Assembly: GCA_947561395.2 (NCBI GenBank)
Contig: OX387183.1
Coordinates: 10,281,402 to 10,345,401, forward strand
From: Buxus sempervirens
Taxonomy: Eukaryota; Streptophyta; Magnoliopsida; Buxales; Buxaceae
Direction: 5' to 3'
DNA length: 64,000 bases
Shown: positions 1-64,000 of the stretch, piece by piece
How positions within the stretch are numbered: the first letter of the stretch is position 1
How the letters are laid out: every line of letters starts with the position of its first letter
Made by a program: the position numbers and the translations under genes
The notes under the pieces: model-generated
What the model was told of the DNA's origin: nothing
What the model saw: only the letters and a program-made list of their open reading frames with translations
Databases searched by the model: none

Positions 1-977
1 ATTATGGGGGCATTTGGATCCTTGAGCTTCTCATTGGCATCCCTTCTAGTTCCATACCAGTTCAAGTACTCCTTCACATCACCATACATACAAGGGGCCA
101 AAGGATGCCATATACCACTGTCTAAGAACAAAACTGGGTCCGAATACTTGACCATAGTCCCTTTCAGTGCTGGAACATAGGATCCTGAGATCATTTTCAA
201 GAAATTCTGCAAATTATCCGGCGACCCACCAAGCCAGAACTGCAGACTCAGTATATACAATCTAGCATCTTGAGCCTTATCACTGGGAAGGTACTTCAAA
301 ACCTTGGGCAAAGTCCTCACAAGCTTCAACATACTGTCAGCAAAACCTGCAGATTGCTTCTTCCTCTTGAAGAGCTGGAAAAAGGGGCTCTTTGATTGCC
401 CAAGCTGAGACATACTGAAAGAACCCAACTTATTTAGTCTCATCACTTCAGGCATTGAAGGGAACACCAGAACTGCATCAAGTCTATCTCTCTCCTTCTC
501 AACTGCAACCTTAATCTTCAATGCAAGCTCTTCGATAAAGATAAGTGACCCAATAAAGATATTGGCGTCCTCAACATCTTTACAGAATGTCTGGTAAGTC
601 GACTCGTCTCGAAGCTCTTCAACCAAGTATCCCACAACTTCAAATGAAGCATACTGCCCATTTTTGTTGAGATTTCTCACAGCAGCAGAAAGGGATGACT
701 GGTATTGAGCTTCAAGGACTACATAAACAATTTTTACTCTGGGTAGACCTTGATTTTTGTCAGGAACGATTCGACGGACCTCTGGTGTGGTTTGGGTAAA
801 CAAACCATTACCAATTGCAGCACATTTAACATTAATGCCGGTTCTACTGCTAATAGTAACATGATTCGGTCTCTTGGGTAGAAATGAATGAAGGAAAAAA
901 TCCTTTTTAGAGAGAGAGGAGAGATGCTCTACCTTTGAAGTATGCAAGGTGAACGGTGAAGACATTAGATACGCCAT
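1..977 (-). CDS. CHLH: Magnesium-chelatase subunit H, first exon (partial)
   Basis: Encodes the large subunit of chloroplast Mg-chelatase (GUN5), which binds protoporphyrin IX and inserts Mg2+ with CHLI and CHLD, the first committed step of chlorophyll synthesis. Reading the minus strand from ATG 977-975 gives 325 uninterrupted codons running off the left edge. The start [11 protein letters not shown] opens a Ser-rich chloroplast transit peptide. Family hallmarks follow: [61 protein letters not shown] and [20 protein letters not shown]. Plant CHLH is about 1380 aa, so roughly the first quarter is present, with no frameshift. The ATG at 977 is chosen because it gives a normal transit peptide; a second in-frame ATG lies four codons later. 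A G-box 230 bp upstream fits known light and clock control of CHLH. Identification is by family recognition. Confidence 0.96.
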
Positions 978-1420
978 TAATGCAGCTCTTTACCTCAACT
1001 ACAGCTACTCTGTTTCTTAGGAGATACACAGAGAGTGAGAGACGAAAGAGAGTTCGAAAACCCCCTTTCAGATTTTTCTTTCTATGTTTTGATCTTCTTC
1101 TTCTTCAGGATTCTCTTCCTCCTGAGTTCTATCTGCATTTTTATGGAGAGAAGTGGGAGGGAATCACTCAGAAGGTTGTTTTTTCAGTTGGTGGTGGAAG
1201 TGGGGACACGTGGCATGAGAAGAGTCGATAGGGACTTCTGAGTGTTTTTTTTGTTGGTAGAGTGAATTTTCTTTTCTTTTCATTTTTTGTAATAGGATTT
1301 GTTTAATTTCCAGGCATGGACCATGGATCGTGAGGTGCATATTTATTTTATCTCTTGGGTATTCGGTGATGATGTTTCTTGGGTTCCTATTGGTTGTGGT
1401 GGATTCCCAGTAGATTGAAA
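978..1420 (-). promoter_or_regulatory. CHLH 5' leader and proximal promoter with G-box
   Basis: Upstream of the CHLH start, read on the minus strand. A pyrimidine-rich stretch (GAGA on the plus strand, 1021-1060) looks like leader. A perfect palindromic G-box CACGTG sits at 1207-1212 within GACACGTGGCA, 230 bp before the ATG. A GATAA-type (I-box-like) site lies near 1350 and a CCAAT box near 1386. G-boxes of this form are bound by plant bHLH (PIF) and bZIP (HY5) factors, and CHLH is a known light-regulated target. Use of this copy is inference. No clear TATA box was found. Confidence 0.6.
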
Positions 1421-1579
1421 CGACGAGAGATTGAAGATGAAATATCTTTCCAAGAAAAATACCTTTTTCTGTGAATTGTGATTCTCCAGGAAAGGAATTG
1501 GTTTCTTTCCTGTGACCCTCATGGGACCATGTATCCCTATTTTCTGCCAGTTGACCCAACAACCACTTGTACACCACAA

Positions 1580-2216
1580 ACCCTCTCTATGTATGATTTG
1601 TTGCTCATAATATCTCTTTCTTTTTCTTTTTGTTTTAAAAAAAGGACAATGTCTGTCAGCTCTTTTTTTTTTTTTTTGAGAAAAAGGACAATCCTGTGAT
1701 TTTCAGCTTGCTGACCAAAAGAAAATCCGAGATTTTTAATAATATATTCTTTTTGTAGCATTCAAATAGCATAAGGACAGTTATTTTTTTTAGAGAAAAA
1801 GATTTTCAAAAACTTATTAATTATACGATTTTTTTTACAGAAAGAATGGAGAGACAAGATTTGTATAGCTAAACCCACTTTGGTGAGAACTGGCTTACGA
1901 CGACGATGACGATAATTTCTTTTCAATTTCTTATCTTTTTCTTTTCTCTCATACACATTTCTTGCATTTTCTTGACATCCAAACCAAAGACTATATGATA
2001 AAATATAAAATTTGATTTACAATATAAAATGCATAAACTCGATTACCAGTTAAAAGAAAAAATTTTAGATACTATATTTAGTAGCTCAAACTTCAAATAT
2101 TTGTATTTTAGAGCAAAATTTATGTCTTTATATATTAGTAAAATTTTTTCTTTTTCCTTTTTTTTTTTTTGGTAATGATGCTAATGATTGATCAAGGAAA
2201 GTCTTAAAAAAAATAA
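1580..2216. other. AT-rich intergenic stretch between CHLH promoter and MULE
   Basis: Low-complexity AT-rich DNA with T-runs near 1665 and 2157. No gene or recognisable element was seen. It ends at the left terminus of the MULE. Confidence 0.6.
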
Positions 2217-2980
2217 GGGAAAATTTCGAATACGCCCGTCTTTTGAAAAATAAAAACAAAAACAGCCGTTGAAAAGTCTTTCCTACCAAATCATGAAACT
2301 TTTAAAAACTATTTACCAAGTGATCCAAAAACACTGTAGCAGATTTCGCATACCCCATTTTGCCCTTCCCTCTTCGTTCGAAAAAAGCCCTGTCGTTCTC
2401 AAAGAACGATTAAGCGCGAAACCCTTTGGAACATTGAAGCTTCCCTGAGCGACGGCAACCCATCATCCCGGCGTGAGTATCGACCATTGGCGCTTGCGAT
2501 TGAGAAGGTTTGAAAGCCATTGTAACCCCTCTCATCTCTACCATCTCACGGATTGATCTGGTTCGTTTGGGGCTTGCTTTTGTCGAGCGAAGAAGAAAAG
2601 GGCCGTGGAGAGTTTCAATCTCAAGGTTAGTCGCAGCACATTTATTTCGTGGAGGAATCACTTCAAGGTATGAACCGATTTTCCCTAAGCATAATCTTTT
2701 GTGAAACGTTTTTCTCCTAATCCGTGAGTGATGGATGTATTTGGGTTTCCTACACCATGTGAAAGTGACGAAGAACATTTGGATTACATTCATTGGAATC
2801 GCCTGAAGCTCATCGCTTTATTGATCGATGTGTTCGGGTAGAAGGCGATTAATCGAACAATGAACACATTGTTCATCCAATAAATCGAATACAAGTCGAT
2901 TAATCGAGTAATGAACTTATAGTTCAATGTTATTTGGTGTGTTTTTCGTAATGCTGTGTTTAGATGTTTATGGGTAGCAT
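2217..2980 (+). repeat. Left terminal inverted repeat of the MULE
   Basis: The outer 170 bp are nearly identical to the inverted right end. The middle (about 2410-2750) is diverged but keeps shared blocks such as AAAGGGCCGT and AAGGTATGAACC. The inner part (about 2780-2980) again matches closely and holds two CGATTAATCG palindromes at 2846 and 2897. The repeat is therefore about 760 bp and bipartite. Confidence 0.85.
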
Positions 2981-3815
2981 TTGGATTACATTCGTTTAGT
3001 CTCTGAATCGATGCCTTTGAAATGGGGGTTGCTCAATAGTTCGATTAATCGAAATATGAGCAATCATCTCAATTTTCAATATGCTGTTTGTATTGCTCTT
3101 GAAATTTCAAAAATTTGAGTTCCTTGAATGGTTGAGTGAACACGCCTATTTTATTTGTATTGTTATATGACAGGTGTTTTATTTTGCTGCATTTGCCATT
3201 ATATTTAATTCTCTGGAAATAACATTTCTTGAATGGAAAATATCTCTAGGTGTAAAATTCCAATGCAACTTATGCATTAAGAATTAAAAAAATGCAGGAA
3301 AACAATTGTAGAGCTTAGAGTTTGACGACATTTCCAAAGATCTTGGGCATAGGGAAGATCATGAAATTGTGGTGAAATTTCCTAAATTCAGGGAAGCTAC
3401 TACCTATGTGTTGATGAATTTTTGAGAATGTTCTGTGTTTTGGCAATATACATCATTGTCAAATATGAAGGACTAGAGTTCTTCTTGACTCATTGCTTAG
3501 AAAAAAATTAGAAAAATCATTGTTTCTTCTCATTTTGTCAAACTTTTGCATTCCTCTGTTTCCTCATTTTCACCCTAGCAAAATAAGGTGTTTTATTTTG
3601 TTGCATTTGCCATTATATTTATTACTCTGGAAATAACACATTTCCAGAGCTTCCTGAAATTGGGTTTACATGTTCACCGCCTTATCGAAGTTGATTAAAG
3701 TGCGCATGATATAGGTTTATATGGGTAGATAATTGATAGCCTAAGTTGTTATTTTGAGTAGTTTATATTAATCATGCATTCGTTCACCTTGTTAACATGT
3801 TGTCTGGAGTGCAGT
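2981..3815. other. MURA 5' leader region
   Basis: Non-coding stretch between the left inverted repeat and the transposase start, with one CGATTAATCG at 3042. Two similar segments (around 3165-3215 and 3585-3640, sharing GGTGTTTTATTTTG) suggest a small internal duplication. A likely 3' splice site (GTGCAG) directly precedes the MURA ATG, so the leader probably contains an intron. Confidence 0.5.
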
Positions 3816-6119
3816 ATGGCTCAACCACCCCCGGAGAAGTCGTTGTTTTGCTACTTGCATATAGGTGGAGAGATAGTTATAGAGCAAGATAAGTCTGTAT
3901 CATATCAGGGGGTCGTTTAGATGGTTTGAATATAAGTGGTAATACACAGTACGATGAATTTGTAAGTGATGTCTGTAGTAAATTTGGGATATCTTCAGTG
4001 GGTTTGTCTATGAAGTACTCTCTTACGTACGATAAGAGTGCTTTACTTCCACTTACTGATCAAGCGGGGTTACTTAACATTATCACCCACAACGAACGTT
4101 CTGCGAATGTGTACTTATTTAACGGTGAAGGGCAATTGCAAAGCGTTCAGTCTTCCAGAAGGTGATTATCACATATTTTGACTTACAAAGTCGTAGTGTT
4201 TGTTATCATACTAGTGTTTTAATACTTAAACTATTTTATTTTCTAGAACGACTAATTTAAGTAGTGAACCGTTGGTTGAACCAATTGTGATCACATTTGT
4301 TGATCGGGGGAGTACAGTTGTTGGGAGTTGTATTGAACACAATAGGGCACCACTTGTGTCTAGCATGTGGCAATCAGAAATTATTGGTGATGGTCAGGTT
4401 TTTAGGAGTGGTGATGAATTCAGGCAAGCTGTCTACAAGCATGCCATTGGCAATAGATTCCGTTATGTGTTCAAGAAAAATAGTCGAGAATATATCTCTG
4501 CCAGATGTTCTGTCGAAGATTGTCCTTGGAAAGTTAACGTAGGTCGTGTGAAACATACGGACTGCATGATGGTGCACAAGTTTGTGAATACACACAAACA
4601 CTCGGCACAAGATGAAGTCTCAGTAAAGCCGATTGTGCGATTGAAGTGGATAGCTGGTGTTATTGAGAAAACAGTAAGAGAGACACCGAATTACTTGCCA
4701 TGACAAATTTCCAAGGACTTTCATAATGATCATGCGATGAATTTAACATACCAGCAATGTTGGAGGAGCAAGGAGAAAGTGAAGAGGAAGATGGATGGAA
4801 ATGTGGAGGACTCGTACAAACTTATTCCATGGATGTGTCAACGCTTGATGGAGTCCAATCCAGGGACGGTGGCTTGGTGTACATCGAGTGATGAGGGGAA
4901 GTTTAAGCAATTGTTCATTGCATACTCTTGTTCGTTGAGAGGATTTGCAGTGGGATGTAGACCTTTACTTTTCATTGACGAGACCCACCTTAGCGGACCA
5001 TATCAAGGAACGTTATTGTCTGCAACAGCTCTCGATGCTGATGATGGTATGTACCAGATAGCTTATGCAATTGTGACTGTTGAGAATAACGAGGATTGGC
5101 TATGGTTCCTCGAACGGGTCAAGTATGCAATTGGAGGTCGAGCCGATGTTGTGATTGTGAGTGATAGGCATCAGAGTATTATCAATGCTGTGGATAGCAC
5201 ATTTGGGTTGCAAAATCATGCTCATTGCTATCGGCATGTGAAAGAAAATTTCAGCAAATTCATTAATCAATTTCATTTAGGCAAAGCGAAGAAGGTGGCT
5301 TTGGGATTATTGGATGATATAGCTTATGCCCGGCTTCCAGAGGATTTTGATATGGCGATGGATGTATTGAAATCATATCCACCTGAAATGTTTGGTTGGG
5401 TGGAGCAAAATGGTCCTCAACATTGGGCAAATTCCTTGTTTTCTAAGAAGCGTTGGGATAAGCTATATTCAAATGTAGCGGAGTCGTTTAATGCTTGGAT
5501 GTTGGAGGAGAGGAAATATCCTATCTTAAGATTCATTGATGCACATAGGGTTAAGTTAACTAAGATGTTGGTAAGGAAGAAGAACGAGATCAGCACATGG
5601 GAGACACCTATCTGTGGTCGCATTGTGAAGAAAATTGAAGAGAATATAGCACGAGGAGTGGGGTTGTCTGTAATGCAATGTGGTGAACATGAATATGAAG
5701 TCAGGCCATGTGATAGAAACATTGCTGTGGATATCTTGAGACGGGAGTGTACATGCAAGCGATGGCAAATGTCCGGCATACCTTGTGAACATGCATGTGC
5801 TGTTTTGCAGAAGAAATCACTAAATTTATATGAGTATGTGGAGTAGTGTTATCACAAGTGTACTCAAGAGCTGATATATGCAAAGTTGATGCATAGTGTA
5901 CCAACACATGACATACCTAATGTTGTGGATATTGATGCGATATCTCTTGCTGACTCATCTGAAACACCAACAAGCATGCTGCCCCCTAAAACAAAGCGAC
6001 GACCTGGGCATCCTCGGCAGAAGCGCATAGAGTCTCAATTCCAAAACAAGCGGCCGGTCCACTGTTCCCGTTGCAATGAGGCAGGACACAATCGAGCTAC
6101 ATGCAGGGCCTCAATCTAG
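3816..6119 (+). pseudogene. MURA-type MULE transposase, degenerate
   Basis: Cut-and-paste DDE transposase of the MULE. Exon 1 starts at ATG 3816 (MAQPPPEKS) with an N-terminal PB1-like region. An intron at 4162-4246 leads into the MuDR DNA-binding domain (about 4390-4610, C..C..H.H). The catalytic domain has FIDETHL (Asp at 4977), VSDRH (Asp at 5163), CYRH (5226-5237) and a candidate Glu in AESFN (5481). A SWIM zinc finger (CTCKRW..CEHAC, about 5748-5795) and a CCHC knuckle (CSRCNEAGHNRATC, about 6060-6102) close the protein. Three lesions break it: a frameshift in the G-run at 3908-3912, TGA at 4701-4703 where CGA would fit, and TAG at 5844-5846. The frame is otherwise continuous to TAG 6117-6119. 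It cannot make a full transposase as it stands. Confidence 0.9.
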
Positions 6120-6552
6120 AGGTTGGTCTTGGATGTAGTTATCATAGAGGTAGCCACTGTTATTTTGTATGATGTAAATCTAATTCCGTCTAGCCAAGTT
6201 ACTTGTGGTAAGTAAGCTTTGTTATTAATAACAATTCTTGTAGGTTCAAGCTGTGTGTGGATGCGTTCCAACCCTTTAAAGTAAGCAAAGCGGAAGGCAA
6301 ACAAATGTTGTATCGTTGAAAACTGCGGATCAATGAATGTTGGTTTGGAGACAGCAGGGAGGATTTGTTGTAGTTAATTGATATTTGGTTGGAGGACAAT
6401 GTTAATTTTTATTTATTATTACTTCTTTATCATTGTTTTATTTGACGATGTGTTGTTGTAATATTAGAACCTTCCTGTGAAATGCGGTTAATTGATTACT
6501 ATGTGTGTTCTTGCACATGCTTTAGCATACAGTTGTTGTATCTTTGTTAGTC

Positions 6553-8539
6553 ATGGACGAAAATGCACCTAGTCATGATGTTGGAGAAGCTTCTACCTCG
6601 GTAGCGAAGGCAAAACGACCTCCAAATCCTTGGGTTCTATTCAAGTAAGGAAACGTGATATTTGTTGCATGTGTTTGATAGACTTATCATAAACAGTTAG
6701 TGTAATAATGCTTGTATTTGATGGATTTATTTTCTTGTATCCCATGTAGGTCTGAGTACATTAAAGAATGCGCAAGGGGTGGAGAACAAATAATGTTAAA
6801 GAAGGTATTTTTCCTGATTAGTTGCAAACAGATTTGACACGCGGTTCATGCCATTGTATAATTTCTTTGTAGGCTAATGACGGTGCCGCAGCAGTGTGGT
6901 GGGATATGGATGCAAAAGCGAGGCGGCCATATCATGAGCGAGCTGCCCAATGCGCAGCTGAATGGAAAACATCTCGGTCTGAAGCACCGAAAAAGAAAGC
7001 TAATCAGGTATATTGTGCCACTTTACCATGCTTCCAATTTACGATTGATCATACAACGAAGCATATATAGTTTATTGTTTTTTTTTTTGGTAAGTCATTA
7101 GTACACGTGATATTGCAGACATGTATGTTCACTCGATGCTCTCCACTGCGATTCGTGGAGTGTTGCAACCGGTTTACGCCAGAACAGCGTTCAGTGGTAG
7201 AAGCCATTGGTTTTGGGTCCCTGCTCCATCTTCACAGCAGGTCCCTTAAGAGAGATTTATGTATTTGGCTTGTTAATCAAGTCGATGTACACAATTGTTG
7301 TCTAAAAATCAGAGAGTACTCCATTCCTATTTCTAGTTTAGATGTCAGTGCCATATTGGGGATTAGTCATGTAGGAGAGCCAGTCAGCACTTCTGGACCA
7401 AATGATAGAGTGGAGGAGGTCCGTAGTATGTTTAAGATTGAGAAGCATGGTATTCCCCTTGCAGAGTTGCAGTCTAGGTTAGCTACCCCTGAGTGTGGCC
7501 CTGATTTTATAAGAGCGTTTGTTTTATTCGCACTGGGTTGTCTTTTGTGCCCAAATGCGAACCTTTGTGCTGGTAGGAGTTTCTTACACACGGTGGTAGA
7601 TGTAAATAGCTTGCCTTCCCTAAATTGGGCAGAGTTTGTTCTTCACCGCCTTATCGAAGAAATCAAAGTAGTTCAGTTGAAGGAAAAGCAATGCATAGGT
7701 GGTTGCATTTTGTTCTTGCAGGTGAGAACTGTTAATTCGAAGTATTCACATTACTTTTGCATTTTGTATATTTTCTGAATATACAAACACATATCCATGA
7801 CGATGGTTCCATTGCTTGGCTTCATCTTTTCCAGTTGTTCTATTATGAGCGTGTTCTTCATGGCCCGCCGAACCCCAATAGACGATTGCCACGTTTGTTG
7901 TTTTGGACAAAAGAGCGTTTGAAGGCACGGGAAACCGCAGAGAGAAAAGCCGGTGGATTCGGCCTCGGACGGGTTTACTTTACTTTACATTGTATATGCT
8001 GGCTCAGGTTGATGCATTATACAACAAGGTGAATTAATTGTGAGCATGTGTTTTGCAGGTAAATTTGGAGGCATTGATGTCTGACACCGGTTTTGGAAGT
8101 TCCACATGCAGAAGCGAATTTCCATCAAAAGCGCAAGTATGGATCCGCTCCCCTCTTCACAATTTTTGACTTATAACGACATTGGAATGTTGTGTTTACT
8201 TATTTTCTGTTGTGTAGTCCACATCGGAACGGTTAAAAGAGGATGTTCCAATTACCCCTGAAGATATGAACTCTGAATTTCCTATTATTGACCCTGTAAG
8301 ATATAGTTCATACCTCGTCTAACCGTTAATCGGCAATTTCCATTCATTACAGTCCTATTGTTGACCCTCTAATGCAACCAACTCTATCATTCTCCTATTT
8401 TCAGGATGTGGCTGGTCGGCTGGTGCACATGCGGAAAGAGTTACAGATAATGAATGATGCATATCGGACAGCCATCAGTGCTGTACGAGATGCATATGGA
8501 AGCCGCGATAGTATAGCTGATAAAGATATAGGTGACTGA
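6553..8539 (+). CDS. Intact MULE accessory protein, HMG-box-like plus mobile-domain-like
   Basis: Eight exons join in phase into 437 aa: 6553-6644, 6750-6804, 6873-7007, 7119-7721, 7835-7972, 8059-8136, 8218-8295, 8405-8539. All junctions are GT-AG and no stop interrupts. Residues 21-85 look like an HMG box: KRPPNPWVLFKSEYI at the front, then VWWDMDAKARRPYHERAA and a Lys-rich end. Residues about 105-330 resemble the domain of plant transposon accessory proteins (plant-mobile-domain or DUF1985-like): GFGSLLHLHSRSLKRDLC, DVSAILGISHVGE, and GGCILFLQ joined to LFYYE across an intron. The tail (394-437) is short, charged and probably helical. It follows MURA on the same strand, 430 bp downstream. 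Exact function is unknown; DNA binding is inferred from the HMG-like part. It stays open while the transposase beside it is broken. Confidence 0.8.
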
Positions 8540-8959
8540 GATGTTATTACATTGGTGAGAGTCTGTAATTGATAAAAGGGGAGGCTAACATGGAAAAGTA
8601 AGAGATGTATGCATGGTTAACAATGTTTTTTGCCAGGTTGTACATTCAAAACAATTAATAAATTGATATTATTTTTTCTCATTCTAACACTCAAATACCT
8701 GAATCAATCCGACAATGAACTCAAAATTCATAGACAACTCAAAATTCATAGACCTCTGACAAAGGAACTAAACATTTGCGAGCGTTAATTACTAAATTGC
8801 TCATCAAAATACTGGTTACTCTAACATTTTGTTATGATTAACCCAAAGTCATCTTATGCAATGCATGATGTGGTGCACCACAGCAAAAAAACCAACCCTC
8901 GAGCTCATCGACAAAATGTAGATGCATCGTAAAATCAATGATTAATCGTTAGTAATAAT
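8540..8959. other. 3' region of the accessory gene
   Basis: AT-rich non-coding stretch after the TGA at 8537-8539. A short direct repeat (ACTCAAAATTCATAGAC, about 8718-8755) is the only structure noticed before the palindrome arrays start. Confidence 0.4.
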
Positions 8960-9530
8960 CGATTAATCGGTTACCATCGGTCGTTATGAGCCCAGTTGTG
9001 CATCGGCAATTATCGATTAATCGGGTGTTCATCCTGAAATTAGTCTCAGGAAAACGACACGCTGGAATTTGAATCGGAACGTGTTCGATTAATCAAAAAA
9101 TCATGATTAGTCGGTCATACGTTACGATTAATCGGTTACCATCGGTCGCTACGAGCCCAGTTGTGCATCGGCAATTATCGATTAATCGGGTGTGCATCCT
9201 GAAATTAGTCTCAGGATGAACACCCCACTGGACTTTGAATCGGAACGTGTCCGATTAATCAACAATTCATGATTCGTCGGTCATACGTTACGATTAATCG
9301 GTTACCATCGGTTGCTATGCGCCCAGTTGTGCATCGGCAATTCTCGATTAATCGGGTGTTCATCCTGAAATTAGTCTCAGGATGAACACCCCGCTGGACT
9401 TTGAATCGGAACGTGTCCGATTAATCAACAATTCATGATTAGTCGGTCATACGTTACGATTAATCGGTTACCATCGGTTGCTATGCGCCCAGTTGTGCAT
9501 CGGCAATTCTCGATGTATCGGGCCTTAGCC
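8960..9530 (+). repeat. 166-bp tandem repeat array with palindromes
   Basis: About 3.4 units starting at 8960, 9125, 9291 and 9457 (periods 165, 166, 166). Each full unit has CGATTAATCG at offset 0 and again at offset 54, and a near copy CGATTAATCA at offset 126-127. The unit also carries CATCCTGAAATTAGTCTCAG. The fourth unit is truncated near 9530, where its second palindrome is mutated. No coding potential. Confidence 0.9.
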
Positions 9531-9689
9531 CAGTTTTTCATCGGCAAGTTTCGATTAATCGAATAGTAATCCTGCAATTTTGCCTCAGAAAACAACAGTC
9601 TGTAATTTGAATCGCCAATTATCGATTAATCGACGAATTTTATTCGAATCGAATTGGGATCTTCATCAAAGATTTAAGAAGCGATTAAC

Positions 9690-10480
9690 CGTTCGTGGGA
9701 TACAATTTTAGAAATCGAAGGATACATTTTATATTCGTGGGATACAATTTCATTATTCGATGGATACTCTTTCTATTCGCGGGATACAATTACTTACTTA
9801 AGGGGATACTTATTTTTAATCGTTGCCAATTCGCGAAGTTCAGATGGTATCCCACGATTACTACACTTATATCCGACGCGTACTTGGGAGAAACTTTCGA
9901 TTAATCGAGAGAATAAATTTCAATTAATGCCCTTCTGGGATACAATTTCATTGTTCGGTGGATACTCTTTCTATTCGTCAGATACCATTACTTACTTCAG
10001 GGGATACTTATTTTTTATCGTTGCCAATTCGCGAAGTTTAGATGGTATCCCACGATTATTACACTTATATCCGACGCGTACTTGGGAGAAACTTTCGATT
10101 AATCGAGAGAATAAATTTCAATTAATGCCCTTCTGGGATACAATTTCATTGTTCGATGGATACTCTTTCTATTCGTGGGATACAATTACTTACTTCAGGG
10201 GATACTTATTTTTTTTCGTTGCCAATTCGCGAAGTTCAGATGGTATCCCACGATTACTACACTTATATCCGACGCGTACTTGGGAGAAACTTTCGATTAA
10301 TCGAGAGAATAAATTTCGATTAATGCCCTTCTGGGATACAATTTCATTGTTCGGTGGATACTCTTTCTATTCGTGGGATACAATTACTTACTTCAGGGGA
10401 TACTTATTTTAAATCGTTGCTAATTCGTGAAGTTCAGATGGTATCCCATGATTACAACACTTATATCTGGGCCGTAATTG
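9690..10480 (+). repeat. 198-bp tandem repeat array with GGATAC motifs
   Basis: Units begin at 9738, 9936, 10134 and 10332, an exact 198-bp period, with a partial lead-in from 9690 and a decaying end near 10480. Each unit holds four GGATAC copies, one inverted GTATCC, and one CGATTAATCG (9898, 10096, 10294). Because 198 is a multiple of three, one frame stays open across the copies (about 9927-10412); it repeats every 66 codons and is not taken as a gene. Scattered GGATAC copies continue to about 10650. Confidence 0.9.
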
Positions 10481-11371
10481 GGGGATATCTTATTAGCATA
10501 GAGGATACAAATATTTCTTCGTAGGACACTCTTTAAGCAATCGAAGGATACTTATAGAGGTTCGTGGGAACAACCCGAAGAAAGGGATGGTATCCTACGA
10601 TTAATCAAGAAGGATATAATTACATCATCGTGGGATACATTTCCGATACGATTGATCGCAAAATTTTCGATAAATCGGAGAAGAGAGAATGACCCATGAA
10701 CGTGATCGATCGATCCTATATTGATTAATTGTAACGATGACGATTAACTACGTGGGGCGTTTGAAATTCAATGATCGGCAACCTATCGACTAATCGTTTA
10801 TTTCTAGGTTGATCGTAAGATAGTCGATTATACCCGTACAATTATCGTTTTGTCACTTAAACAACCGATGAATCATGGGTTTTTGTCGATTAATCGAAAT
10901 TGACGAAACCAAGCGACGCTTTGTTTCGCGCGCATATCTTCCAGGGGATCCCATCTTCCAACTGACGTGACCCTTGCGATTAACTCTCTTACATATTTTC
11001 GATGCGCGTACCAGTCTCATCATCTTCTCATTTGTCATTCCCCATTTCTCATCGTCTTCTCCACCGTCCCTAGGGTTTTTTGCGTCGACTTCTTCTTGGG
11101 AGATAGCGTCAATCGTGCAAGTTCTTCTTCTGGTAAGTGATGCTAAGATTGGACAACTTCTTTGCTCCATTCCATTTCCAATGAACTAAAGATTCGTGTA
11201 CATTGTTTGTTGTTTGTTTCGTTTGTTTTTTTGGGGTTTTGATCTTCTTTCATGCGCCTCTCTCATTTGTGTTGCGCGTTCTTGAATGCTTGGATGATTT
11301 TGTCTGTAATGGCCTTGTGTCTTCCATTGTTGTTCTCGTATGTGCCTTGACGTCTTTGCTTTAAAGGCATC
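10481..11371 (+). promoter_or_regulatory. Upstream and leader region of the second plus-strand MULE gene
   Basis: 10481-10900 is palindrome-variant-rich spacer with one exact CGATTAATCG at 10887. From about 10930 the sequence changes to a C/T-rich leader with CCCTAGGGTTTT near 11070. A good 5' splice site (CTG/GTAAGTG, about 11131) suggests a leader intron ending shortly before the ATG at 11372. No TATA box was identified. Confidence 0.45.
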
Positions 11372-12674
11372 ATGCCCAAACGAAAAACCTTAGGTCGTAA
11401 GGCTAAGAAGGCAAGGACGCCTACCCCTTCTCCTCCCCCTCATGATCTCCCTCCGTCCGGTCAGACTATGACCCAGACGATACTGAGCAGGCTGTAGCTG
11501 GGGCTACGAGTTCGCCTTTGTTGTCTCCAGAACACACACCATCCGCTGCCCTTGGGGGGCATGGGGTACGCGTCAAAAGGTCATTGGTCGTTGAGAAAGC
11601 CGTGCTCAAAGACCAAATTTCGAAATATGGTTTGGAACCACTTCTTAAGAAAATAGGATGGGAGGGTATTTTGGACTGGGGAGGTGATGCAAACATGTCG
11701 GTCGTGTGTCATCTCTATGGGAATGCACGAGTTACAACTCTTGCCAGTGAACCAGATCCTGCATTTACAGTTGATATAAATGGTAAAGCTGTCTTTGTCA
11801 CCCCTGACCGCATCAGTGAATTGATGCACATCCCGCGTAATGAAGTGCGCACATTTGATCCCCCCCTCCAGTCGGACCTTGAGGAGGCAACGCGTTCCCT
11901 CTGTGGGAACGACGCCGAGTGGCACAGAGCCGCCCTTACTGCTAGTAGTATGATGCCAAAGTATAGGGTTCTCCACCACATCTTCACATTTAATGTGTAC
12001 CCGAGGCGTGGTAATAAGTATGACATGACTCCTGCCATGGTGATGCTCCTGTATCGGGTTGTTCAGGGCATTCGAATGTGTCTGCCAACGTTGATTTGCA
12101 AGCACATTTGCCAGTTTATCCTCTCTGCCACTAGAAGTAAAGCAACATCCAATCCTAGAGCTCTTCCTTTCGCTTATCTGATGACCCAACTTGCCAAAAA
12201 ACATGGTCTCCAAGGTCCGGTTGACTCTACTGTCTGTTCAATCCCTCTCTCCAGGACCAACATCCAACTCATGTATTTAGATCCGTTGCCTCATCAGCGT
12301 ACGGACACCGGAAGATCATCAAGCTCTCAGCAGGTGCAGCACCAGAGGGGCCCCGGCTACCATCAACATCATCCATGCCTTCTACATCATCCGTACCAGA
12401 TCTGCAACGTGCACACCGCGGCAGGCGTCGAGGCCCCGGTCATCTGCATGGAGGAGCGTCGACTTCACAACCACAAGCTAATGAATTTGCAGTTTTCAAG
12501 GAGGAGGTCAGACAGGAGCTTGGAGGGTTGAAGTGACTAGTGAAGCGGGTGTTGCGGGTGGTGAGCCACATTTATACCTGCCAGAGTCAACAGGAGCCAT
12601 CGCTACCACCTTTGCCAGAGTCCGATGCAGATGATGATGCAGGTGCTGGTGCAGCAGCAGAGGAGGCTGTGTAG
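11372..12674 (+). pseudogene. Putative plant transposon protein (Transposase_32-like), broken
   Basis: Starts at ATG 11372 with a basic MPKRKTLGRKAKKAR leader. The body (about 11560-12230) resembles the 'putative plant transposon protein' family: LVVEKAVLKDQISKYGLEPL, WGGDANMSVVCHLYGNARV and VFVTPDRISELMHIPRNEV, then an AMVMLLYRVVQGIRMCLPTLI helix-rich part. The tail is Ser/Pro/Arg-rich (GRRRGPGHLHG) and ends in an acidic ESDADDDAGAGAAAEEAV. Continuity needs a one-base frame change near 11455-11465 and another near 12230-12290, and TGA 12534-12536 interrupts the tail before TAG 12672-12674. The function of this family is unknown; it accompanies plant DNA transposons. Introns could explain one shift, but no intron of normal length fits. 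Confidence 0.6.
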
Positions 12675-13795
12675 TTCATGTCAGTGAAGATGTGGGAGAT
12701 GTTTTTTTGGTTATCTTCACTTGTTTAATTCATAACTTGATTTTTTTAACTTTATGAACTTGACTTTTTTAACTTTGATAACTTTATGACTTTTTTTTAT
12801 GTTCCCCCGCATGTAAGCAATATAATGTGGTATGTTTAAATGGGAATATTTGTGTGCTATCAAATGGATCTTTTGTTTATGTTGGTGTCTTTAATTTTAG
12901 TTGGACATTTGTCCATTTGAAATGTTTAAGATTAAGACATCGATGGATCGGAATATACATCGATTTATCGGAACATTAATCGGAATTTGCATGATTAAGG
13001 ATCGCGACTCAAAAAGTACAAATTCGATTCATCGGAAACTAATCTCGATTGATCGTTGAAATATCGATCAATCAGTAAATTATCGATTTAATAAACAGAG
13101 CGCGTCCTTCAGTCTCTTCACCATGCAGGATTAAGCCTCGACTAATCGATTAACGACGATTATCCAATTTGGCCACTGGATGTACATATACGATTAATCG
13201 AAATGATTAACGATTAATCAAAGTAAATCGGATGAATCGCGAAATTGCCGATACGAAATACAGAGTGACCTTTTTCCAGGGGTTTATGCAGGATTAACTA
13301 CCGATTAATCGAATTGACCGTAATATTATTCGATTGATCGTAATATTATTAGATTAATCGGAACTTTGTGATACCCGCTAATGGTCATCTGGAGTATTTC
13401 GATCGATGCACCTACGGTTAATCGGACTTGTTATCGATTGATCAATATTTGTCATGCACTTAATCAAAATAATAACAGGTTAATCGTTTTTTCAGCGATT
13501 AATACAATGCCTTCATTACTTGCTACAGCATGCTTTGAACTGTAAATGCACGTTGAACAAGACATATATAAACACCAAAACTTTCTAAGTACATCAAGTT
13601 CACATCACTCCCAAAAATAAAAAAAACCAAAACATAAAAAAGAATTGGATATTCCTATGAATAAAAAATAACTATACAACCCCAAACATCGCATCACTCC
13701 AAAGAAAGATAACACCAAACATTGTAAAGTACTTTATGTTCCTATGAATACAAAACACTATACAACCCCAAACATGGAAGTGTCTTCTCTAAGCA
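12675..13795. other. Palindrome-rich spacer between convergent MULE genes
   Basis: 12675-12930 is AT-rich 3' sequence of the plus-strand gene. 12940-13510 holds many ATCGATTAATCG-like variants, with exact CGATTAATCG at 13191 and 13302 but no tandem period. 13560-13795 is probably the 3' untranslated part of the minus-strand Ulp1 gene. Confidence 0.5.
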
Positions 13796-15751
13796 TCACC
13801 CAATCTGACGATGCAACACCTTATGCTTTAACCTGTTAGTTGGATCCAACACCAAATCTGCCATCACCTTCTTCCTAAAGTACGGGATATTATCCTGCTT
13901 CATAACAAGTAATGATATTAACTTAGCATCAAACAATCATCTATAGGATAATAAATGCATATGATGTAATTAAGTTCTGGAAAAAGAAAGCATGCTTGTC
14001 CAGATTGAGGGTTTAGCACATGCCCATCCCAAAACTCCATAAACTTCAACACAAAAACACCACAATCAAACCTACATCACAAGTTCGGGGTAAACAAAAC
14101 ATAAACGTATTAGAACAGTGTAGAACATCAATCATCCACAAAGACATTATCTTACCCGTTCTTTTGATGAGGCACTGATGCATACTCCCTATCCCATGAT
14201 GGAATCCCAAACGGTCTTGCGTGGACAAATGTCTCAAATAAGTCCTCAAAAAATTTTGCCTGCCAAATTAAAATATCTTGCACTATAATCTAAGTCAAAC
14301 ACTTCCACGACAACATAGAAGGATGCTTAGCAAATATAAATTACAAATTAACAATGGAAACGCAAACCTACAAGTTTATTGACCGCCTCCCCTTGCAAAC
14401 CTTGTCTAGAACTACTATCCGAGTCCAACAATTCAAATCTTTTTCCTTTCACATTCAATACTACAAGGAACCAATGGTTCCTTTGGCATACTGGTAGAAA
14501 AATCTACATAAAACATTAACTATTAATTACGAGGAGAAGCCTAATCTAAACATGTGATTGGAAGAACTTGCAAAAATTACTGAGAGAAGAACATTATAAG
14601 ACAACATGTTTTTTATTTCCATAAAAAAATATACTTAATTTACCATTTCACATTCACAGAGGAGAAACCCAATTGTTTTCAGAGAGAAGTACTTCTTATA
14701 CATCGTATCAATCTCCTCTTTGCCGTTTATGATTATATCCTATGATTTACAATAGAATTAGAAACGCATATGCATACCTTATTACACAAATTTAATGCAA
14801 GCTAGAATAGTCAAATATGCTTACAGTGACAACGGGAGAACAATAATGCTTTCTGACTCCTGATGAATATAAACCTTGTCGGTTGATAAGGCAAATAGCA
14901 TATGCTGCTATTACCTATATTACATAATACATAATAGATATAACCGTTAATATGATTGTCGAATTAACTAGCTATACAATGAGATAAAACTAACATACTA
15001 TGCTGCCGACCCAACATCCATCTGCCAAGCAAAGCATCTCTTCCACTGTAACATGTATTCCAATGTAATCCACAACAACCAAGCTACACAATAATAAGAA
15101 ATTCATGTCACAATCGAAACACTACATCGAGGGAAAACTAATTGTGTTTTCCGTCGATCTGGCACACAAATATAAGCATCTCCACACATTAACTTCATGT
15201 TCTCTCATAAACAATATATATAAAGAATTACTTACTTTTTTGGACGCAATTCATTTACATATTTGACAACCCGCTTTTCATTAGGCTTCAACGGAGGGAA
15301 TTTGTGTTGGACAACGAACGGCGAACACAAATTTTTGGGTTTTTTAATCATTCGCTTGAATTTACTTGAAGAAACAACCTTCGGTTTTGGTGACGCGATC
15401 ACATCAGCAACTTCCATTGGTGACCCTTGCTCATCACCAACAGCTTCAACCGGTGATGGTGATCGTCTCAACTCATGGGCTAAATTCGGGTGTTCACCAT
15501 GGGTTGGTGTGTCTCCGCGTCTCTGGAGGTACAACTTCAATTCCGTGCAATGACGCTGCATCTCCTGAGCAGCAGCTGCCATCCGATCCATTTGTTCTTG
15601 TAATATCTGTATCAATAATCAAGTGTTAAAATTAGATTCATCATTCAAGTGTGAATATAGAATACTAGTTAACCACCTCACAACTTTGTGCTTTCTCCCA
15701 CCGAGATAGATTGCCAGGCAATCCATCCGTGCTTCTGTCATTTCTTGCCAT
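13796..15751 (-). CDS. Ulp1/C48 SUMO-protease-like protein of the MULE, intact
   Basis: Ten exons join in phase into 386 aa: 15751-15677, 15606-15236, 15158-15126, 15083-14999, 14914-14825, 14739-14644, 14503-14372, 14259-14156, 14071-13996, 13894-13796. The N-terminal third is a Gln-rich helical stretch followed by a basic SKFKRMIKKPK segment. The protease core has VIAAYAICLINRQG, NHWFLVVLNVKGKRFELLDS (His260, Asp277) and HQKNGFDCGVFVLKFMEFW (Gln326, Cys332), so all catalytic residues of family C48 are present. C48 enzymes cut SUMO from its precursor or from conjugates, usually in the nucleus. All introns are GT-AG except the last, which starts GC (13995-13994). The ATG at 15751 is chosen because the first exon then has exactly 25 codons and splices in phase. 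The actual substrate is unknown. Confidence 0.87.
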
Positions 15752-16246
15752 GTGTGTATTGGATAACTCCGTCTTCTTTAAGGCTTACCTACATTTCATT
15801 CACCAATTTCAAAAATTTGTTTTCCTCAATTTTCAGAATAACCATCGCATTAATAATAGATAAAATAGCCGTGTCGAGTTAACCATTCAAAGCACTTAAA
15901 CTTTTTATAAATATTTCATAATTATGAACAACACACCAAATAACATTGAACAATAGGTTAACTAACCCATTAATGGAACTATTACAATCTTATTTTACAA
16001 TGACCAACTTGACCATTTCATTGTTAGATAAAGCCTAAATTACCTAGCCATGATATTGGTTAAATAACCCTACACTTATATTTCTCTTAAATGACATATA
16101 GTTTAATATTTCCAATTTCTAGGATTTTGTCAGCTAAAGTGGCCTTGTTATGCCTTCTAACTCATAAATTTTAAACAAATGTATTTAATTTTTTTTTTAA
16201 ACTTCGACATCATCTCTCTTACCCATTAAGAGTCTTAAGAGTCAAC
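15752..16246. other. Upstream region of the Ulp1-like gene
   Basis: AT-rich stretch between the Ulp1 start and the right inverted repeat. It probably holds the promoter and leader. No clear TATA box or further coding exon was identified. Confidence 0.4.
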
Positions 16247-17000
16247 ATGCTACCCACAAACATCTTTATACTAAACACAGCATTACGAAAAACACACCAA
16301 ATAACATTGAACAATAAGTTCATTAATCGATTAATCGACTTGTACTCGATTTATTGGATGAACAATGTGTTCATTGTTCGATTAATCGCCTTCTAGTCGA
16401 ACACATCGATCAATAAAGCGATGAGTTTCAGGCGATTCCAATGAATGGTTTTGAGGAAAACCGATTAGGGAAAATCGTTGATAACCATAACCAAAAACGA
16501 TTAGCCACAATAGGTTCATACCTTGAGGAGATTCGTCCAAAACCCCTACCAATGCAAACGTTCCACTGCTGAGTTTCGTCAAAACCCTCTACGGCCCTTT
16601 CCTTCCCCAAAAAACGCAAGCTAAACCAGGGCCATGGACATGGGGTTTCGAGATTTTACTGTATATTCCTTCAACCGAACATGCTTCGAGGTTTCAACGT
16701 TCCACTCGAGATGGGGTTTCAAGAGGGGCTTCAGTCAACCGGAGAAAGCTTCGCCGTCGAGATAGGGTTCCCACCTTCGCTGCTCGCTCGACGCTTCAGA
16801 GAACCAGGGTTTCAATCGAACGAAGAGGGAAGATCGAACGAAGAGGGAAGGGCAAAATGGGGTATGCAAAATCTGCTACAGTGTTTTTGGACCACTTGGT
16901 AAATAGTTTTTAAAAGTTGCATGATTTGGTAGGAAAGACTTTTCAACGGCTGTTTTTGTATTTACTTTTCAAAAGACGGACGTATATGAAATTTAGAGGA
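16247..17000 (-). repeat. Right terminal inverted repeat of the MULE
   Basis: Reverse complement of the left repeat. It carries the matching pair of palindromes at 16328 and 16379, with the same 51-bp spacing as the left pair. The outer 160 bp are about 95% identical to the left end by eye. Confidence 0.85.
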
Positions 17001-17325
17001 AGGAAATGGTAGTATTTATGTAATCAACAATCCCATCACTTTATCTAGGGCAACAATTTTAACTATAAAAAATCATCTAATTAGTCAATTTCTATAGTCA
17101 TTATATAGATTTTTAAAATAATGATGCAAGTTTTAATACAATTTTGACATGAACGTCACGCCTCAAATTTGGTGTAACAATTTGGACGCGAACTGTATAC
17201 TACCGTAACCAATTTAATATAATATAGAAATAATTCAATTAAAAATCTTGAGACTAGGAAGTAGGAACCATGTAAAATCTATTAGAGCATGATAATAAGA
17301 GTATCTTAAGGAAGAAATAAAACAT

Positions 17326-18320
17326 TCTTTTTTTTGTGGTAAAAGCCAGAACTAGTTCATTTCATTCAAAATGATGAGTACATGGAGTAAGGCTGAAGCC
17401 ACCCATAAACATAGAAAACATCCAAAGGAACCCATCACTAGGTTTACAATAACACTACCAACTACTTTCATGTTCATGTCTACACAGATAAAGAACACAG
17501 TTAAGCGAATGGCCAAAGCTGGAAAACCTAATGGCAACCCATAAGACACACTTGAAAAGGGGTCCGCTTTCTTGCGGATTTAAAGGTCTCCTAAAATGGA
17601 AAACATCACCGCTGGAAAGGCGATAGAACAGGGAGAGATCAAAACACTGATATTCACCGAAACGATGTGCAGAGATAAACCTAGAGTAATGGAAGTACAC
17701 TGAAATCCGGTAACGAACTTCACTTGAACTGACAAAAGGCAAATGCCGGACATGGAAATTTGAACTAGGAATCTGGCAGTAAACACTACGCTTTGAGGAT
17801 AGACACCTAGACCATACAAATCTTGACAAAAACCCAACAAAAAGAGAGATTTCGAGAGTATTAAAGCCCTGAGGCTGAGGGCTAGTTATCGGTCGGCATT
17901 GGCTGCCAGACCAAACAAGGTTCGACAGATGCCAACCGACGCCGTCGTCAGCGTCAGTCTCGTCTCCTTCATCATCCTCTTCACCTTGGATTTCCATCAG
18001 AAACAAAACCCACAACGCCTACCACCGAAAACCGTTCCCTCGTTTTACACTGGAGAGCCAACCCCTGTTCGAACACCACTCACCGGAAGTTGGTCCTCCA
18101 ATAGCTGATGAAGATCGTACCGAAAACAACCACTTCAAACCCTAGCTGCTACAAACCCTAACCGTTACATTCCCTTTCGTCGCCAACAGAGTGAGATTGA
18201 GGCCAGCTCTTCTGTGAATCTGATAGCTGCAAACCCTAGCCGTCATGCTTCCTATCGTCGCTGCAAACCCTAGCCGTCGCACTTCCTATCGCCACTGCAA
18301 ACCCTAGCAGATTTTGCCTT
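17326..18320 (-). mobile_element. Poly(A)-tailed retroposed sequence of unknown origin
   Basis: A T-run followed by GTGGTAAAAGCCAGAACTAG at 17328-17350 is, on the minus strand, the ACCAC-poly(A) ending common at LINE or retrocopy 3' ends. The body keeps a minus-strand open frame at 17455-18015 without recognisable motifs. Its upper end (18121-18320) contains about five AAACCCTAGC/AAACCCTAAC units roughly 33 bp apart near 18225-18310. Upstream of it, 17001-17325 is plain AT-rich DNA. Confidence 0.35.
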
Positions 18321-18329
18321 GTTTGAGGA

Positions 18330-18474
18330 GACCGTTTCCTCTGGCGCCAGTCCATGGTACCAAACTGAAAGCGGACGGATGGATGCCACTATCAATATAG
18401 TGGGGCCCATACCCACTAAATCCTAGCCGATGGTAGCAGAGCAGACTGTAGCGCATAAGAGGAAACGCATTCTC
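18330..18474. mobile_element. Mutator-type MITE, copy 1
   Basis: A 145-bp element with imperfect inverted ends (left GACCGTTTCCTC, right reverse complement GAGAATGCGTTTCCTC) and the internal block ACGGATGGATGCC..GGGGCCC shared with the two copies below. Flanks GTTTGAGGA and GTTTGAGTG match at 7 of 9 positions, consistent with an old 9-bp target duplication. Confidence 0.6.
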
Positions 18475-18846
18475 GTTTGAGTGGATTAAATGATTCCTTG
18501 TGTCATGGTTGTGGTTATTTTATGTTTATGTTTTCCACTTTACTTTGACTATTTATGTTTAATTTTGTCGAAAATTCCATGATTCTTTGAATGATAAACT
18601 TGATGGTTGGGGTTATTCATTGTGCCTTAAAATCGTACCGTTGCTCTGGGTATTGTGATTGGTGCATTCAATTTGAAAGCTTAAATTTCTCTTCCATTAA
18701 AATAATTTGTTATCGTTGCCTTGAACGACATTATTGCTGTTCATAGACGTTTGAAGACAACAGCAGCAGGAGGTGGTAATGGCACAAGCAGTGATAGCTA
18801 ATGGCAATGGTTGGCAACGCACTGATTTCAGGTGGGTGAAGTAGAC
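18475..18846. other. Spacer between MITE copies
   Basis: AT-rich sequence with no gene seen. A CAGCAGCAGG run near 18762 is the only local feature. Confidence 0.4.
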
Positions 18847-18996
18847 GAAAGCATTTCCTACAAAGCCAAAATCTGGTGGTTCCGTGAAACCTGCGGCTGG
18901 GATGGAGTTTGGATGTGTGGGGCCCCCTCCTGACAAGGGCATCCATCCGTGCGTTTCACGCTGGCACCACTGAGTGGCTCCAGGTGAAACACTATC
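18847..18996. mobile_element. Mutator-type MITE, copy 2
   Basis: A 150-bp element, inverted relative to copy 3, sharing GCATCCATCCGTGC and CCACTGAGTGGCTCCAG with it. The 9-bp flanks are GAAGTAGAC (18838-18846) and GAAATAGAC (18997-19005), a target duplication with one mismatch. Confidence 0.8.
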
Positions 18997-19005
18997 GAAA
19001 TAGAC

Positions 19006-19482
19006 AGGTATAAAGAAGAGCCATTAAGATCTAGAAGATTCAGAATTTGTTCGTGGAGCGGAAAAAAACAGAAGGAAAAATCTGCAGGTAATTATTTACT
19101 TTTGGAAATTTTTTTTTTTAAAAAAATCATCTCACTGCGAATGTGTTTTAAACCCATTTCAATGTTCTTGATATATCATCCAAGATCACCTGAGTGATTT
19201 CTTCTTAAAGTCAGGGAAATATGAGGATCATCACTTCACAGGTGCAGCATAAAGTATCCAAACAAAGATACTAAATGCAAATATTTCCTGCTCCAGTATT
19301 GTGCTCAGTAAATCACCTTTGAGGTTAAATATGCATTAAAAATTCATGCAGAGCTTAAAATATGCATCCTCAAATTCATGCAAAGCTTTTTGATGAAACA
19401 TGTTCTATAACCATCACTACTAACCAAAATGCAGTCGAAAATCCATCTTTTATTATTCTGCTACAGCACCAGCAATGAGGAC
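19006..19482. other. 3' flank of the reductase gene
   Basis: AT-rich stretch downstream of the reductase stop codon (minus strand). It probably includes the 3' untranslated region. No separate gene was seen. Confidence 0.4.
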
Positions 19483-19627
19483 TCAGGAACTCAAAAAATT
19501 TTTCTCCTTCAAGCTTTCAACAGTTTCCTTCAGGCTAGCCTCCAACGGAGTGTAATCAATGCCCAAGCTCTTCACTTTCTCTTTGGATATGTGGTATGTT
19601 GGCACAAACGGCTTCTCATCTGCACAC
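19483..19627 (-). CDS. Reductase exon 6 (C-terminal)
   Basis: After GGCAG reads [20 protein letters not shown] to LKEKNFLSS and TGA at 19485-19483. The C-terminal [12 protein letters not shown] helix is typical of CCR-like enzymes. Confidence 0.92.
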
Positions 19628-22600
19628 CTGCCAGGGATTAAAAAACGGGTCCTCTCAGAATTCTATGATAAACCAGGAAAATTATTACTAACAAATAAAG
19701 CAGACTGCTAGGCTTGTTCTATTTTACTAAACCATTAGGTACCAGGCAGTCACCATACTGCGGTTGTACAGGCCTCCACGACTTTTTATTACAAGGAATT
19801 CTGGTTTCTGGCTCATCCAGAAGATTTATAAACAGTTCCTAGATCCAAGCAATTGATAATATTAAACATTTTAAAGAATTCGTTTCAATTGGGAATGGCC
19901 AAAACACAAAAGGCACATCACAGGTGAAAAAGAATAATCACTCAATCAATTTGCTCTTCTGTTACATTTCTAGATGGGATCCACTCATAATCTACTTCAG
20001 ACGAAAGATTATACACCACATTTGGCAAACAAGGCACAAATATACATACTGACAACACACATATAGCTTCCATAAATCCCTGAAGCACCAAATATAACTT
20101 GCTCAAGAGGCGCCTTCTAGATTATAAGGTGTCTAGATCTCATGTATGGAAATGTATAATCAACATGGAAACAAATTTTCATCTCCAAAAGTATGAAAAA
20201 GATTTCCTGCCAATGACTTGAATGGTTCAATTGGTCATTAACTGCTTGGATGAGGATTGCTTATTCCCCAACTATTAAGATTTTACTGTATGTTTCGGAA
20301 GGATTTCCTGATGGGAAACTGATGGGTGAGAAAACATATGATGACCACATGGAGAGGAAGGCTCAAAATCTTGGAGAAACCAAAAGAAAAGAAAAAGAAA
20401 AAAAAAAAGAAAGAGAGAGAAGAAAGAAAGAAAGACAAAGCAAAAATAAACTTTGGAGACTTTGACAGGAAGCAGACTGACAGATACAGTCTCAGCACAG
20501 CTGGAATGTGCAGATGAAAATTATGGAGCACTTCTGTGGATTGCAATCTACTCAAATCGAGTGAAGTAACGAGAAGACACTGTCAATGAGTTGGATGAGT
20601 TACGTGATTGAGAAACTGAATGATAATGAGTTGGACTGGGCAAGTGCAGCAACATTTCTCCAATGTCACATGCTCAGCTACAAATAAAACTACAAGTTAT
20701 TTGTGAGTAATAACCTATTATTATATAATTGAGAAATAATTTCTCACTGATAACTTAATTTTATGCTGCTTTATTACGTCAATTATAAAGACAAAAAGAA
20801 CAAAAGTTTTTGTAATTAATTAGGCTAGATGATCTCCATGCCCAAAATCACACCTAGGCAACTGCTTATATGTCTATATGGTTGCCTAGATGATGCTCGC
20901 CTAACGAGCATGCTTGGGTCCACAAAGAAGGCCCAATCACATATTTGATGCATAGGCAAAAGCTTTTAACCATATTGATCTTATTTTTGTGCCTCACAAG
21001 TTAAACAATCATCCTGGTGTGTACATATCCGTAACAATCTCTCAACATACTGAGATCACAGGTTTAGGAGCAATACTTTGCTATCTAATTCTTTCCAAGA
21101 AAAACATAAAAATCTATTCAGGAAATAATGAAGAGACAATATAAACTAGATGGCAAACTATGACAAATGTAGAAATATAAGAATGCAACAACTATGCATA
21201 CAAAAGGATAGATACTCCCAAACAAGAAAACAAAAACAAAAAAAAGGCTAACATTACTATATATTAATGTTGACTATATAACCACATGAATAGTGTTGTC
21301 GGTTTTAGTGGAATGCCAAGCTACTCCCACACACTCCCCTCTCTAGTGGCATGCTTCCTGGGGGGGAGGGGAGAGGACGGGGGGAAATCACCAAAATTTA
21401 AAAAGTTTGGCAATGTTCCATTGAAATCACTACATTTTGACGGCACACCTTTTTATAAAGGAAATTGTTCCCCACGAATGTGCAAATCGCATGTCCATAT
21501 GAAATGTCTTGTTAAAAATGGCTTGACTTGGGCATAATTTTGCCCAAATCGAGCGACATCTCCCCCAAAACATCATTTCTCCCTCACAATCCCAAAACTT
21601 ACTGATTTCTCCCTCAAATCGCCCATATTTTGCGGATAATGTTCAGATCTACACTATAGAGGAGTTGTATAGCAGATTTTTGACCATGTCCGTGGTACGT
21701 CCATTGAAGGTAAAACACATTTTTTTGATTTTGAAAGCTCTAAATTTCAGAGAAATAGATAAATTTTGTATGGATGTCCCTACTTTTAATTTTTCATAAA
21801 AACTAATATTTATTTGATTCTTTTCGTCGAAAATTCATTAGAAATTAGGAAAAAATAAAGAAAAATACAATTACTCGTTAAAAAAAAGAAGAAGCAAACA
21901 TAGAAAACTAAAAGAACAATAAATTTCTGTTTTATGTTGTTAATTATAACTTCATTTACAGAATTTTATATTTAATTATAATTGTAAATTTAAGTAGCTA
22001 AATAATAGAAATTATATAATAACAATAAAATAATGAAAAATAAACAGAAAATAATTAAAAGATTGTAAGAAAAGGGGGAAGTAAGAAAAAAATTAATCTG
22101 AAAATCTGGTGATTATATTTACATTAAAATTGAATAAAATATATAAAATAATTAGAAAAATTGAAAAAAAAATCTTAAATTATAATTCATTCTATTATTT
22201 ATTTAGTGATATTTACAGAAAATTATCATACAATAAAAATAAAATTCATATTATTTTAAATTAATTAAGTAAAAATTCATAAGAAAATAGGAAATATACA
22301 ATAAGTCATTTAGAAAAATGCAATTATAGAAAGATCGAAAAGAATAATTTGCTGTTTTATTGTGAATTTACAGCATTATATATTAAATTAAAATAAGAGA
22401 AGTTAAAATTATAATTGAAACAATAAAAAATAAGATAAGGTCTATAAAAACAATAAAAATGAGAAAAAATTTGAAATATTGCAAGACATTTTGTAAAATA
22501 AGAAAAAAGTTTGAAAATTAGATCATCAGCATCATCATTATCATAAGCCAGTTCCCACCAAAGTGGGGGAGAGCATTTCGACTGGAGCCACTCAGTGGAA

Positions 22601-25600
22601 CCAGTGTGAAATGCACGGATGGATGCCCATGTCAATAAGGGCCCCACACATCCATATTCCATCCCAGCCATGCATTTCAGGCTGGCTCCACTTAATGGCT
22701 TTAGACGAAATGCATTCAAAGTGGGGTCGGTGACATGAATCTTGTCTCTCCATCTCGCTCTATCAAAAAGTACATCTTGATTTAATCTATGTTATTGTAA
22801 ATCTTGTTTTATAGACTCCATCCATGTCTTTTTAGGTCTCCTTACTCGCTCACCTTCTAACAGACGTATCTCTAGGTCTCCGCTTTACATGACCAAACCA
22901 ACTTAAACCTACTTTTCTCAATTTTATCCCTAATGCATTCTACGCCTAACTACTTTCAAATGTTTTTATTTCTTATTTTGTCTTTCTTAGTGTTTCCACA
23001 AGTCCATCTTAACATCCCCATCTCAGTAACACTTACCTTCTGAACATGTTGAATTTTTGCCGCCCAACATTCAGCATCATACAACATAGCTGGTCTAATT
23101 GTTGTCTTACAAAATTTAACCTTTAATTTAAGTCGAACATGCTTATCACACAAAACCCTAGAAGCACTCCTCCACTTAAGCCAACCGGCTCTAATCCTAT
23201 GTGCAACATCTTCATCAATTTCTCCATCTTTTTTGTATCATTGATCCAAGATATTTGAACTTATTATTTAAAGGGATATCTTGATTGTCAATTCTAATAG
23301 TTTCATTAGTTATATAGCTATTTTTAATAAAAGGAAGTTTCATATATCCAGTAATCGCACGGATAATTTTAAAACCTTTTGATTCTAAGGTATCTTTCCA
23401 CAATTCTAGCTTAATATTTACTTCTTCTCTAGTGTGACCCACCAATACTACATCACCTACAAATAACATACACCAAGGGACCCGATCTTGAATATGACTC
23501 GTCAACTCATCCATAACTGAAGTGAAAGGATAAAGGCTAATAGATGACCCTTGATGCAAACCTATCTTAATCAGAAAATCAGTTGTCTCACCACCAACAT
23601 TTTTTACTTTAGTTTAGGCTCCCTCATACGTATCCTTCATTACGTCGATATATTTCATTGGTACAACTTTTTTATACAAAGTCCACCAAATTAATTTTCC
23701 TGAAATCCTATCATATGCTTTTTCTAAATCAATAAAACTAATATGGAAATCCTTTTTCTTTTCTTTAGACTTTTCTACTAATTGTCTAAGTCAAAATATA
23801 GCTTATGTAGTAGATTTACCAGGCATAAATCCAAATTGGTTTTTTTTTACTCAAGTTATTAGCCTTAATCTGTGTTCAATCACTCTTTTCCCCGATTTCA
23901 TAGTGTGAGTTGTGACTCATATATTTAATGCCCCAATAATTTGCACACTCTTGCACATCTTCCTTATTCTTATGTATTGGTATTATTGAACTAATCCTCC
24001 AAGCATTTGGCCTTTTCCTAGTCCTTAAAATTCCATTAAATAATTTAGTCAAACAATATACATCAATATCTACCATGCACTTCCACACCTCTATAGGGAT
24101 GCCATTTGGGCCCAAGGCTTTTACTATTCTCATTTTAACTAGAGCATCCTTAACTTATATAACTCAAATCCTACGAATATAGATCTGTTCTCTAGTTCCA
24201 TTACTGCTATCATCTATACATAATCCAAATCTTTGTGTAACATCCTCATTCAATAATTTCACAAAATATTCCTTCTACCTTTCTTTAGTCTCCTCATATT
24301 TTATTAAAACTCTTGAATCTTCACTTTTAATACATCAAACCTGATCTAAGTCCCTCGTTTTCCTCTCTCTAAGTATTGATCATTTATAAATAAAGTTTTC
24401 ACCTTCTTTAGTACCTAACTTATCATATAAGTTGTTATATGCATGGTTTTTAGTTTCACCAATTTTCTTCTTGGTTTCTTTTTTAACATTTTTATATCTT
24501 TCTAAGTTTGCTTGTATTTTACTCTTTTGCCAAATTTTAAAATAAATTCTTCTCTTTAAGAGCTTCTTTAGTACCTAACTTATCATATAATTATCTAATT
24601 TGAAAATAAGATAATTATATTTAAATGAAATAAAACTATATAGATTATAATATAATTTAAAACTGAAAAAATTTAAATATCAAATTAAATCCCATTCAAC
24701 AAAAAGAAATCTTTTTTTTTGTAAAATGTAACACTTTCTTTTATTTATTTAGTGATATTTACAGAAATGATAGTATTTAATAAAAATAAAAAATGAAAAA
24801 AATTTATAAAATCATTTGAAATAATTAAATGATGTGTAAATTATTTTGCATTGTATAAATTTAAGTAATCTTTAAAATGATGAAGTTGATATTTTTGTTA
24901 TTAAGTTGTCACATTTTTCTGCTTTCCCGTTGTGCAAAGAAGAAAAAATATCACTAAAATATTTTTGTCACAGACAATCTTCATTAGTCTGGTTGGAGAT
25001 TGTCTTTGACTAAGCATTGTGACAACTAATTAGCAGATTGTCCATGGTATTCCTGTCAATATTTGATTAGTATTTAGCAGATAGCAATGTGGTATCTGGT
25101 AGTGGCAGTAGAGGGGACCAACATGGTTTGTGGCAGGATATTGGCGAGAGCCATGGGACTAGATATGAGGGAGGTTGAAATAAAATAGTTAGTAATTATT
25201 GCTACCAAATTATTAGAAGTGGTGAAGTGTTGCACCTGAAGCAACACTTACATCACGGCTACAAAAATGTGATGAATTGTCCATTAGTGCCTCTAGAGGT
25301 TAAGAGGCAAATGAAGGACAGAAGGAGCACTTATAGGCTGGGGTTGCTGGTAGGCAAGAGAGGATGATGGCATAGGATAAGATCAGTCGTAGACTATCAA
25401 AGCCTGAATGACCAACCCCTGAGCTGAAGATTCAGATAATGACAACATGTAGCTCTGTGATATGGTAACTAAAGCAAAGAGGGCCTCATACAGAGTCTCC
25501 AGTCGAGCATCTTTATAGATTGAGTATGAGAGGAGGGAGGCTGAGAGATATGATTTTAAAAGGGGTGGTACATCTAAGGGAGATGTTGGAGCATTTGAGC

Positions 25601-28600
25601 ATGGGGCTAGGTGTGCTGATTGACCTGCACTCGATTGTTCAAAAAGTACAAGAATGCCAGATTATCCTATGAAGCCCTTACCATATTATTTATCAGGATC
25701 TAAGCAGAAGATATTGAGAGACATATGTAGCAAGGGTTTGAATGCCATAATATGAAGCAATGTTTTTTTATCAGATTTAAAGAAACAGAATATGTTGCAT
25801 ACCCCCAAAGAATTGGGATCAGACATCATTTATTGATTTTCTTTTTCTGATCCACTTGCAAAATAAAACCTACAATTGCGGTCGTATACTTTCACCTGCA
25901 AACTTCAGTAAGAAAGAAAAGGTAACTCTGCAATTCTTATTCACCAACACAAACTCCATAATATTTAGTTATTAAAATATTAAATTATAGGTATCTCCAA
26001 AGTTTTAGGTCTTTGACTGGTCCCATAAAAGACCAATAAATACTGATATTTTATGGTAAATAGCAGCCGTTAGCGTGGCTAGTTTGGAGGTTTTATACTT
26101 AGGGTACAAAACCTAGAAGACAGTGAACACCAAATATGAAAGATTACAGCAAGAAGATAATTCTATTTAGCTGTTACTGACAGAAGCAAGTTTTTATCAG
26201 CAGAAGCAAATTCAACGAAAAGAACTGCAGTAACTAGTTAATGCACCCATGATGAAAAGTTGTGGGCATTGGTTACTTAGGTAAATGGAAATATGATAGC
26301 TAACAAACTTACAAACATAAGTACTCACTTTTCAGGAAGGTGGAAAGCAGGGAAAAGCTCATGTAAAATCTTCACAATCTCCGAGTAGTGTGCAACTCTC
26401 TCGACCAAACAATATCTTCCATTAGCTGAAGGAACCTCGAATGCCAGAATATGTGCATTTGCAACATCTCTAACGTTAACCCATCCCATAGATAAATTGG
26501 GAAATGTCTTTGCACCTGCATAAATAATCAATTTCCATTATAGAGATGCATAAGTAAAATATGTCATCTGAATCCATTTTTCCTTCCTTTTTATATCAGA
26601 ACCTAAATCTCCTTCAAAACTCCAATCCAGATCATATTGCTACAAAAATGCTACGGTTTCAGTGTTGACCTTCAAAAGATTTTAAATAAAAGCTTAGAAT
26701 TGAAATTGACTGACTATCAACATAAAACTAATAAATGTATTCAAGTAACTAGATCAATGTTGGACTACGGCTCAAATTCTATCCAACTTTCAAGGGGAAG
26801 CGACCTGAGGGGCCCCATGGTTCGTAACTCGTAAGTGGGGATTAGATCTATAGTTTGTAACCCTACCTACTGTGATTTTGGATACAATCCGAAGTCTCTC
26901 TATCACAGTCATATTGAGGGGTGAAAGGTCAGCAGCCTGAATAAATTCACCTATTAGGTGAAACGGACTTTGACATTCAATGAGAGGAACACATAAAGAA
27001 CATAACCATGTTACATCTAAAATATTACCATTTATTATGTTCAAAATTGCTTCAGCACTTGTATTAAGTGTTGGTTGTAGGAGAGGACCAATCACCATTG
27101 CTGGATTTATTGTAACCATGTCAATGTCATGTTCCTTCACAAATTTCCAAGCAGCCTCCTCAGCCAAGGTCTTTGAAAGCACGTACCACAGCTGTAAGAG
27201 CCAAGATTTTAGTAGTAGCTAATGCAAAAATATCAGTCCTAGACACATTATAATAATAGTTTCCTACAATAAAAGTTACATGAAAAAGTGATGAAGCAAA
27301 CGCATTCAAAGCATGGGATGTACAGACTAGCAAAGTATTAAACTAATATGGATAAGAGACAATAAAGTTGAACTTATAAGAACTATGAGCTCATGCATTC
27401 AATGAACAAAACCTGTATCTAGTCAAAAGAATATTGGTTTGCAGCAATTAGCATACGAATCTAGCTCAAATCAAAAGGATAGACTGGGAGATAGTATAGA
27501 TAGTCATAGATTTGGGATGTCATTACTCATCAATACAGCAGACATTGATGACAGTACTACAAAATTTCAGAATTAGAAGGCAAAACTGTACCTTTTTTTC
27601 AATTGAATTCAAATTACTATCAGAAAAATAATGAATTATAATATGTGAACAAAATATTATATTCCAGTTCATCATCATTACAAAGCCCCAGAACTGAAAC
27701 TGGTAAAAGCCATGGAAATAATGAAGCACCAAAACATCCTAACCAAAATATTGTCACTTGATTGGAATTTGATAAGGTAGAAGAAAAGTGGAACAAAACC
27801 ATAGCAAATGGAGAAAGGATTCATGGAAAACACAGATAAACCCAAAGGTTTCATTAAGGCATTGCCCTAGCACAAGCTACTTTTCCAACTAAGGCATATC
27901 CAAACTTGGATGAAGAAATATTCCATACGGTAAATATTTGTTGGATTCAGGGACTATCACTTGGTGATGGTAAAAGCCTTGGGCTGCCAGCGTGAGGGTT
28001 TGAGTGCAGCCACTCTGCATAAAAATGCCTAAGGTTAGAGCCGTTTCCAGTCTGCCTTCCTAGGGCCATAATTTAAGGGACCTTCACTAGATTATGGTCC
28101 TTTAAACACTTCTTTGATTCTACGTGCACATTTTGTCATGCTTTTCAATGAGTTATGTGAATAAAATTTTTTGATAAGTGAATTTTGACTAAAGTTGTTT
28201 ATGTCATAAGGAAACCATCATAAAACTATGGCAAATGTAATTTTCAGATGAATCTTTTTTTATAGAAATAAATAAAGTAATAAGAATTAGCAGATGAACA
28301 CACCTTTGATTCCTTGCAAAGCTCTGGAACAGAATACCATGTTTCATCAACCACCACCTCAGGAGTCCGAGGTTTTCCGTTATATACAACTGCAGCCATT
28401 GAAGATGTCACAACCACTCTTTTAACAGATGAAGTTCTTGCACACGAACCAAGAACATTAAGTGTTCCCTTCACTGCAGGGTCAATTAATTCCGCCTGAT
28501 ATGTAGACCATAAGAGTATATTGAGTTTATAAGAACATTAGACTTCTACTCACAAAAATAATAGCATCACTCAGAGGGATAACCATGAATTTCATTCAAG

Positions 28601-31600
28601 ACACCTAAAATAGAGAAATCTAATTGAAAAGTTTGTCAGGTACTGTTACATGAAGTATCAACAAGACAGTAATACTGGAAGTTAGAATTCTTCTTTCAAA
28701 TATTTTGTTATTCCCCAGATGTGGAAAACAAAGACAGGACTGCATTATACTTCAAGATCCTTAGGTGTCTTTCCCAATATTTTAGTGCGTTTGGCCTTTT
28801 AATTCCATGTTTGTGTAAGATTTGTTTCTAAATCCCATGTTCCTAATGACATTTAATCTATATCTGAAAGTTAATTTATCTCCTTTTATGTTCCACATTT
28901 TTACTTTTAGATTGTGTGTAATGTTTTCTCTTTTACATTTCTTAATACAAATATACATCTACATCACCGAATCTTATAAAGCTACTTCTCCTAGACTGAC
29001 TTTGCAATATCTCTAAAGTTACTTATTGCTATTAAGAAAGCTGTTTAGGCTCTAATTTCGTTTAACTTTGAATTTTACTATATGTTTAGTTCCATATTCA
29101 AAGTAAGTATTTGCTAATGAAAGATCGTAAGAGACTAAAAAATCAAGAACCATGATCTGAAAAGTCAAGAACAGCATCTTCAATTTTTTTTTCCTATGTC
29201 CAAAGCATCGTTATATATGCATTCTGTGATCTATCACTTTCTGCACTCTCTTCTCTAACATGACCATTTAAATAAGCGCCTATATAATCCCATCCCCCTC
29301 AGGAAATAATGGATTTCAAGTTATTTTCCTGAAAAAAAAATGCTTAAATAAGAGGAGAAACCAGAAAACTATGCATGAACCCCACTGAATGAGTGATTTT
29401 CCTTGAGTGATTCAAAGTTTGAATCAATGCAAATAATTTATTTTTACATAGATTTTGAATCAAGGCTTCAAAGTTTTAGGCGGGACCTTAGATCCTTTGA
29501 GATTGATATGTTGTCTTCTTTGCTATCCTAGTTTGAAAACTTCTCCCTCAATCCCTCATTATCTGACAGGCGTGTTTGGATGCCTGATTCTTCTGGTTCA
29601 TTTACTTGTAAGTCCTTCTTGTCCCTTGTTAGATCTCCATCTCCCAACCCACATGCTATCTTCCAATCCAAGTCCCTGTAGAAACCTTCTATTCCTCTGA
29701 GAATTAAAGGGTTTGTGTGGATTGCCTTGTGGAATAAGATCAATACTGCATCTAAGGGGATTGGCGAGTGGGTAGTGTTTTTTTGTTTTTGGTGCTGTTG
29801 CACCCCCGTTTGTATGATCCATACTTTTGCTTTTCATTCACACATATATATAATATACACATACATTATTCATCAAAAAATAAGATCAACATTGCAGATA
29901 CTGTCTAGAGAAGAAGACCCTATATGGCATTATCCCCTCATATGTGCATTTTACGTCATTCTTGTGGGGAGACGGAGGATCATTTACTTATCCATTTCTA
30001 CTTCACACACCAGATTTGGCAACATTTTCTTGGGTTGGTTGATATTGAGTGGGTGTTCCATAGGACGGTGCCGGAGCTCTTCTCTCAGTGGAGATTCTCA
30101 TGCTTAGGACCCCAAGGAAGGTGCTTATATCGATACTTATTTTTTGCTATATGCTGGAGTATTTGGTTGGAGAGGAATCGACACATATTTGAAGAGAGGA
30201 GCTGCCTCCTTCCAGATGTGGTGAAATCCATAAAATTCCATGTAGCGTCTTGGGCCATTTTGCTTCCTTTTTTTAGGGGTTATTCAGTTGATGACATTAA
30301 GCGATGTTGGGCATCTTTGTGTGTTTAATGTCGGTAGAAGTACTTTGGCAGGTGACGGTTACAGCGGAGGGGAATGTGAATGGTAAATAGTAGGTTTTGG
30401 AGTTGTATTTGGGTTGTATCTAAGTAGGTAGTCCCTTCTTCCACTATGTGTAGAATGCCTCATTCTAACACGGTGGAGGATCCTTCTATGTTTGTATCTC
30501 TTGTAATTTCAAGTTTTTTCCTATCTATATATCTGATCTCATTACCAATCAAAAAAAAAATTTATTTTTACATAGATTTTGGAAACACCCAAACCACAAA
30601 ATTCAAATCTTGAAAATTAAAGATCCACCAAAAGACATCATTCCTCCAACAACATTTGGTGAATCTAGATATTTACAACTTAATATGTATGATATAAAGG
30701 ATTAAAAAGATTTTTTTATCAGTAATAATGGAAAATACATTAAGACAGAGATACAGCCAGACATGTACATTAAGTGTACAAGAACAAAAAGAATTCATAA
30801 ATTTGGTAAGGATCCAAACAGAGGTGTGCAGCCTTAACCATATTTATTAACAGGTAAGCCTGAAGGCTGTTCCCGTCCATTTCAGGGGAGATGCCAACCG
30901 TCTCTAAGTTTGAAATTCACAAAAATTTCATGGACTCCCCAAATTCTTTACATCTGTGCAATAGGAGCCCTTATATGCATTCTAATCGCAAAAGGAGGAA
31001 AGCTATGTGAAGATCTTGTCAGAGATTAGGATTGCATGAAATGGACACTTTTTAAACGATTTTGGAGCCTAGGACAGCCAATATTGTGTCTCAAGTTCAA
31101 AAAAGGATTTTAAACAAGGATCGCATGTCATATATGATTTCCTATAAGATAAAACATATTAAGCATCTATACTGGCTCAGCAGAACCTGATTCAGATACA
31201 TATCAGGTGATAAATATCAAGACTGGACAATTTTCCAAACCGTTGGTAATGTTTCATATTAATATTCTCCTCAATTTTCTGTTTCTTCTTTTCTTTCTAT
31301 TTTCTTCTCGTCAATACAACCTCATATATTTCATAATTGGATCATTTTTAACCATGGGCAATGCCCTCTCATTGATAGATTCCTCATCCTCTACTTCCAT
31401 TTCTTTCCTCTTTCTTCTACTGAATAAAATCCTAAATACATCATCACCTGATTCTAAACCATAAAGATCCAAAAGGGAAGTCATTTCCAAAAGGAATTGC
31501 ATTATGTTGTCCCTTATTTTTCTAGGTGCTCATATCAGCAACTGACAACAGAACAGGTACAATAAAATGCCTTTATAATATTGATAGAGCATGATCTTTA

Positions 31601-34600
31601 GATAATTGCAGTGATTTATTGGATTTTTAATTCAATATTTGATAAGTTATTTTCTTGAAGGAAAAACTTCTAGTTTCTGACAATCAGCATTTATATAGAA
31701 GAAATGACATTAGTTACTAAAGTTGGTAGCCTAGGCAATTATTTATTTATTTATTTATTTTTTGTGGGATCTAAGTAATGCTCACCTAGGCAAATAAATG
31801 GTTGATTTTAGGCTAGATGATCACCTAGCATGACTGACTGCACAATGCAAAATTTTTTGTCATTATAAATTATGTTAAAAAGCAATCACAAATCAAGTTA
31901 TTAGAATGAAATCTTAGTTAGTTTTACATAGTGGTAACTCATTTATTTTACATATAAAAGCTCAATATGGCTCCATTTTCAACTTGAAGAGGAAGGAGCT
32001 TACACCCAGCTATCTCATTAAGGTCCTCCCCCCCCCCCCCCCCCCTCCTGTCCACACTCCGAAATCTATTGTTGAACTATCTTTTTTTTTTTTTTTTAAA
32101 TTCTAAGTACGCAAACCTCCAACCTTCTCTTTCATATCTTCAATTTCTTTTACTACTTTTATTTCTGTGGTAATAGATTTGTTTCTAGTTTTTTATTTTG
32201 TTTTTCAATTAATTATACCAATGGTTCTTCAATACATTGTATAAAAATTAATTAGCTCCTTTGGATTGTAGATACTGCAACTGGATTCATTTCATATATG
32301 AAATGACATGCAAGTAACCTAGAATACTTAGTAGTTAATTTGTGATATTATCTCACTTTAATTTTAATTGGAGATAGTCTCATTCTGAATTCCTCACACA
32401 TACCGTATTGCTGCCTATTGCGTTAGGCTATCAGGGAATGTGTCACATCGATCATTTTTTAAGAACATAGTGCACCTCTTGTCGTTCAACTTGTTGTAAG
32501 GTACACATAATATAAAACGAATTTCTTTAATCTTGACATCTGGGCAATCTCCTTTTAGCAACCTTGGATTTGATTAATTATTGCTTGGGTTGGTTGTACT
32601 TGACTCATCTCAGAGAAAATAGAGCTACTGGAAGTGGTTTCGCTCCATTGAGATTAGAATCAAAGGAATTGCGGTGTTTTCTTTGCACTATGGTCAAAGC
32701 TTTTTTGCATATTTATATATTTTTCTACAATTCATTCCTTGACTGATGTTTTTCTGGGTTTCAGAAAGCCTCAGTCTTTGTGTGGTCATTTTGGAGTGTT
32801 GTACAAGTTCTAAGTCGACGATAATAATCCTGTTTGAAGGAGACAAACTAACTTGAGAGGTATCACAAACCAAGTGTTTCTTTGATTTCCTATGAATGTT
32901 GAATAGGCAATTGATGAAACGTCTAAAATCAGCCAATCTTAAAATACTGCTCCATCAAGGGCAGCTCCTTTATGACCAATTGGTCCTTCAAATGGCAATG
33001 TCATAATGTAAATACGTATTGTGAAGTTGAATGGAACTATTAACCATCTCAGTGTACAAAACTATTTAAGATGTGATCAGGCAAAGTTAAGGTATCTTTC
33101 GGTAAGCTTTTGGAAGCACCCTTTTTCCCTATAAAAGCAAGAAAGAAACATTTTTTAAAAAGCTAGTTTGGTTACTAAATTTTTTATACTACTTTTCGAA
33201 TGTAAAAAGCTAGTATTTTTTTTTTTTCCAAAAAAAATATTAATTCCTTCCCACAAGTTCCCTAGACTATTTCATGTGTCTCCTTTGAACCTTTTTGTGT
33301 CAGATATTCTTTCTTGGGGCCCTTTAGGCCTTAATTGCAACCTGTAATTTTGTAGGGAATTATGCCCTCCTGAGTTGGATGAGCTTGGGCCTCTTTTAGA
33401 AGAGCTTAGCCTTGTATCCTTTGATTCCTCTCATCTAGATGGTCAAAAATGGATCCCGTCCCCCAACGGTTGCTTTTCTGCCAGTTCCTTTTTTGATTAC
33501 TTATATAAGAATCCCTCATTTAGTTCCCCCGGTTTTCCTCTTTCGTTTCTCTGGAAAGCTCCTGCTTCTCCTAGAGTCCTGGCCTTTGTTTGGACTGTTC
33601 TTCACTATGGTATTAACACACTTGACAATATTCAGAGGAAATGGAGAAATATAGCTATTTCACCCGATGTGTGTTGTTTGTGTCTCAAGAAAGGGGAGTC
33701 GATGGACCACATTTCGCTGCGTTGTGAGTTTATTGGGTTCATTTAGCACTCTTCATGTGGCTATAGGGTTATCATGGCCAAAACCTAGACCTATTCGAGA
33801 TATGGCTTATCAGTGGAGATTCCCCTTTTTGAAAACAGAAGGTAAGGTGTTGTACCAGGCAGTTTTTTTTTGCAACTATATGGTCGGTGTGGATAGCACG
33901 GAATCAGTGCATTTTTTTAAGACAAAAGCCACACAAAAACAGAGGATTTTAGAGGATATAACTATCCTAGCTTCAACTTGGGTTTGCAACAGAATAGAGT
34001 TTCAGAATGTCTCTATAAATGATGTAATTGGAAATTGAGTCTCTTTTGTTTGTCTTGACTAGTGTTGGCTAGCAGTATACTAGCCTCTTTTTTGCTTCTT
34101 CTGTTTTCTTAAGAGTATCCATTTCTCATGGATCCCTTGTACTGTTGATCTTTTACTCTTTAATATATTTCTTCCATTATCTATAAAAAAAAAAAACCCT
34201 ATAATCTCATGGGGAGTGGGGGTAGACCTCTAACCCCAAACTATTGAATAACATCAACTATATTCCTAAAATATGGTGATGATGCTGCATTCATTGGTAT
34301 ACGCCTAAATATAAAGAATTTTGATATAAACTTCCCCAACTACTTTCTCACTAATCCCTTGCTCCAAATGTCTTTCAATCTCTTCATCCTGGAATCCTAT
34401 GACCGATACAAAGAGGGCTCCATGGGATACTCTAGTATCCACATGCTATGCGAACATCCTAGCCCAGGCCGATTTGTAAGCCTTAGTGCAAAGCTTTGAT
34501 GATTCAACATCCCTGGATGTACCTGTAAGCACCCTAATTTTATGGAAAAAAAAGGTGCTAGAAATCAGAACTTTAATCAGGCTGAAAATGAAGAGCTAAG

Positions 34601-37600
34601 AAGGGACCCTTTGCCAAAGGCTAAGTTGGCCATAAATTTTGATACCAATGGGAAGTAAAGTCTGAGACGATTCCAACGCCACTAATCTTACATGCATTGA
34701 AATCCAAAGAGTGAAGATATGGCCAAAAAATTCCCTGGGGAAACTTTGTAAATAATTATAGTTTAGTCTATCAAGTGACAAGCATGTGTTGTGCACATTT
34801 GCTGCGTGGCAAACTAAAGCAAAAAGCACAAAAACACATTCAAAAAGGTAGAAGAGACAAAAGCATTAAAAATTAAAATAAATTAATTAGAAAATCATAA
34901 AATCTAAAAAATCAAACAAAATATTCAAGAAAATCAAGAAAAATCAAATAAAACAAGCTGCCTAAATTTCGGCTTTATTGACTAAACAAAACTTTTTCAG
35001 AACCATGCTTGAATAATAGGGTAAAAGAAAAACATGTTGAACCGTCATTTGTTCAAAATATTGAAGGAATTCATGTTGCACCCTATGTTACATGGGCTCG
35101 GGTACAAGTGTCGAGTGCGGGTATGTGTCTAGGAGTTGGATTTACTAGACCCTTAAAACTTAGGATACTGCGACTGGTTGAGAAGTGTCCAAAATTTGGA
35201 TACAAATACTGAGATTCAGCCGAAAAGTCTCCAAATAAATGTCAATAAGGCATGTTAGAAGCCAATCCCCCTCTCTTTGTTTTTCCATGTTTCTTTTTTG
35301 AGTTGAATCATTGTTGCAATTTTTGAGTCTAAGAATATACATTCGCTTTTCATAAAAACTATTTTCTTTTTTTATTCATTACTTGCAAGCTGATTATTTG
35401 CTAATTGTTTTCTTATTTTTCTTTGATATTGGATTACCAGTCCAAGAGAACATGTGAAAGAATTTGAGGATACCAAGTTGCTGTCAATGTGTCAAAGGAG
35501 GTCTCAGCATCTAGCAAGACAAGGTGAGTGGCCTTCCTCTCCTTTCAAGCTATGGGATTATGTTTTCACATGAATTTTAATGTCAAAGTTTGCAATGTCG
35601 TTTCAGTTAACATTTCGCCAAGTGCTGCTTGCCAAAATGCAGGAAAAATCTCTAGACAATAAAAAATAATAAGTTAATGAAATATTATGCTATTCCTAGG
35701 CTTAAATGAGACTAAAATATAACTAAAAACATAAGAATATTGACAAAAATAATGTAAATGGATCATTTGCAAGTTTAAAGGAAGTTTAATGAAGAATGAA
35801 AGATACAATGAAAATGCTTACATAAATAGAAGGTGAAAATAGATACCAAGGTCAAAGACAAACTCATAGTGACATTTCAAGCCCCAAACCATAAAAAGGT
35901 GACTTAAAAGTTTCACGTGCAAGTCACATGCGACTTTTACTATTTGTCGATTTACGAGAATGCTTGGCATTCCCTTTTCTTCCAAGGCCGTTTTGTGTCG
36001 CCACCTTAGAAAATGGTGACATTTTGCCAAATGTAACCAACATTGTCAACCTATCTTGTGATGTCAAGATAGGAGTTGTCCTCATTTTATAAACAAGATT
36101 CATCAATTTTCCTATTTATGATCTTTTTAATATTTCATAAAGAATGTTTTCCTACTCATTTCATGGATTTGAATGTGATTCATTGTATTCACGGGAGAAT
36201 TAGAGGGTCAATCATGTATTATGTAATGGGTCTTTGTCTTCATTTATCTAGAGAGAACACTTTTGTCTTGGCTTATGGGAGATTATGAAGGATCTAAGTA
36301 TAAATTGAAGATGGAAGGATACACATAAAGGATGCAGGTGGACTCATCATTTTAATTTTCAAGAGTACATTTCTCTTTCATATCTTGGGATGACCGTAAT
36401 AACTCTCTCCGTTCTCATCTTTGATTTCCTTTGTGGATGGACACCACTGCACACTAGCACTCATTTTGTTTCATTTATATAATCATGGGTTGCACACATG
36501 AGCTCACACTTTCACCCCGTGAGATCACACTTTCACCATGTGGAATGCTTCATGGTACGATGTAATGATAATTTTTTAAAACAAAGAGAGATCTATCGGA
36601 TCTACAGCCATTCCCTCTCCTAGGAGGAGGCTGCACACTCTTAACCAAAGGCTAAACACATCTTTTTTTGATAAGTAATGATATTTGATTAAAAGAAAGT
36701 CGGTACATAGTACCTCCTAGTGTGAAAATACAAGTGTTTATGAGGATTCCCTTTCCAAGAACAAAAAAACATCGAAAAGGGCTTAGAACTATAACCTATC
36801 TCTAAAGCTATCCACAACACATGTACAAATAACCCATGACCCATGTACAAATCTGTCAACAAAAGTAAAACATCATACTATACTGAACACATTCCAAAAA
36901 ACTCATCAGTAACTAGGCCACAATAGAAATTCGATCTTTGAACTCCATGCTTTGCTAGTCTATCCGCAATTGCATTTGCCTCACTTGGTACGTGACTGAA
37001 CGAGGCATTCAGATCACGTGCCAAGAATCTCGCGCAATTTATGATATGTGATAACCTCCATGATCCAAGGACATCGTTGCGCATCCATCTCGTGGTCATA
37101 ACTGAGTCTCCTTCAATGATGCAATGTGTATAACCCTTTTTCTTGCCTCCGATAGGCCAAACAGAAGGGCCAACATCTCCGCCCGAGTAGAATCACCAAC
37201 ACCCACCGGACCACTAAAAATGAAGGAAATCAGACCCATACTATCTCTCCCAACCCCTCCAATACCCAAGAGTCCAGGATTGCCGAAAGAACTCCCATCA
37301 ACATTTATCTTCATAATACCAGACATAGGCGCTTTCCAGAAAACCCCACTCTTTGCCCTTGTCCCAAGTGAAGAAAAACAACACACCATCCAATCTCTCA
37401 TGACTTGGGAGCAACTCCAACCTCGGAATTCCGGACTAACAAATGCCTAGAAAGCTACATCCAATAATACCTTATCAATCACCTGCTCTCTACTCATGAT
37501 AACATCACGGAAGATCCTCCGATTACGCTCCATCCAAATATGCCATGTCACTGCATGGAAAATCCACCCATATAGAATACGACCCCTGCTCCCAAGTCCT

Positions 37601-40600
37601 GGAACCCTCCACTGCTAGAAACAATCTCCAAAAGACGCGGGCAATACCCACGGAATATCAATCATTTGAAGAAGGCGGCTCCACACTCCCCCAGTAAAAT
37701 GACAATGAAGAAAAATGTGATCAATACTTTCCCCTGCCTCCCTGCACAGAAAACACATATTGGGAGATAAAACATACCTTTTTCACCTTCTCTGTAACAT
37801 ATCTGTAGTATTTATCCTGTATGAAAGAGCAGTCCAGAGCAATGCCTTTATTTTTTGGGGCACCCTAGGTTTCCATAATTTTGAAACCAGAAAAGCTGCA
37901 AATGGGGAAGAGAGATCCGGGCGGTGAGTGGAAAAAAAGGATTTGCAAGAAAAAACCCCAGAGGGAGACGGGGTCCAAATGACCCTATCCCTGGAAGCAG
38001 AGTGAATAAAGCAATCTTTGAGGGAATCAACTAAAGAGGCTAAATCCTCAACTTCATGGGATCGTAGCTCTCTTATAAATAACAAGTTCCACGATAGGCC
38101 GTCACTAGACCAAGCCAAGATGTCGGAAACAACAGCATTAGGAAAGCTGGCCACATAGAATAGAGATGGAAATGAATTAGCTAAAGGAGAACCCCCCCAC
38201 CATAGATCATGCCAAAACAGAACAGAAGATCTAGAGCCAATACAGAGACAAATGTGGGAAAAGAAAGAGTCTCCCAGTTTGATCACAGCCTTCCATGGGC
38301 ATGTACCCGTAGGCCGGGCCCTTATATTAATAGTCCACCAATTAACCCCTCTTCCATATTTGTTAGTTATCACTTGGTACCATAGGCTTTCTTGATCAAA
38401 GCTATACAGCCACAACCACTTAGCCAAAAGAGATGAGTTACGAGAGGCTAAATTTCCAATGTCCACCCCACCCTTGACCTTTTCCTTACAAAATGTTTTC
38501 CACTCAATCAAATGCACCTTCCTTTCCCTTCCTCCTTCCCACAAAAAGTCCCTCCGAATTTTCTCAAGTGTATCTACTACTCTTTTAGGCATCCTAAAAA
38601 GGGACATGTAATACACTGGTAGGTTAGCCAGAACAGCTTTTATTAATGTGATTCTACCCCCCAAAGATAAGTAGTTAGCCTTCCACCTAGCCATTCTTTT
38701 CCACTCTTTCAATGACCGGTTCCCAAAAAACTCACAGATCTAGGAGATGCACCAAGAGGCAAACCAAGGTAAGATATAGGAAGGGCACCTACCTGACAAC
38801 CGAGCACTCTACTAAGGTCTAGAGTAATTGGCTCCTCAATGTTGAGGCCAACCAGCATACTTTTTGGCCAATTAACCTTCAAGCCCGATATCATATGAAA
38901 AGTTTGCAGGATGCTCTTCAACCATAGAACTTGGTCCCTAGATGCCTCTAGGAACACCATAATATCATCCGCAAACTGGAGATGAGATACTACAAGAGCA
39001 TCTCTTCCAATCGTGAATCTGTGGAACAGACCTCTAGCCACTACACTGTCCAAGAAACAATGCAACACACCCGCCACTAACGAGAACAGAAAAGGGGACA
39101 AAGGGTCCCTTTGCCGCAAGCCCCTAGAAGACTCAAATAGACCAACCACTGACCCATTCAGCAAGAAAGAAAATTGAACTTAAACATCCCATGATCCACT
39201 TTCTCCATCTTATTCCAAACCCTTTCCACTCCATTATAGCATCCAAAAAGTTCCATTCCACTTTATCAAAGGCTTTCTCTAAATCCAGTTTGCTTATTAC
39301 TTCCGGAAGACCTAATCGACGTTGAGCATCTACACATTCATTGGCAATAAGAGAACAGTCCATAATTTGCCTCCCCTCAATGAAAGCACTTTGGGTAGGA
39401 CCAATGATATTAGGAATCACCTTCCTCAATATACAAGATAGAACTTTGGCAATGATCTTATATAAACTAGTTGTAAGGCTAATGGGTCTAAAATCCTTAA
39501 TACCCACCGCTCCGGGTTTCTTGGGTATTAACACTAAAAAGGTTGCATTCGTAATCTTGTGCACAATCCCTCCAGAAAAGAATTCCCCAAAAACCTTCAT
39601 GAGTTGATCTTTGATAGTCGCTCAATTCATTTTATAAAAAGATATTGTGAAACCATCTGGGCCTAGGGCTTTATCTCCGTCCATTTCCCAAATTGCTTCT
39701 CTAATTTCTTCCGCCTCAAATTCTCTCTCTAGCCACTCTTTTTCCATTGCATTAACCCTTGATTGACCACTATCTTTCAACAGGCATTTAAACTCTTGTT
39801 CCGACCTATACAAGTCAGAATAAAATTCTACCAAGCAGTCTCCAATCTCCTCCATATTCTTGACCATCCTACCTTCTATCTCCAATCTAAGAATGCTATT
39901 TTTGCGATTTCTTCCATTTGCCACTCTATGGAAAAAATAGGAGTTCCCGTCTCCCTCCTTCAGCCATGACACCCTTGATTTTTGCCTCCAAGATATTTCC
40001 TCAAATCTTAGGATATCCTGTAATTTTTCTTTTATCTCAATCCTTCTCGCTCTATCTTCCTGGTTCCACGGACCACTCCCCTCCTTGATATCAAGTCTCT
40101 CTAATTCCTCTAAGGCTTCTTTTTTCTTGCTTTCAAGTCTCCCAAAAGAGTCTTTGTTCCATCTTTTGATACTTTTTTTTGTCTCCCTCAAACTCTGCAT
40201 GAAAATAAAATCTGCCCACCCCACCATTCCATCCATCCCTTGCCTCCACCAATCTTTAAACAAATTTTGGAAATCCGGGCGCTCTAACCACATATTCTCA
40301 AAACGGAAAGGGGCTGGACCATTCCTGATGTTTTCATTAGATAGCAACAAGGGGCTGTGATTTGATGTGGGCCTAGGGAGCAAAAACTGGGTCGAGGAGA
40401 TGAAGTGATCATCCCAACTACCGGATGCTAGGCATCTATCTAACCTAGAGCAAAGGGGGGGGATCCTGGAAATTCGTCCATGTGAATGATCCTCCCGCCA
40501 GAGGATAGTCTATAAGTTCACTATATTGAATCCAGTTGGAAAAGTCCCTCATGCTCCTAGTTACTCTTGGCTGAACTTTATTGGTTTCATGACAGTACCT

Positions 40601-43600
40601 GTAAACATTAAAATCCCCTAACACCACCAAAGGGCTACCCGAACCTGGATATCTTTGCCTCAATTCCTCCCAGAAGCTCTCCCTTCCCCTAGCTCTACAG
40701 GGACCATAGACAGCGGATAGAAGCCATGAAAAGCCGTCTACCCTTGAAATGAACTGAATGGACACTGAAAATTCCCCTGTTTGAATAGATGCCCCTTGTA
40801 AAGCAATGGAGTCCCACATTACCACTATACCACCTGATCTACCCATTGATGGTAGACTTGCCCATTCAATTCCACTCACATTCCATAACCTCCTAATCAA
40901 ACCAGCGTCTATATCCTGAATTTTTGAGTCAACTAGCACAACTACTTCCGGATGCCATCGACTACAAAGATCTCTCACCGCCCTTCGCTTTTCAACCCCC
41001 CCAAGGCCTTTAATATTCCAGGTCACAATCTTCATGGTTCACCTGCAACATCCTTTCCTAACCTACTACAAAAACTATCAACCATCTCTCCTACCGACAC
41101 TCTTTCCCCTTTTAGATTGACTGATTTCTCAATAACCGATTCTGAGAACAGTTTAACCTTATTCCAAAAGCAAGATTCCTCTTCTACTTCACCTCTGTTT
41201 TGAACCCCCTCATTGGCTAAAACAAGCTCTCGCCTTTCATCACAGGCCAAGCTTAGTGGCGGCATAGCATTCAATGCATTAAACCCAGTCCCAAGATCAA
41301 CCCCGTCAACAGAAGAAGAGGGTAATAAGAGACTATTAATAAAAGGGCCTTGCTTAGGACACGTACTTGGGGATGACTAATGACGTACTGATGGAGATTT
41401 AGGGATGATGGTTGGATTCGCAGGACAGAAACAAGGGGACGCAGCTACAAAAGTAGATGATGCCCCCAAAAATTCCGGCGAAGATCTCCTTCCTTCTTCC
41501 CCAAGATACCTACCGATGAACAGAGGAGAGGAATCAGTAGTTTTTGCACCCTTAATGCTTCTGCGAGAGTAGACCTTCAGCTGCTCCTGAGATAAATCGC
41601 CCCTATTATCGCCAACGACCTGTTTCAGCTTCTTGGTTTGCTGTAAAACCGAAGCCTTCATCTCCTTCTACGAATCTGACTGCCCCAGCTTCTCAGCGAA
41701 ATGATCTTCCCTCCTACCATTGCTGAGCCCATCCTCCCTGGCGACCTCCACTCTCTCTTTCATTAGTCGACCAACTATTTCTTCAACCCATTGTTCAATT
41801 TGATTCTTCAACCCATTTGACGATTGATCCAACTTCTTCTTACCTTCGCTTCCTTCAAAGGGTAGTGTGTGATGCTTATAGACATTAGGAGGAACGCTAC
41901 CTTCATCCAAGGTCTGCACCCCCACCGTCGCCGGCGACCCTTCGACGAAGTCTTCCAGACCAAGATTGTCTTCGTTCGAAGGAAGACGAGGCGAGAGAGA
42001 CAAGTCTCCCCCGCCTGGGTCTCACTGGATAGGATCGACTGGGCCCATCTCCTTAAGGCCCAAAGGGTAGAAGTGTCGACTAGGCCTGCTTGGGCCTGCC
42101 TGGGCCTCCCTGAATATCGTCAATTGAGCCCTCCCTAACTAGCGTCACCTAGGCCTCCCCACTAATATTTCGCCACTTGGGCATGGGAAAAGCATTAAAC
42201 TTTCCCCCACTTGGGACTTTATTACATAATTGGGCTTTTAGAAACCAAAAGCATGTGGTTTTTTAGGCCTATCAAGCCATTTTGATGAACCTTTTAGAGC
42301 CCACACAGACCCATAATCAAAGCCCAAAGGGATCCATAAAAATAAAAAAATTTGGAAAAGCTAAGCTTTATTGATCTCTCAGATCAGTACACAAAAAGTA
42401 TTCTGCACTGATCACCCATTGAGATAAGTACAGAGAAGAAATTGTCTATACCAATCTAAGATGAAGGTATAGCCTACAAAAATTCCACAATGGGTTCAAG
42501 CAAACCCAAACCCTTCTAAACCCAACCAGAATTAAACCAAGATAATCTTGGTCAAAACCAAATCTTCCACATAGACTTGGATCCAGTCCTAAAGCTCAAA
42601 GAGACATGTTGGCTTATGCAATTTTTAGAGTAAACATGAAATCCAACCTAAACCAAATCTAAGGGAACCTGCCGCCCTGTGGGATGACTTGGTGAATCTA
42701 TGGACTTCCTCAAGTCATTACCGAGTCACTTAGCCAAGACTATGGGCAGACCAAACAGGAATGGGTGACAGTTCGCACCCTTAACCCAATGAGCAATAGT
42801 GATTTCAAAATAAACTGAAACCTGGCTAAGTAAACATAAGCCCACCAAACTAGAATTGAAAATCTTTGCTAGTCGTCGCAACACCTCACGTGCGCTGACG
42901 AGATGTGCACATAGTACAAACCCTTTGAAATCTATTTCCACTAGCCTCCTTTCGCTCATACTTAGACTAAAGATATTCTCTAATAAAAGCTCAGTATGAA
43001 GCCTTATATACCTCAGTCAATACATCATAATGGTAAACCACGTTGTCATCAAAATCCTTTGCATCAGGTGGTGGTCGTACAAGCTTCACTAGCATAAGTC
43101 TGATATCATTAATGTTGCCTCCTCATTGCCTACTTAAAAATTCCAGCCCACGGATGCTCTCTCATCTACATCTTCACCTCTGGATGCACTCATGGATAAT
43201 CTGCCACATTCTTGAATCCATGTACAATCCACCACCCTTAAGAACTTGGTGGAAATGTCAAATAATAACTTGTTTTTGTCCTTCCTGATATCTGGTCCCA
43301 TGGCCCCAACCTATATTTGCCATCTAACCATGTTGATCACCTCCACATCCACTGCCATATACCATATTGCTAATCTAGTACTCAGAACTCAGAAAACAAC
43401 TCACACAATGACAAGAAGTCTATAAAGACTTTCACAACATGCAACAACTTCGTAATACAAACATCAATCATTTATTTTTTATTATATATTCACAAATTTT
43501 ACTTGATCATTTTGAACAGTCCTTTATCTTTATAGAATGCAAGCTAACATATACACCTAATTAGTGAACATATCCTAGATACTTATTTCTAACGATTCAA

Positions 43601-45050
43601 CAAATTTTTTATTTTTTATTTTTAATATAATATTTTTATAAAAAGTAATAAACAAATATTTGGATGAGTAATTTACAAATTTTATATCCACAAATAAGTT
43701 CCTCTATTTTGTCTATTTTAATGTCGTTTTATAATTTTCTTGCAATGTTTAAATTAATTTAGATTATTTTATGTAATTTTTTATTAACACTTTATTTAAA
43801 AAAGCATGCTTCACATTCAATGCATGTGCACAGGAATAATTTCAAACTCCAAACCCACTTTCAAAGAATCCTATAATGCTTCTACACTGTAGATTTGAAG
43901 AAAGCACATTCGATTAGGCTAGATCTTTGCACAAATTCTAGCCTGAAGTTCCTATGTTCCATTTAGCAAGGTAAATCCTTCTTTCTTGAACTAGTTTAAT
44001 ATATCTAGCTTAAAGTTCCTACATCCCATTTAGCAAGGTGAATCTTTCTTTCTTGAAATAGTTTCTTTGCTTGCATTCATCCACATTGACACGCAAATCC
44101 TTGCGTACTTGCCACCAAATCAAGCGTCGTCACAATACATCATTTAAGCGTCGAGATATTCGTTCAGATTTACAATGGCTTCAGACTAGCAATGCCATAA
44201 TATACAGCAACAAAAAACGAAATTGGTGGATTTAATGTCCCTTTCAGTCACGATGCCTGTGGAGTATGGCTAGGGATGATTGTAAGAGGGGTTTTCATTT
44301 GTGTAGTGCAGAGGCCTCTAGTGATAATTGGTGGGGAAGCATAATATCCCCATCACTTATGTACATTCTATCTTTCTGATCTAATATAAATATTCTGATT
44401 ATCCATTAAAAAAAAAAAAAAAAGACATTGGTGGTGGAGCTGGCACTGTTACTTTAACACTCCATGAATAAAATATGGTTCTTCAAAAAAATATGTAATT
44501 CATCTTTAACATATTTTTTTATAGCATATATTTCTAAATAAAATATATATGGTTAACCTATGTTTGAATGACAATGAGGACTGGGTTAAAACCAAATGTG
44601 ATTTTTGACTTGCCAAATTCACCCAATAGGATCACAGTGGTGGAAGTGAAAATGTTTAACCTGCTCTATTCCAAGCCCCAGATAGAGCACATTTAGCTAG
44701 ATCTATGTCCGCAAGATAAATATCTCATTCTCAAGTGTTCCTCAATCATCTAATACCTAGTTTCTAGGTTGGCTAAGCATAGAATAGCTTATCAATCATT
44801 TTCTGATGCTTATATGGTGTCAGGTCCTTCTTTTACTCTTGCATCAATTCTAATGTAATTTTTGTTATTTTTGTGATGTTTGCATTATGGACAGAAATGC
44901 ACCAAAAATTGCAGGACTTTCTTAAGTCTTAACATAAATTTTCTCCAAAACAAAATATTATTAATTCTGTCAAAAACAAAATATTAACTCCTTCAAAGCA
45001 CAAAGTTCAATAAATTTACTCAACTCATTGTAACAGAAAGAACAAAGCAA

Positions 45051-45114
<64 letters not shown>

Positions 45115-47573
45115 ATAAAAAACATTAATAATTAAAAACTGCATAGGAAATCAGGATAAACGGTGGAAATAAAATGTTACAGCCATATTAATAAAGGTTA
45201 TGCCAGATAAACCTGTGGATCAGTGACTGCATGATAGAATGGAGAAGCAGTATGGAAAACACCTTCACATCCATCAACTATCTGATCAAAGGATCCTTCT
45301 TCCAATAAATTGGCTCTAAACAAATGAAGTCTTTCCTTAGCTCCATCAAGTGCACGCAAGTGTTCCGTCTTCTTTGGATCATCTGCAATATTATAATATA
45401 TCAACTAACAAGTAAATTACTAGCATTAGATTAAACCTGCAGGTTCTCAGTTCCAATGAGACATATTTGAAAGAAAACTCATGAATTAAGATTGACGGTA
45501 TACTTGACTCCCACCACATGTATGTTTACTATAAGAAATTGTGCTTTAAGATACAATCTTTCAATGAAATCATGACATATGTGCACAAAGACATATAAAT
45601 GTGCGTACAAGGACAAATAAGCCATGTGATGCACTTTTGAGTGTTTCCTATGACATAAGCAGTTTTTTTGACACAGTATGCTATGTAGCCTTACAAAGAA
45701 GATTTGATATTTATTCAGATGGATCCCTTAAAGAAAATATCAGCTCATAAAGGAAACACTTCATATCCATAAAATTTAGCTGACCTGTCACCTAGATAGC
45801 ACCAAGAAGTGAGGTTATGGAACAGATTGAGATCCATGAAATTTCCATTTGAACCTTGATAGATCCAAAGTTCCAGTTTCAAGATAACTTTTTTGGCTTG
45901 TTAAATGTCCAGATGCAATATTCTGAATCTGAAAGACCTAATACATGAAGAACTGTGAGACCTGGGGGTTTATGAACAATTCAACTGGGGGTGTATGGCT
46001 GTTCCAGACACAAGTAGTGCATTCACAGTGGTACTACTCCCACAAAGGAAGCCACATGAACTCCTACTGCTGCCATCTTATGATTCTTATCCCAACCAGT
46101 CACCCAAAAAACCCAAAAAAAATATATATATATATTTTCAGAGGTTATTTTTGCTTTTGGAAGAACTGGGATAACAGGAAATTTAGCTTAGTGGTAAGAG
46201 TAATGTTTGATAATTGCATCATTGGCCTGGCTACAACAGCTTCTAAGCTTGATAGAAGCTTTTTGTAACTGAGAATAAGAATTATTAGGAGAGGGGACCT
46301 TATCACCAACAAGTATTTCCCCATGGACAACTTGACATTCAAACCTAATCAAGAAAAATTTATATTTGAAACTCTTCAAGCTGATGCTTTTGTAATTGAG
46401 TACCTATAGTCAATGGTTGATACATGCACCAACTCTTCCCATATACCTTGAAGATCCCCATAATATTCACTGAGATTTATCTCTCTATTGTTAGAGAATA
46501 ACTTTTCTCAAATAATTGGTGGATGCAAGACATTCTCATGCATGGAATCCATATCTTTTACAGTAATTCAAATTTGATTTGTGGTACCCAGAAACATAAC
46601 TTTTGAACTTATTAAGTGCTTTATACAATTCCAGCTCTGAGCTATCACCAAATAATTGTCACATGTCCACTAATCATCAAAATTATTAGGTGGATTGCAA
46701 CAATGAACTTCAACATACCCAAGCACCTTAGTAAACCTTAATTAATTGGGCCAATATTCTATCTCCATTAAGTTTCACTATGGTGATCTGAACCTGTATG
46801 GTCCTGAGAAGATGAAAAGGATGTCTTAGAATCATTTGAACTAGCCAAAAAAAAAAAAACAACACACCAGCAGCAAAATCTCCAACTACAAGATTTATGG
46901 AGTGTGGTACAAACCACAAGGAGTGGAATATCCAGATGTGCTATTAACAGCATTTCATTCTATAATATGAACAAAAACACAGGAAAGTGGGATCCTAAAC
47001 ACACGGGAAGAAAAAAGAGTAAATAGTCCCCAAATCAACCGACAGAGAAGGATGACTTACGGCACTACAAGGACAAATCCATAAGCGGGTAACCTTACGT
47101 TTTTATTATCTATTATATTATAATTAAACGAATTAAAACCAGAAAACGTAAACACAAAAGTTGCAGAACTATAAAAAAACAAGGTCCATAAAGTACAATA
47201 AACCTACAAAAAAGAAGAAAGAAGACGAAAGAATCACCATATATACCGTATGGACGGACGGATAATGGAAATACAAGGCCAAATCCAGAAGCGGGGATCC
47301 TTTCTTTTTCAATTTTGATTCAAAATAAACGAACTAAAACCCACAAATTCATTTTAAAAAAAAACAGAACTCCATGGTTATATATATTTTTCTATCAGCA
47401 TTAGATTTCTAGTTTAAAAGGAGAGGTAAAAGGAAGATCGAAGAAGAATACTGACTTAGGTCGCGAACGGAGGCTTTGACAGTGTATCCTCGGTGGAGCA
47501 AGAGCTTCACGAGCCACGAAGCTATGTAGCCAGAGGCACCGGTGACGCACACCACCTTCCCTGCTCTGCTCAT
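19483..47573 (-). CDS. Cinnamoyl-CoA reductase-like NADP-dependent reductase, six exons over 28 kb
   Basis: Extended short-chain dehydrogenase of the CCR/DFR family, which reduces hydroxycinnamoyl-CoA or related aldehydes and ketones with NADPH in the cytosol. Exons: 47573-47456, 45382-45213, 28495-28304, 27191-27029, 26515-26329, 19627-19483. They total 975 nt, all phases match, and the product is 324 aa, the usual length. Residues 11-18 TGASGYIA are the nucleotide-binding loop, VTSS around Ser127/128 and Tyr163-x3-Lys167 (WYVLSK) form the catalytic set, and [15 protein letters not shown] is typical of the family. True lignin CCRs have NWYCYGK where this has LWYVLSK, so it is CCR-like (compare phenylacetaldehyde reductase or tetraketide pyrone reductase), substrate unknown. 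Introns are 2.07, 16.7, 1.1, 0.5 and 6.7 kb and full of mobile elements, yet no exon is damaged. Confidence 0.93.
19628..22520. other. Intron 5 of the reductase gene, 3' part
   Basis: Mostly AT-rich non-coding DNA. Notable are a purine-only A/G tract near 20380-20445, a G-run at 21360-21375 and a very AT-rich block at 21820-22520. No coding exon was seen. Confidence 0.45.
22521..24560 (-). mobile_element. RTE-clade LINE remnant, 5'-truncated, inside intron 5
   Basis: Non-LTR retrotransposon on the minus strand. The 3' end has the RTE-type CCCCACTTTGGTGGGAACTG trailer and an ATGATAATGATGATG tail (22521-22545). Conserved blocks are [16 protein letters not shown] (24133-23876 frame), the RT palm and the RTE C-terminal [19 protein letters not shown] (23153-22956). 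The palm aspartate motif reads [10 protein letters not shown] instead of MLFADD-type, and stops and frameshifts abound, so it is dead. No endonuclease part was seen. A MITE interrupts its 3' trailer. Confidence 0.8.
22569..22717. mobile_element. Mutator-type MITE, copy 3, nested in the RTE
   Basis: A 149-bp element with about 50-bp inverted ends (GAGAGCATTTCGACT against GAATGCATTTCGTCT). The flanks AAAGTGGGG at 22560-22568 and 22718-22726 are a perfect 9-bp target duplication, the Mutator-superfamily hallmark. Removing the element and one flank restores a continuous RTE 3' trailer, so it inserted after the RTE. Confidence 0.9.
24561..26328. mobile_element. Intron 5, 5' part with a hAT-like remnant
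   Basis: 24561-25050 is AT-rich. 25060-25700 (plus strand) resembles a decayed hAT gene start: [20 protein letters not shown] followed by [10 protein letters not shown] is like the BED zinc-finger end of hAT transposases. Stops interrupt it and no ends were found. 25880-26320 shows nothing recognisable. Confidence 0.4.
26329..26515 (-). CDS. Reductase exon 5
   Basis: Reads [20 protein letters not shown] to [11 protein letters not shown], between ATGCAG and AA/GTGAGT. Part of the substrate-pocket side of the fold. Confidence 0.92.
27029..27191 (-). CDS. Reductase exon 4
   Basis: Starts [17 protein letters not shown], with the catalytic Tyr and Lys, then [20 protein letters not shown], ending AATG/GTAATA. 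Confidence 0.92.
27192..28303. other. Intron 3 with a tRNA-derived SINE-like sequence
   Basis: Around 27950-28115 (plus strand) a segment reads TGGTGATGGTAAAAGCCTTG, then GAGGGTTTGAGTGCAGCC, resembling pol III A and B boxes of a plant tRNA-SINE, followed by a body ending near TTATGGTCCTTT. The ends and target duplication were not resolved. The rest of the intron is AT-rich. Confidence 0.4.
28304..28495 (-). CDS. Reductase exon 3
   Basis: 64 codons from [15 protein letters not shown] to ELCKESK, flanked by ATATCAG and AAG/GTGTGT. Contains the catalytic serine in [11 protein letters not shown]. Confidence 0.92.
29458..30558 (+). mobile_element. 5'-truncated L1 LINE with perfect target duplication
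   Basis: A 1.1-kb L1 3' fragment in intron 2. It encodes the end of the reverse-transcriptase zinc-binding domain ([20 protein letters not shown], then [18 protein letters not shown]) and finishes with a poly(A) at 30551-30558. The 23-bp flanks 29435-29457 and 30559-30581 are identical, which fixes both ends. Dead on arrival by 5' truncation. Confidence 0.9.
30582..33339. other. Intron 2 segment without a recognisable gene
   Basis: Contains a T-run followed by ATCAGTAATAATGG at about 30710 (possibly another minus-strand LINE tail), a TTTA-repeat at 31741-31762, a C-run of about 17 at 32029-32045 and a T-run at 32082-32097. No coding exon was seen. Confidence 0.4.
33340..34195 (+). mobile_element. 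L1 LINE 3' fragment
   Basis: Encodes the zinc-binding region: [59 protein letters not shown], then the terminal L1 domain in another frame. It ends in a poly(A) at 34185-34195. Frameshifted near 33740. Target duplication not found. Confidence 0.8.
34196..36660. other. Intron 2 segment, AT-rich
   Basis: No gene or element recognised. It ends at the poly(T), that is the 3' poly(A) of the L1 that follows on the minus strand. Confidence 0.4.
36661..42120 (-). mobile_element. Nearly full-length L1 LINE with RNase H, degenerate
   Basis: Minus-strand L1 of about 5.4 kb in intron 2. From the 5' side: ORF1-like sequence (42003-41377), endonuclease (41035-40445, [20 protein letters not shown] and [10 protein letters not shown]), reverse transcriptase (40383-38709, with [20 protein letters not shown] and [10 protein letters not shown]), zinc-binding region (38712-37500) and RNase H (37401-36878, [11 protein letters not shown] and [17 protein letters not shown]). 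It ends ATTACTTATC plus A-run at 36664-36685. A stop near 39624, a frame change near 39150 and another near 37100 disable it. The RT YADD-equivalent (FADD) is kept. The 5' limit is uncertain by 100-200 bp. Confidence 0.88.
42121..44209. other. Intron 2 segment without recognised feature
   Basis: 42360-43330 has higher-complexity sequence and short open frames but no motif I recognise. 43400-43800 is very AT-rich. Two near copies of CCCATTTAGCAAGGT (43953 and 44025) mark a small local duplication of about 70 bp. Confidence 0.35.
44210..44423 (+). mobile_element. Very short L1 3' end
   Basis: Reads an RNase-H-like fragment ([13 protein letters not shown]) then an untranslated end and a 16-base poly(A) at 44408-44423. 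A heavily 5'-truncated L1. Confidence 0.5.
45053..45112. repeat. (GA)n microsatellite
   Basis: About 29 uninterrupted GA units, 100 bp inside intron 2 from the exon 2 splice donor. On the transcribed strand it is a (CT)n pyrimidine tract. Confidence 0.95.
45213..45382 (-). CDS. Reductase exon 2
   Basis: Begins after TTGCAG and reads [19 protein letters not shown], then [17 protein letters not shown], ending at CAG/GTTTAT. Phase 1 in, phase 0 out. The 16.7-kb intron follows. Confidence 0.92.
45383..47455. other. Intron 1 of the reductase gene
   Basis: AT-rich non-coding DNA. A (TA)n run lies at about 46120-46133. No mobile element with clear ends was identified. Confidence 0.4.
47456..47573 (-). 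CDS. Reductase exon 1
   Basis: ATG at 47573; 39 codons plus one base, [20 protein letters not shown] through VRDL. The donor GTCAGT is acceptable. This exon holds the Rossmann dinucleotide-binding loop. A CCAATAAATAGG box at about 47609-47620 lies 40-50 bp upstream and may serve as TATA-like promoter. Confidence 0.92.
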
Positions 47574-47929
47574 TTTCCCTGATCGCTTTGTTGTCTGATT
47601 CTAATCGGAATCTCCTATTTATTGGCTCGACAAAGCACGAGAAATACGAAACAAATACCCAAGCCACAAGACAGGAAGTCCAAAGCAATCACGGAACACA
47701 TTTTTGGCAGTTATGCCGCGTCACCAGAGTCGTGTGCTTCAATTTTCAAATAAAAAAAGGGAAATTTAATTTTAGTGAACTTTTAAAAATAGTTCAAATA
47801 AAAAACGCGGATCATTTTACTCATGACAATGGACTTTTATGGGGTCACTTTTAATGCATTACAATTCCTTTTACCAGTGGGTGCACATGCAGTCCTGCAC
47901 CTACGAAGAAACAGGTAGCTAGAAAGCGT

Positions 47930-48530
47930 CGGTTAAAACCGAAACCAAGCCAATCCAACCTGACATTGGATCGGTTTGGGTTGGGTGTCTTTGGTTCGAT
48001 TTTGGTTCCAAAAATATAGAATTGAATTTGTTTGGTTCGACTTTGGGTTGAAGGCTCGATTAAACCGAACTAAACCGAAAACCGAACCAAATATCCTAAG
48101 CCTAAAACCAAATCAAACCGAAATACGTAATATTATATATAGAATATATAATAGATATAAGTTATATAATAATATTTAACTTATTAAATGATGTTAACTC
48201 ATAAGTCTTTACTCTTTAGGTTTACTCTTATAGGTCTTTTAAGGGTTTTAAAGTTTCAATGAGATAGGTTTTACCATGTGTTTACTATGTGAAATAATAT
48301 CAAGTTTTATTATTTAAATTACTTCATTTTAATAAATGACCAGTTCATATGACCCAAACCTTGGGTTGGGTTGAATTGCAGGTTTTTCATATATGATCGA
48401 TTCGGTTTTTGGTTTGGAAACTTCGGTTCCAAGGTCGATTTAGTTCTGTTTTGGGTCTACCATCAATAACCTTGGTTTGGTCTTGGTCTGAGGATAACCC
48501 GAACCAAACAAAACCGAGTTGCAGCCCTAA
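47930..48530. mobile_element. Possible hAT-type nonautonomous element
   Basis: Dense GGTTCGGTTT/AACCGAACC-type repeats on both strands, ending at AACCGAGTTGCAGCCCTA, which is the reverse complement of a TAGGGCTGCAACTCGG hAT-like terminus. The matching left end was not found, so it may be truncated. Confidence 0.35.
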
Positions 48531-51359
48531 TACATATAAATCAAGGTGACCCTTGGGAAGTGTGTTAGATATTATATTCCCCTTCTTGGGGCATGTCCTT
48601 ATATTTCATTGTGCCTCATTATTACGGGTGTTAAATAGACATACCTATTTCATTCATTCAAAACTTAAGCGGTTTGAAAACTGTTCCTTTCTACTTCTTC
48701 CCTTGTCATTATCCCTTCCTTATACATGCATGGTTGCACGTGCATCCTGTTAATTGTGATAATAGGAATGGTGATCCTTTAGAATATTCATAATGTAAAT
48801 AAATAAATTGCTACAAGTGAAGCTTACAAGTCTATAAATGGTTTATTTTAAGACTTTTTTAACTAGATTTCAAGTCTTATAATTGGACGTTATAGGTTTA
48901 TAAGCCATTTATGCAACTAAAGGCATTATAATTTATAAGTAGTAAAATCATATTTATTTTCAAATATTCTATAAAAGTATCATTATTTTTAAATTATTAA
49001 TAATTAGGTGACTGGATATATATTATATCCAAAAAAGCATCACACCAGAACAATTTTCCCCCAAAAGGAACATTTGGCGGTCAAAGCCACTTAAAATTTT
49101 CTTATTGTCATTCTTTCATATTTTTACTTTTCAATACTTAGTATTATAAAATAATAGTTAAGATGTATGGATATTTTATTTTACTTAGCAAATATTATAA
49201 TTTTATGTATGTAATGAATTGGATACCTTAGAATTTTGATCTATAATTATAATATCACCTTTAAAAAAAACTGTAGATTTTTATTACTAAGCGTCAGAGA
49301 AGTGCTTGTATAGAACTTGGGCAATAATGATAGATTTGTGAAGAAATCCTCTGCAACGTGAGATTTCAGGGTTTGGTTGACCCATTCTTTTGGGCAAACT
49401 AGCGAGGGGAGAAAATTGGGTTAATGATCTCACAATTTCTCACATTGTAAGGTCACTTACGTAGGATGGGAACTAGCGGAATGAAATGAAATCATCTGCA
49501 ACGCTGTAGCAGAGTTACCATTTGTGTAAGATGTTACCACATGTAGCATTTTACGGTTTCTGTGTTTTTAAACGTGAAACATCTTTTTATATTGAAAAAT
49601 ATAAAAAAAAAAAATAGACCATGAGATGATACATGTGACAGCATCTCACGCATCTTGTTTGCCGACTATACCTCAGAACCTTGGCAATGAAAAACGATGT
49701 TACAACAACCTCTATGTAGTAAATTCTTTGTACATAGCAAAATTTACCATATCCTAAGGATGTAAATGCCCTTCAATTTGCATCCTTTTTAATGGTTTTA
49801 ATGATAAAGAATACCTTTGTGGTGATTGTTTAGCTCAATTTTTTAGCAAGTCTTGTGATGCTTCTTTATTCCTAGGCCTATTTAGCCGCACTCAAAAATT
49901 CTTTCAGAACACTTGTGAGAAGTAATTCCAAATAAAGTGCTTTACCAAAATAATGACTCCACTAAAAAAATTGATTCTATACTTCTCTAAATTATTTTTA
50001 ATTGAATCAGTTTGGAACTAAAGTGAAATTTTTTGTTTGGACTACTTTACCCTCAAACTATTTCGCAATAATTATTTTATACTTCATATTTTCTTGACTT
50101 AAAATACTTCTTAAATAGGCATTTATCAAACATAGTATTTTTTTTTCTTAGTTGATTTAATTTTTTAAAACACTTCATAAGAATCAATTTGAAGGCATTG
50201 CTTATCCTTAAAAGGCTTTTTTTCAATGCACTTCATTTAAATCTACATTTTCTTGATTTTTTTTCCGAACTTCTTCTTTCCATTTTTTTGTTTAAACTTT
50301 TTCTTACATAACTTAATTGAGATTTTGTTTTTTATTTTTTATTTTTGAATTATTTTAAGTGGCAACAATTTTTTTTTTCCTGTTTGGTTGGTGTTTCATA
50401 AAAATCAATTTTTTTTCCTATTTTTAAAAATAGATTCCATCGTACTAATACTAGGGAAATGCACGTACTATACATGTAGAAAAAGAATTAGAAACAAAGA
50501 AGTGGGCAGTTAATTATAACACGTTGCATTAACAAACCTTGTATTAGAGTAAATTTGAAAAAATTAGAGTGTATTTTTGGTATATAATGTGAGGCAGAAA
50601 ACAGGGATCGGCTTTGTATGATAATATAGATAGTGCATTTAATTAATTTCAATATGTTAACCATAATTTCTCTGTTTTGTACAAAATTTTATTACTTTTA
50701 TAATTTAAGGCAATCACAAAAGAGAAAAATAATCCAATCCTACAAGAATTTATTTCTCCTCCTCTATATATATATATATATATATATTTGTCTGTACTCT
50801 GTAGGGTGGAAATCAATAAGGCAAGTAGATGCATCCTATGAACCCCAGTCCCCCACAATCATAGCAATATATACTTCATTTGACAGCGTTTCAACAAAGA
50901 GCGGAGAGATTGGAGGAGAATGTCGGAAAAGCAATTTTTCTACAACTCGGTTATGGTCACTTAATTGGAGAATAAAAGAAAGAAGCCCAACCCTTTTTTG
51001 TCAGAGAAAATAAAAAACATACCAAAGCCATCTTGCTTTTTTTGTCCTGGTGAGATCTAAAAAATACATCACGAGAGGAATGAGCTCACCATCACGACAA
51101 AAATTGAGCCTACCAAGACGTTTGAACATAATGTACAAACGTCTTGTTTATCAACAACATTTTAATAAGAGGAGTGACAGCTCATGGTCTCAATTTAAAT
51201 TCATGATATCTCAGAATCGAGACAAAAAGCATACCTGTAAGAAGCATACCCGTGTACAAATTTACTAGTTTAAGAAGATTCACATCCTGTAACCAGTTCT
51301 CTGATCCCATCCCAACAAATATCACTGAGGCCATGCCCGATTTAAGCTTTCTCTCTCTT
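48531..51359. other. Intergenic AT-rich DNA
   Basis: No gene recognised. Contains many T-runs (50130-50430) and a (TA)n tract at about 50764-50787. Confidence 0.5.
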
Positions 51360-52531
51360 TGAGGAAACCATATATCTGGTGAAATCCTGTCCTCCATTGG
51401 AAAGATGGTACATTTGAAAGTTCTAGATCTTTCGAGGAATAATTTAGAAGGTAGCATCCCTCCAAGCTTATGGAATTGTTCTTACCTAATGGTCTTAGAC
51501 CTCGGAAGAAATAACTTATCTGGGTCGATTCCAAGGTCATTGGGTCAATTGAAATTTCTATAATCGTTGCACCTGAGTGACAACAAGCTATCAGGGGAGA
51601 TCCTATTATCCTTGCGGAATTTTTCGCGTTTGGAAACTCTAGATCTTGGTAACAACAAGTTTTCAGGTAAAATGCCATCTTGGATTGGAGAAAGCTTTCC
51701 TATTCTCAGAATTATACGCTTGAGGTCAAATGAATTTTCAGGAATAATTCCCTCTCAGCTTACAAATCTAAGTACATTGCAAGTTCTGGATCTTGCAGAT
51801 AATAATTTGGTTGGCAGAATTCCTGATAGCTTAAGGGGGGCTCAAATCCATGGCCCTTGTGCGCAATGTAAACCAGTACCTATCTTATACATGGTGTAGT
51901 GGTGTCTACTATGCGAACTTAGTTGTGGCTACAAAAGGCCAACATTTCGAATACACCAAGACTCCGAGGTCTAAGGAGAAATTCCTGAATCAATAACAGA
52001 ACTGTTGGGCTTGATGATTTTGAACCTTTCTAGAAACCATATCACAGGTTCAATTCCTGGGAGGATTTCAGCTATGCAGGAATTGTCATCTCTGGATGTG
52101 TCAATAACAAGCTCTCAGGTGGCATTCCTCCTAGCATTTTTTCACTGACAAGATTGGCTTTCCTCAACTTATCAACCAACAACTTCTCAGGCAAGATACC
52201 ATCTGGGGGGCAGATGGAGACTTTCAGTGAGTCCTCATTCTCAGGAAACTTGGGTCTTTGTGGCTTCCCACTTGAATCATGCTCAGGTGAGGACCCAAGT
52301 GGAGGGGGGACTGTTAATGAGGATGACAGTGGCAATGATTTCATCGATAAGGAGTTCTACTTGAGTGTTGGATTAGGATTTGCGGCAGGTCTTTTGGTGC
52401 CTTGTGCTATCCTAGCAATGAAGAAGCACTGGCGTGATGCTTACTTTAGCTTCTTCGATAGAACACTTGATATTGTACCAAAAATCAGAAACTGTAGATT
52501 AACACAACATCGGAACAGATGTCATAAATGA
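51360..52531 (+). pseudogene. LRR receptor-like protein (RLP), truncated and broken
   Basis: Remnant of a cell-surface LRR receptor-like protein of the EIX2-like type (no kinase). It reads about five LRRs (LKVLDLSRNNLEGSIPPSLW, LETLDLGNNKFSGKMPSWIG, LQVLDLADNNLVGRIPDSL), a later LRR block (GLMILNLSRNHITGSIP, LNLSTNNFSGKIPSG), a NLGLCGFPLES cap, an acidic juxtamembrane stretch, one membrane helix (YLSVGLGFAAGLLVPCAILA) and a short tail with MKKHWRDAYFSFFD. Breaks are TAA at 51561-51563, a frameshift in the G-run near 51835, missing sequence near 51975 and a frameshift near 52105. The signal peptide and first LRRs are absent. No function is expected. Confidence 0.88.
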
Positions 52532-53568
52532 AAGGTTTGCTTCCCGCTGCTTGTTTCCTTTTCTTCCTCTGCAATATTTTCTGGAGTAAGATTCTTAGCT
52601 GCTTTATGTTGTAAAATATCTTCAAAAGTGTTAGAAGGAACTTTTAGTTTTTGTTGAATAAATGTACCGCTGCATTATGTTCTTTCTATGGATTTAATTA
52701 TGCTGTTGATAATTGCCACAGGTGGGATCTTTTTCTTTGCACCAGAGCAAAACAGATGAAAGAATAGTTTTGCTAGAAGAAACTTCAATATAATTTTCAA
52801 GAAATCCATCCTAATGCTCATGAACCTCAAGGCTGCTTTTGGATACTGGAAAAGTGTCAAGAGAGTCACATGTTTCTCACAATGCGTTCTCTTTCATTTC
52901 CTCACCACCTGAACAGTGCAATTTAGGCATACTATTTTCTTGATATTTCTTCGAAGTAACGAATCCCACTCACTTACCATCGAAAAACACACGAGATGTA
53001 GGAAGCCTTAGGTTTGCAGCAATGTCTCACATTCTCTGGATATCCAAATGCAACCTAAGGATAATAGATATGTCTAATGGATTGTTTCCCTTTTTAAATT
53101 TTAGTTTATTACCTTATTCAACTAGGTTTATTCAACTAGAAGGTATTTGTTTAATTGATTATTCTGGACTGTTAGGTCTCGTATTCTATTTGAAAATCAA
53201 TCATTCGGATTAGGTTTTACTAGTAGAGTTTGAGATTGACTATAAATACATGTTGAATTCCACTCTTTACATGGTTAATGGGTTTTCATAGTTGCTACCT
53301 TATTCCATTTCAGTTAACCTGTTCTTGCCATTGCTTCGTATTTGTCTAACATTTTCTATTATTTTTCTTGCTTTGGCTCTCCATGTCAACGCTTATACTC
53401 ACAATAAAAATTTTTTTGGGTTTAATTCGAATTAAACGGATTAAAACCCAAACAAAAAACTAGAACTGTTTTTTTGTTTATACTGACAGCAGTCCATTTC
53501 AAAATTCTACGCAAAGCAAACAAACAACACAAGGAAGCAAAATTGCCGAAGCAGAGGAAGAAGAAAAC
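52532..53568. other. Intergenic stretch
   Basis: No gene seen. From about 53400 the sequence resembles the DNA just downstream of reductase exon 1 (AAACGAACTAAAACCCA-like text), so the duplicated segment probably starts there. Confidence 0.4.
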
Positions 53569-53686
53569 TTAGGCTGCGAACGGAGGTTTTGACAATGTAT
53601 CCTCAGTGGAGTTAGAGCTGCACGAGCCATGAGGCTATGTAGCTAGACGCTGTGGTGACGCATACCACCTTCCCTGCACCACGCAT
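53569..53686 (-). pseudogene. Dead duplicate of reductase exon 1
   Basis: Same 118-nt length as exon 1 of the reductase gene at 47573-47456 and clearly homologous: [20 protein letters not shown]. The nucleotide-binding loop is damaged (TGASG to TTASS) and two stops follow (after LVQL and LH). Similar sequence extends into the leader, where the duplicate has a better TATA box (CTATAAATC, about 53750) than the intact gene. No further exons were found, so it is a fragment of a duplicated gene. Confidence 0.85.
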
Positions 53687-54298
53687 TCCCAGTGATTCCT
53701 CCTCTCGCTTTTCTTTTCTTTTTTTCCTGATTTTAACCTAGAATTTGCGATTTATAGAGGAAGGAATCGCCAGAAATTTTTTTTTTGGTGGAAAAGACTA
53801 TACTATATTAATGACAAAGAAAGGATACACTTTGGGCAACTGCCCACAGCTGATACAGAATGAAGGGGGTAAGAGAGTGTAACCAAAGACGAGCAAAGCT
53901 ATCCATAGCAAAGTTAGCAAGAAAATCTGCTACTTGGTTTCCCTCTCTACAACGGAGAAAATGATCATGGTAAAACTTGTACATAGTTGATGAGCTTCCG
54001 TTAAAATTCCTTGGATCTACCAAGGGAAGTATGCCCTTCTTCTGGATAGGAGTTTTATAATAACCAGTGAGTCTCCTTCAAGAATGACATGGTAGACCTT
54101 GAATGCCACAACCATTCTAATGCCATCTAGAGCAGCCAAGGCTTCTGCAATTATTGCCGAGTCAGTGGTAACAGTAGATGCAAAACCTCCTCAAAAACAT
54201 CCATGTTAATCTCGGCAAACACCTCCAACAGCCGCCTTTCCTTCCATTGGCCTCCAAGCCCCATCAAAGTTTATCTTCACAAACGGGTAAGTAGGACC

Positions 54299-54840
54299 TA
54301 GGGCTGGCAATGGGTCGGATATATATATCCGAATCTGATCCGAAAATCTCAAATTCGGATATGAGATATAGATCCACGGTTCGAATACAGATATCGGATT
54401 TCGGATCCGACCGAATTTGGATCCAAATTCGAATCTGTCCATATCCGATCTGAATAGCATCAGAACCGAAATCAACATATACTTTTCATTAAACTATTGG
54501 TAAACTCTATATAAACCATAGTTGAACTATCCTTACTCATGTCTTGCTTTAATATTTATATGGCTCATTAGTTTTGATAATTAAAATTTGCTTTAATAGT
54601 TAAACTTGACTTTTGAGTTCTAAGTTCAAATCGGATCTAATTCAGATCGAATTCGGATTTCAGTTATTTATTTGGTCGAATTTCGAATTCGGATACAGTA
54701 TATAAATTCGGTTTCAAATTCGGATTCACATATAAAAGATCCATCGGATTTCGGATCGAATTCGGATATCAGATTTTTATTTTCGGTTCAAATTCAGATC
54801 ATGGTAGATCCATACCGTATTCGACCCGTTGCCAGCCCTA
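54299..54840. mobile_element. Nonautonomous hAT element
   Basis: A 542-bp element with inverted ends TAGGGCTGGCAATGGGTCGG and the complementary right end, flanked by 8-bp GTAGGACC (54291-54298) and GCAGGACC (54841-54848), a target duplication with one mismatch. The interior is full of TTCGGAT/ATCCGAA repeats and has no coding capacity. It sits in the L1 RNase H region. Confidence 0.92.
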
Positions 54841-55644
54841 GCAGGACCTTGCTAGTGAATTAATCTTGGTACCGACGCCTTTTGAGTTTCCTTTTCACGA
54901 GACCTAATCAACTCCATATCTTTATGCATTTTGCTTAACATTTTACATGCTGAATCTACAGAAGGAAGCTGACCATTGTACACTGCACCATTTCGAGTCC
55001 TCCATATGATCCATCCAAAGTGTGCGACACTTGTTAGAAAATTAATAAGGTTAAAATCATCTTTGTTTGACTTCTTAAGAGTTAAGTGCTCAAACCATCT
55101 AAAGAAAGAGGTCTGGGGACCCGAACTTTGTGCTGTTCCACCAAGAGTTTAAACCAAACTGCCCTTGAAAAGGGACAGTTTTGCCAAAGATGGATTGTTG
55201 TTTCATCATGGCCCCTGCACAAATGACAAGTGTTTGTTATCCCTCAAATTCTAGAGTTTAACAGGTCACTTGTAGGAAGGCAATCATTAAGAGATTCCCA
55301 CAAAAGCAATTTAACCTTACTATCACACTTCAGATGCCACACCTTCAACCGCACAGGATTTCTTGAATTTAGATGGGAACCTATCATCAATGCATAAGCA
55401 GAAGCAACCAAAAAATTACTTGAGAAGTTCCTTTCCAATGTCTAACATCCCTTCTCAATGAAGGGCATACCTGTGTGCACATATTTTTTGAACGGTACCC
55501 TGCGACCAGAATTTGGAAAGCATGTTTAAGTTCCAAGTGAAGCAATTGATCCATGGTAACCAGATTGAATTGATTAGAGTTTTGCTGCACTTCAAGTGGT
55601 CGATCTACACTCTACACTCAAGTATCTTGGATAACATTGATATC

Positions 55645-56476
55645 TGTTAAAGTATATTGGCATTTGATGACGTGGAAGCATTTGATGACATGGAATTTTT
55701 AAATCTGTATTTTTCTAGTTGTCATTATCTAGTTGTCATGGTTTGTTAATAGAGATTTGATATGCATCTCTTAGAATCTTATCTTTTAGAATCTTATCTC
55801 TTAAAGATTTGATATACATCCCTTAGGATTAACTTGAATTCTGATTTCTCAGATTTAACATGCATCTCTTAGAATCTGATATGCCTTATCTAATTAAGAG
55901 ATTATCTTTTCAGATTGAAAATTTCGAATCTGGAAAAACAGTTAAGAGAATATCTTATCTGTTCCTTATCTCAGTTGTAACAAAGTTACAACAAGTTAAC
56001 TGTTTTGTTGAGTGATGTTTCAGGTTATAAATACTGATGTGAGTTTGACAGAAAACTCAACTCCTTGAGCATTAAACAAATTTATCAGAAGTATTTGAAG
56101 CTCATCGTTCTTCGGGAGAAGAACTTGAAGCCTTCGGGAGAAGGCAACTTATGATTGAAGGGAGTTCAATCATGGATGCATAAGTCGAGGGGGAGCCTTG
56201 CTGCACACAGAAGATTGAAGGGAGTTCAATCTTGTTTAAGTCGAGGGGAGCTCGCTGAACAACACACTGAAGAGTCTTCTACACATTGACGACGAAAAAG
56301 AGGGAGTCTTTTGTATGTGTAAGTCCACATTGGTGTATGTAAGATTTTGTTTAACTTTAGTGGATTGTTCATCATCTGGACGTGGTCCCGAGGATTAGGT
56401 TAATACCAAACCTCGTTAAAAAGTCTCCTATGTTCATGTGTTACAATACAGTAGTTTAACACTAACAGATCTAACA
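55645..56476 (+). mobile_element. Solo LTR
   Basis: An 832-bp LTR starting TGTTAAAG and ending GATCTAACA, flanked by ATATC at 55640-55644 and 56477-56481. The L1 reading continues across it. A TATA box (TATAAATA, about 56025) suggests plus orientation. The internal direct repeat TTGAAGGGAGTTCAATC occurs twice (about 56154 and 56216). It was left by recombination between two LTRs. It is unrelated in sequence to the Copia LTR nearby. Confidence 0.88.
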
Positions 56477-58076
56477 ATATCTTTACTGTTTGCAATATAC
56501 CAGCCACTTCCTTTTTCTATCCATTCATCCATGTTATGCATTTGATACCACCTGAATGAGTTCTTTTGATGGAAGGATGCCTGAACAAAATCATCATGAG
56601 GGAAGTATGTATCCTTAATCAGGTTGTTCCACAAACTCATGTCTTCCTTCATCAATTTCCATGCAGCTTTAAGGATCAAAGCATTGTTCATTTGGCTCAT
56701 ATATCCTCTTAATATTTAAACCTCCATTACACCAAGGTGAGGCAATCTTCTCCCAATAGATCGTGTGCATGGCCTGCCAGTCATATTTTTTCCTCCAGAA
56801 AAACTTCCACACCATGCTGTCCATTTTTTTGGTTGTTTCTTGTGGAAGTGAAAAACAACTCATGAAATACAATGGTTGAGCATTTAGAACAGAATTAATT
56901 AAGACTACCCTCCCCATTTGCAATAACACCAAGTCTTTCCACCCAGTGAGTCTGTTTGCAGTCATATTCAATAATTCCTCACAATCCTCAGCCGTCGGCT
57001 TTCTTTGGAAAACTGGAATCCCAAGATACTTTTCTTGCTGCTTTGTCTCATGAATCCCCATCATTTGGCAAAACTTGGGATCTCTTTAGATTATTGGTAT
57101 CATCACTAAAAAACAAAGAAAATTTTTCCATGTTAATCAATTGACCAGATTCACAGCAATATTTATGCAAAAGTCTAACGTTGTGCTGTGCCTCTCTTTC
57201 TGAAGACTGACAATAAATTAGCACACCATCAGTGTACATAAGGTGGCTTAAAGATAAGCCACCTCTCTTTAAACAGACCCCTGAAATTCGCCCATTTGTT
57301 TCCGCACGACTAATAGCTAAAGAAAGGACTTGTTGACATAAAATAAAGAGATAGGGTGAAAGGGGATCACCTTGTCGCACACCACATTCCGCAGGGAAGT
57401 GCCCCACCGGTCTACCATTAAATAAAACACTAAAAGTAGCAGAGGTGACACATTTCATTACCAACTCAACCACAAAATTTGAGAAGCCATGAGCAAGAAG
57501 GACTGATCTGAGAAAATGCCAACTTAGTTGATCACAAGCCTTGGTGAAATTCAGCTTAATCACGACTTTACTTTTATCCAGGGGCCAATGCTTGATCGCT
57601 TTTGATCTCTACTTCTTCTTTTTTTGTTTTTTTTTATGGTTTGCTCTAAAGCAGTGAGCAATTTCATGATGGATCAAAACATTTTCACGGATGGAACGAC
57701 TAGGCACAAAAGCAGTTTGATATGGACAAATAATGTCAGATAACAGAGGTCTAATTTTAAAGCACCCAAATTTTTGAAATGATTTTGTACAAAAAATTGC
57801 AAAGACTTATGGGACGCAAATTATTGAAAGTTCTATGATGCTGTGTTTTGGGAATGAGAGAAAATAAAGGTATGATTTAAATCTTGAGGTAGGAAACTAG
57901 ACCTGAAAAACTCTTGGACAGTTTGAATCACTTCCGTACCAACAATATCCCAATAAGTCTTATAAAAGAGACCTTGAAATCCATTAGTACCAGGTGCCTT
58001 CAGAGATCCCATCGATTGAACAACATTCCATATTTCCAAAAGGGTGGGGATTTGACTTATCGCCAAATCTTGATAG

Positions 58077-58328
58077 CACTACCAAAAAGGAGGGTTTTAG
58101 CGGTGGGCTAAGACTGCCACTAAAACCCAAGAGCCCGCCATTAAAGCATTCCCCAAACGACAGATGTCTACCAGAAAATGCACTGTCGCTGAATGTTTCA
58201 GCGGCGAGCATAGCAGCGGTCAGGAACGCCACTAAAGATCCTATTGAAAGAAAAAAAAATTAAATAAAACCACACCAGCTTGCCCACACGCCTTACACAC
58301 CACACACCAAAATTTATTATTAATATTT
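58077..58328 (+). mobile_element. CACTA (En/Spm) element end
   Basis: Begins CACTACCAAAAAGGAGGG and carries subterminal repeats in both orientations (TTTTAGCGG, CCACTAAAACCC, TTTCAGCGGCG, GCCACTAAAGATCC). This is the layout of a CACTA terminus. The opposite end was not found in the window; the Copia insertion splits the sequence at 58328. Confidence 0.6.
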
Positions 58329-58656
58329 TGTTGTGATTAAACCCTAGATCTGGATCTGATAATAGCCAAGAAGCAAGAAACAAATAGAGAAAAGAAAACA
58401 GAGATCACAAGCACACAACGATTTACGTGGTTCGGCACGAAGCCTACGTCCACGGGCGAAGATCGGAACAAGCTTTCACTATGAGAAGGAAAAAACGAAG
58501 AGATTACATAATGAGCTCTCTGGCTCTCAAAACCCCTAATATCAAAAGACCCATAACATACACGAACCGGGTCGGGTCAGAACCCACCATGAATCGGGTC
58601 GGGTCACGGGTCAGCGGGTCGTCCATCGGGTCTGAATTCGAGACACCCACATTACA
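58329..58656 (-). repeat. Copia 3' LTR
   Basis: TGTTGTGATT to CACATTACA, 328 bp. It carries GGGTCGGGTC-rich sequence (58570-58630). It is the downstream LTR because coding is on the minus strand. The adjacent purine tract (reverse complement of 58657-58668, AAGGTGGAGATT) is the expected polypurine tract. Confidence 0.95.
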
Positions 58657-58746
58657 AATCTCCACCTTGGCTCGAATACAGCCAACAATACCTCACCATA
58701 AGCAAAAAACTTTCCTCCCATCTTCTCCACAAAACCCCGAAGGGTT

Positions 58747-61700
58747 TCACATACTATAAACACCAATCAAGTCCAAGCAGTGCTTGAACTTGGCAGCAGG
58801 AATCGGCTTAGTCAACATATCTGCTGGATTATCTGCTGTGCCAATCTTCTTCACTTCTATATGTCCTTCAGATATAATATCTCGGATGAAGTGATATCTA
58901 ACATCAATATGCTTGGTCCTCTCATGATACATCTGATTTTTAGTCAGATGTATAGCACTCTGACTGTCACAGTGAATAACAGTCAAACCTTGTTGTAAAC
59001 CCAACTCACCAAGCAAACCTCTCATCCAAACACTCTCCTTTACTGCTTCAGTCACAGCCATGTACTCTGCTTCCGTAGTGGATAAGGCAACTGTAGCCTG
59101 TAATGTTGCCTTCCAGCTAACAGCACAACCTGAGAGAGTGAAGACATAACCTGTCAAAGATCTCCTCCTATCATGGTCACCAGCAAAATCTGAATCTACA
59201 AATCCAACAACATTAATTTTAACTCTACTATCAAATGCCAAGCCAACATCTGTAGTACCCTTTAAATACCGAAGTATCCATTTCACTGCCTGCCAATGTG
59301 TCTTCCCTGGATGTCCCATGTACCTACTGACAACACTAACAACATGTGAGATATCTGGGCGCGTGCAAACCATGGCATACATTAAACTACCAACTGCACT
59401 AGCATATGGAACATGAGACATGTGCTCCTTCTCCTCCTCTGTCTGTGGTGACAATTCTGCTGAAAGTCTAAAGTGAGCAGCAAGTGGAGTACTTACAGGC
59501 TTAGAACTCTGCATCCCGAAGCGCTCAAGTACTTTCTCAATGTATCTCTTCTGAGACAAGTACAACTTCCCAGCCTTTCTATCCCTGTGAATTTCCATAC
59601 CCAAAATCTTCTTTGCTGCACCTAGGTCTTTCATCTCAAACTCATCACCAAGCTGCATCTTCAACTTGTCAATCTCAGACATGCTTTTAGCAACAATAAG
59701 CATGTCATCTACATACAGTAACAAGTACATAAAGGAGCCATCTGAGAGCCTTCTGAAATAAACACAACTATCATGCTCACTTCTAGAGTAGCTATGTCCA
59801 ATCATAAATGTGTCAAAACGCTTATACCACTGTCTAGGTGATTGTTTCAAGCCGTACAATGACTTTTTTAATAAGCAAACATGATCTTCCATACCTGAAA
59901 CTGCGAACCCCTCTAGCTGATGCATGTAAATTTGCTCCTCAAGCTCACCATGCAGAAAAGCTGTCTTAACGTCAAGCTGCTCCAACTCTAAGTCAAAAGC
60001 AGCAACCATATCAAGCAGTATACGGATAGAGCTATGCTTCACAACTGGTGAGAATACTTCATTGAAGTCCACACCCTCTTTCTGACTATAGCCCTTTGCC
60101 ACTAAACGAGCCTTGTACCTTACATCTTCTATCCCTGGAGTTCCTTCCTTCTTCTTGAAGACCCATTTACAGCCAACAATCCTTTTACCCTTTTGTGGTC
60201 TCACCAGCTTCCAAGTCTGATTCTTTTGGAGAGACTCCATCTCCTCAGTCATGGCAACAGTCCACTGTGCAGACTCACTACTCATGACAGCCTCACGGTA
60301 TGTGGAAGGCTCCTGAAACTCAACTGTATCTGCCACAGTTAATGCATAAGCAACAAAGTCTGCATAGCTGTATCTTTGAGGTGGCCTAATGACTCTCCTT
60401 TCTCTCCCAGTAGCAATGCTATATTGCCTTTGTTGTGGTGCATCTTCCTCACTAGGATATTGCACCTCTTCTTCAATAGGCTGACTAGTAGTGTCAATCT
60501 GCTCTTTTTCAGAACACTCTAACTCCACCTGCTCACTGACACCACGGTCCCTACTTGCATCAACACACTCCTCCTTTTGACGAAGCATGACAGATTCATC
60601 AAAGGTAACATCCCTGCTGATAAGGAACTTGGATGACTTAGGGTCAGGGCACCACAACCTATATCCCTTTACCCCAGATGCATAACCCAGAAATATGCAC
60701 TTCTTAGCTCGAGGTTCTAGTTTCCCTTCGTTAACATGAGCATAAGCAGGACAACCAAAAATCCTCAAACTAGAATAATCAGCATGAGTACCAGACCATA
60801 CCTCTTCAGGAGTCTTACATTCAATCGCAGTCGATGGAGACCGATTTACCAAGTAACAAGCAGTGGAGATTGCTTCAGCCCAAAATTCTTTGCCTAAACC
60901 AGCATTAGAGAGCATACAACGAGCTCTCTCTAAAAGAGTCCTGTTCATGCGTTCTGCTACACCATTTTGCTGAGGAGTTTTCCTTACTGTACGGTGCCTT
61001 ACAATCCCCTCATTCTTGCAGAACTCATTAAACTCACCATGACAAAACTCCAAACCATTATCAGTTCTCAAACGCTTGATCTTCTTACCAGTCTGTTTCT
61101 CAATCATAGTCTTCCACTGCTTAAAGTTGAGAAACACCTCATCTTTGTGTTTCAAAGTAAACACCCAAACCTTTCTTGAAAAGTCGTCGATGAAGGTTAG
61201 AAGATACCGAGAACCGCCCTTAGAAGGAACACGAGAGGGACCCCAAAGATCAGAATGAATATAGTCCACAGTGCCCTTAGTTCTATGAACTGCAGTGCTG
61301 AACTTTACCCTGCATTGTTTCCCAAATATGCAATGTTCACAAAAGTCCAACTTTCCAATTTTCTGACCACCAAGCAAGCCTTGCTTGCTCAACACTGTCA
61401 ATCCTCTCTCACTCATATGCCCTAAGCGCATATGCCATAGTTGAGTATTATCAGAATCTGGATTTGTAGATGATGAAACTGCTGTAGTACCTGTAATTGT
61501 ATTACCTTCAAGTACATAAAGGCCATTGACCTTCTTTCCTTTCATTACTACCAAAGCACCCTTTGTCACCCTTTTAACTCCACCTTCAGCCGTGTACCTA
61601 CACCCATTGGAGTCAAGTGTGCCCAAAGAAATAAGGTTTCTCTTCAGATCTGGTACATGTCGAACATCAGTCAAAGTCCTAACAGTACCATCATGCATCT

Positions 61701-62250
61701 TGATCCGAACTGTTCCAACCCCAACAATTTTACAAGCTATGTTATTTCCCATCAAAGCTGTACCACCATTCACTGATTGATATGTCGTGAACCAATCTTT
61801 GTTGAGACACATATGGTGGGAACAACCCGAATCAAGAATCCATTCTCCATCCGAGCGTACACTGTTGACAATAACTGTGAGAACATTTTCAGAACCATCT
61901 GAATTTTCTTCAACATTACCAGCAACTTCCTTAGCCTTCCTCTCTTTAAGCTTTGGACAGTCTCTCTTAAAGTGTCCAGGCTTGTGACAGAAATGACATT
62001 TATATTTTCTAGACTTAGAATTTGATCTAGATTTATCTCTGTCACCATTAAAACCTTTCTCTTTCGTTCTACCTCTCACCATCAAACCCTCAGCCTGATC
62101 CTCACTCCCATTCCCAGATACCTTTTTTCTTAATTCTCGAGAATGCAAGGATCCCTTAACATCCTCCATAGAAATCGTATCTTTTCCATAGAGTAAGGTA
62201 GTGACAAAATGTTCATAAGATGGAGGTAACGAACACAACACTATAAGAGC
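58747..62250 (-). CDS. Copia gag C-terminus and pol polyprotein
   Basis: About 1160 open codons after the nonsense codon. In order: end of gag with zinc knuckle [14 protein letters not shown], protease [15 protein letters not shown]-pre-integrase [14 protein letters not shown], integrase ([53 protein letters not shown]), reverse transcriptase ([31 protein letters not shown]) and RNase H ([40 protein letters not shown]). All these hallmarks are intact. Translation of this part from gag would need read-through of the TAG at 62251. Confidence 0.93.
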
Positions 62251-62682
62251 CTAATCCTCATCATCAATTTTTACATCAATATTTCTCAGATCCATAATAA
62301 TCTTATTAAATTCATCAAGGTGATCTGTAATAGACATACCTTCTCGCATCCGAAGAGTATAGAGGCGTTGTTTCAAATACAACCTGTTCGTGAGAGATTT
62401 GGTCATATACAGGCTCTCCAGCTTGAGCCACAACTCAGGCGCACTCTCTTCGTCTGCAACCTCCCGTAACACCTCATCGCTCAAGCACAACAGAATCGCA
62501 CTGTGAGCCTTTTCCATCAGATCATCCTTCTCACCATCCGACATCGTTGCAGGTAGAGAATCTCTACCTTTAAGAGCTTTACCTAACCCCTGTTGAACCA
62601 ATAGAGCACGCATCTTCAATCGCCATAAACTGAAGCTATTCTGCCCATTAAATTTCTCCACTTCATACTTCGTAGCTGCCAT
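62251..62682 (-). CDS. Copia gag, N-terminal part
   Basis: 143 codons from ATG 62682 ([20 protein letters not shown]) to TAG 62253-62251. It is the UBN2-type gag domain ([14 protein letters not shown] and [19 protein letters not shown]). The stop is in frame with the pol reading that follows directly. A CAG to TAG change would explain it. Gag is therefore cut short before its zinc knuckle. Confidence 0.9.
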
Positions 62683-62728
62683 ATCAGAAAACCCCAAAAT
62701 CTGAGCAACCTTAGCTCCGATACCAGTT

Positions 62729-63056
62729 TGTTGTGATTAAACCCTAGATCTGGATCTGATAATAGCCAAGAAGCAAGAAACAAATAGAGAAAAGAAAACA
62801 GAGATCACAAGCACACAACGATTTACGTGGTTCGGCACGAAGCCTACGTCCACGGGCGAAGATCGGAACAAGCTTTCACTATGAGAAGGAAAAAACGAAG
62901 AGATTACAGAATGAGCTCTCTGGCTCTCAAAACCCCTAATATCAAAAGACCCATAACATACACGAACCGGGTCGGGTCAGAACCCACCATGAATCGGGTC
63001 GGGTCACGGGTCAGCGGGTCGTCCATCGGGTCTGAATTCGAGACACCCACATTACA
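62729..63056 (-). repeat. Copia 5' LTR
   Basis: Same 328 bp as the 3' LTR with one difference. Just inside it, on the minus strand from 62725, lies TGGTATCGGAGC, the primer-binding site for initiator tRNA-Met with one mismatch from the usual TGGTATCAGAGC. Confidence 0.95.
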
Positions 63057-63104
63057 TATTTTTATAATAAAAATAATACACACTTGCCCTTGCGCTTCCC
63101 TCCT

Positions 63105-63192
63105 GTCCTCCCCTGCCCCTGCCCCTGCCCTTGCCAGTGCCTGTGCCTGTGCCTGTGCCCGTGCCCGTGCCCTTGCCCTTGCCTATGCCCGC
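63105..63192. repeat. TGCCCx hexamer microsatellite
   Basis: About 13 imperfect units of TGCCCY/TGCCTG/TGCCCG, G/C-rich in an otherwise AT-rich stretch. Confidence 0.85.
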
Positions 63193-63653
63193 ATATCACA
63201 TGCATGTGAACCTGCTTTACCCCCATTGTCTTTATGTAAATTTCTTTTTTTGGAGTCCTCATTCACCAAAATGACCTATTCATCCTCTCTTGACTCTTTC
63301 CATGAAAGAAAACTTGATGATTATTGCCAAACTACAAGAGAAAAAGCATAACACACTAGATTTTCTTCTCATATATCAAAATTCACTATAACTTAAGAAA
63401 ATTATCTATGGATCTTTGAATGTTTTAAATCTTTCCCAGTCCTCCCCAAAAAATCCAAGGAGAGGAAGCAAGCAAGGAAAAGTACCAACTTTCAATATTC
63501 TTCACTTTTAAACAAATCCATTAATTAACTGAAAATTGTGGAAATAAATAAAAGAGGATCAACATAGAATTATTTACAGATAAGAGGACCTTAAACCATC
63601 CACAAGGTGTCATCACCAGCACTTGATTTTATGAGTCTCAAACCATCTAGCTC
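63193..63653. other. Non-coding stretch at the right end
   Basis: AT-rich sequence with no recognised gene or element, possibly the 3' flank of the gene suggested next. Confidence 0.4.
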
Positions 63654-63704
63654 TCAAGATGGAAAGTAGCCCTTATTTCCATGAATCCAAACTCGCATAT
63701 CCAC
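63654..63704 (-). CDS. Possible last exon of an unidentified gene
   Basis: On the minus strand, a good 3' splice site (TTTCCTTTGCAG) is followed by 16 codons, VDMRVWIHGNKGYFPS, and TGA. Family unknown. The rest of the gene would lie to the right of 63704 and beyond the window. The call rests on one splice signal and a short open frame. Confidence 0.3.
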   Translation of the reverse strand: MDMRVWIHGNKGYFPS

Positions 63705-64000
63705 CTGCAAAGGAAAATAAGACAGCACATGAAGTATTTGAGAATGGATCAAATAATGTTGGTTCACTCCTAGGTTCCAATTCTTGATCTTAGAACAATA
63801 TATGCTCTTGCCTAAACCAACCTATTTCTCATAACAAATGATGCCAAAGAAAGACAAATGGAAGGATATTAGCTTAGCTTGGCACATGAGAAATGACAGT
63901 TCAATTTTGTTGTTTTGACCTTTTAAGTGCACTTAGAAGAATTCACGAGATGAACTCTACTTGTATCAAACTCAATCAAAATTCTTCAAGACAATCTAAT
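63705..64000. other. Window end, nothing recognised
   Basis: AT-rich sequence without a recognisable exon. If the short exon on its left is real, this is intron. Confidence 0.4.

Follow-up and report, generated by a model that had tools for sequence, protein, structure and literature searches.

The 10-bp palindrome CGATTAATCG occurs in 20 exact copies between positions 2846 and 16388 of the window (the whole 64 kb stretch of DNA analysed), all of them within one MULE, and is absent from the rest of it, with 0.09 copies expected; none of 100 shuffles of the window reached 20 copies, so that the count given in the initial annotation is confirmed. The explanation that we prefer, tentatively and somewhat short of calling it probable, is that CGATTAATCG may be a cis site for a regulator encoded by the transposon family, most likely the Transposase_32 (PF20167, T32) protein, with a second motif, GGATACA, most likely serving a protein with an HMG box and a plant mobile domain (HMG-PMD), the outcome being activation or anti-silencing of the element.

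Organization of the element and encoded proteins

The MULE extends from about 2221 to 16994, with no convincing direct repeat at the element ends that could represent the target-site duplication of 8-11 bp that is characteristic of MULEs. Its outer terminal inverted repeats (2221..2381, plus strand, on the left; 16834..16994, minus strand, on the right) are 161 nt long and 95% complementary, while the inner inverted repeats (2787..2963, plus, left; 16271..16447, minus, right) are 177 nt long and 97% complementary, the inner repeat being found with 93-100% identity at the 40 places scored out of 166 candidates in the genome. Translation of the MURA transposase region (4248..6118, plus strand) revealed DBD_Tnp_Mut, the MULE domain and a SWIM finger (PF03108, 55.4 bits; PF10551, 66.2 bits; PF04434, 38.1 bits), demonstrating the presence of MULE transposase domains in the element, along with a possible further zinc finger that scored below the cut-off. 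The region is broken by an in-frame stop near 4701.

The HMG-PMD protein (6553..8539, plus strand; 437 aa, 8 inferred exons) is stop-free. Both of its domains score below the cut-off (PMD, PF10536, 31.7 bits against 34.9; HMG_box, 17.1 bits against 25.4), but the protein is homologous to others with clear HMG and PMD domains. The PMD exon of the sister family B reaches 42.2 bits, above the cut-off, and in the cotton homologue P0001 HMG_box scores 33.1 bits (above the cut-off) and PMD 32.8 bits (below it). The T32 gene (11372..12674, plus strand), defined from the ORF at 11518-12531, the genome copies and their translations, scores 74.9 bits against a cut-off of 45; the gene in the window is probably damaged, since beyond residue 279 or so its ORF no longer agrees in frame with most other copies. 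To our knowledge, no function has been assigned to the Pfam family Transposase_32. Looking up solved structures gave no useful lead for either T32 or PMD, and their assignment to one superfamily was rejected, homology not being detectable (hhalign probability, 0.3%). An Ulp1-like protease gene (Peptidase_C48; 13799..15741, minus strand) was mapped in pieces that, when joined, score 46.6 bits for PF02902.

Distribution of CGATTAATCG and GGATAC motifs

When one mismatch is allowed, 38 sites are found in the window against 1.08 expected, every one within the element, and no other 10-bp palindrome of the window is as frequent as CGATTAATCG, ATATATATAT coming next with 11 copies. As the initial annotation had maintained, the motif is confined to non-coding DNA, none of the 20 copies overlapping exons or ORFs assigned to genes (with the Ulp1 gene mapped in pieces only); a mechanical 161-aa ORF in a tandem array (9927-10412), which was not counted as a gene, covers two of them. 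The mirrored pairs with 51-bp spacing that had been described in both inverted ends are also present (2846/2897 in the left inner repeat, 16328/16379 in the right one), and are a consequence of the 177-nt, 97% inverted repeat.

Eight copies (8960-9552) lie in the unit, or in a relative of the unit, of a 166-bp tandem array (8888..9550, plus strand) that carries up to two exact CGATTAATCG per unit. Three more (9898, 10096 and 10294) lie in the 198-bp unit of the GGATAC array (9698..10638, plus strand), which contains one CGATTAATCG per unit together with many GGATAC at steps of 20 or 22 bp. Since 11 copies are in the two tandem arrays and four are mirrored in the ends, our own collapse of the flank comparison leaves about 10 separate contexts for the motif. 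At five sites the flanks are unlike those of every other site. A single copy upstream of the MURA gene (3042..3051, plus strand) has such flanks, and another copy is found upstream of the T32 gene (10887..10896, plus strand). Finally, a dispersed cluster (12921..13520, plus strand) contains 17 sites at up to two mismatches, of which eight pairs are 19-22 bp apart as opposed to 1.78 expected, a value reached in none of 20000 placements.

In the host genome (676.5 Mb) CGATTAATCG is found 2484 times as compared with 238 for the reversed control. Among 50 genome places listed, 44 have a neighbouring copy within 5 kb and six stand alone. Of 30 end loci of the family 26 contain the motif, as do all 30 of its T32 loci, those of the window being included in these counts. 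Six copies of family A, that of the window element, differ in the composition of the arrays, with 8-13 exact CGATTAATCG each. Both CGATTAATCG and GGATACA-type motifs are also borne by a gene-less derivative, for which 426 first-look candidates were obtained, with 12 near-full-length copies among the 40 scored.

Family A copies do not show CGATTAATCG to be clearly better conserved than the sequence around it: in the same alignments non-CpG substitution is 0.007-0.044 in the motif and 0.016-0.058 outside it, and CpG substitution is 0.042-0.075 in the motif and 0.036-0.094 at other CpG. Motif conservation was therefore rejected as proof of selection, the family being too young and the effect too weak. 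The lack of stronger conservation, and the 11 of 20 exact copies in or derived from two tandem arrays, would agree with CGATTAATCG being a functionless, passive by-product of tandem duplication. However, this is the least probable of the explanations considered: sites lie in unrelated flanks, those of the 600-bp cluster are phased at 20 bp, the core recurs in another transposon and the motif is retained in the gene-less derivative. The family A arrays are also rich in CpG (observed/expected, 1.73 and 2.19, or 1.27 and 1.23 once motif-like sites are masked, as compared with 0.44 for the right flank), which might suggest a trace of past hypomethylation. The excess is present in A and B arrays, but in the D array the ratio is 0.1-0.3, so that it is not general, and it was set aside as a hypomethylation footprint.

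Sister families and candidate binding proteins

Families A to G were sorted by identity, according to our judgement, after scoring 119 of 1218 T32 candidates and 150 of 675 PMD candidates, so that diverged relatives could be missed. The comparison used 142 of 150 PMD matches and 118 of 124 T32 matches, second pieces that were partial being omitted. Among the matches listed, 43 of 52 family A copies have T32 no farther than 15 kb from HMG-PMD, as opposed to none of the 90 copies that belong to families B, D, E, F and G. Neither T32 nor CGATTAATCG at up to one mismatch was found in the copies of family B (one copy, 20 kb) and family D (one copy, 5.1 kb) that were read, both of which carry HMG-PMD. 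They contain instead arrays phased at 21-22 bp, made of GGACTCGAG in B and of GGATACA in D, the latter motif being common to A and D. In D, 136 of 143 steps between the 144 GGATAC are exactly 22 bp.

These findings bear on the HMG-like reader put forward in the initial annotation. A stop-free HMG-box protein is indeed encoded beside the arrays, but its presence in B and D without CGATTAATCG in the stretches read, and the sharing of GGATACA by A and D, make binding of CGATTAATCG by HMG-PMD improbable. The MURA transposase had been mentioned there as another candidate. CGATTAATCG pairs in both inner inverted repeats and the terminal-repeat hypomethylation that maize MURA also causes (PMC10398659) would fit a transposase binding site. 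Such a role is nevertheless quite improbable, because the family B copy is devoid of CGATTAATCG despite a 68% identical MURA, the outer 161-bp repeats contain no exact copy, 16 of the 20 copies are outside the inner repeats, and GATTAATC sites are found in family C, the transposase of which is FAR1-type. HMG-PMD and MURA are thus less likely to read CGATTAATCG than T32.

Family C carries T32 (52.0 bits against the cut-off of 45), and HMG-PMD was not found in the 10 kb read. At the sensitivity used, the alignment of A and C is confined to T32. The same 10 kb contains eight GATTAATC-core sites at up to one mismatch as opposed to 0.20 expected (none of 200 shuffles reached this number), upstream of both the T32 and the transposase genes. 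In further C copies, which are near-identical and so not independent, the three T32-side sites are kept in nine of nine and at least two transposase-side sites in eight of nine. The densest array of family C is made of another motif, GGTACC (41 in 10 kb), which could be an alternative target of T32. A family E copy (L092, 4.2 kb), in which no array, motif or T32-like ORF was noticed, is uninformative, as the stretch looks, in our judgement, occupied by unrelated DNA. Modules are swapped among the families read, the link between T32 and the motif being drawn from two of them, A and C.

A host transcription factor could also read CGATTAATCG, the element having gathered sites for activation by the host or being silenced through them. 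The GATTAATC core, which we take to resemble homeodomain or GARP sites, is common to two transposons with different transposases, and CGATTAATCG is located at the ends and between or beside genes. However, T32 is carried by both of the gene-bearing families in which the core was found, B and D lack the core where read in spite of being HMG-PMD families of the same genome, and only six of the 50 listed genome sites are solitary, which renders a host factor unlikely.

According to the preferred explanation, T32 would bind CGATTAATCG, perhaps as a dimer, since the site is a palindrome, adjacent sites being spaced by some two turns of the helix (19-22 bp), and HMG-PMD would target the second array, where GGATACA recurs at mostly 20-22-bp steps. 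Binding at the ends, gene borders and arrays, all of them non-coding, would switch on the genes of the element, clear or prevent silencing marks, or both, in the way that VANC proteins act on VANDAL elements, and the regulator could act in trans on gene-less derivatives.

Relation to known systems

The VANC proteins of Arabidopsis VANDAL elements are anti-silencing proteins (Hosaka 2017, PMC5735166; Sasaki 2023, PMC10398659). The likeness includes a short family-specific motif that is dense in non-coding DNA, motif-bearing tandem repeats varying from copy to copy, other motifs in related families, a MULE background and a transposase that has diverged less than the candidate binding protein. 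Between A and B, identity is 68% for MURA (369 aa), 48% for Ulp1, 46% for PMD and 29% for the HMG region, the last value coming from one pair over 59 aa. Of the independent VANC-like system envisaged in the initial annotation, the layout is well supported, and the HMG-like reader is not retained. By comparison with what these sources describe of VANDAL, CGATTAATCG is palindromic and so without orientation, as opposed to the one-direction YAGTATTAY array, long inverted repeats (161 nt at 95%, 177 nt at 97%) replace degenerate ends, and two motifs and two candidate proteins (T32 and HMG-PMD) are present. DUF1985, the VANC domain, was not found among the window MULE proteins given to Pfam; the family B PMD exon matches it with E=0.18 and 12.2 bits (cut-off, 35.1). 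GGATAC is mostly one-directional here, with 20 plus and 5 minus in the window (9600-10700) and 144 versus 7 in D.

TnpA of Spm recognises subterminal repeats, whereas the sites described here extend into the interior of the element and are not likely to be read by the transposase. With Spm TnpA and maize MURA the element would share an encoded protein linked to its own demethylation (PMC10398659, in part), a link that is here proposed. A MULE transposase along with an Ulp1-like protease is also found in Kaonashi and in relatives in melon, rice and grapevine; HMG-PMD, T32 and motif arrays distinguish the present element, only VANC motifs being mentioned in the available text (PMC13317346). An additional ORF of the Athila retrotransposon, predicted to be nuclear, has a partial Transposase_32 match and hence PF20167 in common with the window element, but belongs to an LTR retrotransposon, and the portion of the paper at hand mentions no target motif (PMC11728184). 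No such element was named in the literature listings consulted, whether for PMD along with Mutator or Ulp1, for T32, or for HMG along with PMD, one of these listings being dominated by unrelated HMG papers.

A broader proposal, which we regard as doubtful, is that sequence-specific anti-silencing proteins encoded by transposons include a second class, represented by T32, and that T32/CGATTAATCG and HMG-PMD/GGATACA modules have been gained, lost and swapped between lineages. If so, sequence-specific anti-silencing would be a recurring strategy that extends beyond VANC proteins through exchangeable protein/motif modules, and a function would be available for T32 and for transposon HMG-PMD proteins. 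Targeted epigenome work would also gain new short tags, and the origin of new DNA-binding specificities would become testable among sibling families of one genome.

The palindrome within the window element

The window element is a MULE of approximately 14.8 kb, bounded by outer terminal repeats (2221-2381 and 16834-16994; 161 nt, 95%) and carrying inner inverted repeats (2787-2963 and 16271-16447; 177 nt, 97%), with no clear target-site duplication found at its ends. It encodes a MURA transposase interrupted by an in-frame stop, a 437-aa protein with an HMG box and a plant mobile domain (HMG-PMD; eight inferred exons), a Transposase_32 protein (T32, PF20167; 74.9 bits, cut-off 45), whose frame diverges from most other copies past approximately residue 279 of the ORF, and, on the opposite strand, a Ulp1-like protease recognised in pieces. 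Elsewhere in the window, two LINE-like stretches with reverse transcriptase-like ORFs and a long copia-like polyprotein ORF were identified by eye from the ORF list (37783-41035, 56669-57563 and 58747-62697).

The claim of the initial annotation that the 10-bp palindrome CGATTAATCG occurs in 20 exact copies in this MULE and nowhere else in the window was confirmed: all 20 lie within 2846-16388, with 0.09 expected and none of 100 shuffles reaching that number, and all 38 sites found when one mismatch is allowed (1.08 expected) are also inside the element. Their proposed restriction to non-coding DNA was borne out as well, none of the 20 overlapping an assigned exon or ORF when a mechanical 161-aa ORF in the tandem array is left out of the gene set. 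The mirrored pairs described in both ends do exist; they are not independent, being a single event doubled by the 177-nt inner repeat. A 166-bp tandem unit, or one related to it, accounts for eight exact copies and a 198-bp unit for three. The flanks of five sites (3042, 9623, 10887, 13191 and 13302) differ from those of all others. Because copies of tandem units and inverted-repeat pairs collapse, CGATTAATCG is found in about 10 separate contexts, by our own collapse of the flank comparison, rather than in 20. The sites occupy both ends, the stretch separating the HMG-PMD gene from the T32 gene, and the one where the T32 and Ulp1 genes converge. When up to two mismatches are allowed, a 600-bp cluster (12921-13520) contains 17 CGATTAATCG-like sites, with eight pairs spaced by 19-22 bp (1.78 expected; 0 of 20 000 random placements). 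A second motif, GGATAC, is also present in the 198-bp array, with many 20- or 22-bp steps; the 9600-10700 region has 20 on the plus strand and five on the minus.

Copies and a gene-less derivative

In the host genome (676.5 Mb, 247 contigs) CGATTAATCG occurs 2484 times versus 238 for the same letters reversed, and 44 of the 50 sites listed, from the initial 8.8 Mb of contig C1, have another within 5 kb. The inner repeat of the element's family (family A) was scored at 40 of 166 candidate places, with 93-100% identity. Exact CGATTAATCG was present in 26 of 30 inner-repeat loci and in all 30 T32 loci, counting the window's own. In six family A copies, the window's among them, the array contains 8-13 exact CGATTAATCG and 19-32 plus-strand GGATAC, with varying unit numbers. 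A test of motif conservation across family A copies gave no clear effect, the copies being too young.

A 1.33-kb element (L090:1527-2854; G000:C1:7657527-7658854), partly organised as an inverted repeat, has family A-like ends (78-82% identity), six exact and six one-mismatch CGATTAATCG, and GGGATAC units in both directions, and lacks any internal ORF of 80 aa. A genome search yielded 426 first-look candidates; of the 40 scored, 12, this copy included, span at least 1299 of the 1328 query bases at 89-100% identity. The multiplication of a derivative that lacks genes yet retains the ends and both kinds of motif suggests a role in cis for the CGATTAATCG and GGATAC-type motifs, although they may be mere passengers of its ends.

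Proposed pairing of proteins and motifs

Other transposon families of the same genome, assigned by our own sorting, separate the two proteins. Family B (MURA 68% identical to that of family A over 369 aa) contains HMG-PMD and Ulp1 pieces, and no T32 was found in it. The four copies of it examined hold no exact CGATTAATCG, and one, over 20 kb, has none even at one mismatch; each carries 38-50 GGACTCGAG in a single direction, mostly at 21- or 22-bp steps. A copy of family D (HMG-PMD exon 64% identical), covered over 5.1 kb, shows neither a CGATTAATCG-like site nor an ORF of 70 aa; behind its HMG-PMD, one strand holds 144 GGATAC, successive ones being exactly 22 bp apart in 136 of 143 steps. In this stretch (G000:C14:1449801-1454900), a 22-bp GGATACA unit repeats in near-perfect phase over approximately 3 kb, with a CpG observed/expected ratio of only 0.1-0.3. 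An argument for hypomethylation from the CpG excess of the A and B arrays was discarded, being contradicted by the CpG-poor D arrays. The copy of family E that was read, over 4.2 kb, was uninformative.

Family C encodes a T32 relative (48%) and a FAR1-type MULE transposase, both in open frames, and, at the sensitivity used, aligns with family A nowhere but within T32. The 10 kb read contain eight sites at one mismatch to CGATTAATCG (0.20 expected); T32 has three of them upstream and the transposase the other five. Among nine further copies, near-identical to each other, the three T32-side sites are all retained in nine, and the transposase-side sites are all present in seven, reduced to two in one and absent from one. 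A dense array of another kind, GGTACC/ACATGTGTACA, is also found in family C (L071:1-2700).

In terms of position, a T32 was located no more than 15 kb from HMG-PMD in 43/52 copies for family A, and in 0/15 for D, 0/26 for E, 0/5 for F, 0/40 for B and 0/4 for G; PMD was near 0/60 C-type T32 places. These counts used 142 of 150 PMD and 118 of 124 T32 matches, omitting partial second pieces, from scans in which 119 of 1218 T32 and 150 of 675 PMD candidates were scored. Family A is the only one seen with both proteins and, its gene-less derivative apart, the only one among those read with both motifs. The simplest account is one of two protein/motif pairs, in which T32 is the predicted reader of the GATTAATC core and HMG-PMD that of the GGATACA-type array. 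T32 might instead read the GGTACC array of family C, which is dense (41 in 10 kb). The HMG region is more diverged between A and B (29% identity over 59 aa, against 46% for PMD, 48% for Ulp1 and 68% for MURA), as would be the case for a DNA-binding part that tracks a changing motif. No homology between T32 and PMD was detectable.

A separate search returned 222 matching proteins; most of the 120 listed (P0001, P0008-P0124) combine HMG box, plant mobile domain and SINA-type zinc finger, and span many flowering plants (cotton, cacao, peach, walnut, tea, coffee, Salvia and others). They apparently stem from a host relative of the transposon HMG-PMD, a gene that may either have been domesticated from a transposon or have given rise to the transposon's protein.

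Relation to known systems

One ORF of an Athila retrotransposon is reported to match T32 partially and is predicted to be nuclear (PMC11728184). The available portions of a review covering Ulp1 MULEs and VANC (PMC13317346) yielded no mention of T32 or HMG-PMD, and no target motif for either was found named in literature represented mostly by search-result text. In Arabidopsis VANDAL elements the transposase is conserved, the anti-silencing protein VANC is variable and the tandem targets change (PMC5735166), a pattern matched between families A and B by a conserved MURA, a more diverged HMG region and a changed motif. However, Pfam profiles did not find the VANC domain, DUF1985, among the window MULE proteins, and gave only an insignificant match in the family B PMD exon (E=0.18), so that the system should not be classed as a VANDAL/VANC member. 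It may nevertheless work like VANDAL/VANC, and by analogy with that system (PMC10398659) motif binding would lead to activation or anti-silencing of the element.
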